Source: Arenibacter latericius DSM 15913
GTDB lineage: Bacteria; Bacteroidota; Bacteroidia; Flavobacteriales; Flavobacteriaceae
Reading direction: 5' to 3'
Length of the DNA stretch: 64,000 nucleotides
Assembly (NCBI RefSeq): GCF_000424985.1
Contig: NZ_AUKX01000023.1
Location: forward strand, 1 to 64,000
Part shown: positions 1 to 64,000 of the stretch, piece after piece
Position numbering within the stretch: position 1 is the first letter of the stretch
Layout of the letters: each line of letters opens with the position of its first letter
The notes under the pieces: model-generated
What the model was told of the DNA's origin: nothing
The model's input: the letters and a program-made list of their open reading frames with translations, nothing else
Databases searched by the model: none
Translations under genes and position numbers: made by a program

Positions 1-76
1 CCTCGGGTACGGCAACATAATGGTCTCTAGAAGAAACATCGATCCCTGCCGTGTCATAATTTATTATCTTTGTCAT
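1..76 (-). CDS. IS110-family transposase, N-terminal fragment (runs off left edge)
   Basis: The minus strand from an ATG at 76 reads MTKIINYDTAGIDVSSRDHY followed by VAVPE. This is the start of an IS110-type transposase: the Asp of the AGIDVSSRDH segment is the first acidic residue of the RuvC-like DEDD domain. An in-frame stop lies five codons upstream (positions 89-91), so the start is well fixed. Only 25 codons are visible, so whether the rest is intact is unknown. IS110 elements move through a DEDD/Ser transposase guided by an RNA from a non-coding end of the element. The family assignment rests on a short segment. Confidence 0.7.
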   Translation of the reverse strand, partial: MTKIINYDTAGIDVSSRDHYVAVPE

Positions 77-310
77 GATGTATGGATATTATGGGAAGTT
101 GGTACCCAGCGTGCTTTGATAAAAGATAGTCTATCATAAGGGGTCGTTGCCACCAATTCGTGTTTTAAAGACACGCATACCTAAACTCAATAAAGGGCTC
201 TGCGGCACCAATGAACGACAAGGTTAGGATACTTGCTTCCCTGATTTCCATAAAGATAACTAAACTTAAGTTAGCTAAAGTTCGTGTTCTCGGGCCTGCC
301 CGAGGGAGGG
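77..310 (-). other. Non-coding leader upstream of the IS110 transposase; possible left end / bridge-RNA region
   Basis: No plausible ORF is present. IS110-group elements typically carry a long non-coding left end just upstream of the transposase gene, which is transcribed as a structured guide (bridge) RNA. This stretch is in the right place and holds a perfect hairpin CTCGGG-CCTG-CCCGAG (289-304) and the palindrome AACTTAAGTT (263-272). The outer boundary of the element cannot be seen. The RNA is inferred from family knowledge and position, not demonstrated. Confidence 0.3.
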
Positions 311-311
311 A

Positions 312-413
312 CTCAATACTTAATACTTAATACTTTGTACCAGCGAAAGCTATGGCTAAAGCCGTTATTTTGATTTCCTCTTAGACCCCCGTGATAAATC
401 ACGGGGCTATTCA
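312..413 (+). repeat. Interspersed palindromic repeat, copy A (REP-like)
   Basis: This unit of about 100 bp starts CTCAATACTTAATACTTAAT, contains the palindrome GGCTAAAGCC and ends with the perfect palindrome CCCCGTGATAAATCACGGGG followed by CTATTCA. It is repeated almost base for base at 589-692, and its 3' half recurs at 15937. Such dispersed hairpin units with a conserved flanking tail resemble REP/RAYT-type elements, but no RAYT transposase gene is in the window. Confidence 0.7.
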
Positions 414-588
414 TTTCCTTTATAAAACATGGTTCATGTACTTCCCTGATTAGAGTTGACCGGTGTTAAAACTGGAAAAAAGTAAAGAATCTCATTAGTA
501 TAGCTAAGCCATTGTTAATTGATAAATGCTTACTGTTTATTAAGTATTACTGTTTACCGACGACTGGTTACTGATTACTGACCCAAAT
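414..588. other. Non-coding spacer between two repeat copies
   Basis: AT-rich spacer without a credible gene. It shares the short string CTTCCCTGATT (442-452) with 237-247 in the IS110 leader, suggesting more repeat debris. Nothing else was recognised. Confidence 0.4.
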
Positions 589-692
589 CTCAATACTTAA
601 TACTTAATACTTTGTACTAGCGAAAGCTTCGGCTAAAGCCGTTTCATTTGTCTTGCTCTTTTACCCCAGTGATAAATCACGGGGGTATTCAA
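589..692 (+). repeat. Interspersed palindromic repeat, copy B (REP-like)
   Basis: Second copy of the ~100-bp unit at 312-413, in the same orientation. It carries the same lead sequence, the palindrome GGCTAAAGCC, and a slightly changed terminal hairpin (CCCAGTGATAAATCACGGGG) with tail GTATTCA. The substitutions show that the two copies are diverging. The remaining non-coding part, 693-848, has no recognisable element apart from the likely ridA leader. Confidence 0.7.
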
Positions 693-848
693 TTACATTT
701 TTACCATAAAATTACCAAGTCAAACTTAGAACAGAATTATAATTTTGTTAGCTTGGTCCCTATTGAAAAAGTGAAGGATTAATCCGAAGAATAAAAAGGG
801 ATTGATTAGAAATCGATTAATTTTAACTGTAAATAAATAACACTTAAG

Positions 849-1232
849 ATGAAAACAATTATCAACACCAAAAATGCCCCAGCACCAATTGGGCCTTACA
901 ATCAGGCAGTACTTACAGGGAACACCCTATACATTTCCGGGCAAATTCCTATAGATCCAAAGACAGGGGAATTGGTAGAGGGCGACATAAAAAAAGAAAC
1001 AAAGCAATCTATGGAAAATTTAAAAGCCATTCTTACCGAAGCAGGAATGACTTTTGAAAATGTGGTTAAGTCGTCAATCTTTGTAAAAGACATGCATCAA
1101 TTTGCACCGATTAACGAGGTGTATGGCACCTATTTTAACGCTGCTACCGCTCCAGCAAGGGAAACAATAGAGGTAGCTAACCTACCTAAGTTTGTAAACG
1201 TTGAAATCTCTATGATTGCTATTAAAGGTTAG
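849..1232 (+). CDS. ridA: RidA family reactive-intermediate (enamine/imine) deaminase
   Basis: The 127-residue protein has the full length of the YjgF/YER057c/UK114 family. It hydrolyses reactive 2-aminoacrylate and related enamine/imine intermediates made by PLP enzymes, protecting those enzymes in the cytosol. Family features visible are the N-terminal APAPIGPYNQAV segment, the SGQIPIDPKTGEL loop, and the C-terminal APARETIEVANLPK segment, which includes the substrate-carboxylate-binding Arg. The family forms trimers. It stands alone on the plus strand and its stop overlaps by 11 bp the 3' end of the convergent kinase gene. Confidence 0.93.
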   Translation: MKTIINTKNAPAPIGPYNQAVLTGNTLYISGQIPIDPKTGELVEGDIKKETKQSMENLKAILTEAGMTFENVVKSSIFVKDMHQFAPINEVYGTYFNAATAPARETIEVANLPKFVNVEISMIAIKG

Positions 1233-2073
1233 CCCTATGAAATTCAACTAGGCCTTCTATAGGTCTTTGTCTAATAACACCAAGTACCAAATCGTTTCTT
1301 TCAATTACCGCAGTGAGCTCATCACGCAAGTAGTGTGCAATACTGCCCACAAAGCTAACGGGAACCTTGGTAGCTAGCTCAAATTGCATAATGTAATTAT
1401 TTACAAACTGCTGGAAACCTTTATCGATCACCCCTCTACTGTAGGGGTGGTCCTTATTTTCCACAATAAATCTAGCGAAAGTTGCCAAATAAGTATTAGG
1501 GTTTGGCTGTTTGTATAAGTTTTCTTTAATTACATCCGCATCTAAATCGTACTCACTTGCAAACTTAGCAGCCAAGTCTTTTGGTATCTTATTAAAGTAG
1601 TAATCTCGAATTAATTTTCTACCGAAAAAGTTTCCACTCCCATCATCCATTGGAATATACCCTAGGGAAGTTACTTTTTGATGCAATTTCTCTCCATCGT
1701 AATAGCTACAGTTAGACCCCGTACCTAAAATACAGACTATACCTTGCTGCCCTACTCTTGTAGTGGCAAAAATAGCGGCATAGGTATCTTCCTTAACCTC
1801 GGCCTTTGCATTAGGAAAGAAATCTTTAAAGATATCTCCCAAAAATTTCTTCATCCTATCGGTTCCACAACCTGCCCCATAGAAAAACAAATGGGTTACC
1901 CTTTCTCTATTTTTAGAAAGCTCAAAGTTATTGGCCAAACGGTCTTCTATCACTGGTCTGGTCAATACTTCCGGACTAAGTCCAAGGGTTTGCGTCATGA
2001 ATAACTGGTCTCCCTTTTCGTCTAAAGCGATCCAATCCGATTTTGTAGCGCCACTATCAACTATCAATATCAT
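1222..2073 (-). CDS. BadF/BadG/BcrA/BcrD-type ATPase, likely N-acetylglucosamine kinase
   Basis: The 283-residue protein belongs to the ASKHA fold. The N-terminal phosphate-1 loop is seen as ILIVDSGATKSDW. A second glycine-rich nucleotide loop is GIVCILGTGSNCSYYDG (about residues 111-127), followed by YIPMDDGSGNFFGRKLIRDY. In Bacteroidota such stand-alone proteins are usually annotated as N-acetylglucosamine kinases, which would make GlcNAc-6-phosphate for cell-wall recycling or chitin use. The sugar specificity is inferred, not seen. It is transcribed alone, downstream of the gap terminator. Confidence 0.8.
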   Translation of the reverse strand: MILIVDSGATKSDWIALDEKGDQLFMTQTLGLSPEVLTRPVIEDRLANNFELSKNRERVTHLFFYGAGCGTDRMKKFLGDIFKDFFPNAKAEVKEDTYAAIFATTRVGQQGIVCILGTGSNCSYYDGEKLHQKVTSLGYIPMDDGSGNFFGRKLIRDYYFNKIPKDLAAKFASEYDLDADVIKENLYKQPNPNTYLATFARFIVENKDHPYSRGVIDKGFQQFVNNYIMQFELATKVPVSFVGSIAHYLRDELTAVIERNDLVLGVIRQRPIEGLVEFHRANL

Positions 2074-2093
2074 AAAACAAATGTATTAAGCAA

Positions 2094-2131
2094 AAATCCT
2101 GAAAATAAACAGATGTTCACTTTCAGGATTT
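2094..2131 (-). terminator. Rho-independent terminator of pfkA-gap
   Basis: A perfect 11-bp stem (AAATCCTGAAA with TTTCAGGATTT, loop of 16 nt) lies 26 bp past the gap stop codon. On the minus strand it is followed by a short T run. Confidence 0.75.
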
Positions 2132-2156
2132 CATAATTTATTACTGAACTTATCTA

Positions 2157-3170
<1,014 letters not shown>

Positions 3171-3181
3171 TTAATTTTTAA

Positions 3182-4168
3182 TTATGTTGTCATGATTTCT
3201 GAAACTCTTAAGAGCTCCTTATCAATCTTCGTATGTCCTTTTATCGCTTTACTAATTGGAGTAAGAGTGATGGTATTATCTTGAATACCTACCATTAGGT
3301 TAGATTTCCCCTCTAATAGCGATTCTACCGCCTTAACTCCCATTCTACTTGCTAGTACTCTATCAAAGCAAGAAGGTGCGCCACCACGCTGCATATGGCC
3401 AAGTACAGAGACACGCACATCATAGATAGGCAAGTGCTTTTCTACGTACTCTTTAAGCTCAAATACATTGTTCCCGGTCTTATCTCCTTCTGCTACCACT
3501 ACAATACTAGAGGACTTACCAGATTGTTTACTTCGCTTTAGCGATTCTAATAATCTATCTAATCCTAAATTTTCTTCAGGAATTAAAATCTCTTCTGCTC
3601 CAGCACCTACTCCCGCATTTAGCGCGATGTGTCCCACATCTCTACCCATAACCTCCACAAAGAAGAGTCGGTTATGAGAACTAGCAGTATCTCTAATTTT
3701 ATCTATACACTCCACTGCAGTATTTAAAGCAGTATCAAAACCAAGCGTATAAGTGGTACCGAAAATATCGTTATCTATGGTTCCTGGAATTCCCATAATA
3801 GGAACACCAAACTCCTGGTTAAAAGTTAGGGCACCTGTAAAACTACCATCACCACCAATTACCACAAGAGCATCTATCCCAGCTGCCTGAAGCTGATCAT
3901 ATGCTAGCTGCCTACCTTCTTTACTTCTAAAAGGTACACAACGGGCAGATTTAAGGATGGTCCCTCCTTTATTTATAATATTATTTACACTACGCGCATC
4001 CATGACCTTAAAGTCACCCTCCATCATGCCTTCGAATCCTCTGTAGATACCGAAACATTCAATTTTTAAATACGCACAAGTACGAACTACTGACCTAATT
4101 GCAGCATTCATCCCAGGGGAATCGCCCCCCGATGTCATAACACCGATTTTCTTTATTGTTGAAGCCAT
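3182..4168 (-). CDS. pfkA: ATP-dependent 6-phosphofructokinase
   Basis: The 328-residue enzyme phosphorylates fructose 6-phosphate, the committed step of glycolysis. Visible motifs are IGVMTSGGDSPGMNAAIRSV (ATP phosphate loop), VVIGGDGSFTG, the substrate/catalytic loop PGTIDNDIFGT with the catalytic Asp, and VEVMGRDVGHIAL. GGDGS rather than GGDDT at the nucleotide site suggests ATP rather than pyrophosphate. Length matches bacterial PfkA. It is the first gene of the pfkA-gap operon. Two overlapping TANNTTTG-like boxes lie 17-33 bp upstream (4185-4201, minus), but no clear -33 partner is visible. Confidence 0.96.
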   Translation of the reverse strand: MASTIKKIGVMTSGGDSPGMNAAIRSVVRTCAYLKIECFGIYRGFEGMMEGDFKVMDARSVNNIINKGGTILKSARCVPFRSKEGRQLAYDQLQAAGIDALVVIGGDGSFTGALTFNQEFGVPIMGIPGTIDNDIFGTTYTLGFDTALNTAVECIDKIRDTASSHNRLFFVEVMGRDVGHIALNAGVGAGAEEILIPEENLGLDRLLESLKRSKQSGKSSSIVVVAEGDKTGNNVFELKEYVEKHLPIYDVRVSVLGHMQRGGAPSCFDRVLASRMGVKAVESLLEGKSNLMVGIQDNTITLTPISKAIKGHTKIDKELLRVSEIMTT

Positions 4169-4361
4169 TAATTTTTTAAAAAAGCAAAATTAGCAAACTT
4201 ATTTTAATTTAAACAGGACTTTAGCTTTAATTTGACGATTAGTTAGCACTAAAACGTTTTCGTTACTAAATATTCTTCAGATTGTTAAATTCACAAACAA
4301 AATTGCAGAAAAAGCAACAAAATCCTCCCAATCCAAACTTTATATTCTAAGCAGAATACTC

Positions 4362-7300
4362 TTAGTTATCTTTCCCTAGAATTTTCCGCAACAAGGCCCT
4401 AAAACTATCAAAATCTACCTGATAAGAGAGCCCTAACCCCTGGGTATATCCCTGGCGATCTGCCAGAAATTGCTGAATCTCATTTTCCCTGTTAAATATT
4501 TTGGCACTTAGGGTACCTTCCTCATTTAACAAGATCTGCACTTCTACATCTCCAGCAACCACGGTTTCTGACACTCCTCCTACCGGAACCCCAACCCTTC
4601 CGTTCAATAACACCCTATCACTTATCTGCGTAGATAAGGTTACTCCTATTCTATTTTCGGTCTGTATATCGGCATTTTTGTCTAAAATCCCCTGCTCATA
4701 AGAAAGTCCAAGGTTTAATTTATCATTATCTCCTGCCAAAACAGAGTTTAGCAAACCTGAAGCTGACTGCAGCAGGTTACCAGTAACCGCTTGCTGATTA
4801 ATTCCCGTTTGCTCATTTACAAAAGATCCCTGCGCTAGTAAAAACAAGGCGTTCCTCTCAGCAATAGTAGGGTCTTGCAACCTATATTCTAATTCTGACT
4901 TTACAATGGAATTAGTTCCTGGGAAGTCTATTCGCCAATCTATAACCGGACTCTCTAATTCCCCAGTTAAGCGCACCACTACATCCGTAGGTATTCGCCT
5001 AGTATAACCTGGATTATCTAATAATGGCGCCGGATTAGCATTTAACGAATAAATCGCCTCCATATTTAATTGAGCTGCTAAAGGTTCCCTTTCCCAAGTG
5101 ATGTTCCCTCCTGGTTTTACCTTAAAAGTTTTATCTATAATACCACCAAACAAATAGTGAAACTCACCGGTGACCACCACAAAATCCCCGTACATATTAA
5201 ACTTCCCATTGGTATTAATCTCTATAAATAAAATTCCGACTCCAGTACCTTTTAAGGAGCTTCCTGTTTTAGTATCTACCACAATCTCTACCTCTGCTTC
5301 TGGCGTAACATCTAAGTTAAATGCCAACTCTAACCCTTCTACCTCCTTAAGTACACGCTGCGAGGTTTCTTCCCCATTTTCTTTCTTCCCTACAAAATTG
5401 ATAAAAGAAAAATCCCCCACACTAGCTACATCGCTAATAGGAATTTTAAGGGACGTACCCCTTGCTGTTTCTCCATCTACCTTAATTGTTAAAGCTTGAG
5501 TAGGCCCATATATTCTTCCCTTACCATTTAAATAACCCGTACCATAATAAAGCACCTCTTCTTCATACGGAGTATTTAATATTAAAAAACGATTATTCTC
5601 CGTATCCACATTTAAATCCAAACTCCAATCCCTAAATAAATTATGAGTTATTGTGCCATCTAAAGTAGCTTTGGTTTTCATTTCGATATCCGTAAGCTTT
5701 ACCTTTTCAAAATTAAAGGTTTGGTTATTAAGTCTGACTTTTGAAAAAGGGGCAAAACTATAATCTACGTTTAGATATGGGATGGCTAATCCCGCTTTAT
5801 CCAAACTTAACAACCCTGTCATATCAGGATTCCTCAAGGGACCTTTTAATTGAGCACTCCCTCTTAAAAGACCGCGAATATTAGTAATGACACCCTCCCC
5901 TAATGGACTAAATGGTTCTAACTTAAAGTCGTTAAAATCTACTATTAGATTCGCCTGCGGCTCCTCATCTTCCTTATCTATAATGTTCCCTACTACGCTT
6001 AGCTTCTCCTTCCCATCTTGAATTAAAGAGGAATTCACCACAAAACTGGTTAAGTCTTTATTCCCTACTATTCCAACACTAAGATCCCCCAAAGGAAAAT
6101 CGTTGACCCCAAATGTAGATATCCTTAAATTTGAGGAAGGCAAATAGACATTGTCTTTTTGTAGTAGGTTGAGTGTTCCGTTTACCTCTCCCATTAATTT
6201 TAGACTGTCTATTTCTGGGGTGATTTTCTCCAGGGATACAGCACTAAATTGCAGCTCTACATCCTTAAAGGTAGAATCTGCCAACTGTCCTCTAAGTCTA
6301 ATCTGCTCCTTATCATTGTGATTCATCACCATTTCTTGAATCACAATACTATCTAAGGTACTGTTAATGATCACCTTATTTTTAGTATTACCTTCTTTGT
6401 TTAATATCCACTTATTCCCCTTAAAACTAATGTCGGAGGTTTTAAGACCAATAACCGATTTCTTCTCTTTATTAAAGGTGTGATAAAAGTTGAGATTATA
6501 ATTATCATTAAAATTGCTCCCTCCCTTAAATTCCGTTCTAAAGAACAAGGTATCCTTAAGCGTGGTGTTAATTAGATTAAAGTCCTTTACATCATAATAG
6601 GGAGTAGACATATCCCCTACCGAAACATAGGTGTTAAACAAAGGGTTTTTATTATCTATCTTAACATCAATGCTATCCATTACGTTCCCATAAGCCATAA
6701 TACTAGGCGACTTAAAGTTCAGTTTAAAGTCGCCCTCATCCGCAATAATATTTCCTCTGATAAAGGTATTGGGATCAAAAGTCACCTCAGGGAAAAATAC
6801 ATCTACAATTTTATTGTATATCTTAAAATTAAAGGCGAGACGTTGGTTTTTAGATATTTTATGGGGCCTATAATTGGTATAAATACTTCCCAGCGAGTTT
6901 TGCAGCAGACGCCCCATCTCTTTCACCCTAAAATTCCCTTTTAGATAACCAGTAATAATATCTGGGCTATTAATATCGATTATCCTGGTAGTATCATTTT
7001 CAAAAGTCGAAGATATCTTAAAGTCATCAAAATAATAGGTGTCGTTTACATTCTGAAAGACGGTTTTACTGAAATTAATATCCCCAGCAATATTATCAAG
7101 AGAGTTCCCCGTAATATCCATAACAATATCCCCCTTAAAAATAGAGACACTATCCTTTATAAAATTCAACTTCTTTAGGTCGGCATGATCTACAGAAGCT
7201 ATAAAATTAAAATTGTTTCTATTCTCCTTAAAATCCGCAAGTCCTTTAAACGAAAATTGTATATTTTCATCATTACTGAAAAGGGAACCATCAAAAAGCT

Positions 7301-8762
7301 GTTCTTTTAATATTCCCGATACTTTTAGATTCTTATAGTTATACCCATTAAATTCTAAGGAATACACTTCCCCTATCACTTCGGTATTCAGGTTTTCCTT
7401 TACAAATCCCCTACCTTCCACATTAAAGTCCAAATTAGTAACCCCTACTTTTTCGGTCTCTATCAATTCTCCAAGATCAAAATCCATCAACGCAACAAAA
7501 CCTTCATAGGACGCATTGTCAATATGGTCAATATTCGTTAGCTCTAAATCCACATAGCTATTCCCAATTAACGTATTGATATTAGATCTCGTTTTTATAG
7601 AAGATTCGGTAATATCTGCATCTCCACGAATAGTGAACTGCCCAAGCCTTTCTATTGATGAAGGGAGCACATCTCCCAAGATATTGGGCAACAATGCTCG
7701 TAATTCATAATAACTAGAGGTTACATTCCTCATATCTGCATTAAGAGAAAACTTAGCCTCAGGATTAAAAAGGTTCTTAAAGTTAAAATCTCCCCTAATT
7801 CCGGTATTGTCCATGTTTAAGAACATCCGGGTGATATCTAGGTCGTTTAAGTACCCATCTACTTTTGAAGAAAAAAGTACAATCTTATCACTGCCAAACT
7901 GGTCATATAAGAGGTTTATTTCATTTAAAGCCACGGTAGATTCTACAAATTCAGCATCTACATTCACCTTATTCATAAAATCGGCCAGATCTTCACGCTT
8001 ATAATTAAATACCACATTCCCTGTTAAATTAGATTGGGGGGTTTTAATCGCCAGGGAATCAAATCGCATTTGCTCCTTGGTATATTTAAATTGCGTGCTC
8101 ATCTTATCTACCACCACTCCCCTTCCACTTTTAAAGGACATCGCCTTAATACTGGAAACCACCTCTGGCCCCACAATAGTAAAATTATCTGCAGTTATAT
8201 TCAGATGCTTAAAATTCAGCATTTCCTCCGACTCCTTATTCTCATCAATTAGCTTAAAAAGACTTTGAGATATATCTACATTGGAGGAAGAAAGGAAGAA
8301 AGGTGGCGAATCCGGATCCCTAGGTTTTTTATCATCTAGCTTATCTATAAAAACCTCTAGGTTTGTACCACTCTCGTCTTTGTACGTTTTAAGCTTAAAA
8401 TTTAGCCCTTCTATTGCAATATCTCCGAATTCCAATTTTCCCTTCACCAAATTCCCAACGTCCAGAATAGAAGTACTTAAATCTTTTATATAGAAAAGTG
8501 TGTCTTGCTTATAATCCTCCACATAAACCCCTTTTAGAGAAGTGTTCCAGGTAATAAGAGACAATCGCATGCGATCAATATTAATATTGGTCCCATATTG
8601 TTTATTAATTGCTGTTGCAGCATATCTAGCAAAGCCCGTTTGCACAATAGGCAGGGTTAACACCAAACTCCCCATGACACCCATAAGAAGGAAGACCAAA
8701 ATTACTCTGACTAGAAATTTTCTTAATTTTTTGATAGGGCTTAATGTTTTACCTTTGTACAT
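4362..8762 (-). CDS. tamB: TamB-like translocation/assembly module protein (AsmA-like superfamily)
   Basis: The 1466-residue protein has one N-terminal membrane anchor (about residues 17-38), a very long stretch of beta-rich AsmA/TamB repeats, and a C-terminal TamB (DUF490) domain. That domain is recognisable in segments such as GGNITWEREPLAAQLNMEA and the IDWRIDFPGTNSIVKSELE region. TamB spans the periplasm and works with an Omp85 partner in outer-membrane protein assembly or in phospholipid transport between membranes. Bacteroidota versions are this long. It is divergent from tsaD, with only 28 bp between the two starts, a pairing frequent in Flavobacteriia. The exact transport role is inferred. 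Confidence 0.88.
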   Translation of the reverse strand: MYKGKTLSPIKKLRKFLVRVILVFLLMGVMGSLVLTLPIVQTGFARYAATAINKQYGTNINIDRMRLSLITWNTSLKGVYVEDYKQDTLFYIKDLSTSILDVGNLVKGKLEFGDIAIEGLNFKLKTYKDESGTNLEVFIDKLDDKKPRDPDSPPFFLSSSNVDISQSLFKLIDENKESEEMLNFKHLNITADNFTIVGPEVVSSIKAMSFKSGRGVVVDKMSTQFKYTKEQMRFDSLAIKTPQSNLTGNVVFNYKREDLADFMNKVNVDAEFVESTVALNEINLLYDQFGSDKIVLFSSKVDGYLNDLDITRMFLNMDNTGIRGDFNFKNLFNPEAKFSLNADMRNVTSSYYELRALLPNILGDVLPSSIERLGQFTIRGDADITESSIKTRSNINTLIGNSYVDLELTNIDHIDNASYEGFVALMDFDLGELIETEKVGVTNLDFNVEGRGFVKENLNTEVIGEVYSLEFNGYNYKNLKVSGILKEQLFDGSLFSNDENIQFSFKGLADFKENRNNFNFIASVDHADLKKLNFIKDSVSIFKGDIVMDITGNSLDNIAGDINFSKTVFQNVNDTYYFDDFKISSTFENDTTRIIDINSPDIITGYLKGNFRVKEMGRLLQNSLGSIYTNYRPHKISKNQRLAFNFKIYNKIVDVFFPEVTFDPNTFIRGNIIADEGDFKLNFKSPSIMAYGNVMDSIDVKIDNKNPLFNTYVSVGDMSTPYYDVKDFNLINTTLKDTLFFRTEFKGGSNFNDNYNLNFYHTFNKEKKSVIGLKTSDISFKGNKWILNKEGNTKNKVIINSTLDSIVIQEMVMNHNDKEQIRLRGQLADSTFKDVELQFSAVSLEKITPEIDSLKLMGEVNGTLNLLQKDNVYLPSSNLRISTFGVNDFPLGDLSVGIVGNKDLTSFVVNSSLIQDGKEKLSVVGNIIDKEDEEPQANLIVDFNDFKLEPFSPLGEGVITNIRGLLRGSAQLKGPLRNPDMTGLLSLDKAGLAIPYLNVDYSFAPFSKVRLNNQTFNFEKVKLTDIEMKTKATLDGTITHNLFRDWSLDLNVDTENNRFLILNTPYEEEVLYYGTGYLNGKGRIYGPTQALTIKVDGETARGTSLKIPISDVASVGDFSFINFVGKKENGEETSQRVLKEVEGLELAFNLDVTPEAEVEIVVDTKTGSSLKGTGVGILFIEINTNGKFNMYGDFVVVTGEFHYLFGGIIDKTFKVKPGGNITWEREPLAAQLNMEAIYSLNANPAPLLDNPGYTRRIPTDVVVRLTGELESPVIDWRIDFPGTNSIVKSELEYRLQDPTIAERNALFLLAQGSFVNEQTGINQQAVTGNLLQSASGLLNSVLAGDNDKLNLGLSYEQGILDKNADIQTENRIGVTLSTQISDRVLLNGRVGVPVGGVSETVVAGDVEVQILLNEEGTLSAKIFNRENEIQQFLADRQGYTQGLGLSYQVDFDSFRALLRKILGKDN

Positions 8763-8790
8763 TCAATTTTTATTCCAAATTCCAAACTAA

Positions 8791-9813
8791 GTGGAAAATA
8801 AAGCTATATATATTCTCGCCATAGAATCTTCTTGTGATGACACCTCCGCAGCTGTGATGTGTAACAATAGAACCCTAAGCAATGTTGTGGCCACACAAAA
8901 AATTCATGAGGAGTACGGAGGGGTAGTTCCGGAACTCGCTTCTAGGGCACACCAACAAAATATTGTCCCCGTGGTACACCAAGCCTTAGCTAAGGCAAAT
9001 ATCGATAAAAAACAGTTATCCGCCATAGCTTTTACACGCGGACCAGGACTAATGGGATCTTTATTAGTTGGCACCTCTTTTGCAAAGTCACTATCCCTAG
9101 GTTTAAACATCCCTCTAATTGAGGTAAACCACATGCAAGCCCATATTTTATCGCACTTTATTGTAGAGGACAATTATAAAATTCCTTCCTTTCCTTTTTT
9201 AGCGATGACTATTAGCGGTGGACATACCCAAATTGTTTTAGTGAAAAATTATTTTGATATGGAGGTTTTGGGCGAATCTCTAGATGATGCCGTTGGTGAA
9301 GCTTATGACAAAAGCGCAAAAATACTAGGCCTTCCTTACCCTGGAGGTCCATTAGTGGATAAATATGCACAATTAGGCAACCCCAAAGCGTTTCCTTTTC
9401 CTAAACCAAAAGTAGAAGGACTTAATTTTAGCTTCAGCGGATTAAAGACTAGCATCCTCTATTTTATTCAACGAGAAACCAAAAACAACCCTAATTTCAT
9501 TGCCGAAAATAGGGATGATATTTGCGCCTCCATACAACACACCATAGTAAATATCCTGATGGATAAATTAAAGAAAGCCGTGAAGCAAACCGGTATAAAG
9601 CAGATTGCTATAGGCGGCGGAGTGTCGGCCAATTCCGGAATAAGACAAGCGCTTGCGGAGGCAGAAAGCAAATGGGGATGGACCACCTATGTTCCCAAAT
9701 TTGAATATTGCACCGATAACGCCGCTATGATAGGAATAGTAGGCTATTTAAAACACCAGGAACAAGACTTTACAAAACAAGATGTTACTGCCCAGGCACG
9801 GTATATTCTGTAA
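8791..9813 (+). CDS. tsaD: tRNA N6-adenosine threonylcarbamoyltransferase
   Basis: The 340-residue Kae1/TsaD protein transfers the threonylcarbamoyl group to A37 of ANN-decoding tRNAs. The ASKHA motif AIESSCDDTSAAV is at the N-terminus. The metal-binding histidines are in NHMQAHILSHF, and MTISGGHTQIVLV, AKILGLPYPGGP and AIGGGVSANSGIR are all present. The start used is GTG at 8791; no ATG lies nearby in frame and the conserved N-terminus begins within ten residues. Divergent from tamB. Confidence 0.96.
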   Translation: MENKAIYILAIESSCDDTSAAVMCNNRTLSNVVATQKIHEEYGGVVPELASRAHQQNIVPVVHQALAKANIDKKQLSAIAFTRGPGLMGSLLVGTSFAKSLSLGLNIPLIEVNHMQAHILSHFIVEDNYKIPSFPFLAMTISGGHTQIVLVKNYFDMEVLGESLDDAVGEAYDKSAKILGLPYPGGPLVDKYAQLGNPKAFPFPKPKVEGLNFSFSGLKTSILYFIQRETKNNPNFIAENRDDICASIQHTIVNILMDKLKKAVKQTGIKQIAIGGGVSANSGIRQALAEAESKWGWTTYVPKFEYCTDNAAMIGIVGYLKHQEQDFTKQDVTAQARYIL

Positions 9814-9865
9814 ATCCTTCGCGATAAAAAGCACAAAAAACATTATATAAATCACACCTTACTAG

Positions 9866-10573
9866 ATGCAGTTATTTTACCATCCAGACTTAGACGATAC
9901 CACTATAGATTTCTCTTTCCCTGCCGATGAGAGCAGGCATATTTCCAAAGTATTGCGAAAAAAACCTGGCGATAAACTAAACATCACCAATGGCAAAGGA
10001 ATTTTGTTTGAAGCGGAGATTAGCAACGCACATCATAAAAAGTGTGAAGCTAAAATTATCGCTAAGACCACCACTCCCAACAAACCTTATAGGCTACATA
10101 TGGTAGTAGCCCCCACAAAATTAAACGATAGGTTTGAATGGTTTTTGGAAAAAGCCACTGAAATAGGGGTTCATGAGATTACACCAGTGATATGTGATCA
10201 TTCTGAACGCAAAGTCATAAAAAAAGAACGCATGGAAAAAGTGCTGCAGTCCGCCATGAAGCAGTCACTACAAACCTACCTCCCCATATTAAATGATGCT
10301 ATTCCCCTAAAAGATTTTCTAAACACCCCACAAAGCGGCGACCTCTTTATAGCGCATTGCGAGGCAGATGCCGTAAAAAAGGAACTATACCATTCCCTAA
10401 CCCCAAAACAAGCTACTACGGTCTTAATAGGACCTGAGGGCGATTTCTCCCCGGCTGAGATAACTTTAGCCCTAAGTTCTGGATACCACCCAATAGCCTT
10501 AGGTGAGACTAGATTACGCACAGAAACTGCTGCAGTTGTTGCCTGTACTGCCGTAGCTATGATAAACCTATAG
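9866..10573 (+). CDS. rsmE: 16S rRNA (uracil1498-N3)-methyltransferase
   Basis: The 235-residue SPOUT-family enzyme methylates N3 of U1498 in 16S rRNA. It has an N-terminal PUA-like part (residues about 1-70, with SRHISKVLRKKPGD). The C-terminal trefoil-knot SAM-binding part has VVAPTKLNDRFEWFLEKATE, IGPEGDFSPAEI and the closing LGETRLRTETAAVVA motif. It lies 52 bp downstream of tsaD on the same strand and is probably cotranscribed. Confidence 0.95.
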   Translation: MQLFYHPDLDDTTIDFSFPADESRHISKVLRKKPGDKLNITNGKGILFEAEISNAHHKKCEAKIIAKTTTPNKPYRLHMVVAPTKLNDRFEWFLEKATEIGVHEITPVICDHSERKVIKKERMEKVLQSAMKQSLQTYLPILNDAIPLKDFLNTPQSGDLFIAHCEADAVKKELYHSLTPKQATTVLIGPEGDFSPAEITLALSSGYHPIALGETRLRTETAAVVACTAVAMINL

Positions 10574-10614
10574 CTTTAATTAAGATATTTATAATAAAGA
10601 AATTTAACAACGTT

Positions 10615-10632
10615 GTAACTTATACGAGTTAC
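10615..10632. promoter_or_regulatory. Inverted repeat GTAACT-N6-AGTTAC upstream of the DUF4159 gene
   Basis: A perfect 6+6 bp dyad about 90 bp before the next gene start, in a 149-bp gap. The shape resembles a dimeric transcription-factor site. The binding factor is unknown. Confidence 0.3.
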
Positions 10633-10722
10633 CATTTCTTATGTTTTTATGAGAACAGGAAGCTGCAAGGAAAATCTAGATTAATATTGCTAAATTTGAG
10701 AAGATTAAACTTTGGGGCCAAA

Positions 10723-11379
10723 ATGAAACAACATATTGCTTTTGTCTATCTACTTTTCCTTTTTCTAGCTTCTGGCTCTTCTGTTCACAGTCAAGAAATT
10801 GCTGTTTTAAAATATGGAGGTGGAGGAGATTGGTATGCAAACCCCACTTCACTGCCTAACTTAATTCGTTTTTGCAATCAGTATATAAACACAAAAATAA
10901 ACCCTAAGCCAGCAACGGTAGAAACAGGCAGCGCTAACATTTTTCAATATCCCTTTATTCACATGACCGGACATGGGAATGTTTACTTTTCGGATGAAGA
11001 TGCGAAAAACTTAAACAATTACCTCCTTGGAGGGGGATTTCTACATATAGATGATAATTATGGAATGGAACCCTATCTTAGAAAAGAGCTTTTAAAAGTA
11101 TTCCCCAATAAGGAATTGATAGAAATAGGTACAGACCACCCTATTTTTAACCAACAATATAAATTCCCCAGAGGCCTTCCTAAAATACACGAACACGACG
11201 GGAAACCACCACAGGCCTTTGGCATCTTTCACGAGAATAGACTAGTACTTCTTTTTACATATGAAAGTGATTTAGGAAATGGTTGGGAAGACCAAGAAGT
11301 GCACCAAGATCCACAAGAAGTAAGACTCAAAGCGCTAGAAATGGGTGCAAATATCATTTCTTATGTTTTTAAAAACTAA
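10723..11379 (+). CDS. DUF4159 domain-containing exported protein
   Basis: Starting at the ATG at 10723 gives 218 residues beginning with a Sec signal peptide (MKQHIAFVYLLFLFLASGSS, cut near VHSQ). A longer form from a TTG at 10687 would bury the signal, so the ATG is preferred. The mature part is one DUF4159 domain, which has a glutamine-amidotransferase-like fold, with IFQYPFIHMTGHGNVYF, YLLGGGFLHIDDNYG and TDHPIFN. The family often sits in gliding or cell-envelope loci. No catalytic role is established. It lies 3 bp before the permease gene. Confidence 0.85.
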   Translation: MKQHIAFVYLLFLFLASGSSVHSQEIAVLKYGGGGDWYANPTSLPNLIRFCNQYINTKINPKPATVETGSANIFQYPFIHMTGHGNVYFSDEDAKNLNNYLLGGGFLHIDDNYGMEPYLRKELLKVFPNKELIEIGTDHPIFNQQYKFPRGLPKIHEHDGKPPQAFGIFHENRLVLLFTYESDLGNGWEDQEVHQDPQEVRLKALEMGANIISYVFKN

Positions 11380-11382
11380 CCT

Positions 11383-12483
11383 ATGAAGTCCAAAACAATC
11401 GCTAATGGCATCCTCCGTGCAGTTGGGGTTATTACAGCAATAGTCCTTATAGCCTATTTTCTATACCGCATACAATCTGTAATTGCATACATTCTCATTG
11501 CTGCAGTAGTAGCCTTAATAGGGAGACCAATTGTTTTTTTCTTAAAAAGGAAATTAAAATTCCCAAACATCTTAGCTGTTACTGCTACCCTATTGTTCAT
11601 TATAGGAATATTTGTAGCCATAGTAGCACTCTTTGTACCTGTAATCACCCAACAAGGAAAAAATCTGGCGTTATTAGATTTTGATCAATTGCTCAATAGC
11701 CTAAACTCGGTTTACAGCGAGATAATACACTATTTTGGAGGTAACGGAGGCGGTAATGAGGAAATGATTAAGAGAACTGATATAGGGAAGAATATTAAGG
11801 CAGAACTACAAACAGGACTTATCCCCAATTTTCTGAATGCTTTTATGACCCTATTTAGTGATATTAGCATTGGTCTATTTTCTGTTCTCTTTATCTCCTT
11901 CTTTTTTCTAAAGGATAGCAATCTTTTGCAAAACGGTCTACTAATATTAGTACCAAAAAGCAAAGAGGAGAAACTTGTAAATTCTATGGAGAAAATTAAA
12001 AACCTTTTGTCGCGTTACTTCGTTGGACTACTCGTTCAGATTTTTATTCTCTTCTCCATCTACAGTATAACACTTCTACTAGTTGGTTTAGAAAACGCCA
12101 TTATAATAGCTTTTTTCTGCGCCATATTTAACATCATTCCATACCTAGGTCCCATCATTGGAGGAACCCTTATGATAGCACTCACAATAACTAGTAATAT
12201 GGATGCCAATTTCATCAATGAAATCCTTCCAAAAACAGGCTATGTTTTATTAGGTTTAACCATAGGACAATTAGTAGATAATTTCTTTTCTCAACCCATT
12301 ATTTTTTCCAATAGCGTGAAGTCGCACCCCCTAGAAATTTTCTTAATAATTATTATAGCAGGATTGCTTTTTGGTATTACAGGAATGATCATTGCAGTAC
12401 CAGGATACACCGCTATAAAGGTAATTTTAAAGGAATTTTTAGCCGATAATAAAATAGTAAAACAAATTACAAAAGACTTATAG
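11383..12483 (+). CDS. AI-2E family transporter (PerM/TqsA-like permease)
   Basis: The 366-residue protein has about eight predicted membrane segments. Paired helices are at 11-45 and 58-85, a soluble segment at about 90-145, and a C-terminal block whose AFFCAIFNIIPYLGPIIGG is the family signature. Members have been linked to autoinducer-2 or Na+/H+ transport, so the substrate cannot be read from sequence. It lies between DUF4159 and the methyltransferase with gaps of 3 and 7 bp, an operon-like arrangement. Confidence 0.88.
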   Translation: MKSKTIANGILRAVGVITAIVLIAYFLYRIQSVIAYILIAAVVALIGRPIVFFLKRKLKFPNILAVTATLLFIIGIFVAIVALFVPVITQQGKNLALLDFDQLLNSLNSVYSEIIHYFGGNGGGNEEMIKRTDIGKNIKAELQTGLIPNFLNAFMTLFSDISIGLFSVLFISFFFLKDSNLLQNGLLILVPKSKEEKLVNSMEKIKNLLSRYFVGLLVQIFILFSIYSITLLLVGLENAIIIAFFCAIFNIIPYLGPIIGGTLMIALTITSNMDANFINEILPKTGYVLLGLTIGQLVDNFFSQPIIFSNSVKSHPLEIFLIIIIAGLLFGITGMIIAVPGYTAIKVILKEFLADNKIVKQITKDL

Positions 12484-12490
12484 TTATACT

Positions 12491-13669
12491 TTGAATAAAA
12501 ACATACTAAATACTGATATACAATCTTTTATAAATAAGAATTTAACGACTGACACGATGTCAGTTTTGTTAAAAGATCACGGTTTTAAAGGAGTAACCTC
12601 CAAAGAGATTGTTCAACAGATTGAAGCCAAGAATAAGTGTAAGGAAAAGCTACCTACATGGTTTAGAACCCCTCTTATTTACTACCCTGAAAAACTAAAT
12701 TTAGAGCAGACTTCCTCCGAGACTACTGCCCAATACAAAGCAGAAATATGTAATGGAAAATCGCTCTTAGACCTCACTGGCGGACTAGGGGTAGACAGTT
12801 ATTATTTTAGTCAAAAAATTGACCGAATTTTACACTGCGAAATCAACCCAAAATTAGCCGAAATAGCTGCCTATAATTTCAAGATTTTAGACAGAAATAA
12901 TATCGAAACTTTTGCTAGTGATGGAATCGAATATTTAAAGAATTCGGACACGCATTTCAATTGGATTTATGTGGACCCCTCAAGGCGAAATGACGCCAAA
13001 GGAAAAGTATTTATGCTCGCAGATTGCCTGCCTAATGTTCCTGAAAATTTAGCCCTACTTTTTGCAAGCGCAAAAAACATCATGATTAAAACCGCTCCCC
13101 TATTAGATATAACAGCAGGTATTAGGGAATTAAATTTCGTAAAGGAGATTCATGTTATTGCCGTAAAAAATGAAGTAAAAGAATTACTCTGGATTCTAGA
13201 AAGAAGCTACCAAGGAGAGATAAGAATAAAAACTGTTAACCTCACTTCTAACGATAGGGAAGCGTTTAATTTTATACTAAATAAGGAAACTACTGCCTCC
13301 CCTAGCTATTCAGAGCCTCAACGCTACCTGTACGAACCAAACTCCGCTATTCTAAAGGCTGGGGCCTTTAAAACCGTAAGCGAAAGCTTTGAGGTGCATA
13401 AACTGCATGAACATTCGCATCTATATACTAGCAATCAATTACTGGAATTTCCTGGCAGACGATTTACTATTAAAGGAGCCTATCCCTATAATAAAAAAGC
13501 CATTAACAGCCTTAAAATCAACAAAGCCAATATTACTACGAGAAACTTTCCTGTTTCTGTAAGCGATATTAGGAAGAAGTTTAAAATTAAAGATGGAGGA
13601 GATACCTACCTGTTCTTCACTACCGACCTAGAAGAGAACAAAATAGTTCTTAAGTGCACTAAAGCGTAG
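12491..13669 (+). CDS. Class I SAM-dependent methyltransferase with THUMP-like C-terminal domain
   Basis: The 392-residue protein has an N-terminal helical region, then a Rossmann methyltransferase fold from about residue 95. The SAM motif is LLDLTGGLGVDSYYF and a DPPY-like catalytic motif appears as YVDPSRRND. The C-terminal ~80 residues match the THUMP-like domain found in this Bacteroidota family (PGRRFTIKGAYPYNKKAI). A nucleic-acid substrate, probably rRNA or tRNA, is likely but not proven. The start codon appears to be TTG at 12491, 7 bp after the permease stop. Confidence 0.82.
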   Translation: MNKNILNTDIQSFINKNLTTDTMSVLLKDHGFKGVTSKEIVQQIEAKNKCKEKLPTWFRTPLIYYPEKLNLEQTSSETTAQYKAEICNGKSLLDLTGGLGVDSYYFSQKIDRILHCEINPKLAEIAAYNFKILDRNNIETFASDGIEYLKNSDTHFNWIYVDPSRRNDAKGKVFMLADCLPNVPENLALLFASAKNIMIKTAPLLDITAGIRELNFVKEIHVIAVKNEVKELLWILERSYQGEIRIKTVNLTSNDREAFNFILNKETTASPSYSEPQRYLYEPNSAILKAGAFKTVSESFEVHKLHEHSHLYTSNQLLEFPGRRFTIKGAYPYNKKAINSLKINKANITTRNFPVSVSDIRKKFKIKDGGDTYLFFTTDLEENKIVLKCTKA

Positions 13670-13684
13670 TTGGAAAAACACCCC

Positions 13685-14434
13685 TTACAGACAGTCCCAT
13701 TTAAAATTAGCTACCTTATCGTTAGATCCGGCAGACAGATTATAGTGCCACCACTCTGTTCTAATAGACCAGAAACCATATTTTTCCATGGTTTCTTTTA
13801 GAAGGAGTCGGTTATCCAAAATGTGTTGTGGCAAATCTAGATTATCATGATAAGCTTTTTTCCCAAAGAAATCAAAATCAGTACCCATATCTAATTCCTC
13901 ACCATCTAAAGTCACCAGGGTAATATCTACCGCTCCCCCTTTGTTATGGATAGAACCCTTAACCGGATTAGCAACATATTGAGGGTTGGGAACAATCGCC
14001 CACATCTTATACTGTACAGAATTAGGACGGTAGCAATCAAAGAATTTTATTTTATACCCTTTACTCATAAACTCCTTATTAGCCTCCAACAAGGCCTTTG
14101 CCGTTTTTACCCGAGTATAGCATTCAGCACAATCATACACCTGCTCCTTCAAGAAATTATTTTCGGTAGCATACCTCATATCGTACACAAAATCGTCACT
14201 ATAGTCCGCCAAACGCACAAAAGTGGTATCTGCTAGCCCTTCTAATGACTTTAACGCTACTTTCTCCACTTTAGCAGGCTGCACACTATCTTTCGCCGTT
14301 AGCGTGTCTATTGGAGCCATTACCTCTGGAGATTCCGTTTTCTCCTTTTCACTCTTTTTTTGCTCACCGCAGCTTGCTAGAAGCAATGCAATAATTACCC
14401 CTAAGCACTTAAATGAAAATCTAGCATTATTCAT
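13685..14434 (-). CDS. M15-family D-alanyl-D-alanine dipeptidase lipoprotein (VanX/DdpX-like)
   Basis: From the ATG at 14434 the 249-residue protein begins with a lipoprotein signal (CLGVIIALLLASC); an upstream in-frame ATG at 14494 would spoil this signal. A charged linker precedes the peptidase domain. Zinc ligands are visible in the VanX pattern: GSIHNKGGAVDITL (SxHxxGxAxD) and RTEWWHYNL (ExxWH). It should cleave D-Ala-D-Ala in the periplasm, for peptidoglycan recycling rather than antibiotic resistance, because no VanHA partners are nearby. Confidence 0.88.
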   Translation of the reverse strand: MNNARFSFKCLGVIIALLLASCGEQKKSEKEKTESPEVMAPIDTLTAKDSVQPAKVEKVALKSLEGLADTTFVRLADYSDDFVYDMRYATENNFLKEQVYDCAECYTRVKTAKALLEANKEFMSKGYKIKFFDCYRPNSVQYKMWAIVPNPQYVANPVKGSIHNKGGAVDITLVTLDGEELDMGTDFDFFGKKAYHDNLDLPQHILDNRLLLKETMEKYGFWSIRTEWWHYNLSAGSNDKVANFKWDCL

Positions 14435-14554
14435 CCCAAACGTTTGTTTTTTATATTCAACTGTTAAAAATAAAAGATTCCTCCAAGAGAACAAGTCTTA
14501 AGCGCTATTTGTTTAACAGTTTTCTGAAACCCTTTAGCATAGAAAAACAGGATT

Positions 14555-14977
14555 TCAATTACTCCTCAATCGAGTATTGCGAGTAGGCTTAAACTCGTCA
14601 ACCACGTTTTCTATTAAATAAAAGAAAGCAGCTCCCAAAAAGTACATAACAACATCAAAAATATCTGCAGTATAACGAACATTAATCTTTGGAAGATATA
14701 CTTCAAAGTAGGTAGAGTAAAACACTGTCAACGAGATGATTGAAAATACTGTTAAGTTTAAATTCTTGTCAGATTTAAGCCATCGGACTGCATACCTACA
14801 TATGTAAAGAACTATAGGCATACACAGCAAATCATTCATATAATAAGCCACCCAAGTAGGAAGTATTTCAGCCTTACCCAACCTCTGCACAACATAAATA
14901 GCCCCTCCCAGAATAGCGAAAAAGGGGAAATACATCCGTTTTATCCAAGACAATATTTTACTACTATACGTTCTCAT
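14555..14977 (-). CDS. Hypothetical membrane protein
   Basis: The 140-residue protein has about four hydrophobic segments (residues 14-32, 47-63, 75-95, 106-124) and a basic tail. No known motif was recognised. It is 13 bp downstream of the zinc-ribbon protein on the same strand, so the two are probably cotranscribed. Function unknown. Confidence 0.6.
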   Translation of the reverse strand: MRTYSSKILSWIKRMYFPFFAILGGAIYVVQRLGKAEILPTWVAYYMNDLLCMPIVLYICRYAVRWLKSDKNLNLTVFSIISLTVFYSTYFEVYLPKINVRYTADIFDVVMYFLGAAFFYLIENVVDEFKPTRNTRLRSN

Positions 14978-14990
14978 AGCAAGCCGTTAA

Positions 14991-15302
14991 TTAAGCAACT
15001 ATATAGCTAAATAAGAAAGCAATAAAAGCACCAATAGACATAACTACTACCCAGATAGAGTAAAAAATAACAGCCGGAATTTTTATTAATAGATTAGGGT
15101 GTTTTAAAGCTTTCTTAAAAAATACAGTAACTGCATTTGGCTTTTCCGCTGCTTTATCCTCCTGTTTTTTTATATCATTAGCTTCTCTCGCTAGTTGCCT
15201 TTTTAGCTTTATATTAATTAACTCACCACAATTCTCGCAGTAATCGCTATTTACGTTAACAGTACCGCAGTTAGAACATTTCCTGTAAGCCACCTTCCCC
15301 AT
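14991..15302 (-). CDS. Small zinc-ribbon membrane protein
   Basis: The 103-residue protein starts with a zinc ribbon (Cys 9, 12, 22 and 25: KCSNCG and YCENCGEL). A charged, coiled-coil-like stretch follows (about residues 33-52), then one or two hydrophobic segments at the C-terminus (residues 72-102). This layout recalls DUF3667-type Bacteroidota proteins. It probably anchors a small metal-binding domain in the inner membrane; the role is unknown. First gene of a two-gene unit. Confidence 0.65.
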   Translation of the reverse strand: MGKVAYRKCSNCGTVNVNSDYCENCGELINIKLKRQLAREANDIKKQEDKAAEKPNAVTVFFKKALKHPNLLIKIPAVIFYSIWVVVMSIGAFIAFLFSYIVA

Positions 15303-15936
15303 TACTAATAATTTTCAAAAGATTCTATTCATAAATTCTTGGAAACCTGTCGATTCATTCCTCCTCATCTACAAAATAAGCCCCAACTTACAAAGGTCGT
15401 TAGAAAAAGGTACATAAAAAATTTTTGAGTACGCATTAGAGACACACTACCTTAACACTGTCTGTGCGAAAAGGTTTTCAATTGATGTGTTTGTAATAAT
15501 TCACTTATTAGATTCCTATGATTTTTACAGATTCTCCCTAATAAAATTGATCTGTGAGCAAAGCTTTAGTATCACATTTAAGCTCTGAGAACTTGACTAA
15601 AGTCAGATTTACCTTCTTCATCTAGACCTATGAATAATAACACAGCAATACAATATATTTTTTAAGGAGATTGCTTTTATGATGCTAGGATGCTAACACC
15701 TCCCTAAACAATAAAAGGGAAGCACCTCAGTTTTCGGTAGCAAAAGATGGAATAGTATTTAATTGCGCAGGTCAAAATTTAAGTTCTACATTTCCAATTA
15801 TATACTAAGCTCGACTTACATAGTACTTAAACTAAATGTTCATTTAAAAACACGTAAAATATTAAAAATCATTCTTTTATATTGTGATTATGGATATGTT
15901 TTTCACCTAAAACCCTATTTACAAATCTCTCTTAAT
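15303..15936. other. Long AT-rich intergenic region, no gene recognised
   Basis: About 630 bp without a credible coding region. The only open frames are short and lack homology or a plausible start. It presumably holds the promoter of the zinc-ribbon unit at its left end. Confidence 0.5.
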
Positions 15937-16051
15937 CCCCGTGATAAATCACGGGGCTATTCAATCTCCCTTCTCTTAATTTTAACTCCTTTAAACTGCC
16001 ACAGGTCTTTAGGTCGAGGTTAAAAACAGTTTAGGAAGAATGGCTTTAGCC
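15937..16051 (+). repeat. Interspersed palindromic repeat, copy C
   Basis: The perfect palindrome CCCCGTGATAAATCACGGGG plus tail CTATTCA (15937-15963) is identical to that in copy A at the left end of the window. It is followed about 80 bp later by GGCTTTAGCC (16042-16051), the same palindrome that precedes the hairpin in copies A and B. So the two modules occur here in swapped order. Confidence 0.65.
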
Positions 16052-16067
16052 GAGTCCTATAACAAAA

Positions 16068-16095
16068 AAACCCCGAGGCAGAAGCTTCGGGGTTT
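16068..16095 (-). terminator. Rho-independent terminator after the GMC/subunit-3 operon
   Basis: A 9-bp stem AAACCCCGA/TCGGGGTTT, followed on the minus strand by a run of T (16064-16070), about 20 bp past the stop codon at 16115. Confidence 0.8.
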
Positions 16096-16114
16096 CTCAA
16101 GATTAACGCTTATT

Positions 16115-16834
16115 TTAGGTCAACAAATTACCATGTTCATCCCATTCAGCGATAACATTACGCTTACTCTGATCTACACATTTAGCAATCCATTCCGGAT
16201 CATAGGCCATTCCATGTTGTTCTAGAACATCTTCTGGAACACCATCCCAAACATTAGGAGAGTTCCCCTTATATCCTAAATCGGCAATTCCTACTTTAGA
16301 CGTATAATAACCAGTTAAGGTAAGTCCGCGGAACATGTGGAAAAACTGAATTTCCAAAGGCTGTTTATTCAATGGAATTTCTGGATCGTGATAACAAATA
16401 GTATCACAAATTTGCTTTTGTTGTTCTAAGGTAGCCGATTTAAAATCGACCCCAAATTCCGTATTACTCTTATGATCTAACCACATTAAACCTCCTAACA
16501 AAGTCATTTGCATAGTTGGAAGGTCTTTCCCGATAAACTCGATAAATTCAGGTACTTCTGCTTCTATAGGTCCGCCATGCGGTTCTTTTGGAGGAAGAAT
16601 CACCGTACTTAGTACAGCAATAGTTTCCATTTCGTGCTCATTAAATAGCTGCTCTTCATGTAATTTGGCATCACGCTCTGCTTCTTCTGGCGTTCTACCA
16701 TAAAAACCTTGTGCGCCCTTAGTAATTTCTTCTTCAGCAGGTGCCTTTGTTTCTGGAGTACATCCATGCATCGCCAAACCAGCGGCACCAACCCCCAAAA
16801 TCATTGTCTGTATACTTTTTCTCCTATCCATCAT
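16115..16834 (-). CDS. Gluconate 2-dehydrogenase subunit 3-like lipoprotein
   Basis: The 239-residue protein matches the gluconate 2-dehydrogenase subunit 3 family, the small partner of membrane-bound FAD sugar/polyol dehydrogenases. The N-terminus (MDRRKSIQTMILGVGAAGLA then MHGC) looks like a Tat or lipoprotein signal with Cys 25 as a possible lipid site. It carries the family segments LSTVILPPKEPHGGPIEAEVP and FFHMFRGLTLTGYYTSKVG. It starts 3 bp after the GMC oxidoreductase stop and presumably helps export or mature that enzyme. The substrate is not known. Confidence 0.85.
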   Translation of the reverse strand: MMDRRKSIQTMILGVGAAGLAMHGCTPETKAPAEEEITKGAQGFYGRTPEEAERDAKLHEEQLFNEHEMETIAVLSTVILPPKEPHGGPIEAEVPEFIEFIGKDLPTMQMTLLGGLMWLDHKSNTEFGVDFKSATLEQQKQICDTICYHDPEIPLNKQPLEIQFFHMFRGLTLTGYYTSKVGIADLGYKGNSPNVWDGVPEDVLEQHGMAYDPEWIAKCVDQSKRNVIAEWDEHGNLLT

Positions 16835-16837
16835 CTT

Positions 16838-18559
16838 CTAGATATTTTGCTGTTTCAACTGTTCAATAATGTAATCTGAAGCCCTCCAGGACAATGCCAT
16901 AATAGTCCAAGTACAGTTTTTATCTGCTTGAGAAACAAAAGGTCCGGCATCCACAATAAACACGTTATCTACATCGTGTAGTTGATTAAACTTATTAGTC
17001 ACCGAAGTCTTAGGGTCGTTCCCCATTCTAGTGGTTCCTACCTCATGGATAATTCTCCCTGGAGCTTCTAGTCCATAGTCACTTTCCTTTCCTGGTTTTT
17101 CACCCAATGGTATTCCGCCCATGTTGTGAATTAACTCTTCAAAGGTATCTTGCATATGTTTAGCCTGATTCCTCTCAAAATCTGACCACTTATAATTGAA
17201 CTTCAATACTGGAATACCGTATTTATCTACAGTTGTTGGGTCAATTTCACAGTAGTTATCATATCTAGCAATACCTTCTCCTCTACCACCAAAACCTATA
17301 ACAGATCCGTAGTATTTTTTAACATCATCACGCAGGCTATCTCCATAACCTCCTACTTTTAGATCGAAAAACTTATTAAAATCATTAGGATTATAGGCAA
17401 ATCCGTAGTTAGGCATTCCCATTCCTCCCCATACTTCAATATGGTATCCTCTAGGGAAGTCTAACTTAGAATTATCTCCCCACCATGGTGAGTATACGTG
17501 CATACCTCCCACTCCGTCTTCGTTATATGAGGTTTTCCTATTCATAAGGCCAGGAATGAATCCAGCTCTACTAGCTCCTGTAGAATCGTGAAGGTATCTT
17601 CCTATAAGATTACTACTATTCCCTAATCCATTAGGGTGCTGTTTACTCTTAGAATTGAGAAGAATCCTTGCAGAGCTACATGCCGAAGCCGCTAGAACTA
17701 CTATTTTACCCCTTAATTTATATTCTTTACGGTCGTCCTTACTAATATAAGACACTCCAGTAGCTCTTCCTTCTTCGTCTGTGGTAACTTCACGAACAAC
17801 GGAGTTTACATATATTCTAATCTTCCCGCCACTCTTTTGGGCTGGGAAAATTAAACAACTTCCAGAGGAGAAATCCGCATATACCGAACAAGAGCGAGCA
17901 CATTGTCCGCAGTAAAAACAAACGCCTCTATCGTTATTTAGCTTTTTGGTAAGCATGGAGAGTCGACCCGGAATAACGGGGATGCCCGACTTTTTAGCGC
18001 CTTCAATATAGAAAAGCTCATGCAATCTTGGTTTTGGAGGAGGAAGGAAAAATCCGTCCGGATCATCTTCCAGTCCTTCATTAGTTCCAAAAACACCAAT
18101 AAGCTTATCTACCTTATCGTAATAAGGTTTTACATCATCATAACCAATGGGCCAATCCTCTCCATGACCATCCCTAGTTTTCCCTTTAAAATCTTTTGGT
18201 CCAAATCGAAGGGAAATACGCCCCCAGTGATTGGTTCTCCCCCCTAACATGTGGGATCTAAACCAATCGAACTTTGTTCCAGGTTCTCTTGTATAAGGTT
18301 CTCCTTCTATTTCCCATCCGCCATAGGCCATATCAAATTCACCAAAGGCACGGGTAGTACCAGCACCCCTTCTAGGAGATTCATAAGGCCATTTTAATTG
18401 GGTCATCTGTTCCGGATTCTTAGGGTCAAAAAATGGCCCGGCCTCCACAACGGCTACATTTAGCCCAGCGTCAGCCAATTGCTTGGTAGCCATTCCGCCA
18501 CCAGCTCCTGAACCGACGATAATCACGTCATATACTTCTGAGGATTCTTTGATTTGCAT
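16838..18559 (-). CDS. GMC-family FAD oxidoreductase (gluconate dehydrogenase large-subunit type) with CxxCxxCxxxC motif
   Basis: The 573-residue protein oxidises a sugar, sugar acid or polyol. The N-terminal FAD Rossmann motif is VIIVGSGAGGGMATKQLADA. GMC signatures include MLGGRTNHWGRISLRF and the C-terminal active-site region TRMGNDPKTSVTN...NVFIVDAG. Residues 214-224 (CFYCGQCARSC) form C-x2-C-x2-C-x3-C, the spacing of a [4Fe-4S] cluster, comparable in position to the Fe-S site of FAD-dependent glucose and fructose dehydrogenases. It is paired with the subunit-3 gene (3 bp) and follows the SusD gene on the same strand. There is no obvious signal peptide, so export may depend on its partner. 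Confidence 0.85.
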   Translation of the reverse strand: MQIKESSEVYDVIIVGSGAGGGMATKQLADAGLNVAVVEAGPFFDPKNPEQMTQLKWPYESPRRGAGTTRAFGEFDMAYGGWEIEGEPYTREPGTKFDWFRSHMLGGRTNHWGRISLRFGPKDFKGKTRDGHGEDWPIGYDDVKPYYDKVDKLIGVFGTNEGLEDDPDGFFLPPPKPRLHELFYIEGAKKSGIPVIPGRLSMLTKKLNNDRGVCFYCGQCARSCSVYADFSSGSCLIFPAQKSGGKIRIYVNSVVREVTTDEEGRATGVSYISKDDRKEYKLRGKIVVLAASACSSARILLNSKSKQHPNGLGNSSNLIGRYLHDSTGASRAGFIPGLMNRKTSYNEDGVGGMHVYSPWWGDNSKLDFPRGYHIEVWGGMGMPNYGFAYNPNDFNKFFDLKVGGYGDSLRDDVKKYYGSVIGFGGRGEGIARYDNYCEIDPTTVDKYGIPVLKFNYKWSDFERNQAKHMQDTFEELIHNMGGIPLGEKPGKESDYGLEAPGRIIHEVGTTRMGNDPKTSVTNKFNQLHDVDNVFIVDAGPFVSQADKNCTWTIMALSWRASDYIIEQLKQQNI

Positions 18560-18900
18560 AATAGAAATTTATATTCCTGTTCAATATAGGTTTAAAATAA
18601 TACTAAAGTAAATATTTTTATACGAACAACCACGGATCTCATCTTAATTGACAAAAAACCACCAATAAATGATAAGTTTTAATTACAGTCTAACGTCCTA
18701 GACAATTGCTTCATTCTGTTTTAACAGTCAATTTAAAATAACGCTACATAGCATTGATCGTATTGTTTCAATTAAAATATTTCTTTATAAATATACGCTG
18801 ATAAAGAACAAAGCTCCTTCTACTTTTTACAGGTAAAAGGAGCACGCCCTTATCAACTTTTCAATAAACTCCTAGCTGTTAGGAGAATAAAAAGTATTGA
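18560..18900 (-). terminator. Intergenic gap with two hairpins after susD
   Basis: A 341-bp gap with no gene. Two hairpins lie downstream of susD: 18813-18843 (GCTCCTTCTAC/GTAAAAGGAGC, one mismatch) and 18869-18885 (CTCCTA/TAGGAG). These are likely terminators or mRNA-stabilising ends for the sus unit. The promoter of the GMC operon should lie in the remainder, but no clean TANNTTTG box was identified. Confidence 0.5.
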
Positions 18901-20478
18901 TTAATACCCGTTGTTATCTGTTCCTAAACTTGGGTTTCGTTGAATTTCCTGTTCAGGAAGCGGTAATAGCATATGTTTTTCTTCAATTACCTTTCCTTGA
19001 GATGTAACATGTCCTATTGCATTTACAAAACTAACTACCCCTGGGCTACTGGCTACAGGGAATTTTCTTGTACGAACAATATCAAACCAATTTTGAAATT
19101 CAAACACCAATTCTCTGTGTCGTTCTACCCATACTTCCTCTACAAACTCATCGACACCTAGTCCAGACAAAGACTGATTTATAGTTGCGATATCCGTATT
19201 CCAATAGGCTCTTCCACGAACTTGAGAGAGATAATTCACTGCATCAGCGTTTACTCCTGACGACTTTGCAATAGCCTCTGCAGCAATTAATAATACATCA
19301 GCATAACTTAACATAGCCTGATCTTTCCCAGACAGGGCGGTATCAAACATTGCCTCGTCATCATGCCAAATATAAGGTGAAGGAGGAAAGGTTTTATTAG
19401 TTCCCTCCAAGGTAGTATGAAAATATTGCTTTTCCTGTGCTCTTAAGTCATTAACAGGATCATAAAGATCTAAAAAACTGCTAGCTGGCTGATAGGCACC
19501 GTTGGCGATATCGTATAATACGTCTTGGGAAAACCCTGTTGGATAAGAATACCTAGGAAAAGTAGAAGGTGAAATCGCAGCATCAAACTCCTTAATATAA
19601 ATATGTTCTTCTGCAGATGCATCTGCCTTTCTTATTTTGTTATAAGCTGAATTCCCAAAATCCAATTCACCTGGATTCAATTCATCATGCTGAACAAGAC
19701 TATAGGTACCATAAACTCCATTGATTATATCTTGGGCCAATTCAGCGGCGTCCCCATAACGATTCGCATTAAGTGGCGAACCACTCATAGTGAGATATAC
19801 CTCGGACAATAATGCTGCCACTGCTCCTGCAGTGATACGTTTTCCGTTATTTACCATCGTAGCCGTAGATAACCCACCGTTTTCCAAAGCATCTTTTAGA
19901 TCTGACTCAATCAAAGCATAAACTTCAGCGACTGAACTTCTTTCTAAATATAGGTTATCTAAAGAATTATAAGGTTCAGTCGTTAGAGGAATAGGACCAA
20001 AAAATCTCACTAGATAATAATAAGCATAAGCTCTAAAAAACTTAGCCTCACCAATTAATTGGCTACGTTCTTCATCTGAAAGACCTGGTGTTTCAGGAAT
20101 GTGTTTTATAGCATTATTGGCCCTAGAAATCCCTAGGTACAACTCTCTCCATCTTCCCTGTAAATAATCCCCAATATTATCTCCATTAAGTGTTAGTTGT
20201 TGAGTATTGCTAACATGTAATTCCTGACCGGCATATTCATTAGAAAAGAAACCCGACATGTAGGCACCTAACATTACTGGAATTCCACTATAGACACCAC
20301 CATCAGTCATATTTGGGGCACCTGTTCTATAAAGTGAATTAACCGCACTATACGCTTGGTCTGGTTCACTAAAAAATTGATCGGACGCTAATTCACTTAA
20401 CGGCTCCTCATCTAAAAAATCGGAACAAGCACTTAAACTTGCTACTATTAGCAGTAATAAAATATATTTTATTTTCAT
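18901..20478 (-). CDS. SusD/RagB-family nutrient-binding outer-membrane lipoprotein
   Basis: From the ATG at 20478 the 525-residue protein starts with a lipoprotein signal (MKIKYILLLLIVASLSAC, mature Cys 18, then SDFLDEEP). It has the TPR-rich SusD fold with NAIKHIPETPGLSDEERSQL and FFRAYAYYYLVRFFGPIPL near residues 120-165 and the RHRELVFEFQNWFDIVRTRK C-terminal signature. It caps the SusC transporter, 25 bp upstream, and captures glycan at the cell surface. The substrate is not readable. The adjacent dehydrogenase and hexuronate genes hint at a sugar-acid-containing glycan. Confidence 0.95.
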   Translation of the reverse strand: MKIKYILLLLIVASLSACSDFLDEEPLSELASDQFFSEPDQAYSAVNSLYRTGAPNMTDGGVYSGIPVMLGAYMSGFFSNEYAGQELHVSNTQQLTLNGDNIGDYLQGRWRELYLGISRANNAIKHIPETPGLSDEERSQLIGEAKFFRAYAYYYLVRFFGPIPLTTEPYNSLDNLYLERSSVAEVYALIESDLKDALENGGLSTATMVNNGKRITAGAVAALLSEVYLTMSGSPLNANRYGDAAELAQDIINGVYGTYSLVQHDELNPGELDFGNSAYNKIRKADASAEEHIYIKEFDAAISPSTFPRYSYPTGFSQDVLYDIANGAYQPASSFLDLYDPVNDLRAQEKQYFHTTLEGTNKTFPPSPYIWHDDEAMFDTALSGKDQAMLSYADVLLIAAEAIAKSSGVNADAVNYLSQVRGRAYWNTDIATINQSLSGLGVDEFVEEVWVERHRELVFEFQNWFDIVRTRKFPVASSPGVVSFVNAIGHVTSQGKVIEEKHMLLPLPEQEIQRNPSLGTDNNGY

Positions 20479-20502
20479 GATATACACTCTTTATATTTAG
20501 AA

Positions 20503-23500
20503 TTAAAACTTAAGACTACAACCCAAAGTAAAAGTTCTTGGTTTAGGGTATTGGAAGAAAAAGATATTCTGCCCCCATTGGTCACCCCCCCAGGAAGTTG
20601 CCTCTGGATCGTAACCTTGAAAATCTTTAGAATGGATTACAAATGCATTTTCCAAACTTGCATATACTCTTAAGTTGTTCAACCCCATACTTTCCAAAGC
20701 AGCTTCATTAAAACTATAACCTAATGAAAAAAGATTACCTCTTATATAGGATCCATTAGCAATCCAGTGACTATCTACCTGGCTATTTTGTCCAGCATAA
20801 GACTGGTTTCTTATCTCTTGAACCATGGTGTTTTGATTTTGCTCCGTCCAACCATCATATAAAATAGTGGCCAAGCCGTTAGCAATTCCAGACCTGTCTT
20901 CTGTAGAATGGTAGAACTGCTGCATGATATCTACACCACCCACAAATTGTATATCCGCTGTAAAGTCAAAATTCTTATAGTTAAAAGTATTAGAGAAACT
21001 ACCTGTAAAATCTGGCAATCCCTTTCCTAAAATTTTCTTTTCTTCAGAACGTTTTGCTTCTCCTGGTAAGGCACCAACTAATGCAGCCTCTTGTGCCTCA
21101 TCCGTACCCCAAGTTCCTAGACGCTCATACCCCCAGAATGAACTTAAAGATTCTCCAACTCTTAAAATGGTCTGACTTCCCGAAACCCAGTTTGGACCAG
21201 GTAAAATATCTTCGTCATTTTCCCCCAAGTTTTTAATAGTGTTTTTGTTGTAATTTATATTAAAAGAAGTTTGCCAATTAAAATCTGGATTAGAAATGTT
21301 CTGTGTTACTAACATGGCTTCTATACCTTCGTTAGAAACCGCACCAATATTATCCCTTACGGAAACAAACCCCGTAGCATATGGCACTGGCCTATCTAAT
21401 AATAAATCTGTGGTTTCCTTATAATAATAATCAAACTCAAATCTTAACCTATTATTAAAGGCTCCGAAATCTATCCCAATATCCAATTGACTTGTTTTTT
21501 CCCATTCCAAATCTGGGTTAGATAATCTGTTTACAGAACTTGCTGCTACTCTAGTTCCGTTGAGCAAAATGGTTCCGGTAGAAACGGTTGCCAAAGAACT
21601 ATAAGCGGGAATTTCAGTATTACCTGTTATACCATAGCTAGCTCTTAGCTTAAGTCGGTTAATAATTTCACTATCACTTAAAAAGTCCTCTTCAGACATC
21701 ATCCACCCTAATCCTGCAGAAGGGAAGAATCCGTACTTGTTATTTGTTCCAAATCTAGAAGAGCCATCCACCCTACCTGTTAGGGTAACCATATATTTAT
21801 CCTTAAGCGTATAACCCGCTCGTAAGAAATAGGAATTTAACGCCCATTTACTATAATTAGAAACCGGAGCGCTTGGGTTACTAGCCGCACCGATATTATT
21901 ATATTTAAAGAAATCATCACTAAATCCACGAGCTTGAATATCTGAAGACTCAAACATATGCTCCTGCCAGCTTAATCCTAGCATACCATTAAATCTGTGA
22001 TCGTCTATTTCTTTCTGATAGGTTAAATAGTTTTCTTGCTGCCAATAGGTACTCTTGGAATTATAGACTCTTGCGAATCCATTTGGAGCCGAAATATTTA
22101 CCAAATCACGTGGAGAATACTCCTGTTTATTATTGATGCGTTTATCGAAACCAAATTGCGTTCTAAACTCTAATCCAGGTAGAATCGTAAATTTAGCGAA
22201 AGCATTCCCAAATATCTGGTTCCTTTCCCATAGTCTTTCCTGGGTTTCTAACACGTGTACCGGATTAGCCATAGCTTCTAGGTTATAGGCATCCTCAATA
22301 TCAAAACTATTACTATAGGTACCATCAGGAAACTTTACAGGAAATATCGGGGGCATTTCTATCATGGTACGTCTTGGCACCTGGCCTCCGCCTCCTTCTT
22401 CAAATTCCTTTTCCTTAACATTATTTACCAAAAGATTGACACCAAAAGACAACCAATCCTTTGGACTAATATCATAAGCAATTTTTCCACTTATTCTATC
22501 AACATCATTATTCAACATTATTCCTTCCATGTGGGAATAATTTAAAAAGGCACCTATTGATGATTTATCATCACCACTTTGAATACTTAATTGATGGTTA
22601 TTAGAGATTGCAGTCCTGGTGGCTTCATCCTGCCAATCGGTATCATATAAAGGCTTTCCACTAGAATCAAACAATCTTGGGTCATTAGTTGTAAACACGG
22701 GCACCGGACCATCTGGTCTATATTTCGGAGTGTTTTCCATACCAATCCTAACTACGTCCAACCACTCTTCAGCATTCAATAGATCCATTTTATTTTGCAT
22801 CTGTCCAACACTAATAAAGCCATCGTACCCAATTGTCATTCTTCCACTCTGGGTACCCCTTTTAGTGGTAATCAATACCACCCCGTTAGCTCCACGAGCT
22901 CCATAAATAGCAGCAGAGGAAGCATCTTTCAATACCTCCATACGCTCAATATCATTCGGATTTAGGTATTTAATGTCCTCCATAGCTACACCATCTACTA
23001 CATATAAGGGATTTGAAGATGAATTAATAGTACCTACTCCCCTAATGACGATTTTAGGCTCTCCGGATGGAGATCCAGAATTGAGAAACACATTAACTCC
23101 AGCTACTTTACCTTGTAGACCTTGAAGCGAGTTGTTTACAGGAGCCTTTAAAAGATCCTCGTTACTCAACACCCCTACAGCACCTGTTAGATCAGATTTT
23201 CTTTGCGTTCCATAACCAACAACAACAACCTCATCCAAGCTAGCTGCCTCAGCCTGCATGACCACTTCAATATTGCTTTGGTTACCCACCAAAACCTCAT
23301 AACTGGCAAAGCCTATGGATGAAAAAACCAATATGTCGTCTGAATTTGCTACAATGTTAAACACCCCATCAAAATCGGTCGCAACACCTTTTGTAGTCCC
23401 TTTTATAACCACACTAACTCCTGGTATTGGAGTTCCATCAGTGTCCTTAACGGTTCCAGAAACTTCATTTTGAACAGGTACAGAATCTATAGGTTCCGCA

Positions 23501-23871
23501 CTTATGTGCTTTTTAGACGTAAGTCGAATTTGTCTATTATTATAGATGTTGTAAGAAATTTGAGAATTTTTAAATAATTCATTAAGTACTACATCTATAG
23601 TTTTATTTTTTACTTGGATCGATACTTTTTCATCCAATGATATATTTTTATCACGATAAAGGAATCTAAATTCAGTATCTGACTCTATTTTGTTCAAAGC
23701 TTCTTCCAAACTAACATTTTCGAGTTTTAAAGATATTTTGGTGTTTTCGGCATAACTATTTGCCTGCATTTTAAAAAGTGAAAACAAGAGCAGTAACACC
23801 GTAAGTTTTGCCCTTAGGTTAATTTTAATAGGACAGGTTAATAACATCCCATTAGGATTATTCTTTTCCAT
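20503..23871 (-). CDS. SusC/RagA-family TonB-linked outer-membrane transporter with STN signalling domain
   Basis: The 1122-residue protein has an N-terminal signal peptide (to about residue 42), then an STN/secretin-like domain (about 48-115) used to signal to a FecR anti-sigma factor. A carboxypeptidase-D-like beta domain follows (about 137-215, VSGTVKDTDGTPIPGVSVVI), then the SusC plug motif (EVVVVGYGTQRKSDLTGAV), the plug and a 22-strand barrel. It imports oligosaccharides in a pair with the SusD lipoprotein. The STN domain together with the upstream sigma and FecR genes points to substrate-inducible, trans-envelope control. Confidence 0.95.
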   Translation of the reverse strand: MEKNNPNGMLLTCPIKINLRAKLTVLLLLFSLFKMQANSYAENTKISLKLENVSLEEALNKIESDTEFRFLYRDKNISLDEKVSIQVKNKTIDVVLNELFKNSQISYNIYNNRQIRLTSKKHISAEPIDSVPVQNEVSGTVKDTDGTPIPGVSVVIKGTTKGVATDFDGVFNIVANSDDILVFSSIGFASYEVLVGNQSNIEVVMQAEAASLDEVVVVGYGTQRKSDLTGAVGVLSNEDLLKAPVNNSLQGLQGKVAGVNVFLNSGSPSGEPKIVIRGVGTINSSSNPLYVVDGVAMEDIKYLNPNDIERMEVLKDASSAAIYGARGANGVVLITTKRGTQSGRMTIGYDGFISVGQMQNKMDLLNAEEWLDVVRIGMENTPKYRPDGPVPVFTTNDPRLFDSSGKPLYDTDWQDEATRTAISNNHQLSIQSGDDKSSIGAFLNYSHMEGIMLNNDVDRISGKIAYDISPKDWLSFGVNLLVNNVKEKEFEEGGGGQVPRRTMIEMPPIFPVKFPDGTYSNSFDIEDAYNLEAMANPVHVLETQERLWERNQIFGNAFAKFTILPGLEFRTQFGFDKRINNKQEYSPRDLVNISAPNGFARVYNSKSTYWQQENYLTYQKEIDDHRFNGMLGLSWQEHMFESSDIQARGFSDDFFKYNNIGAASNPSAPVSNYSKWALNSYFLRAGYTLKDKYMVTLTGRVDGSSRFGTNNKYGFFPSAGLGWMMSEEDFLSDSEIINRLKLRASYGITGNTEIPAYSSLATVSTGTILLNGTRVAASSVNRLSNPDLEWEKTSQLDIGIDFGAFNNRLRFEFDYYYKETTDLLLDRPVPYATGFVSVRDNIGAVSNEGIEAMLVTQNISNPDFNWQTSFNINYNKNTIKNLGENDEDILPGPNWVSGSQTILRVGESLSSFWGYERLGTWGTDEAQEAALVGALPGEAKRSEEKKILGKGLPDFTGSFSNTFNYKNFDFTADIQFVGGVDIMQQFYHSTEDRSGIANGLATILYDGWTEQNQNTMVQEIRNQSYAGQNSQVDSHWIANGSYIRGNLFSLGYSFNEAALESMGLNNLRVYASLENAFVIHSKDFQGYDPEATSWGGDQWGQNIFFFQYPKPRTFTLGCSLKF

Positions 23872-24001
23872 AATTTTAATTAGTTATTGTTAATTTTAAT
23901 AAACGGTCACTTTATTTTTAAAAATGAGAAAGATTGGATATCCCATTTTGTTATACTAAATGATATAAGTTAATTACTGTCACAACATAATTTGAGCGAT
24001 T

Positions 24002-25159
24002 TTAGGGGTTTATAATTATTTTTTTATTACTTACGGAATAGCTAAATGGCCGTTCCAATTTGAAATAATCCATCACGTTAGTAATACTTTCAATTTCTAT
24101 ATTAAAAGATGCTGTAAAGATTTCTTTGTCTAAAAATTTATCATTATTAATGATCTCCACACCGTAACTCCTCTCCAATCCTTTTATAATATTTTCAAAG
24201 GACATACTCTTAAATATCAATTCCCCATCCATCCAACTAGTAAAAAGATTAACGTCCACTTCTTTAATATCGAAGCTTCCCTCTTCACGGCTATATGATG
24301 CCATATACCCAGGTGTTAATATAGAACCATTATTAGGGTCGTTTGTATTATAAAACTGAACCGAGCCTTCGGTTAATACAGTAGAAATATCAGGGTCTCC
24401 TGGATAAGATGAAATATTGAACTTAGTGCCTAATACCTTAACTCCCATTTCATTGGAAATAACAGAAAAAACTTGTGTAGAATCTTTAGCTACACTAAAA
24501 AAGGCTTCACCTTTTAAAAACACCTCACGTGGATGACCTTTAATAAAACTAATAGGATACCTCAAGGAGCTACCCGAATTAAGACTTACCTGCGTACCAT
24601 CTGCCAAATAGACTCTATATTTTTTACCGTTGGGAACATAGAGTTCATTGTATATAAGACTAGTTACCCGCGCATTGTCCTTATATTTTAAGACTCCTTT
24701 ATGTTGATTCACAAAAGTCATCCCCTTAGAGTTCTTAATTTCTGTACTATTCGCAGGATCTATCTCTATAAAACTTCCATCTTCCAAACGTAGCGAAATT
24801 GCATCCATTGGCAACTTATATTCAGAAGTGTACCCTGGAGCAGGCTGCTGATAGAAAAAATACGTAAGACCCAAAATCCCTATAAAAACCGCAGCTATCC
24901 TAAGTATAAAACTAAACTGAAAGTTACTATTATAAGCACCCGTAATTTTTCTTAAATCCTGTTTCTTGCTCCTATCAAATTCCTTTCGCAACTTTCTACG
25001 TCTGAGAACATTTTTTTTATCCCTAAGGTTTTTAAGAATATAGGCTTCATCCTCCTCATCAAAATGGGATTTTAAATCAATAACATCTTCACTATCCCCT
25101 CTTAAAATGGACAATGCCAATCTTTTCGACAATGAAAATATTCTCTTTAATCTAGTCAT
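24002..25159 (-). CDS. FecR-family anti-sigma factor
   Basis: The 385-residue protein has an N-terminal cytoplasmic part rich in charged residues, one membrane segment at about 87-104 (FILRIAAVFIGILGLTYFF), a periplasmic FecR domain (LADGTQVSLNSGSSLRYP) and a C-terminal STN-contacting DUF4974 region. It senses the SusC STN domain and holds the ECF sigma factor inactive. It lies 96 bp downstream of the sigma gene and 130 bp before susC. Confidence 0.94.
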   Translation of the reverse strand: MTRLKRIFSLSKRLALSILRGDSEDVIDLKSHFDEEDEAYILKNLRDKKNVLRRRKLRKEFDRSKKQDLRKITGAYNSNFQFSFILRIAAVFIGILGLTYFFYQQPAPGYTSEYKLPMDAISLRLEDGSFIEIDPANSTEIKNSKGMTFVNQHKGVLKYKDNARVTSLIYNELYVPNGKKYRVYLADGTQVSLNSGSSLRYPISFIKGHPREVFLKGEAFFSVAKDSTQVFSVISNEMGVKVLGTKFNISSYPGDPDISTVLTEGSVQFYNTNDPNNGSILTPGYMASYSREEGSFDIKEVDVNLFTSWMDGELIFKSMSFENIIKGLERSYGVEIINNDKFLDKEIFTASFNIEIESITNVMDYFKLERPFSYSVSNKKIIINP

Positions 25160-25255
25160 CTATAAATGATATAAGAAATGAAAATTATAATTCCTTTATA
25201 TTCTAAGACGACAAAAAAATTGGTGTGGGTGAAAAAAATGATAAAATTTATTATT

Positions 25256-25804
25256 TCATAAGCTAAACAATAGCAAAATATGAAATATATCATTTTTTAG
25301 TAATAGTTTTAATTTACGATACGCAACCTTTTTCTGCGATTTAATAGTATTCACTGAGACTTGAAGACGTTCAGCTATTTGATCATTGGTTAAACCTCGC
25401 ATTCCTAATTTAATCACCTTTTTATATTTTTTAGGAATTGAGTTTAGAGCTTTATCAACTTTTTCAGAAGTTTCTACCAACAACACCTCTCTAGTAAAAA
25501 AAGATTCACCTTCCAAATGCATAATATCCATACCTAGACGTTGTGATTTCGTTTTAGAATAGCTGCTTTTTAGAAAGTCCAAACACTTATTTCTAACCGC
25601 AGTATATAAATAAGATTTTGCGGCCGCTTTATCTTTAATCATTATCTTTTTCTGCCATATATTCACAAACACATCCTGAACTACATCTCTAGAATCCTCT
25701 GAGTTTTTCAAATATCCTTGTGCAAACAAACAGAGCGGTGTATAAAGCGCTTCAAATAATTGCTTGTATTCCTTCGGTGTAAATGAAATATTTTCCTTAG
25801 ACAA
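25256..25804 (-). CDS. ECF RNA polymerase sigma factor (Bacteroidota sigma-70 family 1)
   Basis: The 182-residue protein has sigma region 2 (FAQGYLKNSEDSRDVVQDVF at about 28-47, then VNIWQKK) and region 4 with a helix-turn-helix (LTNDQIAERLQVSVNTIKSQ, then KKVAYRKL). The only usable start is TTG at 25804. It should direct transcription of the fecR-susC-susD genes that follow on the same strand. Confidence 0.93.
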   Translation of the reverse strand: MSKENISFTPKEYKQLFEALYTPLCLFAQGYLKNSEDSRDVVQDVFVNIWQKKIMIKDKAAAKSYLYTAVRNKCLDFLKSSYSKTKSQRLGMDIMHLEGESFFTREVLLVETSEKVDKALNSIPKKYKKVIKLGMRGLTNDQIAERLQVSVNTIKSQKKVAYRKLKLLLKNDIFHILLLFSL

Positions 25805-25862
25805 ATTTGAGGGTAATAAAAATCAATTTGAACTTGTGTTAAAAATGTCGAATTGGAACCTA

Positions 25863-27956
25863 TTAAAAATTCTTCATTTGTTCCATCGCCTCTTCTACAG
25901 TGGCTACAGGAAGTTTACAGGTATGATCTTGACATACATATATATAAGTCCCATCATCTGCATAGCGTTCTTTAAAAAGAGGTAACTCGCTATCTTTAGC
26001 ACTTCCTACTATCAAGGTATTAGGTAAATATTCACGATGCAGTCCTCCTAGCAAGCTATTGGCATTATCCCCTACCACAGCTATCTCAAAAAAGGGATAA
26101 ACCGATTTTAATAACAACGAATTCCATTTAGCATAGTTATAGGCATTTGTCTCAATCACGGGAACCATTGCAGATAGCATTTCTTTAGCCTTATTGGTTG
26201 CCTCTTTATTATATTCGATGTGACCTAATAGCAATAGATTTTCTGCCATTATAGAATTTGGAGAAGGTAACACCCCATCATCAGTCATGACGATTTTTGA
26301 AATTAGTTCTTCATCCGCGTTATAGGTAAACATGCCCGAATGTTCATCATTAAATTTATCTTGTGCAACCTCCATCAATTTCTGAGCAAATTCTAAATAC
26401 TCATCAGCCATGGTGCTGCTATATAATTTTAGCGATGCATTGGCCAAAAATGCATAATCTTCCAAAAATCCCTGATCTATCTTACTTCCTTTTTTATAAG
26501 AATGAACCAAATGATCTCCTTTTAGCCCATTTTTTTTAAGAAAGTGAAACACCTCTTCGGCTTTTTCCAAATAAGAAACTTCTCCAAAGGCATTATAGGC
26601 ATCTACAAGTCCATTTATTAAAAGAGCATTCCAAGAAATGATAATCTTATCGTCTATCTGCGGCCGTACCCTCTTATTTCTAACCTTTAGTAATTTTTCT
26701 TTCCACTCCTCTCTATGTTGTTCTAATTCGCTTTGCGACAATCCATTTTTCTGAGAAAACTCATCATCATGAAAGGTGCGGGAAAGCACATAGTTGTCCT
26801 TTTCCCAAATGTTGGAAGGTTTTATTCCAAAGTATTCCGAAAAGAGCGGAAATTCTGCACCCAAAGCAGATTTCAGTTCCTGCTCTGTCCACACATAGAA
26901 CTTCCCTTCCTCTCCTTCGCTATCAGCATCAATTGCGGCGTAATACCCGCCTTCAGGACTTTTCATCTCCCGATCTAAAAAAGTGATGGTTTCCTTAACA
27001 ATATTTTTAAACAATGGGGCTTTAAACACCTTATATCCTTTAGAATAGAGACTCAGCAATTGCGCATTATCATACAGCATTTTTTCAAAATGAGGCACTT
27101 TCCATTTAGAATCGGTACTATACCTATAAAAACCTCCTGCCAATTGATCGTACACCCCACCCATAGCAATCTTATCCATAGTAGTCTCTACATAATCTCT
27201 ACTTTCAGTATCCTTAGCAAGAAGAGAATAGTCTAGAAGAAAATCTAAATTTACGGGTATCATAAATTTCTGTACTCCCTTATTACCGCCCCATTTTAAA
27301 TCCCATTCCGACTTCCATTTCTCCACACTTGTTTTTAATACCTCTTGAGTTAAAACCCCTACATCTGAATTTGGTGAGATTAGATTAATATTCTGAATCT
27401 CCTTAGCTACCATATCAGCATATTCATTGGCTTTTTCAGGTTTTTCCTTATATAATGCACTTATATCTGCAAGCACTTTGCTCCACTGTTCCTTAGTGTG
27501 ATAGGTACCACCATAAATTGGTTTGCCATTGGGAAGGGTTATTACGTTTAACGGCCATCCCCCATTCCCTTTTAGCAACTGTAAGGCAGTCATATAAATA
27601 TGGTCAACATCTGGGCGCTCTTCCCTATCCACTTTTATATTAATAAAATTCTCATTCATTAATTTAGCAACCTCCTCATCTGCAAAGGTCTCCTCTTCCA
27701 TAACATGGCACCAATGGCAAGAAGAATAGCCAACACTCACCAATACCAATTTATTTTCTTTTTTAGCCTGTTCTAAGGCTGCGGGACTCCAAGCTTTCCA
27801 ATTTACCGGGTTATGGGCGTGTTGTAGAAGGTAAGGGCTAGTTTCATTAATAAGTTCATTAGTGTACTTATGGTTTTCAGCCTGACTTTTACCGTTGGAA
27901 CAGGAGAAGAAAATAAAGGCCATAGCTAATAGTATTGAGTTTATTGATAATCTCAT
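25863..27956 (-). CDS. YyaL/SPATA20-like thioredoxin-domain protein (DUF255), lipoprotein
   Basis: From the ATG at 27956 the 697-residue protein begins with a lipoprotein signal ([11 protein letters not shown]). The DUF255 thioredoxin-like domain follows, with [20 protein letters not shown], the redox motif [16 protein letters not shown] and [14 protein letters not shown]. After it come an (alpha/alpha)6 N-acylglucosamine-epimerase-like region with [15 protein letters not shown] and a C-terminal tail. The family is widespread and its reaction is unknown; a thiol-disulfide or sugar-related role is possible. It sits 58 bp upstream of the sigma gene on the same strand but is probably a separate unit. 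Confidence 0.88.
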
Positions 27957-27977
27957 AATATGGTTGGTTGTAATCAT

Positions 27978-28413
27978 ATGTATTGCAAGTTAAGATGCTA
28001 AAATCATCTTATCGGGCAACAAAATACAAGATTTTAAATTATGTATAAGCAAACGACCATCTTTTAACGTAACTCGACTTATCCTTTCATATAAAGAATA
28101 CACCCTTACCATTAAAAAAGCACAAAAATTTATTGACGTTGGGGTTATGTAGTAATTAAAATACTATGGAAACTAATCCAAGATTTTGTTTTAGTTGGCT
28201 TTAGATTAACACCTACTATTGGAGTTTACAGCTATGTGTAAATAAAGATTTTAAGCAGTGAGTTTTCTTTGCTATCATCTACTTAACATATATTAAAACA
28301 TATTGAACAAAATTTACCTACATCGTTATAATAGATAAAAGGACACAGTTCTTTTAGTTTTACGTTTTACATTAGTATTTTTATCCTTAATAAATAGCCA
28401 CACCTTATATTTA
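27978..28413. other. AT-rich divergent intergenic region
   Basis: About 435 bp between the divergent YyaL-like and KDG kinase genes. No small gene or structured RNA was recognised. It must contain promoters for both directions, but none fits the TTTG/TANNTTTG consensus well enough to call. Confidence 0.45.
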
Positions 28414-29436
28414 ATGAAGAAAATAGTCACCTTTGGAGAAATTCTCCTCAGATTATCTACAGAAAGACATTTGCGGTTTTCGCAAGCAACCAATTTTAAT
28501 GCTACTTATGGCGGGGGCGAATTTAATGTTGCCGTTTCCCTTGCTAATTTTGGGATGGAAACAGAATTCGTTACCAGACTGCCTCAGAATGATATTGGTG
28601 ATTGTGCCTTACAGGAAATTCGGAAATATAAAGTAGGAACAGATCACATCATTTTTGGAGGTGATAGATTGGGTATCTATTTTTTAGAAACCGGGGCAGG
28701 TACCCGAGGTAGTAAGGTGATTTACGATAGAGCAAATAGTGCAATTGCTACTATAGCCCCAGAAACTATAGACTGGGAAACTGTTTTTGGCGATGCCCAG
28801 TGGTTTCATTGGAGTGGGGTTACTCCCGCCATATCTAGTAATGCCGCAGCAATCTGTTTAGAAGCGGTAAAAGCTGCTTATAAAATGGGACTTACCATCT
28901 CCTCGGATTTAAATTACCGATCCAAACTCTGGAAATATGGAAAGGAACCTAAAGATATAATGCCAGAGTTATTGCAGTATAGCCATATAATCCTAGGAGA
29001 TTTAGATACTGCCTTTTTTATGACCGGGAAAGAAAAGAAAGATCCTAATTACCAGGATATAACTTCTTTACCTAAACTTTACGACGAGTTGTTTAAAAGT
29101 TTTCCCAATTTAAAATTTGCATCCACTACACTACGATATTCTATTAGTGCTTCCCATCAAAATATTGGAGGTATTTTATATGATGGAGCGTCTATTTTTA
29201 ACGCTAAGACAAGGGAAGTTACTCCTGTAGTAGACCGTGTAGGAAGCGGCGATGCGTTTATGGGCGGATTAATTTATAGCCTGATTACTAATCCGCAAGA
29301 AAAGCAAGCAGCCATTGATTTTGCTACCGCTGCATGTTGCTTAAAGCATACCATTTCAGGCGATTTTAATTTGGCTACCATAAAAGAGATAACACAATTG
29401 GCTTCCGGGAATACTTCGGGAAAAGTAAGTCGATAA
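28414..29436 (+). CDS. kdgK: 2-dehydro-3-deoxygluconokinase (PfkB family)
   Basis: The 340-residue ribokinase-like enzyme is expected to phosphorylate 2-keto-3-deoxygluconate to KDPG. The PfkB signatures are present: GGGEFNVAVSLANFG near residue 31 and the C-terminal VDRVGSGDAFMGGLIY, which contains the catalytic Asp. The aldolase gene follows after 16 bp, so the pair catalyses the last steps of hexuronate breakdown to pyruvate and glyceraldehyde 3-phosphate. Specificity is inferred from this context. Confidence 0.92.
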   Translation: MKKIVTFGEILLRLSTERHLRFSQATNFNATYGGGEFNVAVSLANFGMETEFVTRLPQNDIGDCALQEIRKYKVGTDHIIFGGDRLGIYFLETGAGTRGSKVIYDRANSAIATIAPETIDWETVFGDAQWFHWSGVTPAISSNAAAICLEAVKAAYKMGLTISSDLNYRSKLWKYGKEPKDIMPELLQYSHIILGDLDTAFFMTGKEKKDPNYQDITSLPKLYDELFKSFPNLKFASTTLRYSISASHQNIGGILYDGASIFNAKTREVTPVVDRVGSGDAFMGGLIYSLITNPQEKQAAIDFATAACCLKHTISGDFNLATIKEITQLASGNTSGKVSR

Positions 29437-29452
29437 TATAAAACACAACAGC

Positions 29453-30124
29453 ATGTCACAATTTTCAAGAATAGAAGTTGCATCCTTAATGAAAGAAACG
29501 GGACTTGTTCCACTATTTTACCATCCTGATATTGACTTAGGGAAAAACATATTAAAAGCCTGTTATGATGGGGGCGCAAGGTTAATTGAATTTACGGCTC
29601 GTGGCGATTTTGCCCATGAAGTTTTTGCTGAACTCAATAAATTTATCATCCAAGAACTTCCGGGAATGGCTATGGGAGTAGGTTCTATTACCGATTCTGC
29701 TGCCGCTTCCCTCTATATGCAGATGGGAGCGAATTTTGTGGTAACCCCTTCCCTACGAGAAGATATCGCTATTGTCTGTAATCGTAGAAAAGTGCTTTGG
29801 AGCCCTGGTTGTGGTTCTGTTACAGAAATTAACAAAGCTGAAGAAATGGGATGTGAAATAATTAAACTATTCCCAGGCGCCAATTTTGGGCCTAATTTTA
29901 TAAAGGCTATTAAAGGCCCCCAACCTTGGACTAGCATTATGCCTACCGGTGGCGTTACTTTGGAAGAATCTAATCTACGGGCTTGGTTTAATGCCGGAGC
30001 AACCTGCGTGGGTATGGGATCTAATTTAATTAGTAAATCCGTCTTGGTTAATAAGGATTATCAAGGGCTAGAAAATACCGTGAAGCAAACTCTGGCGCTT
30101 ATAAAAAAAGTCCGAGGTTCCTAG
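29453..30124 (+). CDS. eda: KDPG/KHG aldolase (2-keto-3-deoxy-6-phosphogluconate aldolase)
   Basis: The 223-residue class I aldolase cleaves KDPG to pyruvate and glyceraldehyde 3-phosphate. The Schiff-base Lys lies in EIIKLFPGANFGPNFIKAIK (about residues 136-155), and the general acid/base Glu in ARLIEFTARG (about 38-47). The length is typical of the family. It is the second gene of the kdgK-eda operon and converges on uxuA across a short palindrome. Confidence 0.94.
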   Translation: MSQFSRIEVASLMKETGLVPLFYHPDIDLGKNILKACYDGGARLIEFTARGDFAHEVFAELNKFIIQELPGMAMGVGSITDSAAASLYMQMGANFVVTPSLREDIAIVCNRRKVLWSPGCGSVTEINKAEEMGCEIIKLFPGANFGPNFIKAIKGPQPWTSIMPTGGVTLEESNLRAWFNAGATCVGMGSNLISKSVLVNKDYQGLENTVKQTLALIKKVRGS

Positions 30125-30143
30125 CTATGCTTTTAAAAACCAA

Positions 30144-30160
30144 CTCTTAAAGTTTAAGAG
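30144..30160. terminator. Palindrome between convergent eda and uxuA
   Basis: CTCTTAAA-G-TTTAAGAG is a perfect 8-bp dyad just after eda. It overlaps the last codons of uxuA. It could act as a bidirectional transcription end, but its one-base centre makes a stable hairpin unlikely without opening some pairs. Confidence 0.35.
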
Positions 30161-31347
30161 GGGAGCGATTTCCTTATCCCTAGTTCTAGGCCACGGAGTT
30201 CTGCTAACCCTCTTAATCTACCGATAGCCGAATATCCTGGGTTCGTTTTTTTCCTAAGATCATCTAACATCTTATGTCCGTGATCTGGTCGCATGGGCAT
30301 TCTTAAATCCTTTCTGCCCATTGCCTTGCGTTTTTTTTGTTCTAAAATGAGCGCTTTTAACACCCCATACATATCCACGTCACCCGCCAGATGGTCGGCC
30401 TCATGAAAATTCCCTTCATTATCCCGTTCCGTACTTCTTAAATGCATAAAGTGTATCCTATGCCCTAGCCTCTCTACCATTCCTACTAGGTCATTATCTT
30501 CCCTTACCCCAAAAGACCCCGTACAAAAAGTAAGTCCATTACTAGGACTATCTACCGCATTAAAGAGGTCTAGGATATCCTGTTCTGTACTCACCACCCT
30601 TGGCAATCCCAAAATAGGGTATGGTGGATCATCTGGGTGGATACACATCCTCACCCCGCTTTTCTCTGCAACCGGAATAATATGCCTTAGGAAATCGATT
30701 AAATGTTGTTTTAATTCCTTTGGGCCTATTTGATAATAAGTAGCTAGAATCTCATTAAATTCTTTTAAAGTATACCCTTCTTCTGCTCCTGGAAGTCCGG
30801 CGATAATATTATTAATCAGTTGATTTTTATTCTTATCGGAGATTCCCTCTAGATAAGTTTTGGCATCCTCCTGCTCTGTTTTGGAATACTCTTTTTCTGC
30901 ACCTGGACGTTTTAGTAAGAAAAGTTCAAAAGCGGCAAAGGCAATTTTCTCAAATCGCAAGGCCGTAGATCCGTCCTCTAGCTCATAATCTAAGTCAGTT
31001 CTAGTCCAATCTAAAACGGGCATAAAATTATAGCAGATGGTATCTATTCCACAACTCGCTAAATTAAGAATAGTGGTCTTGTAATTTTCCACATACTTCA
31101 TATAATCGCCCCTTTGGGTCTTAATATCTTCATGCACTGGAATACTTTCTACCACGGACCAACTTAATCCAGCAGCCTCAATCATTTCTTTGCGAGCCTG
31201 TATTTCTTCTACTGGCCATACAGCTCCATTAGGAATGTGGTGTAGCGCAGTTACAATTCCGGTAGCGCCTGCTTGTTTTATATCCGCTAAGGAGACGGGG
31301 TCGTTAGGCCCATACCATCTCCATGTTTTTTCTAATGAGATTTCCAT
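30154..31347 (-). CDS. uxuA: Mannonate dehydratase
   Basis: The 397-residue enzyme dehydrates D-mannonate to 2-keto-3-deoxygluconate, feeding KdgK and Eda encoded next door. Family features include [20 protein letters not shown] at the N-terminus and the metal-binding region with [20 protein letters not shown] and [14 protein letters not shown]. The length matches UxuA. The glucuronate isomerase and mannonate oxidoreductase that would precede it are not in this window. Confidence 0.95.
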
Positions 31348-31656
31348 AATTCAATTGTGGTAAAATAGTCAAGACACCTCTCAATTTCTTATTTTTGTAT
31401 ACCTAGTGCCAAATTAAGTCAATAATGGCTACAAGATACAGATTTGGTAGACTTTCACAAAGGGAGTTTTTAAAGAAGCATTTACTATTTTTAAGTTATG
31501 AAAATTGCAAAATAAGTTAGAAGTATCACCACAAAGAGAGAAATCATTATTTATGACGTGTTTCAAGCAAAAACAGCTCATAAAATTTAAGCATTTCAAT
31601 TGTTTGCAGTACTTTTATGGATTAAACCAATAATGAACTAAAAAATCGAGTTATAG
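31348..31656. other. Divergent intergenic region uxuA / nagB
   Basis: 309 bp, AT-rich, with no gene recognised. It holds the promoters of the two divergent genes. No repeat or hairpin stands out. Confidence 0.45.
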
Positions 31657-33585
31657 ATGATTAAGAGTGAAATCGATAAGGCAACCAGTTTTGAAAAACG
31701 GTTTGAAAAAGTAAACACAGTAATTTTTGAAAATTCAGAAGTCGCCTCTAAAGCGGTAGCAGCAGAAATTGCTGCACTAATCAGAAAGAAGCAGGAGGCT
31801 AATGAAATGTGTGTGCTTGGACTTGCTACAGGTTCTTCGCCAAAAAGATTATATGCGGAGTTGGTTCGCTTACATAAGGAAGAGAATCTAAGTTTTAAGA
31901 ATGTAATTACTTTTAACTTAGATGAATATTATCCTATGGAGCCAGACGCCATACATAGTTATGTGCGATTCATGAAGAAGCTTCTATTTGATCAAGTAGA
32001 TATAGATCCTAAGAATTGTCATATCCCAGATGGAACACTTTCAAAAGAAGATATAGCAGATTACTGTAAGGAATTTGAAGCCAAAATCGATGCTTTAGGA
32101 GGAATTGATTACCAAATTTTGGGAATTGGTGGAAATGGACATATTGGTTTTAACGAGTCTGGATCTTTACCTAACTCCAAGACTAGATTAGTAACACTAG
32201 ATCATATCACTAGGGTTGCAGCAAGTAAGGATTTCCAAGGTTTAAACAATACCCCAAAGACAGCTATTACTATTGGAATTAAGCAAATTATTCAAGCTAA
32301 AAAGGTGGTTCTATTTGCTTGGGGAGAAGGAAAATCTAACATTATTAATAGATCTGTAGAAGGACCTATTACAGAGCAGGTTCCTGCCTCCTACTTACAA
32401 GATCATTCTAATTGCGTTTTTGTTATAGATAAAGGTGCTTCATCACAACTTACTAGAATAAACTCTCCTTGGATTGTAGAGAAAGTAAATTGGGATGCTC
32501 AGTTAATTAAAAAGGCCGTTGTTGGTTTAGCTTCAAAACTAAATAAACCTGTCCTTATGTTAACGGAAGCAGATTATATTGAAAATGGAATGAGCGACCT
32601 ATTAACTGATGTAGGTGATGCATACGATATCAATATTCGCATATTTAATAAATTACAGCATACTATTACTGGTTGGCCAGGTGGTAAACCAAATGCAGAA
32701 GACACTAATAGACCAGAACGTGCTGAGCCTGCTAAAAAACGTGTACTTATATTTAGTCCGCATCCAGATGATGATATCATTAGTATGGGAGGAACTTTTA
32801 TGCGACTACATGATCAAGGTCATGAGGTACATGTAGCCTATCAAACGTCTGGAAATATCGCCGTAGCGGATGACGAAGCATTAAGGTTTTCTAATTTCGT
32901 AGTAGATTATAATCGCTCCTTCGGATTAGATAATGATAAGTCTCTTGAAATCTACAAAAAAGCGAATAAGTTTATTCAGAACAAAAAGACTAGTGAAATA
33001 GACATTCCTGAAGTAAGGGAAATTAAAGGAATGATCCGAAGAAGTGAGGCTAAAGCTACTAGTTATTATGTAGGCCTTACCGATGATCAAATTCATTTCA
33101 ACAATCTTCCTTTCTACGAAACTGGAACTATAGAAAAAAATCCTTGGGGAGAAGAGGACATTAAAATCACCATGGACTTAATCAAGAAGGTTAAGCCTCA
33201 TCAAATCTATGCTGCTGGAGATTTAGCGGATCCACACGGAACGCATAAAGTTTGTTTAGATATTATTTTTGAAGCTTTAAGACGACTAAAACCAGAATCA
33301 TTTATGGATGATTGTTGGGTGTGGTTATACAGAGGAGCATGGCAAGAATGGGATATTGAGGATATAGAAATGGCTGTTCCTATGAGTCCTAGTCAGGTAT
33401 TAGCTAAGCGATATGGAATCTTTAAACATCAATCTCAAAAAGATGGTGTGGTTTTCCAAGGTTCGGATTCTAGAGAGTTCTGGCAACGAGCAGAAGACAG
33501 AAACAGAGAAACTGCCATGAAGTATGATGAGTTAGGATTAGCACATTATGCTGCAATGGAAGCATTTGTACGCTATAAGTTTTAA
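31657..33585 (+). CDS. nagB: Glucosamine-6-phosphate deaminase fused to a PIG-L/LmbE-type deacetylase domain
   Basis: The 642-residue two-domain protein begins with a NagB domain (about residues 1-270; LGLATGSSPKRLYAEL, VITFNLDEYYPM, GIGGNGHIGFNESGS). That domain converts glucosamine 6-phosphate to fructose 6-phosphate and ammonia. The second half (about 365-640) is a PIG-L/LmbE fold with the zinc motif IFSPHPDDDIISMGG and ADPHGTHKVC, typical of GlcNAc deacetylases. This fusion is common in Bacteroidota and could couple deacetylation to deamination, but the substrate of the second domain is not established. The gene is monocistronic and ends at a strong terminator. Confidence 0.93.
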   Translation: MIKSEIDKATSFEKRFEKVNTVIFENSEVASKAVAAEIAALIRKKQEANEMCVLGLATGSSPKRLYAELVRLHKEENLSFKNVITFNLDEYYPMEPDAIHSYVRFMKKLLFDQVDIDPKNCHIPDGTLSKEDIADYCKEFEAKIDALGGIDYQILGIGGNGHIGFNESGSLPNSKTRLVTLDHITRVAASKDFQGLNNTPKTAITIGIKQIIQAKKVVLFAWGEGKSNIINRSVEGPITEQVPASYLQDHSNCVFVIDKGASSQLTRINSPWIVEKVNWDAQLIKKAVVGLASKLNKPVLMLTEADYIENGMSDLLTDVGDAYDINIRIFNKLQHTITGWPGGKPNAEDTNRPERAEPAKKRVLIFSPHPDDDIISMGGTFMRLHDQGHEVHVAYQTSGNIAVADDEALRFSNFVVDYNRSFGLDNDKSLEIYKKANKFIQNKKTSEIDIPEVREIKGMIRRSEAKATSYYVGLTDDQIHFNNLPFYETGTIEKNPWGEEDIKITMDLIKKVKPHQIYAAGDLADPHGTHKVCLDIIFEALRRLKPESFMDDCWVWLYRGAWQEWDIEDIEMAVPMSPSQVLAKRYGIFKHQSQKDGVVFQGSDSREFWQRAEDRNRETAMKYDELGLAHYAAMEAFVRYKF

Positions 33586-33606
33586 ATAAACCTTATATAA
33601 ATTTTT

Positions 33607-33639
33607 AAAAGTGGCTGTCCCCAAAAGACAGCCACTTTT
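33607..33639 (+). terminator. Rho-independent terminator of nagB
   Basis: A perfect 13-bp stem (AAAAGTGGCTGTC/GACAGCCACTTTT, 7-nt loop) followed by GTTTTT, 21 bp after the nagB stop. Confidence 0.9.
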
Positions 33640-33683
33640 GTTTTTAATGAATAGGCATAAAAACTAAGCCAGAAGAATTCAAT

Positions 33684-34541
33684 TTAAAACTCCAATTCAA
33701 AATACAAACTACTTGATTCTTGCTCCTCTGTTAAAGCTTCTCCTTTTATAAGCTCTCCAACTTCATTAAAAAGTGTCATGTTAATCTTCCAATATCCAGT
33801 CATGGTCAAGGATAATTTTCCAATATAGCATTTAGTAGTCTCATCATAGGTCAGATCTTTATTATTTGGCGAACTATGGTTGCCCATTCCTGGCATACGA
33901 GGATCTATCCCTACCTTAAAATCTTTCACTACTGAGAAAGTCATCATATCCTCCATTTTAAACAAAACGGCCTTAAAATCGTTGATGGTTACTTCTGGAG
34001 TTTTGGGTGATACCATAGCTAAAACATATTTTGTTTCATCATTACCTAAGAAAGAAGTAACCTGCTGTCTTTTATCTTTAGGTGCTTTTACATCAATAAC
34101 CTGTGTCGTGACATATTCCTTGCCATCAATTTTATAGTTGAATGTAATATCCCAAAACTCTTCAGAATTACTAGCCATTTGAAATACTAGAAAACCTTTA
34201 GAAATAGTATTGTTTTCCTTCATAATTGAAAGGTTCGATTTTGGAGCAGAATGCTTCATATTCATCATATGCATCATGGGAATCCAAGAAATTGTAGGGT
34301 TGGAAAAATATTCTCCTGTTACCTCATCCTTAATGCGGATCATAATCTCATTATACCCAATAATAAAATCTTGATTTTCTGCATAGAGCTCTATATGGTG
34401 ACCATTGTCCTCTATTTTACTGATGAGATTATATTCTTCCAAGGGATTTATCACCAAAATGTTATCATCATTATCAGAAGAACAAGAACTAAAACCTAGA
34501 GTCAGTAATACTAAAACCAGTATAAATTTTAAATTTTTCAT
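33684..34541 (-). CDS. Met/His-rich lipoprotein with two YtkA/FixH-like domains, probable copper handling
   Basis: The 285-residue lipoprotein has signal MKNLKFILVLVLLTLGFSSC, with Cys 20 lipidated. It contains two similar beta-sandwich halves, each with a Met/His cluster: PMMHMMNMKHSAP at about residues 88-100 and DPRMPGMGNHSSP at about 213-225. The pattern (M-rich, then H-S-x-P) resembles YtkA/FixH-like and periplasmic copper-binding domains. It lies 30 bp downstream of an OprC/NosA-like TonB receptor on the same strand, so a role in periplasmic copper capture is likely but inferred. Whether it faces the periplasm or the cell surface is unknown. Confidence 0.65.
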   Translation of the reverse strand: MKNLKFILVLVLLTLGFSSCSSDNDDNILVINPLEEYNLISKIEDNGHHIELYAENQDFIIGYNEIMIRIKDEVTGEYFSNPTISWIPMMHMMNMKHSAPKSNLSIMKENNTISKGFLVFQMASNSEEFWDITFNYKIDGKEYVTTQVIDVKAPKDKRQQVTSFLGNDETKYVLAMVSPKTPEVTINDFKAVLFKMEDMMTFSVVKDFKVGIDPRMPGMGNHSSPNNKDLTYDETTKCYIGKLSLTMTGYWKINMTLFNEVGELIKGEALTEEQESSSLYFELEF

Positions 34542-34571
34542 CGTATTTTATTTATTATTAATTATTTGCTA

Positions 34572-36635
34572 TTAGTTTATTGCATAAGAGACAGTTACAA
34601 AAAAGTTTCTTCCCATTCTTGGAATATTTTTCCAATCGGAATAGGTGGAGTATTTCTTATCAAAAATATTTTCCATCCCAATTTTCGTGTACATTAGATC
34701 GTTATTAAAATTAAAGGTCTTACCTAGGGATAGGGAAAAAACAGTAAATGCCTTGGTTTGATCTTCGCCAAACTTAGAATTATAATGAACTTGTTTACCT
34801 GCACCTGTCATTCCTATTGTCCCAGAAAGTGACCCCTTATTATAGGTTAAACTACTTCGATAGGAGAATGGACTTATAAAAGGTAGGTTTTCCTTATGCT
34901 GATCTACTGCACGGTGATAGGACAACAAACTAGTCCATTTAAACTGGGAAAAAGGAATATATTCCATCTCCAAAGAAGTATTAAACAAATTGGCATACTC
35001 TAAATTTTTATAGACTTTTACACCCTCTGCACCAATTGTCATAACGCTAAGGTTGGGATCAACCTCTCCTATGATATAATCTGGAATATGGAAAAAATTA
35101 GCTTCAGCACTTAGCTTAAACTTCTCTTTTTTCCAAGAAATCTTAGCATTAACCTCCATAGACTTCTCATTAGCTAGCTCGGGATCTCCAATATAGTCAT
35201 GGTTATCAAAACTGTTAAAGAGGTAAAATCCATATCCTTCTGAGACTGATGGTGCCCTGTCTCCGTAGGAAAGTCCAACATTTAAATGCCATGGCATCCA
35301 CATTTTATGCCATTGCCCAGAGATACTTTTTAGGAAACGTGTTTTGGATTTTTGCATTTCTGGATAAAATATCCTTAAACTATTTAATCCAAATTCATCC
35401 GCCACATCCTGATTCTGAAGTGCGAGCCTAGTAGCCACTTTTAAGGTACTCCCTTTAAGCCCAATTTCATCCTCCACATAAAATCCTACATTAACTGTAC
35501 GCACATCTGGCCAAGTAAGCATAAACATTGGTAGTTCCTCTGGAACATTGGGGTACATGGTCATCTCAGCCAGGGATTTATTATAGTAGCCATCCAATTT
35601 AAAAAGAAAGCTATGTTTTTTAATATGCGAACGAACTTCAGAGAAAAATCCATAGGTATCGCTCCATCCAGGCATATCCATGTGAATGGGCACATCTGGA
35701 CGGTTAGTATCATCCATTATATGCGTTATAGTATTAAAATATAGTTTGGAGTTCCAGTTGAACAAGCTGCCAAACAAAGAATCTTGCTCAAACCCAATAG
35801 AAGTAATAACCCCTTGAGCCATAGAAACGTCCATCGGGAGTGCAGGGTAGCCTACATCCCTAGCATCATCAAAGATAATACTAGCCGCAAGGGATTGATG
35901 TTCATTAAGTTTATAGCCTGAGTTAATCGCAACATTAAACTTTTCAAATTGCGAAAAAGCGACCTCTTCTCCCCCACCAGCACTATAATTCTCTGCTTTC
36001 CGATAACTTAGATCTGCATCTATATAAAAATTAGACCTTGAATAATCTAGATTAACACCCCAAACGTTCATTTCATTATTACTTTCAAATCCCGTTTCCA
36101 CGCCCCCTTGAAGCCCGGTATCCCTAAAATCACTCTTTTCTAATTGTAAATCAATAGCTCCTCCAATAGTAGACCCGTGTTTTGCACCTTGTTGACCAGA
36201 GGCAACGTATGCTTTCGCTAAATTAGAAACCTCCACATAAGATGTTATAGGATCCATTTTATCTGTACAGGCACCAAATATCTTCATTCCATCAATCGTT
36301 ATGGATAGACGTTCAGAGAACATATTGTTTAAACTAGGTTCCCATGCATAAGCACCACGCTTAACCATGGTTACCTTTTTGGAAGACTCCAAATACTCTT
36401 CTAGAGTAGAAAGCGGTTTTGCTTGACGATGATAATCTAGTGTTTTCCTTGCAGATATAAGGATTACCTCATCCAAATTTACTGTGATTATAGAATCTTG
36501 AGGCAAAATCAATTCTTGCGCAGTAATATTTGTCATGCCTAAGATGACAAACCACTGCGTTAACCATTTTATTGTAGGTTGACACCATGCCATAGGTAAA
36601 GTAAATACCTTATGAGCACATTTTATAATAGTCAT
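34572..36635 (-). CDS. TonB-dependent outer-membrane receptor, OprC/NosA-like (copper)
   Basis: The 687-residue TonB-dependent receptor has a signal sequence ending near residue 40, a TonB-box-like stretch (VNLDEVILISARK), plug and 22-strand barrel, ending in an aromatic C-terminus (MGRNFFVTVSYAIN). The plug carries C123-TDK-M127 (CxxxM) and the barrel H305-I-M307 (HxM). This pair is the copper-binding signature described for Pseudomonas OprC, the relative of NosA that supplies copper to N2O reductase. It sits with a Met-rich lipoprotein and near nosZ and a copper oxidase. An earlier in-frame ATG and one at about 36593 are both possible starts. Confidence 0.8.
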   Translation of the reverse strand: MTIIKCAHKVFTLPMAWCQPTIKWLTQWFVILGMTNITAQELILPQDSIITVNLDEVILISARKTLDYHRQAKPLSTLEEYLESSKKVTMVKRGAYAWEPSLNNMFSERLSITIDGMKIFGACTDKMDPITSYVEVSNLAKAYVASGQQGAKHGSTIGGAIDLQLEKSDFRDTGLQGGVETGFESNNEMNVWGVNLDYSRSNFYIDADLSYRKAENYSAGGGEEVAFSQFEKFNVAINSGYKLNEHQSLAASIIFDDARDVGYPALPMDVSMAQGVITSIGFEQDSLFGSLFNWNSKLYFNTITHIMDDTNRPDVPIHMDMPGWSDTYGFFSEVRSHIKKHSFLFKLDGYYNKSLAEMTMYPNVPEELPMFMLTWPDVRTVNVGFYVEDEIGLKGSTLKVATRLALQNQDVADEFGLNSLRIFYPEMQKSKTRFLKSISGQWHKMWMPWHLNVGLSYGDRAPSVSEGYGFYLFNSFDNHDYIGDPELANEKSMEVNAKISWKKEKFKLSAEANFFHIPDYIIGEVDPNLSVMTIGAEGVKVYKNLEYANLFNTSLEMEYIPFSQFKWTSLLSYHRAVDQHKENLPFISPFSYRSSLTYNKGSLSGTIGMTGAGKQVHYNSKFGEDQTKAFTVFSLSLGKTFNFNNDLMYTKIGMENIFDKKYSTYSDWKNIPRMGRNFFVTVSYAIN

Positions 36636-36721
36636 GTGACAATATTTAGATAAAACAATTTGTTAGACCCTAGTTAACTATAGGAGTATAACTCCTATTG
36701 AAAACCAAGAGATAAATTGAA

Positions 36722-37096
36722 TTATCCCAGCTCTGGAGGCTGTGCAATATCTGAAGTAAACAATCTAGAGATTAAGACATTCTCCTTTTTAAAATTATGG
36801 ACCACAAAATGTTCTCCAAAATCTAACCCACATTGTTCTACATCCAGATCTTCAGAATTAAAGAATTGGATATCAGTAAGTAAGCGCTTCCCATCGAAAG
36901 GGTTTTTATCCTCACTCTCCTTCTCTTTTGCTAATTGTTTGGATAAGTAACATTTTCCATCACAGTTTAAAGCGGGTCGATTTCTATTTTCACACAAATT
37001 AGTAACAATGTAGTCGTAGTTAACAATGTACTCAGCTAAAGGCCAGAATGGCTTTATTAGCATAAGAACAGTAACAAATAATACGACTTGTTTCAT
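36722..37096 (-). CDS. Small exported Cys-containing protein of the copper receptor unit
   Basis: From the ATG at 37096 the protein has 124 residues with an N-terminal hydrophobic segment (MKQVVLFVTVLMLIKPFWPL). It then has a conserved-looking NCDGKCYLSKQLAKE motif (CxxxC). A longer frame reaches back to 37177, but a TATCTTTG promoter box at 37156-37163 (minus) would lie inside it, so the shorter start is preferred. It is the first gene of the unit with the TonB receptor and the Met-rich lipoprotein. A redox or copper-chaperone role is only a guess. Confidence 0.6.
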   Translation of the reverse strand: MKQVVLFVTVLMLIKPFWPLAEYIVNYDYIVTNLCENRNRPALNCDGKCYLSKQLAKEKESEDKNPFDGKRLLTDIQFFNSEDLDVEQCGLDFGEHFVVHNFKKENVLISRLFTSDIAQPPELG

Positions 37097-37440
37097 TTCT
37101 GACAATAATAGTTCGACAAGGGATTGAGCAATAATACAAACTCCCAAAGTTATTTCAAAGATATAACATAACATCAACTATAAAAGCTGACAAGTATCAG
37201 GTTATGGTTATTAATTCATAAAATAAATTCACTACCACTTAAATTAAGGATTATCTACACGCTCTAAATTCCTAAATATTACAAAAAGCCTCTTCTATAT
37301 TTTAATGCTTTCTTACTAAACGAAATTGATATAGTATACTCCTTAGTTCCAATATGCTAAAACTAGGATTATCCTGTTTTTGCCAGCTTCACCTATGATT
37401 TTTCATAGGGCCCAACTATTTACCAATATCAATTATTAAT
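37097..37440. promoter_or_regulatory. Divergent control region: copper receptor unit versus rrf2 operon
   Basis: No gene in this segment. It contains a TANNTTTG-type box on the minus strand (37156-37163), the dyad AGGATTATCCT (365-375 within 37 kb, i.e. 37365-37375) and a perfect 7-bp inverted repeat CCTATGA-TTTT-TCATAGG (37392-37409). The two dyads may be operators for the copper unit. The factor is unknown. Confidence 0.45.
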
Positions 37441-37459
37441 TAAACACTCAACTTAATTA

Positions 37460-37473
37460 GGATAAATTTGTCC
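37460..37473. promoter_or_regulatory. Candidate Rrf2 operator O1, over the -33 box
   Basis: GGATAAATTTGTCC is a dyad with a single unmatched pair and sits in the extended context AATTAGGA...TGTCC. It covers the TTTG (-33) element of the rrf2 promoter. The same GTCC-based palindrome occurs upstream of the nos operon at 56043-56056. Confidence 0.55.
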
Positions 37474-37498
37474 GAAATAAGAATATGAATTATATTTG
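37467..37498 (+). promoter_or_regulatory. Bacteroidota-type promoter of rrf2
   Basis: TTTG (37467-37470), a 20-bp spacer and TATATTTG (37491-37498) match the TTTG-N~20-TANNTTTG consensus of the Bacteroidota primary sigma factor. The expected start of transcription is about 15 bp before the ATG at 37521. Confidence 0.65.
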
Positions 37499-37505
37499 TC
37501 CTAAT
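37494..37505. promoter_or_regulatory. Candidate Rrf2 operator half-site O2, over the -7 box
   Basis: ATTTGTCCTAAT overlaps the end of the TATATTTG box. Its GTCCTAAT half recurs exactly in the site upstream of the nos operon. Sites on both the -33 and -7 boxes suggest autorepression. Confidence 0.45.
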
Positions 37506-37520
37506 CAATTTAAGTAACCT

Positions 37521-37955
37521 ATGTTTTCTAAAGCTTGTGAATACGGTATAAAAGCAACAATATTTATTGCGCAAAAGTCCTTACACAAGACTCGTGTTAG
37601 TCTTAAGGAAATTGCAGCTGAAATTGGTTCTCCTGAAGCCTTTACTGCCAAAATCTTACAGTCTCTTGCTAGAAACGGCTTGGTGGAGTCGCACAAAGGT
37701 CCTACTGGAGGTTTTGAAATGGATAGGGCTAAGATGGATACCTTAAAATTATATGATATCGTAAATGCCATAGACGGAGATAATATTTTTGTTGGTTGCG
37801 GATTAGGCTTAAAACATTGTGACGCCAATAAACCCTGTCCCGTTCACGATAAATTTGTAGGAATAAGAGAAAATCTTACCCATATGCTAAAGAGCACTAC
37901 CATGTATGAATTGGCATCGGGGCTAGATATTGGACTGACACAGTTAAAAAGATAA
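37521..37955 (+). CDS. Rrf2-family transcriptional regulator with a three-Cys cluster motif (NsrR/IscR-like)
   Basis: The 144-residue protein has an N-terminal winged helix (residues about 1-60, with the recognition helix near EIAAEIGSPEAFTAKILQSL) and a C-terminal loop with Cys 93, 100 and 106 (C-x6-C-x5-C). That spacing is close to the Fe-S ligands of NsrR (C-x7-C-x5-C in Bacillus) and IscR, so a cluster-based NO or redox sensor is likely. It is the first gene of a run into the cbb3-like oxidase and NO-related genes, 72 bp before the CcoN-like gene, and its own promoter carries matching dyads. NO sensing is inferred. Confidence 0.88.
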   Translation: MFSKACEYGIKATIFIAQKSLHKTRVSLKEIAAEIGSPEAFTAKILQSLARNGLVESHKGPTGGFEMDRAKMDTLKLYDIVNAIDGDNIFVGCGLGLKHCDANKPCPVHDKFVGIRENLTHMLKSTTMYELASGLDIGLTQLKR

Positions 37956-38027
37956 ATTTTAAACAGTTCAACAAACTAAAAGTTCGTTTTAAAATAATAA
38001 AGGATAAAAAGGTATTAATATCGCAAT

Positions 38028-39833
38028 ATGAATAATAAACGCTCACTTATAACAGTACTAACGCTACTTTTGCCAATTCTCCTATTTCCACAAAACGCCG
38101 ATATCAACACTGATAATTGGATAACGAGTCCAGGAATTATTGGAACAATTGTGCTTATTCTTATCGTATTCTTAGTTGCTATTATTATACTATTAGCAAA
38201 ATTAAACACCTATGTAGATACCTATAAGTGGAAGCAACTACAAAAGAAAGATTTAGAATTTTCTGAAGAGATAATCGGCATGCGGGAAGATGAAATAGAT
38301 CGTATTTTAGAAGGCCGAAAAAAGGCACTTAACTACAAATTATCAGGAGACGAATTAGGGAGTCAGCGAGCGGTTAAAGACCAAAAAGGATTAATAAACA
38401 TGGTAACACATGAGCCAGAAAACCCCATGTTTGATGAGAAAAAAAACACTCCCATTGCATTAGAAACTCCAGAACCAATAAAGAAAATTGTAATTTATTA
38501 TTTAGGAGCTGCAGTTTTCTGGTTAGTATTTGGAACCCTTATAGGTCAATATGTTGGTATGAAATTCGTATGGCCAGAAATGGACAGTCAGCCATGGCTT
38601 TCTTTTGGTCGCCTCCGCCCAGTACATACTAACGCGGTTTTTTGGGGGTGGGCTTCTTTAGCGATGATTGGCCTGGGTTATTTTGTAATTGCCCGTACTT
38701 CAAATACTGTTATCTACAATTACAAAAGCGCGTGGTATTCATTAATCCTTATAAACCTCGCAGTACTTTTAGGCAGCCTCTCATTAATGGCGGGTGTCAA
38801 TAATGGAGGTGGGGAATATAGAGAATACATATGGCCAGTAATGCTACTTTTTGCGATTGCCATTATTGTAACATTTTGGAATTTTTACAAAACGGTTGCA
38901 ACTAGAAAAATTAAAGATATATACGTATCCAATTGGTATATTCTAGCTGCATTAATATGGACTACTGTTTTGGCAATTATTGGGTATTTACCCAATTTTC
39001 AGGATGGGCTGGGAGAAACCGTGATTCAAGGTTACTACATGCACCAAGGAGTAGGTATGTGGTTTATGACCTTTACTCTTGGTTTAATATACTATTATCT
39101 TCCTTCTTCACTTAACAAGCCTATATATTCTTACTCTTTGGGAGTATTAGCTTTTTGGACACAAATGTTGTTCTATACTATGATTGGGACACACCATTTT
39201 GTGTTTAGCCCTCTTCCCTGGTGGTTACAGACTACCGCCATAGTATTTAGTGCCGGGATGTTTATTCCTGTTGTGGCGGGTACTACCAACTTTTTAATGA
39301 CGATGAAAGGAAGCTGGAATCATATATCCAAGAGTTACGTACTACCATTCTTTTTAGTAGGCGTTATTTTTTACTTTGTAGGTTCTACCCAAGGAAGTTT
39401 ACAGGCTTTCAGGTTTACCAACTACGTATGGCATTTCACAGATTTTAACGTGGCTCATTCCCATATGACCATGTATGGAATTATCACCTTTATCCTCTGG
39501 GCCTGTTTTTACACAATTTTACCAAAATTAACGGGAAAAGAACCCCCTCAGGTTTTTGTTGGTGCCCATTTCTGGTTAGCATTTATAGGGTTATTCGCCT
39601 ATATGATGTCTTTAATGGCAGGAGGCACCTTAAAAGGGTTAAGCTGGATTGATGGCAATGCTTTTTTAGAGTCTGTTATTTTAATGAAACCATACTGGGT
39701 ATGGCGTGCTATTGGTGGTTCCCTAATGTTTGTCTCGCACCTGGTTTTTGCCTATAACTTTTATTACATGGTAAACAATAAGAAACCTATTGAAAATTTA
39801 GATGCTCCAGTATTAGAGCGTGTGAATAACTAA
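38028..39833 (+). CDS. cbb3-type (C-family) heme-copper oxidase subunit I, divergent, with N-terminal extension
   Basis: The 601-residue subunit I has about 12 core membrane helices starting near residue 152. Expected ligands are present: H200 (RPVHTN, low-spin heme), Y337-M-H339 (CuB His and the cross-linked Tyr of oxygen reductases), H389-H390, and H477/H479 in NVAHSHM. The Glu that follows the CuB His in cytochrome-c NO reductases is replaced by Gly 343, so oxygen reduction is favoured over NO. The first ~150 residues (signal-like helix, second helix at 36-57, charged segment) are an extension unlike ordinary CcoN and recall the start of Bacteroidota CcoP. No CcoG/S/H assembly genes are adjacent. 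Confidence 0.85.
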   Translation: MNNKRSLITVLTLLLPILLFPQNADINTDNWITSPGIIGTIVLILIVFLVAIIILLAKLNTYVDTYKWKQLQKKDLEFSEEIIGMREDEIDRILEGRKKALNYKLSGDELGSQRAVKDQKGLINMVTHEPENPMFDEKKNTPIALETPEPIKKIVIYYLGAAVFWLVFGTLIGQYVGMKFVWPEMDSQPWLSFGRLRPVHTNAVFWGWASLAMIGLGYFVIARTSNTVIYNYKSAWYSLILINLAVLLGSLSLMAGVNNGGGEYREYIWPVMLLFAIAIIVTFWNFYKTVATRKIKDIYVSNWYILAALIWTTVLAIIGYLPNFQDGLGETVIQGYYMHQGVGMWFMTFTLGLIYYYLPSSLNKPIYSYSLGVLAFWTQMLFYTMIGTHHFVFSPLPWWLQTTAIVFSAGMFIPVVAGTTNFLMTMKGSWNHISKSYVLPFFLVGVIFYFVGSTQGSLQAFRFTNYVWHFTDFNVAHSHMTMYGIITFILWACFYTILPKLTGKEPPQVFVGAHFWLAFIGLFAYMMSLMAGGTLKGLSWIDGNAFLESVILMKPYWVWRAIGGSLMFVSHLVFAYNFYYMVNNKKPIENLDAPVLERVNN

Positions 39834-39846
39834 AAACAAGAACGAA

Positions 39847-40869
39847 ATGTTTGATTTTCATAAAAACCATAAAATACTTGTCCTTGCTGCTTTTTTAGGG
39901 TTTGTAACCTTAAGCTTTATAGTTGCAGTCTTTCCTGCCTATCAGATGCAAGATGTTGAACCTCTGCCGGGTCAGGTTCAATTAACGGATGATGAAAGAA
40001 AAGGGCTTAATCTTTATATTAAAGAAGGATGTGTGGCCTGCCATACCCAACAAGTTCGGAATATAGAAATGGATAATACTTGGGGAGATCGTCCCTCTAT
40101 CCCATCCGACTATATTTTTAGTAAAGAACGAATGGATATATGGCGACAGTCACCTTCCCTTTTAGGAAGTGAAAGAACTGGGCCAGACCTTACGGATATA
40201 GGCAGAAGGCAACCTAGTGAAGCTTGGCACCTACTCCATTTATATAATCCGAGGACTGTGGTAAGAGAGTCTGTAATGCCTTCTTATCCCTGGTTATTTA
40301 AAGAGGTAGAAAGTGGTTCTGTAAAAGAGGATGATATAGTGGTAAATCTGCCTGAAGCATATGCAACACCATCTGGGAGAACGGTAATTGCTAAAGAGGA
40401 AGCCTTACAACTGGTAGCCTACTTACAATCCCTTAAGCAAGTAAAGTTACCAGACGGGCAAGTTGAAGAATTTATCCCAGCCTTAAAACAAACACAGACA
40501 GAAGGAGATAAAGCGAACCAAGGAAGTGCCAGTGCTTCTGGTATTAATGGAGCACAACTTTATAAGCAAGCCTGTGCTGTTTGTCACCAAGATAACGGAA
40601 AGGGAGTTGCTGGGGCTTTTCCTCCCTTAGCAGGAAGTCCAATTGTAAACGATGTTGACCCTGAGTTAATGATCCGGATTATTTTACAGGGTTATGATGC
40701 GCGTAGTGAATATGCAGCTATGCAGCCCTTCGCAGATCAATTATCCGATGCTGAAATAGCAGCAATTGCAAATCATGAACGTACAAGTTGGGGAAATAAT
40801 GCACCAGAGATTACGGAAGAAGATGTAAGGAAACTACGTGAATTTGTGGAGAATCAACCAAGCAACTAA
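39847..40869 (+). CDS. CcoO-like cytochrome c fused to a second cytochrome c domain (oxidase subunit II/III)
   Basis: The 340-residue protein has an N-terminal membrane anchor (residues 11-29). A CcoO-type monohaem domain follows, with CVACH at 62-66, RTGPDLTDIG and the axial Met in SVMPSYPWL. After a linker (about 215-232) comes a second class-I cytochrome c domain with CAVCH at 243-247 and MQPFADQLSDAE. It thus combines the CcoO role with one CcoP-like haem in a single chain. It starts 13 bp after the CcoN-like gene, so together they form the electron-entry and catalytic parts of one complex. No CcoP gene is present. Confidence 0.87.
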   Translation: MFDFHKNHKILVLAAFLGFVTLSFIVAVFPAYQMQDVEPLPGQVQLTDDERKGLNLYIKEGCVACHTQQVRNIEMDNTWGDRPSIPSDYIFSKERMDIWRQSPSLLGSERTGPDLTDIGRRQPSEAWHLLHLYNPRTVVRESVMPSYPWLFKEVESGSVKEDDIVVNLPEAYATPSGRTVIAKEEALQLVAYLQSLKQVKLPDGQVEEFIPALKQTQTEGDKANQGSASASGINGAQLYKQACAVCHQDNGKGVAGAFPPLAGSPIVNDVDPELMIRIILQGYDARSEYAAMQPFADQLSDAEIAAIANHERTSWGNNAPEITEEDVRKLREFVENQPSN

Positions 40870-40902
40870 AATTGATAAAAAATAATGATATAAACGAAAG
40901 TG

Positions 40903-41125
40903 ATGGAAAACTATTTACCCCGTTTAAATACACCATTTTTTTAAAACAAGCAGTTAGAAATAAACTTGGTAAAAAAGTCCATTGTTTAAAATTTAGACCA
41001 ATCTAGAAAAACGGAAAACAATTGAGATTGGATTATGCAACCATTTCTGATCAACTAATCGCTTCGGCTTAAGTTATCGCTATAATATTATAAACAATGG
41101 CCGTAGCAAATAAAACTAGAGAAAA
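40903..41125 (+). pseudogene. Decayed copy of the following CDxCKE gene's 3' half
   Basis: This stretch aligns with 41261-41491 of the next gene. Shared runs include AAAACTATTTACC, CGGAAAA followed by TTGAGAT, GGATTATGC, CAACTAATCGCTTCGGC and the tail GAAAATGAAAAAATAT. Frame is lost by small indels, and a TAA follows the CTTCGGC run. It is the remnant of a tandem duplication whose reading frame is dead. Its end now provides the leader and start region of the next gene. Confidence 0.7.
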
Positions 41126-41494
41126 ATGAAAAAATATTTAATCATCGTTATTCTATTTTTTGCCTATCAACCACTGATGTTGGCATGCGACCACTGTAAA
41201 GAATTACACTCCAATAATGTGGAGGAAATAACAAATGATGAAAAACCTTCAGAAAGTATGGAACCACAGCAAAACTATTTACCAAGTTTAATAACTGCAA
41301 CCCCATTTGAGGGTAGGCAATTGGCTATTACTCTGGCTAGAAAATCAATTGCAGAGATACAAACCGATCCTGAAACACGGAAAAAATTGAGATCGGATTA
41401 TGCGACGGATACACAGCAACTAATCGCTTCGGCACAAATCATCGCAATTGAATTCCAGACGATTGCCGCAGCAAATAATTATTGGAGAAAATGA
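41126..41494 (+). CDS. Exported CDxCKE-motif protein 1 (unknown function)
   Basis: The 122-residue protein starts MKKYLIIVILFFAYQPLMLA, a Sec signal or lipoprotein signal, followed at once by CDHCKE. A low-complexity acidic stretch and a helical C-terminal half (about 60-122) follow. The N-terminus is a paralogue of the next gene's. The CxxC just after cleavage could bind a metal or form a disulfide. Function unknown. Its stop overlaps the next ATG (ATGA). Confidence 0.65.
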   Translation: MKKYLIIVILFFAYQPLMLACDHCKELHSNNVEEITNDEKPSESMEPQQNYLPSLITATPFEGRQLAITLARKSIAEIQTDPETRKKLRSDYATDTQQLIASAQIIAIEFQTIAAANNYWRK

Positions 41495-41775
41495 AAAAAT
41501 ATATCGTTCTAGCAATATTATTTATTGGCTATCAACCCATCTTGATGGCCTGTGACCTATGTAAAGAGAAACAGCCCAAAGGTTTGGAAAACATAACTCA
41601 TGGTCAAGGACCTACTGGTAATGTAGATTATATAATTACTTGGTCTGCAGTTATTTTGGTAGTAATAACTCTTTTTTACAGCCTAAAATTTTTATTGCGG
41701 CCAAAAGAGAGCAATCCAGACCATATAAAGAATATTGTTTGGGATCAAAATTTTGAGGAAAATGGAGGACAATAG
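41491..41775 (+). CDS. Exported/membrane CDxCKE-motif protein 2
   Basis: The ATG at 41491 overlaps the previous stop codon; a TTG nine bases earlier is less likely. The ~94-residue protein starts MKKYIVLAILFIGYQPILMA then CDLCKE, nearly the same signal and CxxC motif as its neighbour. The rest differs: a membrane helix at about 46-65 and a short cytoplasmic tail. It could be a small accessory subunit of the oxidase (CcoQ/CcoH-like in size), but no homology is evident. The next gene overlaps it by 14 bp. Confidence 0.65.
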   Translation: MKKYIVLAILFIGYQPILMACDLCKEKQPKGLENITHGQGPTGNVDYIITWSAVILVVITLFYSLKFLLRPKESNPDHIKNIVWDQNFEENGGQ

Positions 41776-42184
41776 GATTATAAAAGTATATCTAGATGAT
41801 GAACAGCAGCCTTTTGCAGCTTTCTCACCGCCTGTAAAATTTGTATTGGATACCACCAAGATTCCAGATGGTAAGCATACTTTAAAAATCATTGCAAGAT
41901 CATCTAGCAATGTTGAAGGAGTTAGGGTTATACCATTTGAGGTACGTAATGGGCCAGCAATCTCAGTAGTAGGTCTAAGCGAAAATGAAGTAGTGGATAC
42001 TCAAATTCCTATTACTATTAACGCCTATGGTAGTGAGACCAAAGATTCATTTGTTATTAGAGGATCTGAAACCCCAAAAGCGATTCCGTCATGGGTATGG
42101 GCGCTTATTATTGCTTTTGTTGGCTTTGCCTTGTTCTATCTAATTATGTACTGGAATCCTGATCTTTATAAGTCTTTTTTCTAA
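41762..42184 (+). CDS. Ig-like domain protein with C-terminal membrane anchor
   Basis: From the ATG at 41762 the protein has 140 residues. Residues ~8-75 form a predicted beta-sandwich (YLDDEQQPFAAFSPPVKFVL, TKIPDGKHTLKIIARSSSN) similar to Ig-like accessory domains. A linker, then one membrane helix at about 110-130 (IPSWVWALIIAFVGFALFYL) and a short tail follow. It lies inside the oxidase unit, overlapping the gene before and sharing a TAATG with the globin gene after. An assembly or scaffold role for the oxidase is plausible but unproven. Confidence 0.65.
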   Translation: MEDNRIIKVYLDDEQQPFAAFSPPVKFVLDTTKIPDGKHTLKIIARSSSNVEGVRVIPFEVRNGPAISVVGLSENEVVDTQIPITINAYGSETKDSFVIRGSETPKAIPSWVWALIIAFVGFALFYLIMYWNPDLYKSFF

Positions 42185-42573
42185 TGAAACAACCGCTAGA
42201 ACATAGAACCGACATTCATCATTTGGTAGACACCTTTTATACTAAAATAAGGATGGACTCCCTGTTAGCGCCTATTTTTAATGAGGTAATCAAGGAAAAC
42301 TGGGAAATGCATTTACAGAAAATGTACTCGTTTTGGGAAACGGTACTTTTAAATAAACACACCTATTATGGTAATCCGTTTATGCCCCATGCCGACCTCC
42401 CTGTTGAAAAAATACATTTTGAAAGATGGTTATCACTCTTCAATGAAACCGTTAATGAAAATTTTGAAGGGGCAAAAGCAGAGGAAGCAAAATGGAGAGC
42501 TCAAAAAATGGCTGAAATGTTCCACCACAAAATAAGCTTATATCAAACAACAAATAATAGACCTCTGATATGA
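42184..42573 (+). CDS. Group III truncated haemoglobin (first copy)
   Basis: The 129-residue protein is a 2-on-2 globin of the group III type. FYTKIRMDSLLAPIFNE covers helix B and the CD turn, YSFWETVLLNKHTYYGNP covers helix E, and the proximal His is H78 in IHFERWLSLF. Such globins bind O2 and NO and often act in NO dioxygenation or sensing. The ATG shares its A with the preceding stop (TAATG), and the next gene overlaps by ATGA, so it is translationally coupled on both sides. Confidence 0.9.
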   Translation: MKQPLEHRTDIHHLVDTFYTKIRMDSLLAPIFNEVIKENWEMHLQKMYSFWETVLLNKHTYYGNPFMPHADLPVEKIHFERWLSLFNETVNENFEGAKAEEAKWRAQKMAEMFHHKISLYQTTNNRPLI

Positions 42574-43013
42574 AAGCATTAATAAAATCAACCATTATTC
42601 CCTCTTCCGTGTTTATATGGATAGGATTTGTAGGTGCTATAAGCTTTATGGAGGCTTGGATTAAATTCCAAGTTACCGAACTCTCCCTCCCAGTGGGACT
42701 TAAGGTAGGAAAATTAGTCTTTCATGCGTTGAATAAGGTGGAATGGACACTAGCATTAATCATACTTATTTATTTGTTTAGGACAACTGGAAAAATTATT
42801 AAATGGAGTAACCTATACTTACTCATAGCTATATTTATTTTGGTATTACAAACCATAGTGTTATTACCAATTTTAGACATTAGAGCTAATGCCATAATTG
42901 AGAATCAAAATTTACCAGAATCACATGCTCATATTTATTATGTAGCAATGGAAATAGTAAAAGTAGTAACTCTTTTTATATATGGTTTTAATTATCATAA
43001 AAACAACTCATGA
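42570..43013 (+). CDS. Four-helix membrane protein of unknown function
   Basis: The 147-residue protein has four predicted membrane helices (about 8-28, 57-75, 81-104, 121-140). Histidines (H52, H118, H120) and acidic residues near membrane faces could bind haem or metal. It loosely recalls small DUF4149-like proteins but cannot be named. It overlaps the globin gene before and the TDO homologue after, each by an ATGA junction. This indicates that the three products are made together. Confidence 0.6.
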   Translation: MKALIKSTIIPSSVFIWIGFVGAISFMEAWIKFQVTELSLPVGLKVGKLVFHALNKVEWTLALIILIYLFRTTGKIIKWSNLYLLIAIFILVLQTIVLLPILDIRANAIIENQNLPESHAHIYYVAMEIVKVVTLFIYGFNYHKNNS

Positions 43014-43942
43014 ATAATACTCTCAATAAAATAGAAGATAAATATATTGGATTAGGAGAAAATCCTGAGACCTACCTTAAGGGGCTATTACATGCCAAGC
43101 CAATTACGTATTGGGATTATATTGAGGTAGACACCCTACTCTCTCTTCAAAAACCCAGAACTAATTTTAAGGATGAGTCCATATTTATAATGTACCACCA
43201 AGTAACGGAACTCTTCCTAAAAATGATGCTGCATGAATTGGAGCAAATTGTTAACGAGAAGAAGATTACCAGTCAGTTTTTAATTGTAAAACTAGATCGA
43301 TTAATAAAATATACTTCCCTTTTAATCAACTCCTTTGATATAATGAGGACAGGGATGGATTATGATGACTACAATACCTTCCGATCTACCCTTACCCCAG
43401 CAAGCGGATTCCAATGTGCCCAGTTTAGGTTGATAGAACTGCATTGTACCTCCTTAAAGAATTTGGTGAGTAATGTCTATAAAGACCAACTTTCCCCTGG
43501 CCCCGGAATTAAAGAATGTTTCGATAAGATTTATTGGAAAGATGCAGGCATTAACCACAAAACAGGAGAAAAGACGTTGACCTTACAACTGTTCGAAGAG
43601 AAATACCACAAGAAATTTTTGAATACTGCTGAGGAATTAGCAGGTAATACTTTAGAAGATAAATTAAAGCAACTTCCCACCATCCCAGATGCCTTACGGG
43701 AAAAGCTACGCAAATTTGATCGACTTTATAATATTGAATGGCCCCTAGTCCATTTAAACACCGCTGAACATTATTTGAACGGTAAAGGGGAGAATAAGAA
43801 AGCCACTGGGGGATCTGAGTGGAAAAAATACCTACACCCAAAATATCAGCAACGTAAATTTTTCCCTTCTATGTGGACAAAGGAAGAACTGGCAAATTGG
43901 GGAACTAACGTTAAAAGCGAACACCATGGAAGTATTGACTAA
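43010..43942 (+). CDS. Tryptophan 2,3-dioxygenase family haem protein
   Basis: The 310-residue protein has the all-helical TDO fold. Family features are TYWDYIEVDTLLSLQKP, the FIMYHQVTELFLK segment with the distal His 63, and the SGFQCAQFRLIE segment with the carboxylate-binding Arg 140. The C-terminal VHLNTAEHYL has the likely proximal haem His 248, and TGGSE matches the substrate loop. Canonical TDO opens the tryptophan indole ring with O2. Here no other kynurenine gene is near, and the gene is coupled to a globin, a membrane protein and a cupin in an NO-related operon. A different or NO-linked substrate is therefore possible. Confidence 0.82.
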   Translation: MNNTLNKIEDKYIGLGENPETYLKGLLHAKPITYWDYIEVDTLLSLQKPRTNFKDESIFIMYHQVTELFLKMMLHELEQIVNEKKITSQFLIVKLDRLIKYTSLLINSFDIMRTGMDYDDYNTFRSTLTPASGFQCAQFRLIELHCTSLKNLVSNVYKDQLSPGPGIKECFDKIYWKDAGINHKTGEKTLTLQLFEEKYHKKFLNTAEELAGNTLEDKLKQLPTIPDALREKLRKFDRLYNIEWPLVHLNTAEHYLNGKGENKKATGGSEWKKYLHPKYQQRKFFPSMWTKEELANWGTNVKSEHHGSID

Positions 43943-44225
43943 ACCAGAGCTTACCCATAAAACGGTAGGTAAATCTTTAAAAATACTACAAATAACTGCT
44001 TTGGCAGGAATGGATATGCCGCTTCACCACAATACCAAAGAAACGGTAATAGTAGTACATAAGGGAGAAGCAATTTTAAAGACCCAACACAAAGAATTTG
44101 TTTTAAAAAAAGGGGCAACCCTATTGGTGCCTGCATTCATAGATCACAGCTTAAGGGTAATACAAGATTTTAATGCTGTTGCCATAATGCAAACAGAAAC
44201 TGAAATAAACTTTAATTACATATAA
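43926..44225 (+). CDS. Small cupin-domain protein
   Basis: The 99-residue single cupin has metal-site residues visible as PLHHNTKETVIVVHKGEA (His, His, Glu) and the second-motif His in PAFIDHSLRV. It overlaps the TDO homologue by 17 bp and ends the tightly overlapping string. Cupins can be metal sensors or small dioxygenases; which applies here is unknown. Confidence 0.78.
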   Translation: MEVLTKPELTHKTVGKSLKILQITALAGMDMPLHHNTKETVIVVHKGEAILKTQHKEFVLKKGATLLVPAFIDHSLRVIQDFNAVAIMQTETEINFNYI

Positions 44226-44239
44226 GATGAAATAAGCAT

Positions 44240-44321
44240 GACCGAAACCCGGTCGCCAGCCCGAAAGATTCATTTTGGCGGGCAAACACTAATGAATCTA
44301 TGCGAGTCCCACCCGCCAGAA
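44240..44321. other. Palindrome-rich spacer before the RIC gene
   Basis: This 145-bp gap contains GACCG-AAACC-CGGTC (44240-44254) and a longer inverted pair, TTTTGGCGGG (44273-44282) with CCCGCCAGAA (44312-44321), 9 of 10 paired. It is locally richer in G+C than its surroundings. It may end the upstream operon or be a small mobile repeat. Confidence 0.4.
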
Positions 44322-44370
44322 CAACATATTTGGGCAGATATGAACGTTAAACAACAATAAACATTTACAT

Positions 44371-45096
44371 ATGAAAAATTTAATGACAAAAAACATCGGA
44401 GAAATTGTAGCGGATAATTATAGAACTGCACAAATTTTTAAAAATCATAAAATAGATTTTTGTTGTAAAGGAAATAGAACAATTATAGAAGTTGCCGAGA
44501 AAAGTAAGCTTGATGCGAATTCTCTTTTAAAAGAAATAGAAACGGTACAAAAACAAACGAATGGCGACCATATAGATTTTATGACCTGGCCCTTAGATCT
44601 GCTAGCAGATTATATTGAAAAGAAGCACCATAGGTATGTAGAAGCTCAAATACCGGTACTAAATCAGTATCTAGCTAAGCTTTGTAGGGTACATGGGGAA
44701 CGTCATCCAGAATTATTAGAGATTACACAGCATTTTAATAAATGTGCCGGGGAATTGGCCATGCACATGAAAAAAGAGGAGCTAATGGTCTTCCCTGCTG
44801 TTAGAAAAATGGTAAAAGCCAAACATACTGGAACTAAATTGGAACCCTCTAAATTAGGTAGCATCAAGAATCCTATTCAAGTGATGATGCAAGAACATGA
44901 GAATGAAGGAGACCGATTTAGACTGATAGAAGAATTAACTAATAACTATACACCTCCTGCAGATGCTTGTAACACCTATAGAGTCACTTTTTCACTGCTC
45001 CAAGAATTTGAAGAAGACCTACACAGACATATCCATTTAGAGAACAACATCCTTTTTCCAAAAGCAGAAATCTTGGAGAAGGAACTCAATGAATAA
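44371..45096 (+). CDS. ric: Iron-sulfur cluster repair di-iron protein (RIC/ScdA/YtfE)
   Basis: The 241-residue protein has the N-terminal DUF542/ScdA domain with IDFCCKGNRTI (Cys 31-32) and a C-terminal hemerythrin-like domain. Its iron ligands lie in HHRYVEAQIPVLNQYLAKL, HMKKEELMVFPAV, MMQEHENEGDRF and HIHLENNILFP. It repairs Fe-S clusters damaged by NO or oxidative stress in the cytosol. It is followed by a strong hairpin. Confidence 0.93.
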   Translation: MKNLMTKNIGEIVADNYRTAQIFKNHKIDFCCKGNRTIIEVAEKSKLDANSLLKEIETVQKQTNGDHIDFMTWPLDLLADYIEKKHHRYVEAQIPVLNQYLAKLCRVHGERHPELLEITQHFNKCAGELAMHMKKEELMVFPAVRKMVKAKHTGTKLEPSKLGSIKNPIQVMMQEHENEGDRFRLIEELTNNYTPPADACNTYRVTFSLLQEFEEDLHRHIHLENNILFPKAEILEKELNE

Positions 45097-45133
45097 TTCT
45101 GATATAAATCTATAGGGTGAAATGCTATTTTCA

Positions 45134-45167
45134 GGCACGGTTTAAAGCAAAGTATTTAAACCGTGCC
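45134..45167 (+). terminator. Perfect hairpin after the RIC gene
   Basis: A 13-bp perfect stem (GGCACGGTTTAAA/TTTAAACCGTGCC, loop of 8 nt). It has no T run after it, so it is terminator-like or an mRNA-stabilising structure. Confidence 0.6.
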
Positions 45168-45213
45168 CTAATGGCAGATGATATTACATAAGAATCCAAC
45201 CGTTACAACACAA

Positions 45214-45561
45214 ATGGGAAAAATAAGGATAAAACGAATTTATGATATTCCTAAAGAAAGTGATGGATATCGAGTTCTGGTTGATCGAATCTGGCCACGG
45301 GGAGTTAGCAAGGAATCGGCCAAGTTAGATGATTGGATAAAAGAAATTGCCCCATCGGATAAGCTTAGAAAATGGTTTGATCACGACCCTGATAAGTTTG
45401 AGGAATTTGACAAAAGATATCGAATTGAACTCCAAGAAAAAGTAGATAAACTGAAGGAGCTTAGGGAAAAATCTAAAGAAAATATCCTAACCCTTCTTTA
45501 TGGAGCAAAGGATACAGAACATAATCAGGCCATTATACTAAAAAAGGTTTTGGAAGAATAA
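45214..45561 (+). CDS. DUF488 (YeaO-like) protein
   Basis: From the ATG at 45214 the protein has 115 residues, the usual length, starting MGKIRIKRIYDIPKESDGYR. An alternative ATG at 45178 lies only ten bases after a hairpin and adds residues foreign to the family. Signatures are VLVDRIWPRGVSKESA, LRKWFDHDPDKFEEF and TLLYGAKD. YeaO-like proteins are linked to NO or nitrosative stress and to hemerythrin neighbours in several bacteria, but their reaction is unknown. Confidence 0.85.
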   Translation: MGKIRIKRIYDIPKESDGYRVLVDRIWPRGVSKESAKLDDWIKEIAPSDKLRKWFDHDPDKFEEFDKRYRIELQEKVDKLKELREKSKENILTLLYGAKDTEHNQAIILKKVLEE

Positions 45562-45642
45562 ACCTATTGAATACCTAAATGACAAAGCATTTATAAGCGC
45601 CTTTAAAATAAAGGATGCAGCACTAAATCTAAACAACAATAA

Positions 45643-46107
45643 ATGGGACAGAAAAAGCCAATTAAAAGACATAAGGCCATGCAGCCTTTAAGCAGAGAGC
45701 ACCATCAAGGATTATTGTTGTCTTGGAAAATAAGAACAGGTATTTCTAAAGGAGTTGCCGCGGAACGAATAAAAACCTATTTAAATTGGTTTTACACCAC
45801 TCATTTGGTTCCCCATTTTGAAGCAGAGGAAAAGTTGATTTTTCCAATTTTAGGCAATGATCATGAGCTGGTAAAAAAGGCCATTGCCCAACATCGAAGA
45901 TTGGAGCGACTTTTTAATACTTCTACTGATTTAGATAGGACCATTAGCCTGATAGAAGAAGAACTAGAAGCCCATATAAGATTTGAGGAAAGGATTCTTT
46001 TCAACAAAATTCAAACTGAAGCAAACGAACAACAATTAGAAACAATAGCTAAACTTCATCCGGAATCCAAATTTACTGAGAACAGCAATGATGTATTCTG
46101 GGAATAG
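45643..46107 (+). CDS. Hemerythrin (HHE) domain protein
   Basis: The 154-residue protein has two HHE motifs: PLSREHHQGLLLSWK, HLVPHFEAEEKLIFP, then AQHRRLERLF and HIRFEERILF. They supply His and Glu ligands for a non-haem di-iron site. It is probably a cytosolic O2/NO-binding or iron-handling protein. It lies between DUF488 and a small membrane protein in the NO-response run. Confidence 0.88.
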   Translation: MGQKKPIKRHKAMQPLSREHHQGLLLSWKIRTGISKGVAAERIKTYLNWFYTTHLVPHFEAEEKLIFPILGNDHELVKKAIAQHRRLERLFNTSTDLDRTISLIEEELEAHIRFEERILFNKIQTEANEQQLETIAKLHPESKFTENSNDVFWE

Positions 46108-46119
46108 AAAACAATAAAT

Positions 46120-46413
46120 ATGAATCTCATGAAAATTTATAACGAATTACTAGCGGAATTTAAAAAAGGCCAAACCGGGTATTCTACCATTGCTATTATT
46201 GGTCAAAGTTGTATTGGCTCTGTTGCGGTAATGCTAGCCCTAAAAAACGAAATGCCAATCGCCTTAAGATTTTCTCTTGTATTAATGGTCACTATTCTAT
46301 GTATGGCCTATAATGCTGCAGTATTGGCACATTTAAAGGCTAATATTACATTTAACCTATTAATAATAAGTGTAGTCTTTAGTGTGATTACTATTGCAGC
46401 AAACCTCATTTAA
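46120..46413 (+). CDS. Small three-helix membrane protein
   Basis: The 97-residue protein (or 94 from the second Met) has three hydrophobic helices (about 21-40, 46-66, 74-96) with few charged residues. No family recognised. It follows the hemerythrin gene by 12 bp and so is probably cotranscribed. Function unknown. Confidence 0.6.
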   Translation: MNLMKIYNELLAEFKKGQTGYSTIAIIGQSCIGSVAVMLALKNEMPIALRFSLVLMVTILCMAYNAAVLAHLKANITFNLLIISVVFSVITIAANLI

Positions 46414-46464
46414 GGTATTTTTACACCCAATAAATGTAGGCATAACTATTAACCGAGAGTTTAG

Positions 46465-46788
46465 ATGTACACTTTAACCTATTTTGATGAATTTGGGGAC
46501 CAATGCACGGCTAATTTTCACACCAATGAATATCATAGTCTAATGGAACTCCTCTATGATAAATATATGGAGGAATGGGGCGAATGTAAAGGTAGGGCGT
46601 GGTGCGGAACCTGTCACATCAAAATATTGGAAGGCGCTATTGATAAAGAAATGGAGGAAGAAGAACAGCATACACTTTCCAAGATTGATGAAGCTACTAA
46701 AGAGAGTCGTTTAGCATGCCAGATTCCCGTAAATGCAGCCTTGAACAACCTCGTTTTTAAAATCGTTTCTGAAAACCAGTATGACTAA
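46465..46788 (+). CDS. [2Fe-2S] plant-type ferredoxin
   Basis: The 107-residue ferredoxin has cluster ligands Cys 41, 47, 50 and 85 (ECKGRAWCGTCH and RLACQIPV), giving the C-x5-C-x2-C...C arrangement of adrenodoxin-like or Isc-type ferredoxins. It could supply electrons to the globins, the RIC protein or the TDO homologue encoded in the same region. The partner is inferred. Confidence 0.9.
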   Translation: MYTLTYFDEFGDQCTANFHTNEYHSLMELLYDKYMEEWGECKGRAWCGTCHIKILEGAIDKEMEEEEQHTLSKIDEATKESRLACQIPVNAALNNLVFKIVSENQYD

Positions 46789-46850
46789 ACGCTAATATTA
46801 TAGATACTACTATACGGTCCTATTTATTTCACAAGAGGGAGTATACCCAG

Positions 46851-46858
46851 TATCTTTG
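46851..46858 (+). promoter_or_regulatory. Promoter -7 box before the second globin gene
   Basis: TATCTTTG matches TANNTTTG. A TTTC stands 20 bp upstream as a weak -33 element. It would give a leader of about 120 bases ahead of the ATG at 46984. Confidence 0.4.
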
Positions 46859-46983
46859 TTACACGCATAATTAACTACCTTAGGGCAAAACTATGAAGCA
46901 TAGGTTGGAAACCACCGATAAGATTATAACTTAAGCGTTAAAGATTTTACTACCCACCTACTGAGTAAGCAATAATTAAGTAC

Positions 46984-47379
46984 ATGATAACAAAAACAGA
47001 AATAAAAGAACGAAAAGACGTTAATCTTCTTGTGACTAGCTTCTATGCTAAAATTAGAAAGCATGAGGTACTAGGCCCAATTTTTAATGGAATAATTACA
47101 GACTGGGACAGCCACCTGGAGTTATTGACCGATTTTTGGGAAAGTCACCTTCTCCTTAAACGAAAATATATGGGCAACCCCATTGTAGCGCATCAGGAGG
47201 TAGATAAAAAAATGGATCATACCATTACACAGGAACATTTTGGACTATGGTTAAATGAGTGGTTTGCCACTATAGATGAACTTTTTGAGGGAGAAGTGGC
47301 ATGGATAGCCAAGAATAGAGCACGAAAAATGTCTACCATGCTATTCTTACATATTTTTCAACATAGGAGTCGCGCATAA
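46984..47379 (+). CDS. Group III truncated haemoglobin (second copy)
   Basis: The 131-residue 2-on-2 globin is a distant paralogue of the one at 42184. The layout is the same: FYAKIRKHEVLGPIFN, then LTDFWESHLLLKRKYMGNP, and the proximal His 85 in ITQEHFGLWL. It appears to have its own promoter. Two group III globins of low mutual similarity in one cluster suggest separate roles, for example NO detoxification and sensing. Confidence 0.9.
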   Translation: MITKTEIKERKDVNLLVTSFYAKIRKHEVLGPIFNGIITDWDSHLELLTDFWESHLLLKRKYMGNPIVAHQEVDKKMDHTITQEHFGLWLNEWFATIDELFEGEVAWIAKNRARKMSTMLFLHIFQHRSRA

Positions 47380-47432
47380 GGGCCCTGTCCCCTATTATCA
47401 TTAAATACCTTACCTCAAATAAAATATCAGCG

Positions 47433-48656
47433 CTAGTTATCAGTACGCTTTACCTTAGTATTGGACTGCCACAAGATTAGTAAAATGGCTATGGGAATCA
47501 ATACACTTCCTATAGCCAAATACTTTAAATAGCCATCTACCAATGGCCATCTTAACCATGCTGCCATCCCTTTATAAAATATAAGTGTTTCTGTAAAGAC
47601 AAATCCCATCAAATAAATAGCATAGGAAACCCTAGTAAGCTTAATCATCCTAAAGTATTCCAACACAAAGAACAAGCCTAAGCTAATTACGCCCAAAAAA
47701 GTCCAATGCAAATACCCAACAGTAAAGTCCAGTATAGTAGCCGCTAAATTGGCAAAATAGGGAAAGGTACTTAGCAACTGTAACATCATTTTAGCACATA
47801 AAAGCACGGCGACCAATATTAGCATACCATATTGCATTTTGGTCAAAACTGACTTTAATCCACTTCGCTTTTTATAGCAAAACCACACAAGAACTACCAA
47901 AGCAATCAACTGTAAGATAGCTCCCATTCCTCCCAATAGATAGAGCAATAGGTGTGGCCCCGTCCAAAGCGCTGATAGAAACACACTCAATATAATTCCA
48001 AGAACGGCGTTCCAGAAAAATATTTTGAAAGTTTTTGAAGACATTTTAACCCCATGTAATTCCATAATATGAATAAACAACCCAATAAGGGCTAAAATCA
48101 TCCATCCATTATATTGAAAATGCAAGTAAAAATAAATAGCTAGTCGGTACCAGATAGATTCAGGCCCCAATAGCGTCATAATTGGTCCCAAAGCCCATGG
48201 TCCAACACTTGAACCTACCATAAACCATAATGACACTGCAATACAGCGATAGGCATTAGTATCTTTTACTGATTTGGAAACGTTCTTTAAAAAGAATCCA
48301 GTAAACCAATAGGAGGCTATTAAAAATAAAGTTGAAAAGATAATAGAAAATAAGGCATACCCTTGAAAAGGAAAGGTTACTAACATTCCTAAAAGACACA
48401 ACTGGGTAAACCAGAAAATTCTTTTATACTTCCTTTTCAGTTCCTGTTTCCGTAGGAACATGTAGTATAAAAGTGAAGTAAGTGCAATATATACCCATCC
48501 CAACAGCGCAATATGAGAATGCGTATGAACTATATACCTATAATCCATTGGAATTGGCATTGGAGCAACCACAAAGGTCCTGAGAAGCACACCTAACAAA
48601 GCAGCTAACAGAAAATAGCCCAAGGAGGAATTAATATGTGATTTAACTGAATTCAA
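47433..48656 (-). CDS. Heme-copper-oxidase/NnrS-like multi-pass membrane protein
   Basis: The 407-residue protein has about 12 hydrophobic helices. YIVHTHSHIALLGWVY near residue 42 resembles the HxH haem-ligand motif of oxidase subunit I. HFQYNGWM and VGYLHWTFLGVISLG carry further helix-embedded His. The copper-site residues of true oxidases are not seen. Such relatives of subunit I or NnrS occur in NO-responsive clusters and probably bind haem. The start seems to be TTG at 48656. It is a separate unit from the nos operon, from which it is parted by a terminator. Confidence 0.65.
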   Translation of the reverse strand: MNSVKSHINSSLGYFLLAALLGVLLRTFVVAPMPIPMDYRYIVHTHSHIALLGWVYIALTSLLYYMFLRKQELKRKYKRIFWFTQLCLLGMLVTFPFQGYALFSIIFSTLFLIASYWFTGFFLKNVSKSVKDTNAYRCIAVSLWFMVGSSVGPWALGPIMTLLGPESIWYRLAIYFYLHFQYNGWMILALIGLFIHIMELHGVKMSSKTFKIFFWNAVLGIILSVFLSALWTGPHLLLYLLGGMGAILQLIALVVLVWFCYKKRSGLKSVLTKMQYGMLILVAVLLCAKMMLQLLSTFPYFANLAATILDFTVGYLHWTFLGVISLGLFFVLEYFRMIKLTRVSYAIYLMGFVFTETLIFYKGMAAWLRWPLVDGYLKYLAIGSVLIPIAILLILWQSNTKVKRTDN

Positions 48657-48710
48657 TTATAAGGTGGTAAAGCGCTAATGTACTAATTAAAGTGGTCTAC
48701 AATAAAAAAT

Positions 48711-48729
48711 CCCCGCAGGAGCTGCGGGG
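48711..48729 (-). terminator. Rho-independent terminator of the nos operon
   Basis: An 8-bp stem CCCCGCAG/CTGCGGGG with a 3-nt loop, followed on the minus strand by ATTTTTTATT. It lies 9 bp beyond the nosY stop. Confidence 0.88.
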
Positions 48730-48737
48730 TTAAGTTA

Positions 48738-49520
48738 TTAAAAATCCTTTCTTTTCGATTTATATCCCAATCTCCAAACTGGGATTACGGTCCATAAAGT
48801 TAGCATAACTATAGAAATCATTAGGCCAAGATTAGTCCCGAAAAATTGTTTAAAGATTGCTCCTGTATACCCCAATAGGGCAGAAATATCCAATTTTAGT
48901 AGGATAAGGGTCCTAGAAAGATCTATAGGATTAAACATGGTGGCAATTAAAGAGAAATTATCCAAAGGGTATTTTTCAAAAACAATCAAGGACATTAAAA
49001 AGAGCCCGTCATAGATAACTGCTAGAAACAACCAAACCAATACAGCGTATCCAAATCCCTTAATTTTATTTTCATTAGAAAGGGCTATATTAAAGGCCAA
49101 TGCCGTAAAAATCATAGTTAAAAACGCTCCCGTAATTAGCAATAGGGAAAAATCCCAAATGGCATTACTTTCAAAAAGTCCATATAGCGCAAAGGGAATA
49201 CCAAGTCCCAATACCAAACTCATAGTTAATGAACCAGCAACACCAAGGTATTGTCCAAAAAATATGGACGATCGTTTAATGGGCTGAGCCAATAGCAGTT
49301 CGGTAAATTCTTTGGAATTATAGAAGTACATCACACCAAAAATGGTCCCTATCAGCGGTACCAGTACAATTATGACATTCATTAGCGTAATGACAGCTTT
49401 GGACAACTCATTGTTTAAAAACAACAATACAAAGCCTAACAGCAAATAAAAAAGGAAATACACGTAGCTCCATCGGCTGCGCATTAGATCGTAAAAGCTA
49501 TATTTTAATATTTTAATCAT
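48738..49520 (-). CDS. nosY: ABC transporter permease NosY
   Basis: The 260-residue protein has six predicted membrane helices (about 17-36, 40-62, 93-115, 124-147, 155-178, 232-252) and the ABC-2-type pattern with YNSKEFTELLLAQPIKRSSI. With NosF and NosD it forms the transporter needed for assembly of the copper sites in NosZ. Last gene of the nos operon; 5 bp after nosF. Confidence 0.92.
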   Translation of the reverse strand: MIKILKYSFYDLMRSRWSYVYFLFYLLLGFVLLFLNNELSKAVITLMNVIIVLVPLIGTIFGVMYFYNSKEFTELLLAQPIKRSSIFFGQYLGVAGSLTMSLVLGLGIPFALYGLFESNAIWDFSLLLITGAFLTMIFTALAFNIALSNENKIKGFGYAVLVWLFLAVIYDGLFLMSLIVFEKYPLDNFSLIATMFNPIDLSRTLILLKLDISALLGYTGAIFKQFFGTNLGLMISIVMLTLWTVIPVWRLGYKSKRKDF

Positions 49521-49525
49521 GATTA

Positions 49526-50224
49526 TTAGGGGGTAGATATGGCCGCAATGGCATGTTCAAAATTAGTTTGATTGGTCTTAGTCTTTAAGGCACTTATACT
49601 TCCTTTAAAATATATTTTTCCTTCCAGAAGATAGACCACCTCATCGGAAACTTCTTCTACAAACTGCATTATATGTGAGGTTATTAAAAAAGTCTTCCCT
49701 TTTCCCTTTTCCTCAAAGATGAGTTCTTTTAATCTGATGAGCGCCAATGGATCTAACCCATTGGTAGGCTCATCCAGGATAACAAGTGGACAATCGAACA
49801 TAAAGGTCAACACAATATTCACTTTCTGCTTGGTTCCTCCAGATAGGTTGCTCAATTTTTTATCTAAGAAAGGCTCCAGGCCAAATCGGGCTATAAGTTG
49901 CTCTTCGTCACTGGGCATCTGCCGTATGTCCTTTATCATCTCTATCAACTCCTTTACCCTAAGGTTACCCGGAAAATTGGCTATTTGTGGTAAATAATTA
50001 ATCTGTTGGCGGTATTTCCATTGATTTTTAATGCGGGTGTCCATTACAGATATAGAACCCTTATCCGGAATTACCATTCCTAGGACAGCTTTAATCAAGG
50101 TTGTTTTACCAGAACCATTAGGTCCTAAGACAGCAAATATATTACCACTGTGAATACTGAGGTTTAATCCCGTTAATACCGGGTTTTTTCCAAATTTTTT
50201 ATATAGGTTTTCTACCTGTATCAT
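49526..50224 (-). CDS. nosF: ABC transporter ATPase NosF
   Basis: The 232-residue ATPase has Walker A GPNGSGKTTLIKAV, signature LSGGTKQKVNI, and Walker B PLVILDEPTNGLDPLALI, followed by the switch His in FLITSHIMQ. It powers the NosDFY complex. Its ATG overlaps the nosD stop (ATGA). Confidence 0.94.
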   Translation of the reverse strand: MIQVENLYKKFGKNPVLTGLNLSIHSGNIFAVLGPNGSGKTTLIKAVLGMVIPDKGSISVMDTRIKNQWKYRQQINYLPQIANFPGNLRVKELIEMIKDIRQMPSDEEQLIARFGLEPFLDKKLSNLSGGTKQKVNIVLTFMFDCPLVILDEPTNGLDPLALIRLKELIFEEKGKGKTFLITSHIMQFVEEVSDEVVYLLEGKIYFKGSISALKTKTNQTNFEHAIAAISTP

Positions 50225-51459
50225 TTTATTCTTTTCATTAATGGTTTTGCATCAACTAAATTATCCGGAGTAAAAACCGGAGAGACCTTTTCAGAAAAAT
50301 CGATTATATCCATAAACAGACTTCGCAAAAGAATAATAGTTTCTGGAGTTCTGTTTACGATATAAGAAAATAGCTTAACAGGTCTATAGGGTATATCACC
50401 TATGCCGTTTCTATCCAAATCATAACCAGTATAATCGCTCCAATAATTCTCCTCAAATACATTGTCGTTTAGATTACTGTTATAGGCAAGGTCAAAAGAA
50501 TTAAAGAGAAAATTATTTCTGGTGATTGTATTGGTATAACAAGCCCCTCTTACTTTTATAGCCCATCCATTTCTTATAAAATCATTGTTTTTATAAACTA
50601 TTCGGTTAGAGCCTTCAATACTGATCCCTACGGTATTCTCTTCAAAGGTATTCCCAGAAATCTCAGCGTCATTAATCTCCTTTAACAAGAGGCCAAAAGA
50701 AGCTGTTCCCCAATTATTTTTAAAGGTATTCCCGTGCATGTTTATCCTTTTAGAAAACATTACCGCTACCCCTGCTCCATTACTCTCAAAAGTATTTCCC
50801 TCATAGATATCATCATTGGAAAACATAAAATGTAGCCCATAGCGCAGATTATTGGCGCTATAGTTGTTCTCAATGGTGATAAAGTCCGAAAACTCTAGAT
50901 AAATTCCATCCCTTACCTGCTGTACAGAATTATTAGCGACCATGATATGTTGCGAATGCCATAATTGAATCCCATTTCCTGAGTTGTATTCATCTTTTGC
51001 ATCTCCTATAATAGTATTATTCAGGACTTTCCCATTTTTAGACCTTTCTAAGTAGATACCAAAGAATAACCTTTCTAACTTCACATTCTGTATTACAAAA
51101 TCCTCACTTCTTATAACACGTATAGCCGCATAGTCCGAAGTATAGCTAGTGCCCACATTTTTAATATGTAAGCCATCTATGGTAACATTATTGGCTGCAA
51201 TCTGAATAATCTCACCTTGCTCTTCCCCATCAATTATGGGTTGGTCTTCCCCAATTAAGGTCAACGGCTTATCTATCCTAATATTGAACTCATTATAGGT
51301 TCCTTTTTTAATCAATATAGTATCAAAATCCGCTGCCTGAGCTATTGCTTCTTTAATAGTCTTTATTGAACATGTACTGCAGACCGTAATTGTAGAAGCC
51401 CACATATTAGTGCCAAGCAAGAGCAAAATCACATATATTAAAACATGCTTCCTCTTCAT
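50221..51459 (-). CDS. nosD: Periplasmic NosD, right-handed beta-helix protein
   Basis: The 412-residue protein has a signal peptide (residues 1-22) and a parallel beta-helix built of repeated NNT/NNY turns (IQNVKLERLFFGIYLERSKN, NGIQLWHSQHI, YLEFSDFITIENNYS). This is the NosD/CASH fold. It sits in the periplasm on NosFY and takes copper from NosL to NosZ. A terminal segment (DIPYRPVKLFSYIVNRTPE) is typical of NosD. Confidence 0.94.
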   Translation of the reverse strand: MKRKHVLIYVILLLLGTNMWASTITVCSTCSIKTIKEAIAQAADFDTILIKKGTYNEFNIRIDKPLTLIGEDQPIIDGEEQGEIIQIAANNVTIDGLHIKNVGTSYTSDYAAIRVIRSEDFVIQNVKLERLFFGIYLERSKNGKVLNNTIIGDAKDEYNSGNGIQLWHSQHIMVANNSVQQVRDGIYLEFSDFITIENNYSANNLRYGLHFMFSNDDIYEGNTFESNGAGVAVMFSKRINMHGNTFKNNWGTASFGLLLKEINDAEISGNTFEENTVGISIEGSNRIVYKNNDFIRNGWAIKVRGACYTNTITRNNFLFNSFDLAYNSNLNDNVFEENYWSDYTGYDLDRNGIGDIPYRPVKLFSYIVNRTPETIILLRSLFMDIIDFSEKVSPVFTPDNLVDAKPLMKRIK

Positions 51460-51564
51460 TGTATAATATTAAAGAATTTATAATTTCCCACTGGGGAAAT
51501 CCCATATGGTATCGCTTTATGCACTTGTTGGTTGTTGTAATTGCTAATTATATACCTCATTAAT

Positions 51565-51996
51565 TCAGTTCTCAAATCTCAGTTTTAACTGTTCCCAATT
51601 TAATTGGTCACCATCGTGAATCAGCAAAGCCTCCTCTATCCCTTCCTTTGTTCCGAAAGCTGTTAGGTACTCTCCCATGGGACTAGGTATCCCCTCACTA
51701 ATCAGATAAAATGCTTTGGTGGCATCTATTAATTTTCCAGGGTTAGAATAATCATTTGTTAAGAATAGGGCTATTTCGCTAGGATCAATATCATTTAAAT
51801 GATTCATCATACATTCCGTAGCATCAAATTTAAACGCCTTGCCCTTGTCCGTTACAATTTGAGCAGCATGTTGCCTGTCAACAATAGTCATACTACAAAA
51901 GTGGCATGCATCCGACCCGTAATCTATGGGTTGTGGTTTAATATTACATGAAGTAAATACGAGTAATAAAATAGCAGGAAGAAAATATTTTGTCAT
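51565..51996 (-). CDS. nosL: NosL copper chaperone lipoprotein
   Basis: The 143-residue lipoprotein (signal ends LLLVFTSC, lipid Cys 17) has the NosL copper-binding motif CHFCSM (Cys 31, 34 and Met 36). It delivers Cu(I) to the NosDFY machinery in the periplasm. It is 105 bp upstream of nosD and 32 bp downstream of the membrane protein gene. Confidence 0.93.
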   Translation of the reverse strand: MTKYFLPAILLLVFTSCNIKPQPIDYGSDACHFCSMTIVDRQHAAQIVTDKGKAFKFDATECMMNHLNDIDPSEIALFLTNDYSNPGKLIDATKAFYLISEGIPSPMGEYLTAFGTKEGIEEALLIHDGDQLNWEQLKLRFEN

Positions 51997-52028
51997 TCTT
52001 TATATCTTAAAATTAATAGGCTGTTCTT

Positions 52029-52676
52029 TTAATTGGTTTCACTATTCACTTTTATGCTATTCCTTTTCCAACCAAAATAGGAAGCAACTAAAGTAAGTAG
52101 CATTCCAACAAACAACAGATAGCCACCAACACCTGGTAAAGAGGTAACATTAAAATTCAAAATTTTAGCATTTCCTAATAAGGGCGGTTTATAGGTCATA
52201 GGAGTACCATCAGGATGGGTCAGCTTCATAATGGCTCGCGGATCTAAATCAGTTCCATAATCCGTCATCCATGCATTAAAATCATACATTCCTAAAAGCC
52301 CCAGAACAGACATCAGCACAAACCATCCAACAAACCATTTATAAGAAACCTTGCCAAACAATCCAAGAAGTCCTATGAGTACGCCAAGAAAAACCATTCC
52401 TCCCACGACCAAAGGGAAAGTGCTAAACTCCCACATTTCATCTGGTTTAGGTAAGGTCTTCATCCCAATATAGTGATTTAACCCATCTATGTTCTGAATA
52501 TCAAATTCCTGTACTCCCCTAATCCCGTTAATATGGATATTCATTCCCAAAGGCTCCGGATACTGAGGTGCCCCTAGCATAATATTCCATAGCGGAAATA
52601 CAAAGAGTCCCAATAACAACAGTGAGCCAATAATCATTAATATACTTGCTTTTTTCATCTCTTTTCTTGATTTCAA
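52029..52676 (-). CDS. nos-operon membrane protein, function unknown
   Basis: The 215-residue protein has four predicted membrane helices (about 11-33, 87-107, 113-131, 182-205) and a periplasmic segment with INGIRGVQEFDIQNIDGLNH then YIGMK. That segment, rich in GLNHYIGM, is similar to a small domain seen beside NosL in Bacteroidota nos operons. It lies between nosZ and nosL. A role in copper delivery or NosZ maturation is inferred from position. The start may be the second Met (52658). Confidence 0.75.
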   Translation of the reverse strand: MKSRKEMKKASILMIIGSLLLLGLFVFPLWNIMLGAPQYPEPLGMNIHINGIRGVQEFDIQNIDGLNHYIGMKTLPKPDEMWEFSTFPLVVGGMVFLGVLIGLLGLFGKVSYKWFVGWFVLMSVLGLLGMYDFNAWMTDYGTDLDPRAIMKLTHPDGTPMTYKPPLLGNAKILNFNVTSLPGVGGYLLFVGMLLTLVASYFGWKRNSIKVNSETN

Positions 52677-52784
52677 TACTAAATTGAAAATGGTATTAGT
52701 TGGCTAATCTTAATCCTAATTTGTTAAAAAAGCGGGCAGTCCTTAAACATCGCCCGCTTTCCTTCTAAACTAAAATAAGTAACT

Positions 52785-54746
52785 CTAATCTTCCCCTAGG
52801 GACCAACTCAATTCCAAGTCGGAATCTGCTGGTGAAACCCTTACATAACCTTGCATTTCTTGGTGAAGTGCAGAACAGAAATCCGTACAGTAGAATGGCC
52901 AGACACCTACTTTTTTAGGCTCCCATAATAGTGTTTTGGTCTGCCCTGGCACAATCAATAATTCCGCATTTGTAGCACCGATCATAGCAAAGCCGTGAGG
53001 GACATCAAAATCTTGCTCTTGATTAGTTATATGGAAATACACCTTGTCTCCCACTTTTATACCCTCTATATTATCTGGGGTAAAGTGACTACGGATAGTA
53101 GACATATAGATATGTACATCTTTTCCGTCTCTTTCTATCTTGGTATCGTTTGCTGTTAAAGCAGCATAGGGATGTTTATTCTCAGAAAGTTTAAATATCT
53201 TTTTAGAATTAGCTATCAATTTTTCTGCTGGTATCCCTGCTGCATAATGTGGTTCCCCATGAGTTGGGAAATCATATAGCAATTCCATTTTATCCCCAGA
53301 AATATCATACAACTGAGCAGAGTGTTCCATCTCTGGACCTACTGGAAGATACCTATCCTTGGTAATCTTATTCATGGAGATATAATATTTACCAAATGGT
53401 TTTTGGGAATTTCCTCCGGGAATCATTCCATGTCCTACAGAATAATAAGAAGGTTGTCTGTCTAATACTTCCCAGGTACCTAATTTCCATTTTACCACCT
53501 CAGAAGAGATAAAGAAAGTAGTATAGGCGTTTCCTTTTCCATCAAACTCGGTATGTAACGGCCCAAGACCAGGCTGGGAAACTACTCCCGCAAGAACATC
53601 TTCGAACTTTAAAATAGGAATTCCATAAGCCTCTCCATCAAATTTTTCATTCTCAATGGCTTCCAACATTCTAGTAAAGGAATGAACTGTTAAATCTGCG
53701 GACAGCTTTCCGTTCCCTACTATATATTCCCCAGATGGATCTACATCACAACCATGTGGAGATTTAGGAGTTGGTAAGAAATAAACAGCGCCAGGTACTT
53801 TTGTTGGATCTACGGTAAGCACCTCTTTCTTCATGGTAGAAGTAGCTGTATGGGTATGATCATCATAAACGTTATGCGCATACTCGGCCGGCATTATTGT
53901 ACCACCTCCGTTGTTTACATACTCTTCTATTTTCTTCCAGTTAACCGCAGCGATAAAATCTTTATCATTTTGAGAGGAATTTACCTCCATTAAAGTACTT
54001 GCCTCCTCAGTATTATAGGTGGTAAAGAAAAACCATCCATGAGATTTCCCTCTTCCTGGATGCGATAGGTCATAATTAAACCCAGGCATCATCAATTGGA
54101 ATTTAATATCCATACGACCCGTTTTAGGGGCTACACTAATAAAAGACAAGGCACCTTTAAAATTCCCTTTATAATCTTTAATAGGCATATCTCGCTGAGG
54201 AACAGGAACTGCAAATCTAGTACCTGCTACTACATACTCTGTATTTTCTATTATGAAAGAGGAACTATGGTTACCAGCACTATTAGGCACCTCAATAATC
54301 TCTGCCGTCTCAAAAGTAGTCAGGTCAATCCTAGCTATTCTAGGGGTATTATTCCCATTGATAAAAATCCACCTTCCGTCTAACTCCCCATTTGTCTGAG
54401 AAATATCGGGGTGGTGAGCATCATCCCAAGGAACAAATCCGAAAGAAGTGTTTAGCATGGGCTTAGTTTCCTCAGAATAACCGTAACCATTTGTAGGAAA
54501 CTGGGAGAAAACTGGAATTTCTTTAAACATCCTTCCAGAAGGCAAACCGTATACGGTTAGGTTACCGGTATATCCTCCGGAGAAGAAGGCATAGAATTCG
54601 TCATACTCACCAGGAGCCACATATACACGATCTGCTGCACCAGAACTTAAGGCACCGCTAGATGCCGACTTTCCTTGGTTTCCGCAACTGGTTACTAGGG
54701 CAAAAACACCCAGCAATCCAAAAAATAAATTAATGTATTTTTTCAT
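52785..54746 (-). CDS. nosZ: Nitrous-oxide reductase, clade II, lipoprotein type
   Basis: The 653-residue enzyme reduces N2O to N2. The N-terminus is a Sec lipoprotein signal (LLGVFALVTSC, Cys 21), not the twin-Arg signal of clade I. The seven-bladed propeller has CuZ histidines such as DDAHHPDIS (H111-H112). The C-terminal cupredoxin domain has the CuA motif YCTDFCSALHQEM (C620, C624, H628, M631). The operon with FAS1, NosL, NosD, NosF and NosY matches clade II loci. Confidence 0.97.
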   Translation of the reverse strand: MKKYINLFFGLLGVFALVTSCGNQGKSASSGALSSGAADRVYVAPGEYDEFYAFFSGGYTGNLTVYGLPSGRMFKEIPVFSQFPTNGYGYSEETKPMLNTSFGFVPWDDAHHPDISQTNGELDGRWIFINGNNTPRIARIDLTTFETAEIIEVPNSAGNHSSSFIIENTEYVVAGTRFAVPVPQRDMPIKDYKGNFKGALSFISVAPKTGRMDIKFQLMMPGFNYDLSHPGRGKSHGWFFFTTYNTEEASTLMEVNSSQNDKDFIAAVNWKKIEEYVNNGGGTIMPAEYAHNVYDDHTHTATSTMKKEVLTVDPTKVPGAVYFLPTPKSPHGCDVDPSGEYIVGNGKLSADLTVHSFTRMLEAIENEKFDGEAYGIPILKFEDVLAGVVSQPGLGPLHTEFDGKGNAYTTFFISSEVVKWKLGTWEVLDRQPSYYSVGHGMIPGGNSQKPFGKYYISMNKITKDRYLPVGPEMEHSAQLYDISGDKMELLYDFPTHGEPHYAAGIPAEKLIANSKKIFKLSENKHPYAALTANDTKIERDGKDVHIYMSTIRSHFTPDNIEGIKVGDKVYFHITNQEQDFDVPHGFAMIGATNAELLIVPGQTKTLLWEPKKVGVWPFYCTDFCSALHQEMQGYVRVSPADSDLELSWSLGED

Positions 54747-54779
54747 CTTAATTATTTAATTAATTATTCTTATTTATTA

Positions 54780-55361
54780 CTACTCTGTAGGAGGCAACAT
54801 TACCTTGTCTACCACGTGTACTATTCCGTTGCCTGCAGGAATGCTAGCTATTATTTTTGCGCCACCAACATAAACATCATCGCCTTTGACCTCTACGGCA
54901 ACATTCTGATTGTTTGCCTGTCCCAGTTTTTTAAACTTCTTTAAAAAATCTACACTGTAATTTCCTGGGGTTACATGATACTTTAAAATATTGGCCAAGG
55001 CTTCCTTGTTTTCCGGTTTTAGCAAATCTTCTACTGTTCCTTCTGGCAGCGCATTAAAAGCTTCATTAGTTGGCGCAAATACCATAAGTGGTCCGGCATT
55101 TACCAAAACGTTCTCCAGACCTGCCGCCTGGACCGCCGCTACTAAAGTGGTATGGTCTGCTGACCCTATAGCGATGTTCAGTACATTGGGAGTAGAGCCA
55201 TCATCCTCTATAAAGGCTTGACCTTGCTTTTCTTCTATTTCTTTCCCCGTAGTATTGGAGGTATCCGTCGTAGTGGTCTTGTCCTCATTTTTACAACTAG
55301 ATACAAGACCCAGAATAAGAAATGATACTGCCCATAATTTTAAGTGGATGATTAGCTTCAT
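54780..55361 (-). CDS. FAS1 (fasciclin) domain lipoprotein
   Basis: The 193-residue lipoprotein (signal LILGLVSSC, Cys 23) has a single fasciclin domain (about 58-190). Motifs include TTLVAAVQAAGLENVLVNAG, PLMVFAPTNEAFNAL, LKYHVTPGNY and the H-box/YH-like ending GNGIVHVVDKVMLPP. FAS1 domains mediate adhesion or protein contact. Its fixed place between cytochrome c and nosZ suggests it holds electron-transfer partners together at the membrane, but this is inference. Confidence 0.88.
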   Translation of the reverse strand: MKLIIHLKLWAVSFLILGLVSSCKNEDKTTTTDTSNTTGKEIEEKQGQAFIEDDGSTPNVLNIAIGSADHTTLVAAVQAAGLENVLVNAGPLMVFAPTNEAFNALPEGTVEDLLKPENKEALANILKYHVTPGNYSVDFLKKFKKLGQANNQNVAVEVKGDDVYVGGAKIIASIPAGNGIVHVVDKVMLPPTE

Positions 55362-55374
55362 ATAAAAGTGATTA

Positions 55375-55878
55375 TTATAAGGTTCTGAAATATTCTACTA
55401 TAGCCCTCGCCTGTTCCTCAGTAAGACCTTGATTGGCCATTGGTGATCCATTAAACTCCATTAAAAGCGCTTTAGCTAAAGGATCTTCCTTTACCATCCC
55501 TTCTGGATTTAAGATCATATTCATCACCCATTCCGGGGTACGTCTTTCCATAACACCATCTGGTGCCGGGCCAATAAATTTTTTCCCTACCCTATGGCAG
55601 GCCAAACACATTTGATCGTAAACTTCTTTTCCTTTCGCTGCCATAGCCTGGTCTACTTCTGCATCCAAGGTAACTGAGGTAATTGGTCCTACCCCTTTAT
55701 TAGTTAGATCTACCATTTCGGAAGCCTTTACATCTGAAGCTGCAGGAGCCGCAGGCTTTTCTGTTTTAGTCTTAGCCCTATCTACACTAAATCCGTCTTT
55801 TTTCTTTTCTTCCTTTCCTCCACAGCTCATAATTAAAGCTGAAAAAAGGATCGCTGCACTCTTAAAAATTATTTTCAT
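55375..55878 (-). CDS. Class I cytochrome c lipoprotein heading the nos operon
   Basis: The 167-residue lipoprotein (signal LFSALIMSC, Cys 19, then GGKEEKKK) has a disordered Ala/Lys linker. A cytochrome c domain follows from about residue 75, with haem motif CLACH and an axial Met in FNGSPMANQGLTEEQ. It is the likely electron donor to NosZ, or a shuttle from the quinol side. First gene of the operon; the FAS1 gene follows by 13 bp. Confidence 0.9.
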   Translation of the reverse strand: MKIIFKSAAILFSALIMSCGGKEEKKKDGFSVDRAKTKTEKPAAPAASDVKASEMVDLTNKGVGPITSVTLDAEVDQAMAAKGKEVYDQMCLACHRVGKKFIGPAPDGVMERRTPEWVMNMILNPEGMVKEDPLAKALLMEFNGSPMANQGLTEEQARAIVEYFRTL

Positions 55879-55993
55879 TGGTTTTTTTATTTTTAATGGT
55901 TAATGGATAATTGTTCACTTAATTTGATTTGCTAGTCCAATAATTCTTGATTGTTTTTTATTTATTACTGTTGAGTTTAACTTTATGTTAAGA

Positions 55994-56056
55994 CAAAATT
56001 AAGTTGACTCCACCGTATAAAACATGATAATAATCATATATCGGACAAAAAAGTCC
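55994..56056 (-). promoter_or_regulatory. nos operon promoter with GGAC-N6-GTCC operator
   Basis: On the minus strand TAATTTTG (56001-55994) fits TANNTTTG, with a weak TTTT element 17 bp upstream. The dyad GGACAAAAAAGTCC (56043-56056), followed by TAATT, lies about 60 bp before the expected transcription start. It matches the dyad over the rrf2 promoter, so the same regulator may act here; its upstream position would suit activation. Confidence 0.5.
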
Positions 56057-56312
56057 TAATTGATTATTTTCTGATGTGTTTTTTGATCTAAAATCTATTT
56101 TGGGAATCAAACAAGTTGATTTACAATTGAGTACGATTAAACAACCACTTAATTAAATGTGCCAACCCATTAATTATTCATTACTAGTTGCCGTTCTATA
56201 AGGAAAACTAGGATAGGTCTTTTAAATCTTTTACATATCTTAGTACAACTTGTGGGAAATAAAAAACCTCCACCCTAGAGAATAAAATTCCTCCACGAAT
56301 AAACTGCATTAT
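56057..56312. other. Intergenic region between nos and acyl-CoA carboxylase operons
   Basis: About 256 bp of AT-rich sequence, part of a 434-bp divergent gap. It must hold the promoter of the carboxylase operon. No structured RNA or small gene was seen. Confidence 0.4.
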
Positions 56313-56792
56313 ATGACCAACTATTTAATTAAGATTCAAGAAGACACCTTTAGCTTAACTGAAGAAGAATTAGACTCCTTGGATATTATCCCCACTGGTG
56401 ACTCACAGTATCATGCTTTATCTAACTTAAAATCATATGATATAAAAGTTATCCAATCCAACTTCCCTAACAAGGAGATTACATTAGAGGTAAATGGTAA
56501 TCCCTATCATTTAAAACTAGAAGATCAATTAGATCAGATGGTGAACAAAATGGGAATGCTAGCCACCAAATCACACCAAATAAACCATGTAACAGCTCCT
56601 ATGCCCGGACTTATCATAGACATTATGGCCTCTGTTGGTGAAGAGGTTTCAAAAGGCACCCCTTTATTAGTTTTATCTGCAATGAAAATGGAAAATATTA
56701 TAACCTCCCCTGGGCAAGGAATTATTAAACAACTAGAGGTGCAAGTTAACGATGCCGTAGTAAAGGGCCAGATTTTAATCGAACTGGAATAA
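56313..56792 (+). CDS. Biotin carboxyl carrier subunit of an acyl-CoA carboxylase
   Basis: The 159-residue protein has an N-terminal linker/dimer region and a C-terminal biotinyl domain (about 90-159, APMPGLIIDIMASVGEEVSK then GTPLLVLSAMKMENII). The biotin-attachment Lys lies in AMKMEN. It carries carboxybiotin between the two enzyme subunits encoded next. The domain start resembles carriers of propionyl/methylcrotonyl-type carboxylases rather than the fatty-acid BCCP. Confidence 0.92.
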   Translation: MTNYLIKIQEDTFSLTEEELDSLDIIPTGDSQYHALSNLKSYDIKVIQSNFPNKEITLEVNGNPYHLKLEDQLDQMVNKMGMLATKSHQINHVTAPMPGLIIDIMASVGEEVSKGTPLLVLSAMKMENIITSPGQGIIKQLEVQVNDAVVKGQILIELE

Positions 56793-56803
56793 GCTAGACC
56801 TAT

Positions 56804-58288
56804 ATGAACATGAAAAAAATACTGGTAGCCAATAGAGGAGAAATTGCATTGCGAATTATGCGAACTGTTCAAAATATGGGTATAAAAACTGTTGCAGTCT
56901 ATTCGGATGTCGATAGGAATTCTCCCCATGTGAAGTTTGCAGATGAAGCCGTATTTATTGGCAATGCCCCCTCTTCCGAATCCTACCTAAATATGGAAAA
57001 GTTGCTCAAGGCGGCCCAAGACACTAATTCCGACGCCGTACATTCTGGGTATGGATTTTTGAGTGAGAATGCCGATTTTGCACAACTGCTGAGCGATAAT
57101 AATATAACCTTCATTGGTCCAAAACCCCATGCGATACGGGTTATGGGCGATAAATTAGCCGCAAAGGAAACGGTGAAAGCATATAATATCCCCATGGTAC
57201 CGGGCATCGATAAAGCTATAACGGATTTAGCTCTAGCAAAGTCCATCGCCAACGAAGTTGGTTACCCTATTTTAATTAAGGCTGCTGCGGGCGGAGGTGG
57301 GAAAGGAATGCGAGTGGTACAAGAAGCCGCCGATTTAGAAGAACAAATGCAACGTGCCATTAGTGAGGCCAAAGCCGCTTTTGGCAACGGAGCCGTTTTT
57401 TTAGAAAAGTATATTGACTCTCCAAAACATATAGAGATACAAGTTTTGGCCGATAATCACGGAAATGCCGTCCACCTTTTTGAAAGAGAATGTAGTATAC
57501 AAAGAAGACATCAAAAGGTAATAGAAGAAGCTCCCTCTGCTGTACTTTCGCCCGAAACAAGAACTGCTATGGGTAAAGCTGCTGTGATGGTAGCCCAAGC
57601 TTGCGACTACGTTGGTGCCGGAACCGTAGAATTTCTATTAGATGCAGACCATAACTTCTATTTCTTAGAGATGAATACGCGCCTACAAGTAGAGCATCCA
57701 GTCACCGAATTAATAACAGGGGTAGATCTAGTAGAACAACAGATAAAAATTGCTAGGAATGAGGTATTAGAAATGAAGCAAGAAGATCTATCTATAACAG
57801 GACATGCGGTAGAACTAAGAGTGTATGCCGAAAATCCCTTCGACAATTTTCTACCTAGTATCGGTACCTTAGAAACCTACCAACGTCCTCATGGACCTGG
57901 GATACGGTTAGATGATGGATTTGAGGAAGGTATGACCATTCCTATTTACTACGATCCCATGCTTTCTAAATTAATCACATACGGAAAAAATAGGCAAGAG
58001 GCCATACAACGTATGCTCCATGCCATTGCCAACTACAAAATTGAAGGTTTGGAAACCACCCTCCCCTTTGGAAAGTTTGTTTTTGAGCATAAAGCCTTTA
58101 CTTCAGGAAATTTTGATACTCACTTTGTAAAGAAACATTTTAGCAAAGAAGCACTCCTTAAGCTTTATAAAAAGGAGCGAAAAATTGCAGCTCTAATAGG
58201 GCTTAAACTTTATTTAGAACACCAGGAAATCCTAAAAATTCCAGAAGGCGAAAATTCCAATTGGGCATTAAAAAGAAGCAACCGTTAA
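56804..58288 (+). CDS. Biotin carboxylase subunit of an acyl-CoA carboxylase
   Basis: The 494-residue ATP-grasp enzyme carboxylates biotin using ATP and bicarbonate. Motifs are ILVANRGEIALRIMRT, the glycine-rich loop IKAAAGGGGKGMRVV, ECSIQRRHQKVIEEAPS and EMNTRLQVEHPVTE. The C-terminal part ends at about 494 without a fused carrier, consistent with the separate BCCP 12 bp upstream. Two Met codons lie at the start (M1 and M3). Confidence 0.95.
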   Translation: MNMKKILVANRGEIALRIMRTVQNMGIKTVAVYSDVDRNSPHVKFADEAVFIGNAPSSESYLNMEKLLKAAQDTNSDAVHSGYGFLSENADFAQLLSDNNITFIGPKPHAIRVMGDKLAAKETVKAYNIPMVPGIDKAITDLALAKSIANEVGYPILIKAAAGGGGKGMRVVQEAADLEEQMQRAISEAKAAFGNGAVFLEKYIDSPKHIEIQVLADNHGNAVHLFERECSIQRRHQKVIEEAPSAVLSPETRTAMGKAAVMVAQACDYVGAGTVEFLLDADHNFYFLEMNTRLQVEHPVTELITGVDLVEQQIKIARNEVLEMKQEDLSITGHAVELRVYAENPFDNFLPSIGTLETYQRPHGPGIRLDDGFEEGMTIPIYYDPMLSKLITYGKNRQEAIQRMLHAIANYKIEGLETTLPFGKFVFEHKAFTSGNFDTHFVKKHFSKEALLKLYKKERKIAALIGLKLYLEHQEILKIPEGENSNWALKRSNR

Positions 58289-58326
58289 TATTTAAGATTC
58301 ACAAGCAATATAAAGTCTACTATTAA

Positions 58327-59868
58327 ATGAAGGAGAAAATAAAAAAAGTGGAGGAAAAAATTGCCCTTGCCAAATTGGGAGGCGGTAAAAAACGGATCGA
58401 TACCCAACATGCCAAAGGCAAATTAACCGCTCGTGAGCGAATTCATTTTTTACTGGACGAAGGTTCCTTTGAGGAGATGGGTGCTTTGGTAACCCATAGA
58501 ACTAAGGATTTTGGTATGGATAAACAAATTTATTACGGGGATGGCGTAGTTACCGGATTTGGAACAATCCACGGACGTGAAGTCTGTGTCTTCGCCCAGG
58601 ATTTTACCGTTTTTGGAGGTTCCCTTTCCGAAACACATGCCGAAAAAATTTGTAAAATAATGGATATGGCCATGAAAATTGGTGTCCCAATTATAGGACT
58701 CAATGATAGTGGTGGAGCAAGAATTCAGGAAGGCGTCCGCTCCTTGGGTGGTTATGCCGATATTTTTCATAGAAATGTAAAGGCTTCGGGGGTAATCCCC
58801 CAAATATCAGCCATAATGGGACCCTGTGCTGGCGGGGCTGTCTATTCCCCAGCTATGACCGATTTTACCCTAATGGTAGAAAATACCAGTTATATGTTTG
58901 TAACTGGCCCCAATGTGGTAAAGACTGTTACCAATGAAGAAGTTACCTCCGAAGAATTGGGAGGTGCTATCACCCATGCCACCAAATCCGGGGTTACCCA
59001 TTTTACGGCTGGCAACGACTTGGAATGTATTGCCCAAATAAAACAATTGATTAGTTATTTGCCTCAAAATTGTGAGGATGCCCCAAAGTCGCTCCCCTAT
59101 TCCCTACAAACGGAGATTAGAGAGAGCTTAGAAAGCATTCTTCCTGAAAACGTAAATCAGCCCTACGATATGCGCCATATTATCCAAGAGATCATAGATC
59201 CTTATACCTTTTTTGAGGTACATAAGCTCTATGCCGAAAATATTGTAGTAGGATTTGCCCGATTGGCAGGTAGGAGTATCGGCATTGTAGCTAATCAGCC
59301 TATGAGCTTAGCGGGAGTACTAGATGTAGACAGCTCCAAAAAGGCGGCAAGGTTTACTCGTTTCTGTGATTGTTTTAATATTCCGCTTTTAGTATTGGTA
59401 GATGTTCCTGGATTTTTACCGGGTACGGATCAAGAATGGAACGGTATAATTACCAATGGTGCAAAATTACTCTACGCTCTAAGTGAGGCAACAGTTCCTA
59501 AAATTACAGTCATTACTAGAAAAGCGTATGGTGGGGCCTATGATGTAATGAATTCCAAACATATTGGGGCCGACTTAAACTATGCTTGGCCCAGTGCTGA
59601 AATTGCAGTAATGGGTGCCAAAGGAGCCAGTGAAATTATTTTTAGGAAAGAGATTATGGCCGCCGAGGATCCTGAAAAGAAACTCGTAGAAAAAGAACAG
59701 CAATACGCAGAAATGTTTGCGAATCCTTTTAGTGCTGCTGAAAGGGGCTTTATAGATGAAGTTATCCTACCTAAGGATACCCGTAGAAAATTAATAAAGG
59801 GGTTCTCCATCTTAGAAAATAAGGTGGTAAACATGCCCAAGAAAAAACATGGAAACATACCTTTGTAA
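58327..59868 (+). CDS. Acyl-CoA carboxylase carboxyltransferase subunit (PccB-like)
   Basis: The 513-residue carboxyltransferase has two crotonase-like halves with [20 protein letters not shown], oxyanion segments [19 protein letters not shown] and [13 protein letters not shown], and [20 protein letters not shown] in the second half. Length and sequence suit propionyl-CoA or methylmalonyl-type carboxylase. It is the third gene of the operon, 38 bp after the biotin carboxylase. The acyl substrate is likely propionyl-CoA but is inferred. Confidence 0.94.
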
Positions 59869-59907
59869 AAAAGTACCCAACAAACATAAAGAATTAGTAG
59901 CCACAAT

Positions 59908-60768
59908 ATGAACAGTATAGAAGATTTAATTGACCTAATTAGCCTAGAGCGCGTAGATGATACTACCTATGTCGGACAAAATTATCAGGCCCCTTGGGGT
60001 AGGGTTTTTGGAGGACAGGTACTAGGGCAATCGCTCCATGCTGCCTATCAAACTGTACCAGATAATAAGATTGCCCATTCCATGCATGCCTATTTTATTT
60101 TGGGGGGCGACCTTAGTATTCCTATAACCTATGAAGTGGAAAACATTAGGGACGGGGGTAGTTTTGCAACCAGACGTGTGGTAGCAAAACAAAATGGGAA
60201 GGCAATTTTTAATATGGCGGCTTCCTTTCAAGTAAAGGAAGAGGGAGAAGACCATCAGATTTCCATACCCAATGTAATAACTCCAAAAAAGCTCTTGAGC
60301 AGTTTAGATCAGCTAGAGGAGATGGAGCAAATAGACCCCTATACATATAAGTTTCTCCAACTTACTCACCCAACCACATTCGAGTTTAAACCGGTAGAAC
60401 GATTGAGTGCACTACTTACTAAAAACGGTCCCCCTTTTAATCATATGTGGATGCGTACAGCAGCTCCTATAAGTGTTAGCTTACCTATGCAACAGCAGCT
60501 ATTGGCCTATATGTCCGACTACAATATTCTTACCACTGCCTCCCTACCCCACCGGGAAAAATTGAGAGCGGATAAAACCTTTTACGCAAGTATAGACCAT
60601 GCTATTTGGTTTCATCGCGACTTTAATATTTCCGATTGGCTATTATACACTATGGATAGTCCAAGTGCCAGTAATGCCAGAGGGTTCTCTAGAGGAAGTA
60701 TTTTTGATAGAAAGGGAAAGCTAATCGCCTCGGTTACCCAAGAAGGGCTGATGCGAAAAATGAAGTAA
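59908..60768 (+). CDS. tesB: Acyl-CoA thioesterase II
   Basis: The 286-residue double-hotdog protein hydrolyses acyl-CoA to free acid and CoA. The N-terminal hotdog has QAPWGRVFGGQVLGQSLHAA and the second SIDHAIWFHRDFNISDWLLY (catalytic Asp region). The C-terminal RGFSRGSIFDRKGKLIASVT, then QEGLMRK, carries the Thr/Gln pair. It follows the carboxyltransferase by 39 bp and probably belongs to the operon. Confidence 0.94.
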   Translation: MNSIEDLIDLISLERVDDTTYVGQNYQAPWGRVFGGQVLGQSLHAAYQTVPDNKIAHSMHAYFILGGDLSIPITYEVENIRDGGSFATRRVVAKQNGKAIFNMAASFQVKEEGEDHQISIPNVITPKKLLSSLDQLEEMEQIDPYTYKFLQLTHPTTFEFKPVERLSALLTKNGPPFNHMWMRTAAPISVSLPMQQQLLAYMSDYNILTTASLPHREKLRADKTFYASIDHAIWFHRDFNISDWLLYTMDSPSASNARGFSRGSIFDRKGKLIASVTQEGLMRKMK

Positions 60769-60986
60769 TGAATAATAGACTGCTCTGGACCCTTTAAATA
60801 GTCTAGAGCAGTTTATATAACTCCTCTTCCGTATTACTTACCTTCAAATTTTTACTTACTCTATAGCTGATACTTCACCTCTTATTTCTAAACTATCCTA
60901 CTTCCCTTAAATCCAATCCCTTTAGGATAAACCTATGAAACATTTAATTCTCATTTAGAGATTAAAGTATTTTGTGGATAAGATTA

Positions 60987-61022
60987 TATGGATTATATCC
61001 AATAACATGGAAATAATCCATA
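60987..61022. promoter_or_regulatory. Inverted repeat TATGGATTAT...ATAATCCATA upstream of dinB
   Basis: A perfect 10-bp dyad with a 16-nt gap, ending 28 bp before the dinB start. It could be an operator or a leader hairpin. No LexA-type box is recognised. Confidence 0.45.
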
Positions 61023-61025
61023 GTT

Positions 61026-61051
61026 TAGCATACCTATTTTTTGATATGCTA
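61026..61051. promoter_or_regulatory. Inverted repeat TAGCATA-N12-TATGCTA at the dinB start
   Basis: A perfect 7-bp dyad whose right arm reaches the A of the dinB ATG. It could occlude or present the start codon in RNA, or bind a repressor. Confidence 0.45.
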
Positions 61052-62265
61052 TGAACAAAACAATACTCCATTTAGATTTAGATACCTTTTATGTATCCGT
61101 AGAGCGACTCCAAGACAGTAGGCTTAACCATAGGCCTATATTGGTAGGAGGCACTAGTGATAGAGGTGTTGTAGCTGCTTGTAGTTACGAAACCCGAGGC
61201 TTTGGCGTACATTCCGGAATGCCCATGAAAATGGCCAAGGAACTCTGTCCCGAAGCAGTAATTATAAAGGGAAACGCAGGCAATTACAGCAAGCAATCGG
61301 ATATTGTAACCGAGATCATCAAGGAACAGGTACCCTTGTTCGAAAAATCGAGTATCGATGAGTTTTATGCCGATCTTACGGGAATGGACCGTTTTTTTGG
61401 CGCTTACCAATACTCCTCAGAACTCCGCCATAAGATCATTAAGGAAACGGGACTCCCTATTTCCTTTGGGTTGTCCGTAAACAAAGTGGTATCAAAAATA
61501 GCGACCGGTGAAGCCAAGCCAAATAATCAAAGAAAAATAGACTATGGCCATGAAAAACCGTTTTTAGCACCTTTATCCATTAGAAAGATCCCCATGGTGG
61601 GCGATAAGACCTACCAAACGCTACGGAATTTGGGATTGCGCCAGATAAAGACCATCCAAGAGATGCCCATGGATGTGATGCAACGGGTATTGGGAGCCAA
61701 TGGCGAGGTAATATGGAAACGGGCCAACGGCATGGACAATACCCCAGTGATCCCCTATTCGGAACGAAAATCTATCTCTACCGAGCGTACTTTTGATAAA
61801 GACACCATAGATATAACAAAGCTCCGCGGTATTCTTATTGCCATGACGGAAAACCTGGCCTATCAACTCCGGAGAGGGGAAAAACTGACCGCCTGTATAT
61901 CGGTAAAGATCCGTTACTCAGATTTTAACACCTACTCCAAACAATTAAGGATTCCATATACCAGTGCAGACCATATTCTAATCCCACAGATCCTAGGCCT
62001 GTTCAATACGCTCTATAACCGAAGACTATTAGTGCGATTGATTGGTATCCGTTTCAGCCACCTAGTACAGGGAAATTATCAGATCAATCTCTTTGATGAT
62101 ACCGAGGAGGCACTGAATCTCTATGCCGCTCTGGATAAGATAAGGGAGCGTTTTGGCGATAAGAGCATCATAAGAGCAGCAGGGTTGGGCGCCAAGACCA
62201 TCGGTAGAATGCAGAATCCCTTTAACGGGCAGCCACCCGTGGTATTGGCACATAGGAAGCTTTGA
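61051..62265 (+). CDS. dinB: DNA polymerase IV (Y-family)
   Basis: The 404-residue translesion polymerase has catalytic motifs LHLDLDTFYVSVERL (first Asp pair) and KSSIDEFYADLTGMD (SxDE). The helix-hairpin-helix/little-finger region includes IRKIPMVGDKTYQTLRNLGL, and YSERKSISTERTFDKDTID follows. The tail ends without a clear QLSLF-type clamp motif, though INLFDDTEEA may serve. The second half is richer in G+C than its neighbours. It stands alone with two dyads before its start. Confidence 0.93.
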   Translation: MNKTILHLDLDTFYVSVERLQDSRLNHRPILVGGTSDRGVVAACSYETRGFGVHSGMPMKMAKELCPEAVIIKGNAGNYSKQSDIVTEIIKEQVPLFEKSSIDEFYADLTGMDRFFGAYQYSSELRHKIIKETGLPISFGLSVNKVVSKIATGEAKPNNQRKIDYGHEKPFLAPLSIRKIPMVGDKTYQTLRNLGLRQIKTIQEMPMDVMQRVLGANGEVIWKRANGMDNTPVIPYSERKSISTERTFDKDTIDITKLRGILIAMTENLAYQLRRGEKLTACISVKIRYSDFNTYSKQLRIPYTSADHILIPQILGLFNTLYNRRLLVRLIGIRFSHLVQGNYQINLFDDTEEALNLYAALDKIRERFGDKSIIRAAGLGAKTIGRMQNPFNGQPPVVLAHRKL

Positions 62266-62299
62266 GTAGTGGTCAATGCTATTCAGGCATGGACATTCT

Positions 62300-62360
62300 A
62301 TCAATTAACAATAAACATTTATCAATTAACAATAAACATTTACCAATTAGCAATAAACAG
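62300..62360 (+). repeat. Three tandem 21-bp repeats
   Basis: The unit ATCAATTAACAATAAACATTT occurs at 62300-62320 and identically at 62321-62341, then as a degenerate third copy to 62360. It lies just after dinB in a 412-bp gap that also contains a short GGGGAGACCCC hairpin. Confidence 0.85.
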
Positions 62361-62489
62361 TTGGGGAGACCCCTGATTAATTAGGGTATGAATAAAGAAT
62401 CTACAAAACAGGTTTAGTCAAAAGTAAAAAACCGAATATTTGGTTAAAGCCACCTATCCCCATCTAATTTTATCCAATGGGGTAAAGCC

Positions 62490-62555
62490 CGTGGCTATTC
62501 AAAAACTTCCCCTCTAGCCCAACTTTCAAATTAACTCATTACCAAATTTCCAAAT
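62490..62555 (+). repeat. 66-bp direct repeat, left copy, flanking the toxin-antitoxin pair
   Basis: It starts CGTGGCTATTCAAAA and contains TCTAGCCCAACTTTCAAATT. It matches 63462-63527 at 63 of 66 positions, in the same orientation. The GGCTATTCA start resembles the tail of the palindromic repeats at the left end of the window. Confidence 0.85.
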
Positions 62556-62677
62556 CAAAATAATTGCTACATTTTCACATTGATCTATTGATACACTAAT
62601 CCTTTATTTTCAAATTAACTCAATAGCACATCACTCCATCACAATAAACAAAGGGGGGGCTTTACCACAGCTATATA

Positions 62678-63010
62678 TTAAACCACTTTAAAATCAGAAT
62701 CATCCATCTGCACACTAAATTTTACATTTGCCTTTAATGCGTCGAAAACCTTCAAAATAGTTTCGATGGTTACATTCTTAGCACTACGTTCTAATTTTGA
62801 TATTTGGGATTTTTGTACACCAATTAATTCTCCCAATTGCTCTTGCGTCAATTTCCGCTCTTTTCGAACAGACTTAATCATTTCACCAAGAATTTCCATT
62901 CGCAAATCGAATTCGTATTTATCCCGTTCAGCAGTTCCGATAATCCCTATATCATTGTCCTTCATTTGGTCTAGGGTCATCATTCTCATTTTCTTCTTTT
63001 TTGTTTCCAT
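62678..63010 (-). CDS. HTH (XRE) antitoxin, HigA-like
   Basis: The 110-residue protein has an XRE-type helix-turn-helix at about 37-92 (LTQEQLGELIGVQKSQISKL, then ERSAKNVTIETILKVFDAL). It should neutralise the adjacent toxin and repress the promoter. It lies 11 bp downstream of the toxin gene; the toxin-first order is typical of HigBA. Confidence 0.88.
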   Translation of the reverse strand: METKKKKMRMMTLDQMKDNDIGIIGTAERDKYEFDLRMEILGEMIKSVRKERKLTQEQLGELIGVQKSQISKLERSAKNVTIETILKVFDALKANVKFSVQMDDSDFKVV

Positions 63011-63021
63011 AACCTTATTTT

Positions 63022-63339
63022 TTATTGATCGAAATATGCTGCACGTATCTGTATTGCTTTTGGAACTTTATCTGTTTTTTTGACTATCCCGTGGGTAGTA
63101 ATTACAAGTGTTGGTTTTTCACCAGTCTTGTCCCAAAATGCAAAAAGCCGATATTGAAGTCCGTCGTATTTAGTCCTGAATTCCCAAATATCGTCAGTTA
63201 GCTTTTTAAACAGTTTTGGATCTAGTCCCAGTTTAGCCTTATCTAGATTATAGTATATTTTAGCCCTAGCTTTCTTGTCTACTTTTGCCATAAAATCAAT
63301 GGCTTGCCCAAGAAAAACGACTTCAAATCTACTTTCCAT
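63022..63339 (-). CDS. RelE/HigB-like toxin (phage-derived Gp49-like family)
   Basis: The 105-residue protein has the RelE/ParE fold with FLGQAIDFMAKVDKKARAKI, LTDDIWEFRTKYDGLQYRLF and TTHGIVKKTDKVPKAIQIRA, the pattern of Gp49-like HigB toxins. These toxins cut mRNA at the ribosome. A TATATTTG box (63373-63366, minus) lies 27-34 bp upstream as a promoter. Confidence 0.88.
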   Translation of the reverse strand: MESRFEVVFLGQAIDFMAKVDKKARAKIYYNLDKAKLGLDPKLFKKLTDDIWEFRTKYDGLQYRLFAFWDKTGEKPTLVITTHGIVKKTDKVPKAIQIRAAYFDQ

Positions 63340-63365
63340 CTGGTTTAAACATCTTTACTATATAA

Positions 63366-63373
63366 CAAATATA
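63366..63373 (-). promoter_or_regulatory. Promoter -7 box of the toxin-antitoxin pair
   Basis: On the minus strand TATATTTG fits TANNTTTG; a weak TTTC lies 22 bp upstream as -33. Spacing to the toxin ATG is 27 bp. Confidence 0.45.
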
Positions 63374-63461
63374 CGATAAAAAGTTAACTTATATGGAAAC
63401 ATTTTAAGTGCATTATTTAGTTTGAAATAAAATATTCTTAAAAATTAATAGGCTAAAATGT

Positions 63462-63527
63462 CGTGGCTATTCAAAAGCTTCCCCTCTAGCCCAACTTTCA
63501 AATTAACTCATTTCCAAATCTCCAAAT
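63462..63527 (+). repeat. 66-bp direct repeat, right copy, flanking the toxin-antitoxin pair
   Basis: Partner of 62490-62555 with three mismatches. Downstream bases continue with related strings (ACATTGATGAATTTTCACAT), so the true repeat unit may be longer but degenerate. Confidence 0.85.
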
Positions 63528-63607
63528 TAAAACCCATTGTTACATTATTACATTGATGAATTTTCACATTAACTCATTTCTAAATAACTTTGAGCAAAAC
63601 CTAAAAT

Positions 63608-64000
63608 ATGGCAGCAGAAGAAAGATTTATAAATGCGATTGAGCAGTTTGATGCTGCCAATAAGGAAGATCCCAATACTGAAGAATGGCAGGGTAAAAAC
63701 TATCCTAAGGAACTGCTTTATGCCATTAGGATGACGGAGAAACTGAATGAATTTGCACCAACCGCCTCCGAAGCCCTTCAATTAGCAGCCCGTTGCCAAC
63801 ATATCCAACGATGGAAGATTCCAAGGGACACCTACGAAAAAGGTAGAAAAGGCTATTTAAGATGGCGACAAGATCTCCAGAAATTCCATGTAGAGAAAGC
63901 CTCTGCCATATTAAAAGAGGTTGGGTACGAGCAGGAAGTAATAGACCAAGTAGCCTTCCTATTACAGAAAAAACAATTGCATAAAAATGAGGAAACCCAA
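63608..64000 (+). CDS. DUF4202 domain protein, N-terminal part (runs off right edge)
   Basis: An open frame from the ATG at 63608 continues to the last base (131 codons visible). It begins MAAEERFINAIEQFDAANKE and contains ALQLAARCQHIQRWKIPRDT and YLRWRQDL, the HD-like conserved part of the DUF4202 family (His-containing). Function unknown. The stop lies outside the window. Confidence 0.85.
   Translation, partial: MAAEERFINAIEQFDAANKEDPNTEEWQGKNYPKELLYAIRMTEKLNEFAPTASEALQLAARCQHIQRWKIPRDTYEKGRKGYLRWRQDLQKFHVEKASAILKEVGYEQEVIDQVAFLLQKKQLHKNEETQ

Follow-up and report, generated by a model that had tools for sequence, protein, structure and literature searches.

The window analyzed, a 64,000-nucleotide stretch of the Arenibacter latericius DSM 15913 genome, holds a known enzyme in a new setting: a tryptophan 2,3-dioxygenase (TDO) homologue (43010 to 43942, forward strand) encoded within a nitric oxide (NO) response operon. 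TDO is the tryptophan-cutting enzyme that normally takes the first step toward NAD synthesis, and the presence of an apparently intact extra copy in an NO-defence operon of the marine bacterium Arenibacter and many relatives suggests that NAD supply may be guarded under NO attack. The family, active site and setting of the protein are well supported by the data below. In the searched portions of the open-licence PMC literature, none of the papers seen describes a TDO gene within an NO operon of a bacterium.

The assignment to the TDO family in the wide sense was well supported by profile, fold and retained haem and L-Trp residues. The protein matched the Pfam Trp_dioxygenase profile (PF03301) with an E value of 2.6e-25 and a score of 90 bits (cut-off 34.9). 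In quick trees, the Arenibacter operon copy fell within a clade of TDO homologues of its own, here called W, which sits beside other flavobacterial TDOs and far from classical KynA. With regard to the functional KynA clade named in the initial annotation, W belongs to it in one sense only: it lies within a superclade of flavobacterial TDOs whose occurrence follows that of HAAO, and not with classical KynA. Against the KynA equivalog model TIGR03036 (curated cut-off 390.7), both the W protein and the second Arenibacter TDO scored 98.2 bits and Azospirillum KynA 435 bits; the cut-off was passed by none of the 296 genomes of the phylum. The model of the W protein (pLDDT 77.2, falling under 50 at residues 28 to 44 and 129 to 134) gave 34 Foldseek matches at an E value of 0.001, these being TDO entries with modest TM-scores (0.36 to 0.56). 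One match, 9esf, carries IDO in its title and a chain named TDO.

The alignment of W comprised 109 rows (96 distinct), and Y34, Y37, F59, H63, R125, S132, H248 and T266 were invariant in all of them. The roles of His76, Arg144 and Thr342 in human TDO have been described (PMC5758539). In the Arenibacter protein, the counterpart of the substrate-binding Arg144 of human TDO is R125, within FRSTLTPASGFQ, and the arginine of FQxxQxRxIE is R140, which is conserved too. The key His and the FQxxQxRxIE Arg singled out from the sequence at first reading are therefore indeed conserved, but it is R125 and not the latter that corresponds to the substrate-binding residue. The remaining positions are likewise haem or L-Trp positions of the family. 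Retention of the eight agrees with the haem chemistry originally expected. The accompanying proposal of a role other than tryptophan catabolism was not supported, given the eight positions, whose invariance leaves a departure from tryptophan chemistry unsupported, and the genomes with kynU and HAAO in which W is the sole TDO found (see below). A non-tryptophan haem protein was accordingly dropped as the main reading. The positions that differed most between W in NO settings and W elsewhere were not among the eight checked. The W protein is predicted to convert L-Trp to N-formylkynurenine, with its co-occurrence with HAAO and kynU as indirect support.

The TDO gene belongs to a string of overlapping forward-strand genes encoding a truncated globin, glb1, putatively of group III (42184 to 42573; Pfam Bac_globin, E 1.3e-8), a 4-TM protein (42570 to 43013), the TDO homologue and a small cupin (43926 to 44225; Cupin_2, E 2.5e-6, 27.5 bits, cut-off 27.2). 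All four overlaps first noted were present: the gene for a 149-residue membrane protein ends at the globin ATG at 42184 (TAATG), the globin/4-TM and 4-TM/TDO junctions are both ATGA, and TDO and cupin share 17 bp. These overlaps are more than chance. Among the 80 W loci fetched, the 4-TM gene was directly 5' of TDO in all 31 loci having it, and cupin homologues occurred in 17. Of the 24 loci with both globin and 4-TM genes, 19 show an overlap of precisely 4 bases between the two. In locus L076, the TDO start is ambiguous. The string is part of a recurring Bacteroidota NO-response locus, and it is modular rather than an obligate four-gene unit, as the 4-TM, cupin and globin genes are also seen in Rrf2/NO operons that lack TDO, and W is also seen without these three. 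The earlier contention that such coupling implies one function was therefore not supported; the W TDO may partner the globin or the 4-TM protein. PMC4720485, consulted on whether truncated haemoglobin genes are described in operons, does not use the word "operon" in the available part.

The 4-TM protein represents a family with 20 invariant alignment columns and no Pfam model, and it had no Pfam or NCBIfam match at an E value of 0.1. Its AF2 model consisted of four long helices (pLDDT 84.8), for which Foldseek returned nothing at an E value of 0.001 (best E 0.35) and the VIA rows gave common helical bundles only. A bis-His haem site was considered and rejected, as only H121 among its histidines is nearly invariant. 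The recurrent operons now provide this family with a functional setting.

Further genes on the forward strand lie to either side of the string. A palindrome, GGATAAATTTGTCC (37460 to 37473, no strand assigned), is a candidate operator 61 bp before the start of an Rrf2-family regulator gene (37521 to 37955; Pfam Rrf2, E 3.8e-25; TIGR00738, 90 bits) whose product carries a CxxxxxxCxxxxxC motif. This is followed by genes for a CcoN-like haem-copper oxidase subunit I with an N-terminal extension (38028 to 39833; COX1, E 2.1e-81; 258 bits against the ccoN model, under its cut-off of 583), a CcoO-like protein carrying a fused cytochrome c part (39847 to 40869; NCBIfam matches all below cut-off), a hexameric tyrosine-coordinated haem protein (HTHP) with an N-terminal extension (41126 to 41494; Pfam, E 2.3e-33), the small membrane protein TM97 (41482 to 41775; no Pfam match, conserved with the CcoN-like gene in other loci) and the 149-residue membrane protein TM149 (41735 to 42184; no significant Pfam match, found no more than 4 kb from W in 12 of 80 loci). 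The CcoN-like protein shares six His and one Tyr with the cbb3-type rows; O2 reduction is consequently more likely than NO reduction, and its candidacy as an NO reductase was rejected. Downstream of the string are genes for the RIC Fe-S repair di-iron protein (44371 to 45096; TIGR03652, 245 bits, cut-off 204.7), a DUF488 protein (45178 to 45561; Pfam DUF488-N3i, E 9.6e-41), a hemerythrin HHE protein (45643 to 46107; Pfam, E 1.8e-11), the small protein TM97b (46120 to 46413; no Pfam or NCBIfam match, conserved in other loci), a 2Fe-2S ferredoxin (46465 to 46788; Pfam Fer2, E 5.6e-8) and a second globin-like protein, glb2 (46984 to 47379; in a BLAST cluster with glb1, with a sub-threshold Protoglobin match). 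On the reverse strand, 48738 to 54746 holds nosY, nosF, nosD, nosL, one 215-residue ORF and a Sec-dependent nosZ (TIGR04246, 930 bits; NosD, NosL and ABC proteins).

The NO/oxidase setting claimed for this one genome was found to recur across Bacteroidota. Within 4 kb, NO-response markers accompanied W in 57 of its 80 best loci and were missing in 23, compared with 0 of 19 loci with markers for a DUF3108-linked TDO paralogue. The neighbours are non-random, the alternative of random variation having been raised at the outset. The link recurs with differing partners, namely, Rrf2-CcoN, cydAB-Rrf2, nos genes (within 4 kb in 9/80 loci) and cbb3 assembly genes (7 loci), and cytochrome bd genes stand in for the CcoN-like oxidase before Rrf2-TDO in six loci of Arenibacter. 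W is also found in plain settings, for example in Aequorivita beside CNNM, SurA-like, DUF488 and DUF481 genes. A second TDO was present in 12 of 16 genomes with W in an NO or respiratory setting versus 4 of 14 with W elsewhere (p 0.026, kinship ignored).

The regulator is probably NO-responsive. Three cysteines of the cluster-binding type were present in 43/43 W-linked Rrf2 rows, and in ScNsrR three invariant cysteines serve as cluster ligands (PMC5411485). W loci resemble NsrR-type NO regulons (RIC, globin, NO reductase) in placing a three-Cys Rrf2 near RIC, hemerythrin, globin and an oxidase or NorB-type reductase. They differ in the addition of TDO and the 4-TM protein and in the regulator itself, as the Arenibacter Rrf2 scored 27.5 bits against the NsrR equivalog model, far below its cut-off of 182. 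The palindrome presumably also differs from the NsrR site. Of the 43 W-linked Rrf2 genes, 27 had its strict form, GGAYAN4TRTCC, in front of them, compared with 41 of 2150 random windows of 250 bp and 13 of 732 regions 5' of other ORFs in these loci; a looser pattern had a background of 111/2150. Genome-wide, it was not over-represented (23 sites versus 25 for the reversed control), so the motif is of no use for a genome-wide regulon search, and the two sites examined (L147 and L143) were both inside ORFs with no NO gene evident.

The kynurenine genes searched for were TDO, kynureninase (kynU) and 3-hydroxyanthranilate dioxygenase (3-HAO, HAAO). W was present in 30 of 397 Flavobacteriaceae genomes, and all 30 had 3-HAO and a kynureninase over cut-off. 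3-HAO was likewise found in 60/60 sampled genomes with only the other TDO, compared with 2/76 without TDO (0/49 among good ones). W was the sole TDO found in 14 of the 30, and hence can serve as KynA; four of these genomes (G080, G225, G089 and G022) have it in the NO operon and yielded no housekeeping TDO, which makes it more than a mere spare in them. NadA was found in 9/30 W genomes, in which NAD need not depend on TDO. As first noted, the operon shows no other kyn gene, none of kynU, kynB and HAAO being next to TDO among the ORFs of the window around it; kynU and HAAO are on other Arenibacter contigs, and a second TDO, which the initial annotation had left in question, lies elsewhere in the genome. 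NadA was not detected in that genome, leaving kynurenine as the one de novo route to quinolinate detected there.

The reading we favor, tentatively and with slightly less than even confidence, is that W is a TDO isozyme under NO control, sustaining the supply of NAD while NO attacks TDO haem. In this view, a working isozyme would have come under the control of an Rrf2-type regulator that probably responds to NO. As NO rises, the Rrf2 protein would lose its Fe-S cluster and the operon would be switched on, yielding an alternative O2 reductase, globins, the small haem protein, RIC, hemerythrin and fresh TDO. Since TDO would be the entry to the sole detected quinolinate/NAD route in Arenibacter, the extra enzyme made together with NO-handling proteins could keep NAD supply running. 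Counting against this reading are the low NsrR score of the regulator, the genome-wide motif count, the W genomes with NadA, the four W-only genomes with W in the NO operon, the 23 W loci with no marker within 4 kb and the effect of low NO in human cells given next. In the part of PMC10220489 available, the haem and activity of human TDO fall at higher NO exposure, and low NO raised TDO activity in human cells rather than lowering it. NO would thus govern TDO function in both systems, by haem allocation to one enzyme in animals and by putative transcription of an extra isozyme here. If the favored reading is true, NO stress is tied to cofactor supply; bacteria whose NAD comes only from tryptophan would be predictably vulnerable to NO at the haem- and O2-dependent first step, where an isozyme regulated by NO would amount to a new type of metabolic bypass among N2O reducers. 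A broader version, which we consider unlikely, extends the dedicated NO-induced TDO to NO-exposed Bacteroidota as a bacterial mirror of the animal NO-IDO/TDO interplay, with the co-translated globin and 4-TM protein forming a local shelter at the membrane that strips NO from the TDO haem or brings O2 to it and the 4-TM protein being a new NO-response component.

It is also doubtful that NAD is beside the point and that the TDO instead makes kynurenine-derived protectants or signals (e.g., hydroxyanthranilate-type antioxidants) or removes O2 and tryptophan locally, aiding N2O/NO respiration. The links to nos genes, cbb3 assembly genes and oxidases and the NadA-containing W genomes are consistent with such a role, but every W genome has 3-HAO, the enzyme that uses up hydroxyanthranilate en route to quinolinate, and among the clusters examined none that recurs beside W is an exporter or branching enzyme. 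That W is an ordinary housekeeping TDO which ended up in NO operons with no functional tie is rather improbable. This would account for W in plain settings, often as the sole TDO found, and for the 11 family genomes with 4-TM/Rrf2 operons without W, but not for the contrast in NO markers with the DUF3108-linked loci, the 4-base overlaps conserved over wide divergence or the variety of partners with which the link recurs. That W acts chiefly on NO, its haem trapping NO or carrying out NO dioxygenation or nitrite chemistry with globin and HTHP while tryptophan turnover is incidental, is slightly less probable still, for despite the NO-response neighbours and the adjoining globin, hemerythrin and HTHP, the L-Trp-binding residues are invariant in NO settings as well, no position near the active site splits W in those settings from W elsewhere, and W is so often the sole TDO found with kynU and HAAO.

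Classical KynA, with solved structures 2nox and 2nw7 and represented here by plasmid-borne, kynU-adjacent copies from Azospirillum and Bradyrhizobium, has the family, fold and haem/L-Trp residues in common with W. W is approximately 24 to 35% identical to the plasmid-borne KynA over the matched part, forms a separate clade and has an NO-response setting in place of kyn genes. The DUF3108-linked flavobacterial TDO (clades D1 and D2; Arenibacter copy G000:C2:105914-106885) is closer, with approximately 44 to 49% identity in the listed rows, and shares with W the superclade, the eight active-site residues and the co-occurrence with 3-HAO. It differs in its neighbourhood, since DUF3108 adjoins it in 18 of 19 loci. 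In flavobacteria, the name "tryptophan 2,3-dioxygenase family protein" therefore spans three or more clades that differ in their neighbourhoods.

An apparently competent tryptophan 2,3-dioxygenase (TDO), as judged from sequence, is placed in NO-response operons, and this placement is real and recurrent. The enzyme was already known and the setting is new; no description of a TDO in a bacterial NO-response operon was found in the open-licence literature searched. The TDO family assignment, the active site, the link to the kynurenine pathway and the recurrent NO setting were demonstrated by the following data. The window gene (43010-43942, + strand) lies in a string encoding a truncated globin, a four-helix membrane protein (4-TM), the TDO and a small cupin (42184-44225, +), and the ORFs and junctions agreed with the four overlapping genes described in the initial annotation. 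The string is part of a longer gene run that begins with an Rrf2 regulator (start 37521). Between this regulator and the string lie genes for a CcoN-like oxidase subunit, for a CcoO-like protein that includes a cytochrome c part, for the hexameric tyrosine-coordinated haem protein HTHP and for a pair of small uncharacterised membrane proteins. After the string come the Fe-S repair protein RIC, DUF488, hemerythrin, an uncharacterised small protein, ferredoxin and finally another globin-like gene. A nosZ cluster faces the Rrf2-to-globin run in the opposite orientation. The TDO of A. certesii DSM 19833 was 95% identical to the window TDO, and the flanking genes were 81-99% identical.

Residues Y34, Y37, F59, H63, R125, S132, H248 and T266 aligned with human Tyr42, Tyr45, Phe72, His76, Arg144, Ser151, His328 and Thr342. 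All eight positions were invariant in 109/109 sequences (96 distinct) of the clade of the window TDO, here called W, and in 25/25 DUF3108-linked flavobacterial TDOs (D1 and D2); the 109 were drawn from 80 loci, less the A. arenosicollis locus L043, plus 30 family genomes, with organisms partly shared. The arginine of FQxxQxRxIE cited earlier was indeed conserved but is R140, a different residue from the Arg144-aligned R125. Roles in holding L-Trp are ascribed to human His76, Arg144 and Thr342 in PMC5758539. The AlphaFold2 model of W was of moderate confidence (pLDDT 77.2, falling below 50 at 28-44 and 129-134, which cover Y34, Y37 and S132), and its matches at E 0.001 were TDO entries, for which the TM-scores were modest.

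Scanning the contigs of public genomes gave 340 stretches encoding a relative, and every count of W loci rests on the best 80 of these (61-95% identity). A TDO-family match, in a few cases weak, was present in 313/397 Flavobacteriaceae genomes, and 30/397 carried a gene in the W range (53-100% identity to the window protein, E 1.3e-107 or better); among the matches listed, the next had 44-49% identity. The strain's own genome holds W and a second TDO adjoining a DUF3108 gene on another contig. In a quick maximum-likelihood tree of 102 sequences, for which the program warned of long branches separating two halves, 48 W sequences formed one group (SH-aLRT 100) within a superclade that also took in the remaining flavobacterial TDOs (D1, D2) and a small number of sequences of the same class. 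Far away lay the KynA proteins annotated on plasmids (in L196 and L199 the gene adjoins kynU), other Bacteroidota KynA-like proteins and a longer form; the proposed comparison with KynA placed W in a clade distinct from classical KynA. The TDO of L096, a MAG labelled Verrucomicrobia that has the operon, grouped among Bacteroidota, reflecting either mis-binning or transfer. The A. arenosicollis TDO reading frame (L043:4756-5679) is split into three ORFs, by either a sequencing error or pseudogene formation.

The 3-hydroxyanthranilate dioxygenase family (3-HAO, the step before quinolinate) was present in 30/30 W genomes and in 60/60 sampled genomes whose single TDO fell outside that range, and in 2/76 genomes with no TDO match (76 of 84 such genomes taken; 0/49 among those of good quality). 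Since kynureninase also exceeded its cut-off in 30/30 W genomes and W was the sole TDO found in 14 of these, two being single-contig (G254 and G032, the latter with a further 40-residue TDO fragment), we infer that W proteins can substitute for KynA. NadA of the aspartate route was found in 9/30 W genomes; it was not found in the strain's own genome, and tryptophan is therefore the sole starting point for de novo quinolinate detected there.

At least one NO-response marker occurred within 4 kb in 57/80 W loci (50/70 of those with at least 1.5 kb on each side) versus 0/19 D loci; the NO setting recurred across Bacteroidota. The markers were globin (50), RIC (36), Rrf2 (34), 4-TM (31), hemerythrin (29), the 149-aa membrane protein TM149 (12), HTHP (10) and nos (9). 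A DUF3108 gene adjoined the non-W TDO in 18/19 D loci (L002, L154-L173) and in the own genome, making a conserved pair. The W settings varied. One comprised Rrf2 and the CcoN-like oxidase. Six Arenibacter loci had, in place of this oxidase, cytochrome bd genes ahead of Rrf2-TDO-cupin-RIC; Pfam was used to check a single CydA and a single CydB. Genes for cbb3 assembly (FixG, FixH, DsbD-like) were near W in seven loci, and five MAG loci had nos genes, with nosZ itself seen in four, then TDO and globin. A plain setting, in Aequorivita and others, held CNNM, SurA-like, DUF488 and DUF481 genes. On a quick W tree the label "NO or respiratory setting", defined by a wider marker set and 8-kb flanks, required 8 changes versus 23.4 with shuffled labels. 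With settings assigned by inspection, a second TDO accompanied W in 12/16 genomes in the NO or respiratory setting versus 4/14 elsewhere (Fisher p 0.026, kinship ignored).

The 4-TM family had 20 invariant columns across 32 sequences, with no profile match and no close solved fold in structure searches. Its gene was immediately 5' of TDO in each of the 31 W loci (of 80) that have it and occurred in 20/397 family genomes, adjoining W in 8 and lying elsewhere in 12, one of which (G203) carries W on a separate contig. An Rrf2 gene was within the fetched stretch in 11 of these 12 loci, the twelfth having nos, RIC and hemerythrin genes. Four (L237, L238, L239, L241) encode a 739-740 aa ORF, mostly with globin, and lack TDO in the Rrf2-4TM operon; the one ORF checked (L239) was a NorB-type NO reductase with a cytochrome c-like domain. 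A Cupin_2 protein followed 4-TM in both loci checked (L239, L240). By this gene content, 4-TM and the cupin are independent members of the NO-response set; the string is modular.

All 43 W-linked Rrf2 proteins had the three-Cys motif, and the palindrome GGAYAN4TRTCC was upstream of 27/43 of their genes (55-63 bp from the start in 24), against 41/2150 random windows and 13/732 stretches upstream of other ORFs at the same loci; L065 has an additional copy 32 bp upstream of TDO. The window regulator belongs to the Rrf2 family, yet scored far under the NsrR model, and genome-wide the palindrome was no commoner than its reversed control. NO sensing by W-linked Rrf2 is therefore suggested by the neighbour genes.

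The simplest account is a second, NO-regulated TDO, for which we infer NO induction, activity and an NAD role. In the own genome, with NadA undetected, a haem dioxygenase is the entry to NAD, and the second TDO would be produced among NO-handling and Fe-S repair proteins. In human cells, according to PMC10220489, both the haem content and the activity of TDO rose at low NO and fell when exposure was higher. Less likely rivals are that W is an NO-directed haem protein, with its NO setting in favour and its invariant active site against; that W serves to make kynurenine-derived protectants or to remove O2; and that W lies in NO operons by chance, with the plain settings in favour and the absence of markers at D loci against.

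Other observations concern the same locus. The CcoN-like oxidase (38028-40869) is lengthened at its N-terminus by a long extension, and its CcoO partner is fused to cytochrome c; no CcoP was seen, and six His and the Tyr were retained in 11/11 relatives. The HTHP of the operon (41126-41494) likewise has an N-terminal extension. A 407-aa membrane protein (47433-48656, - strand), whose COX1 match fell below threshold at 21.2 of 34.8 bits, was kept near the locus in 18/80 W loci.
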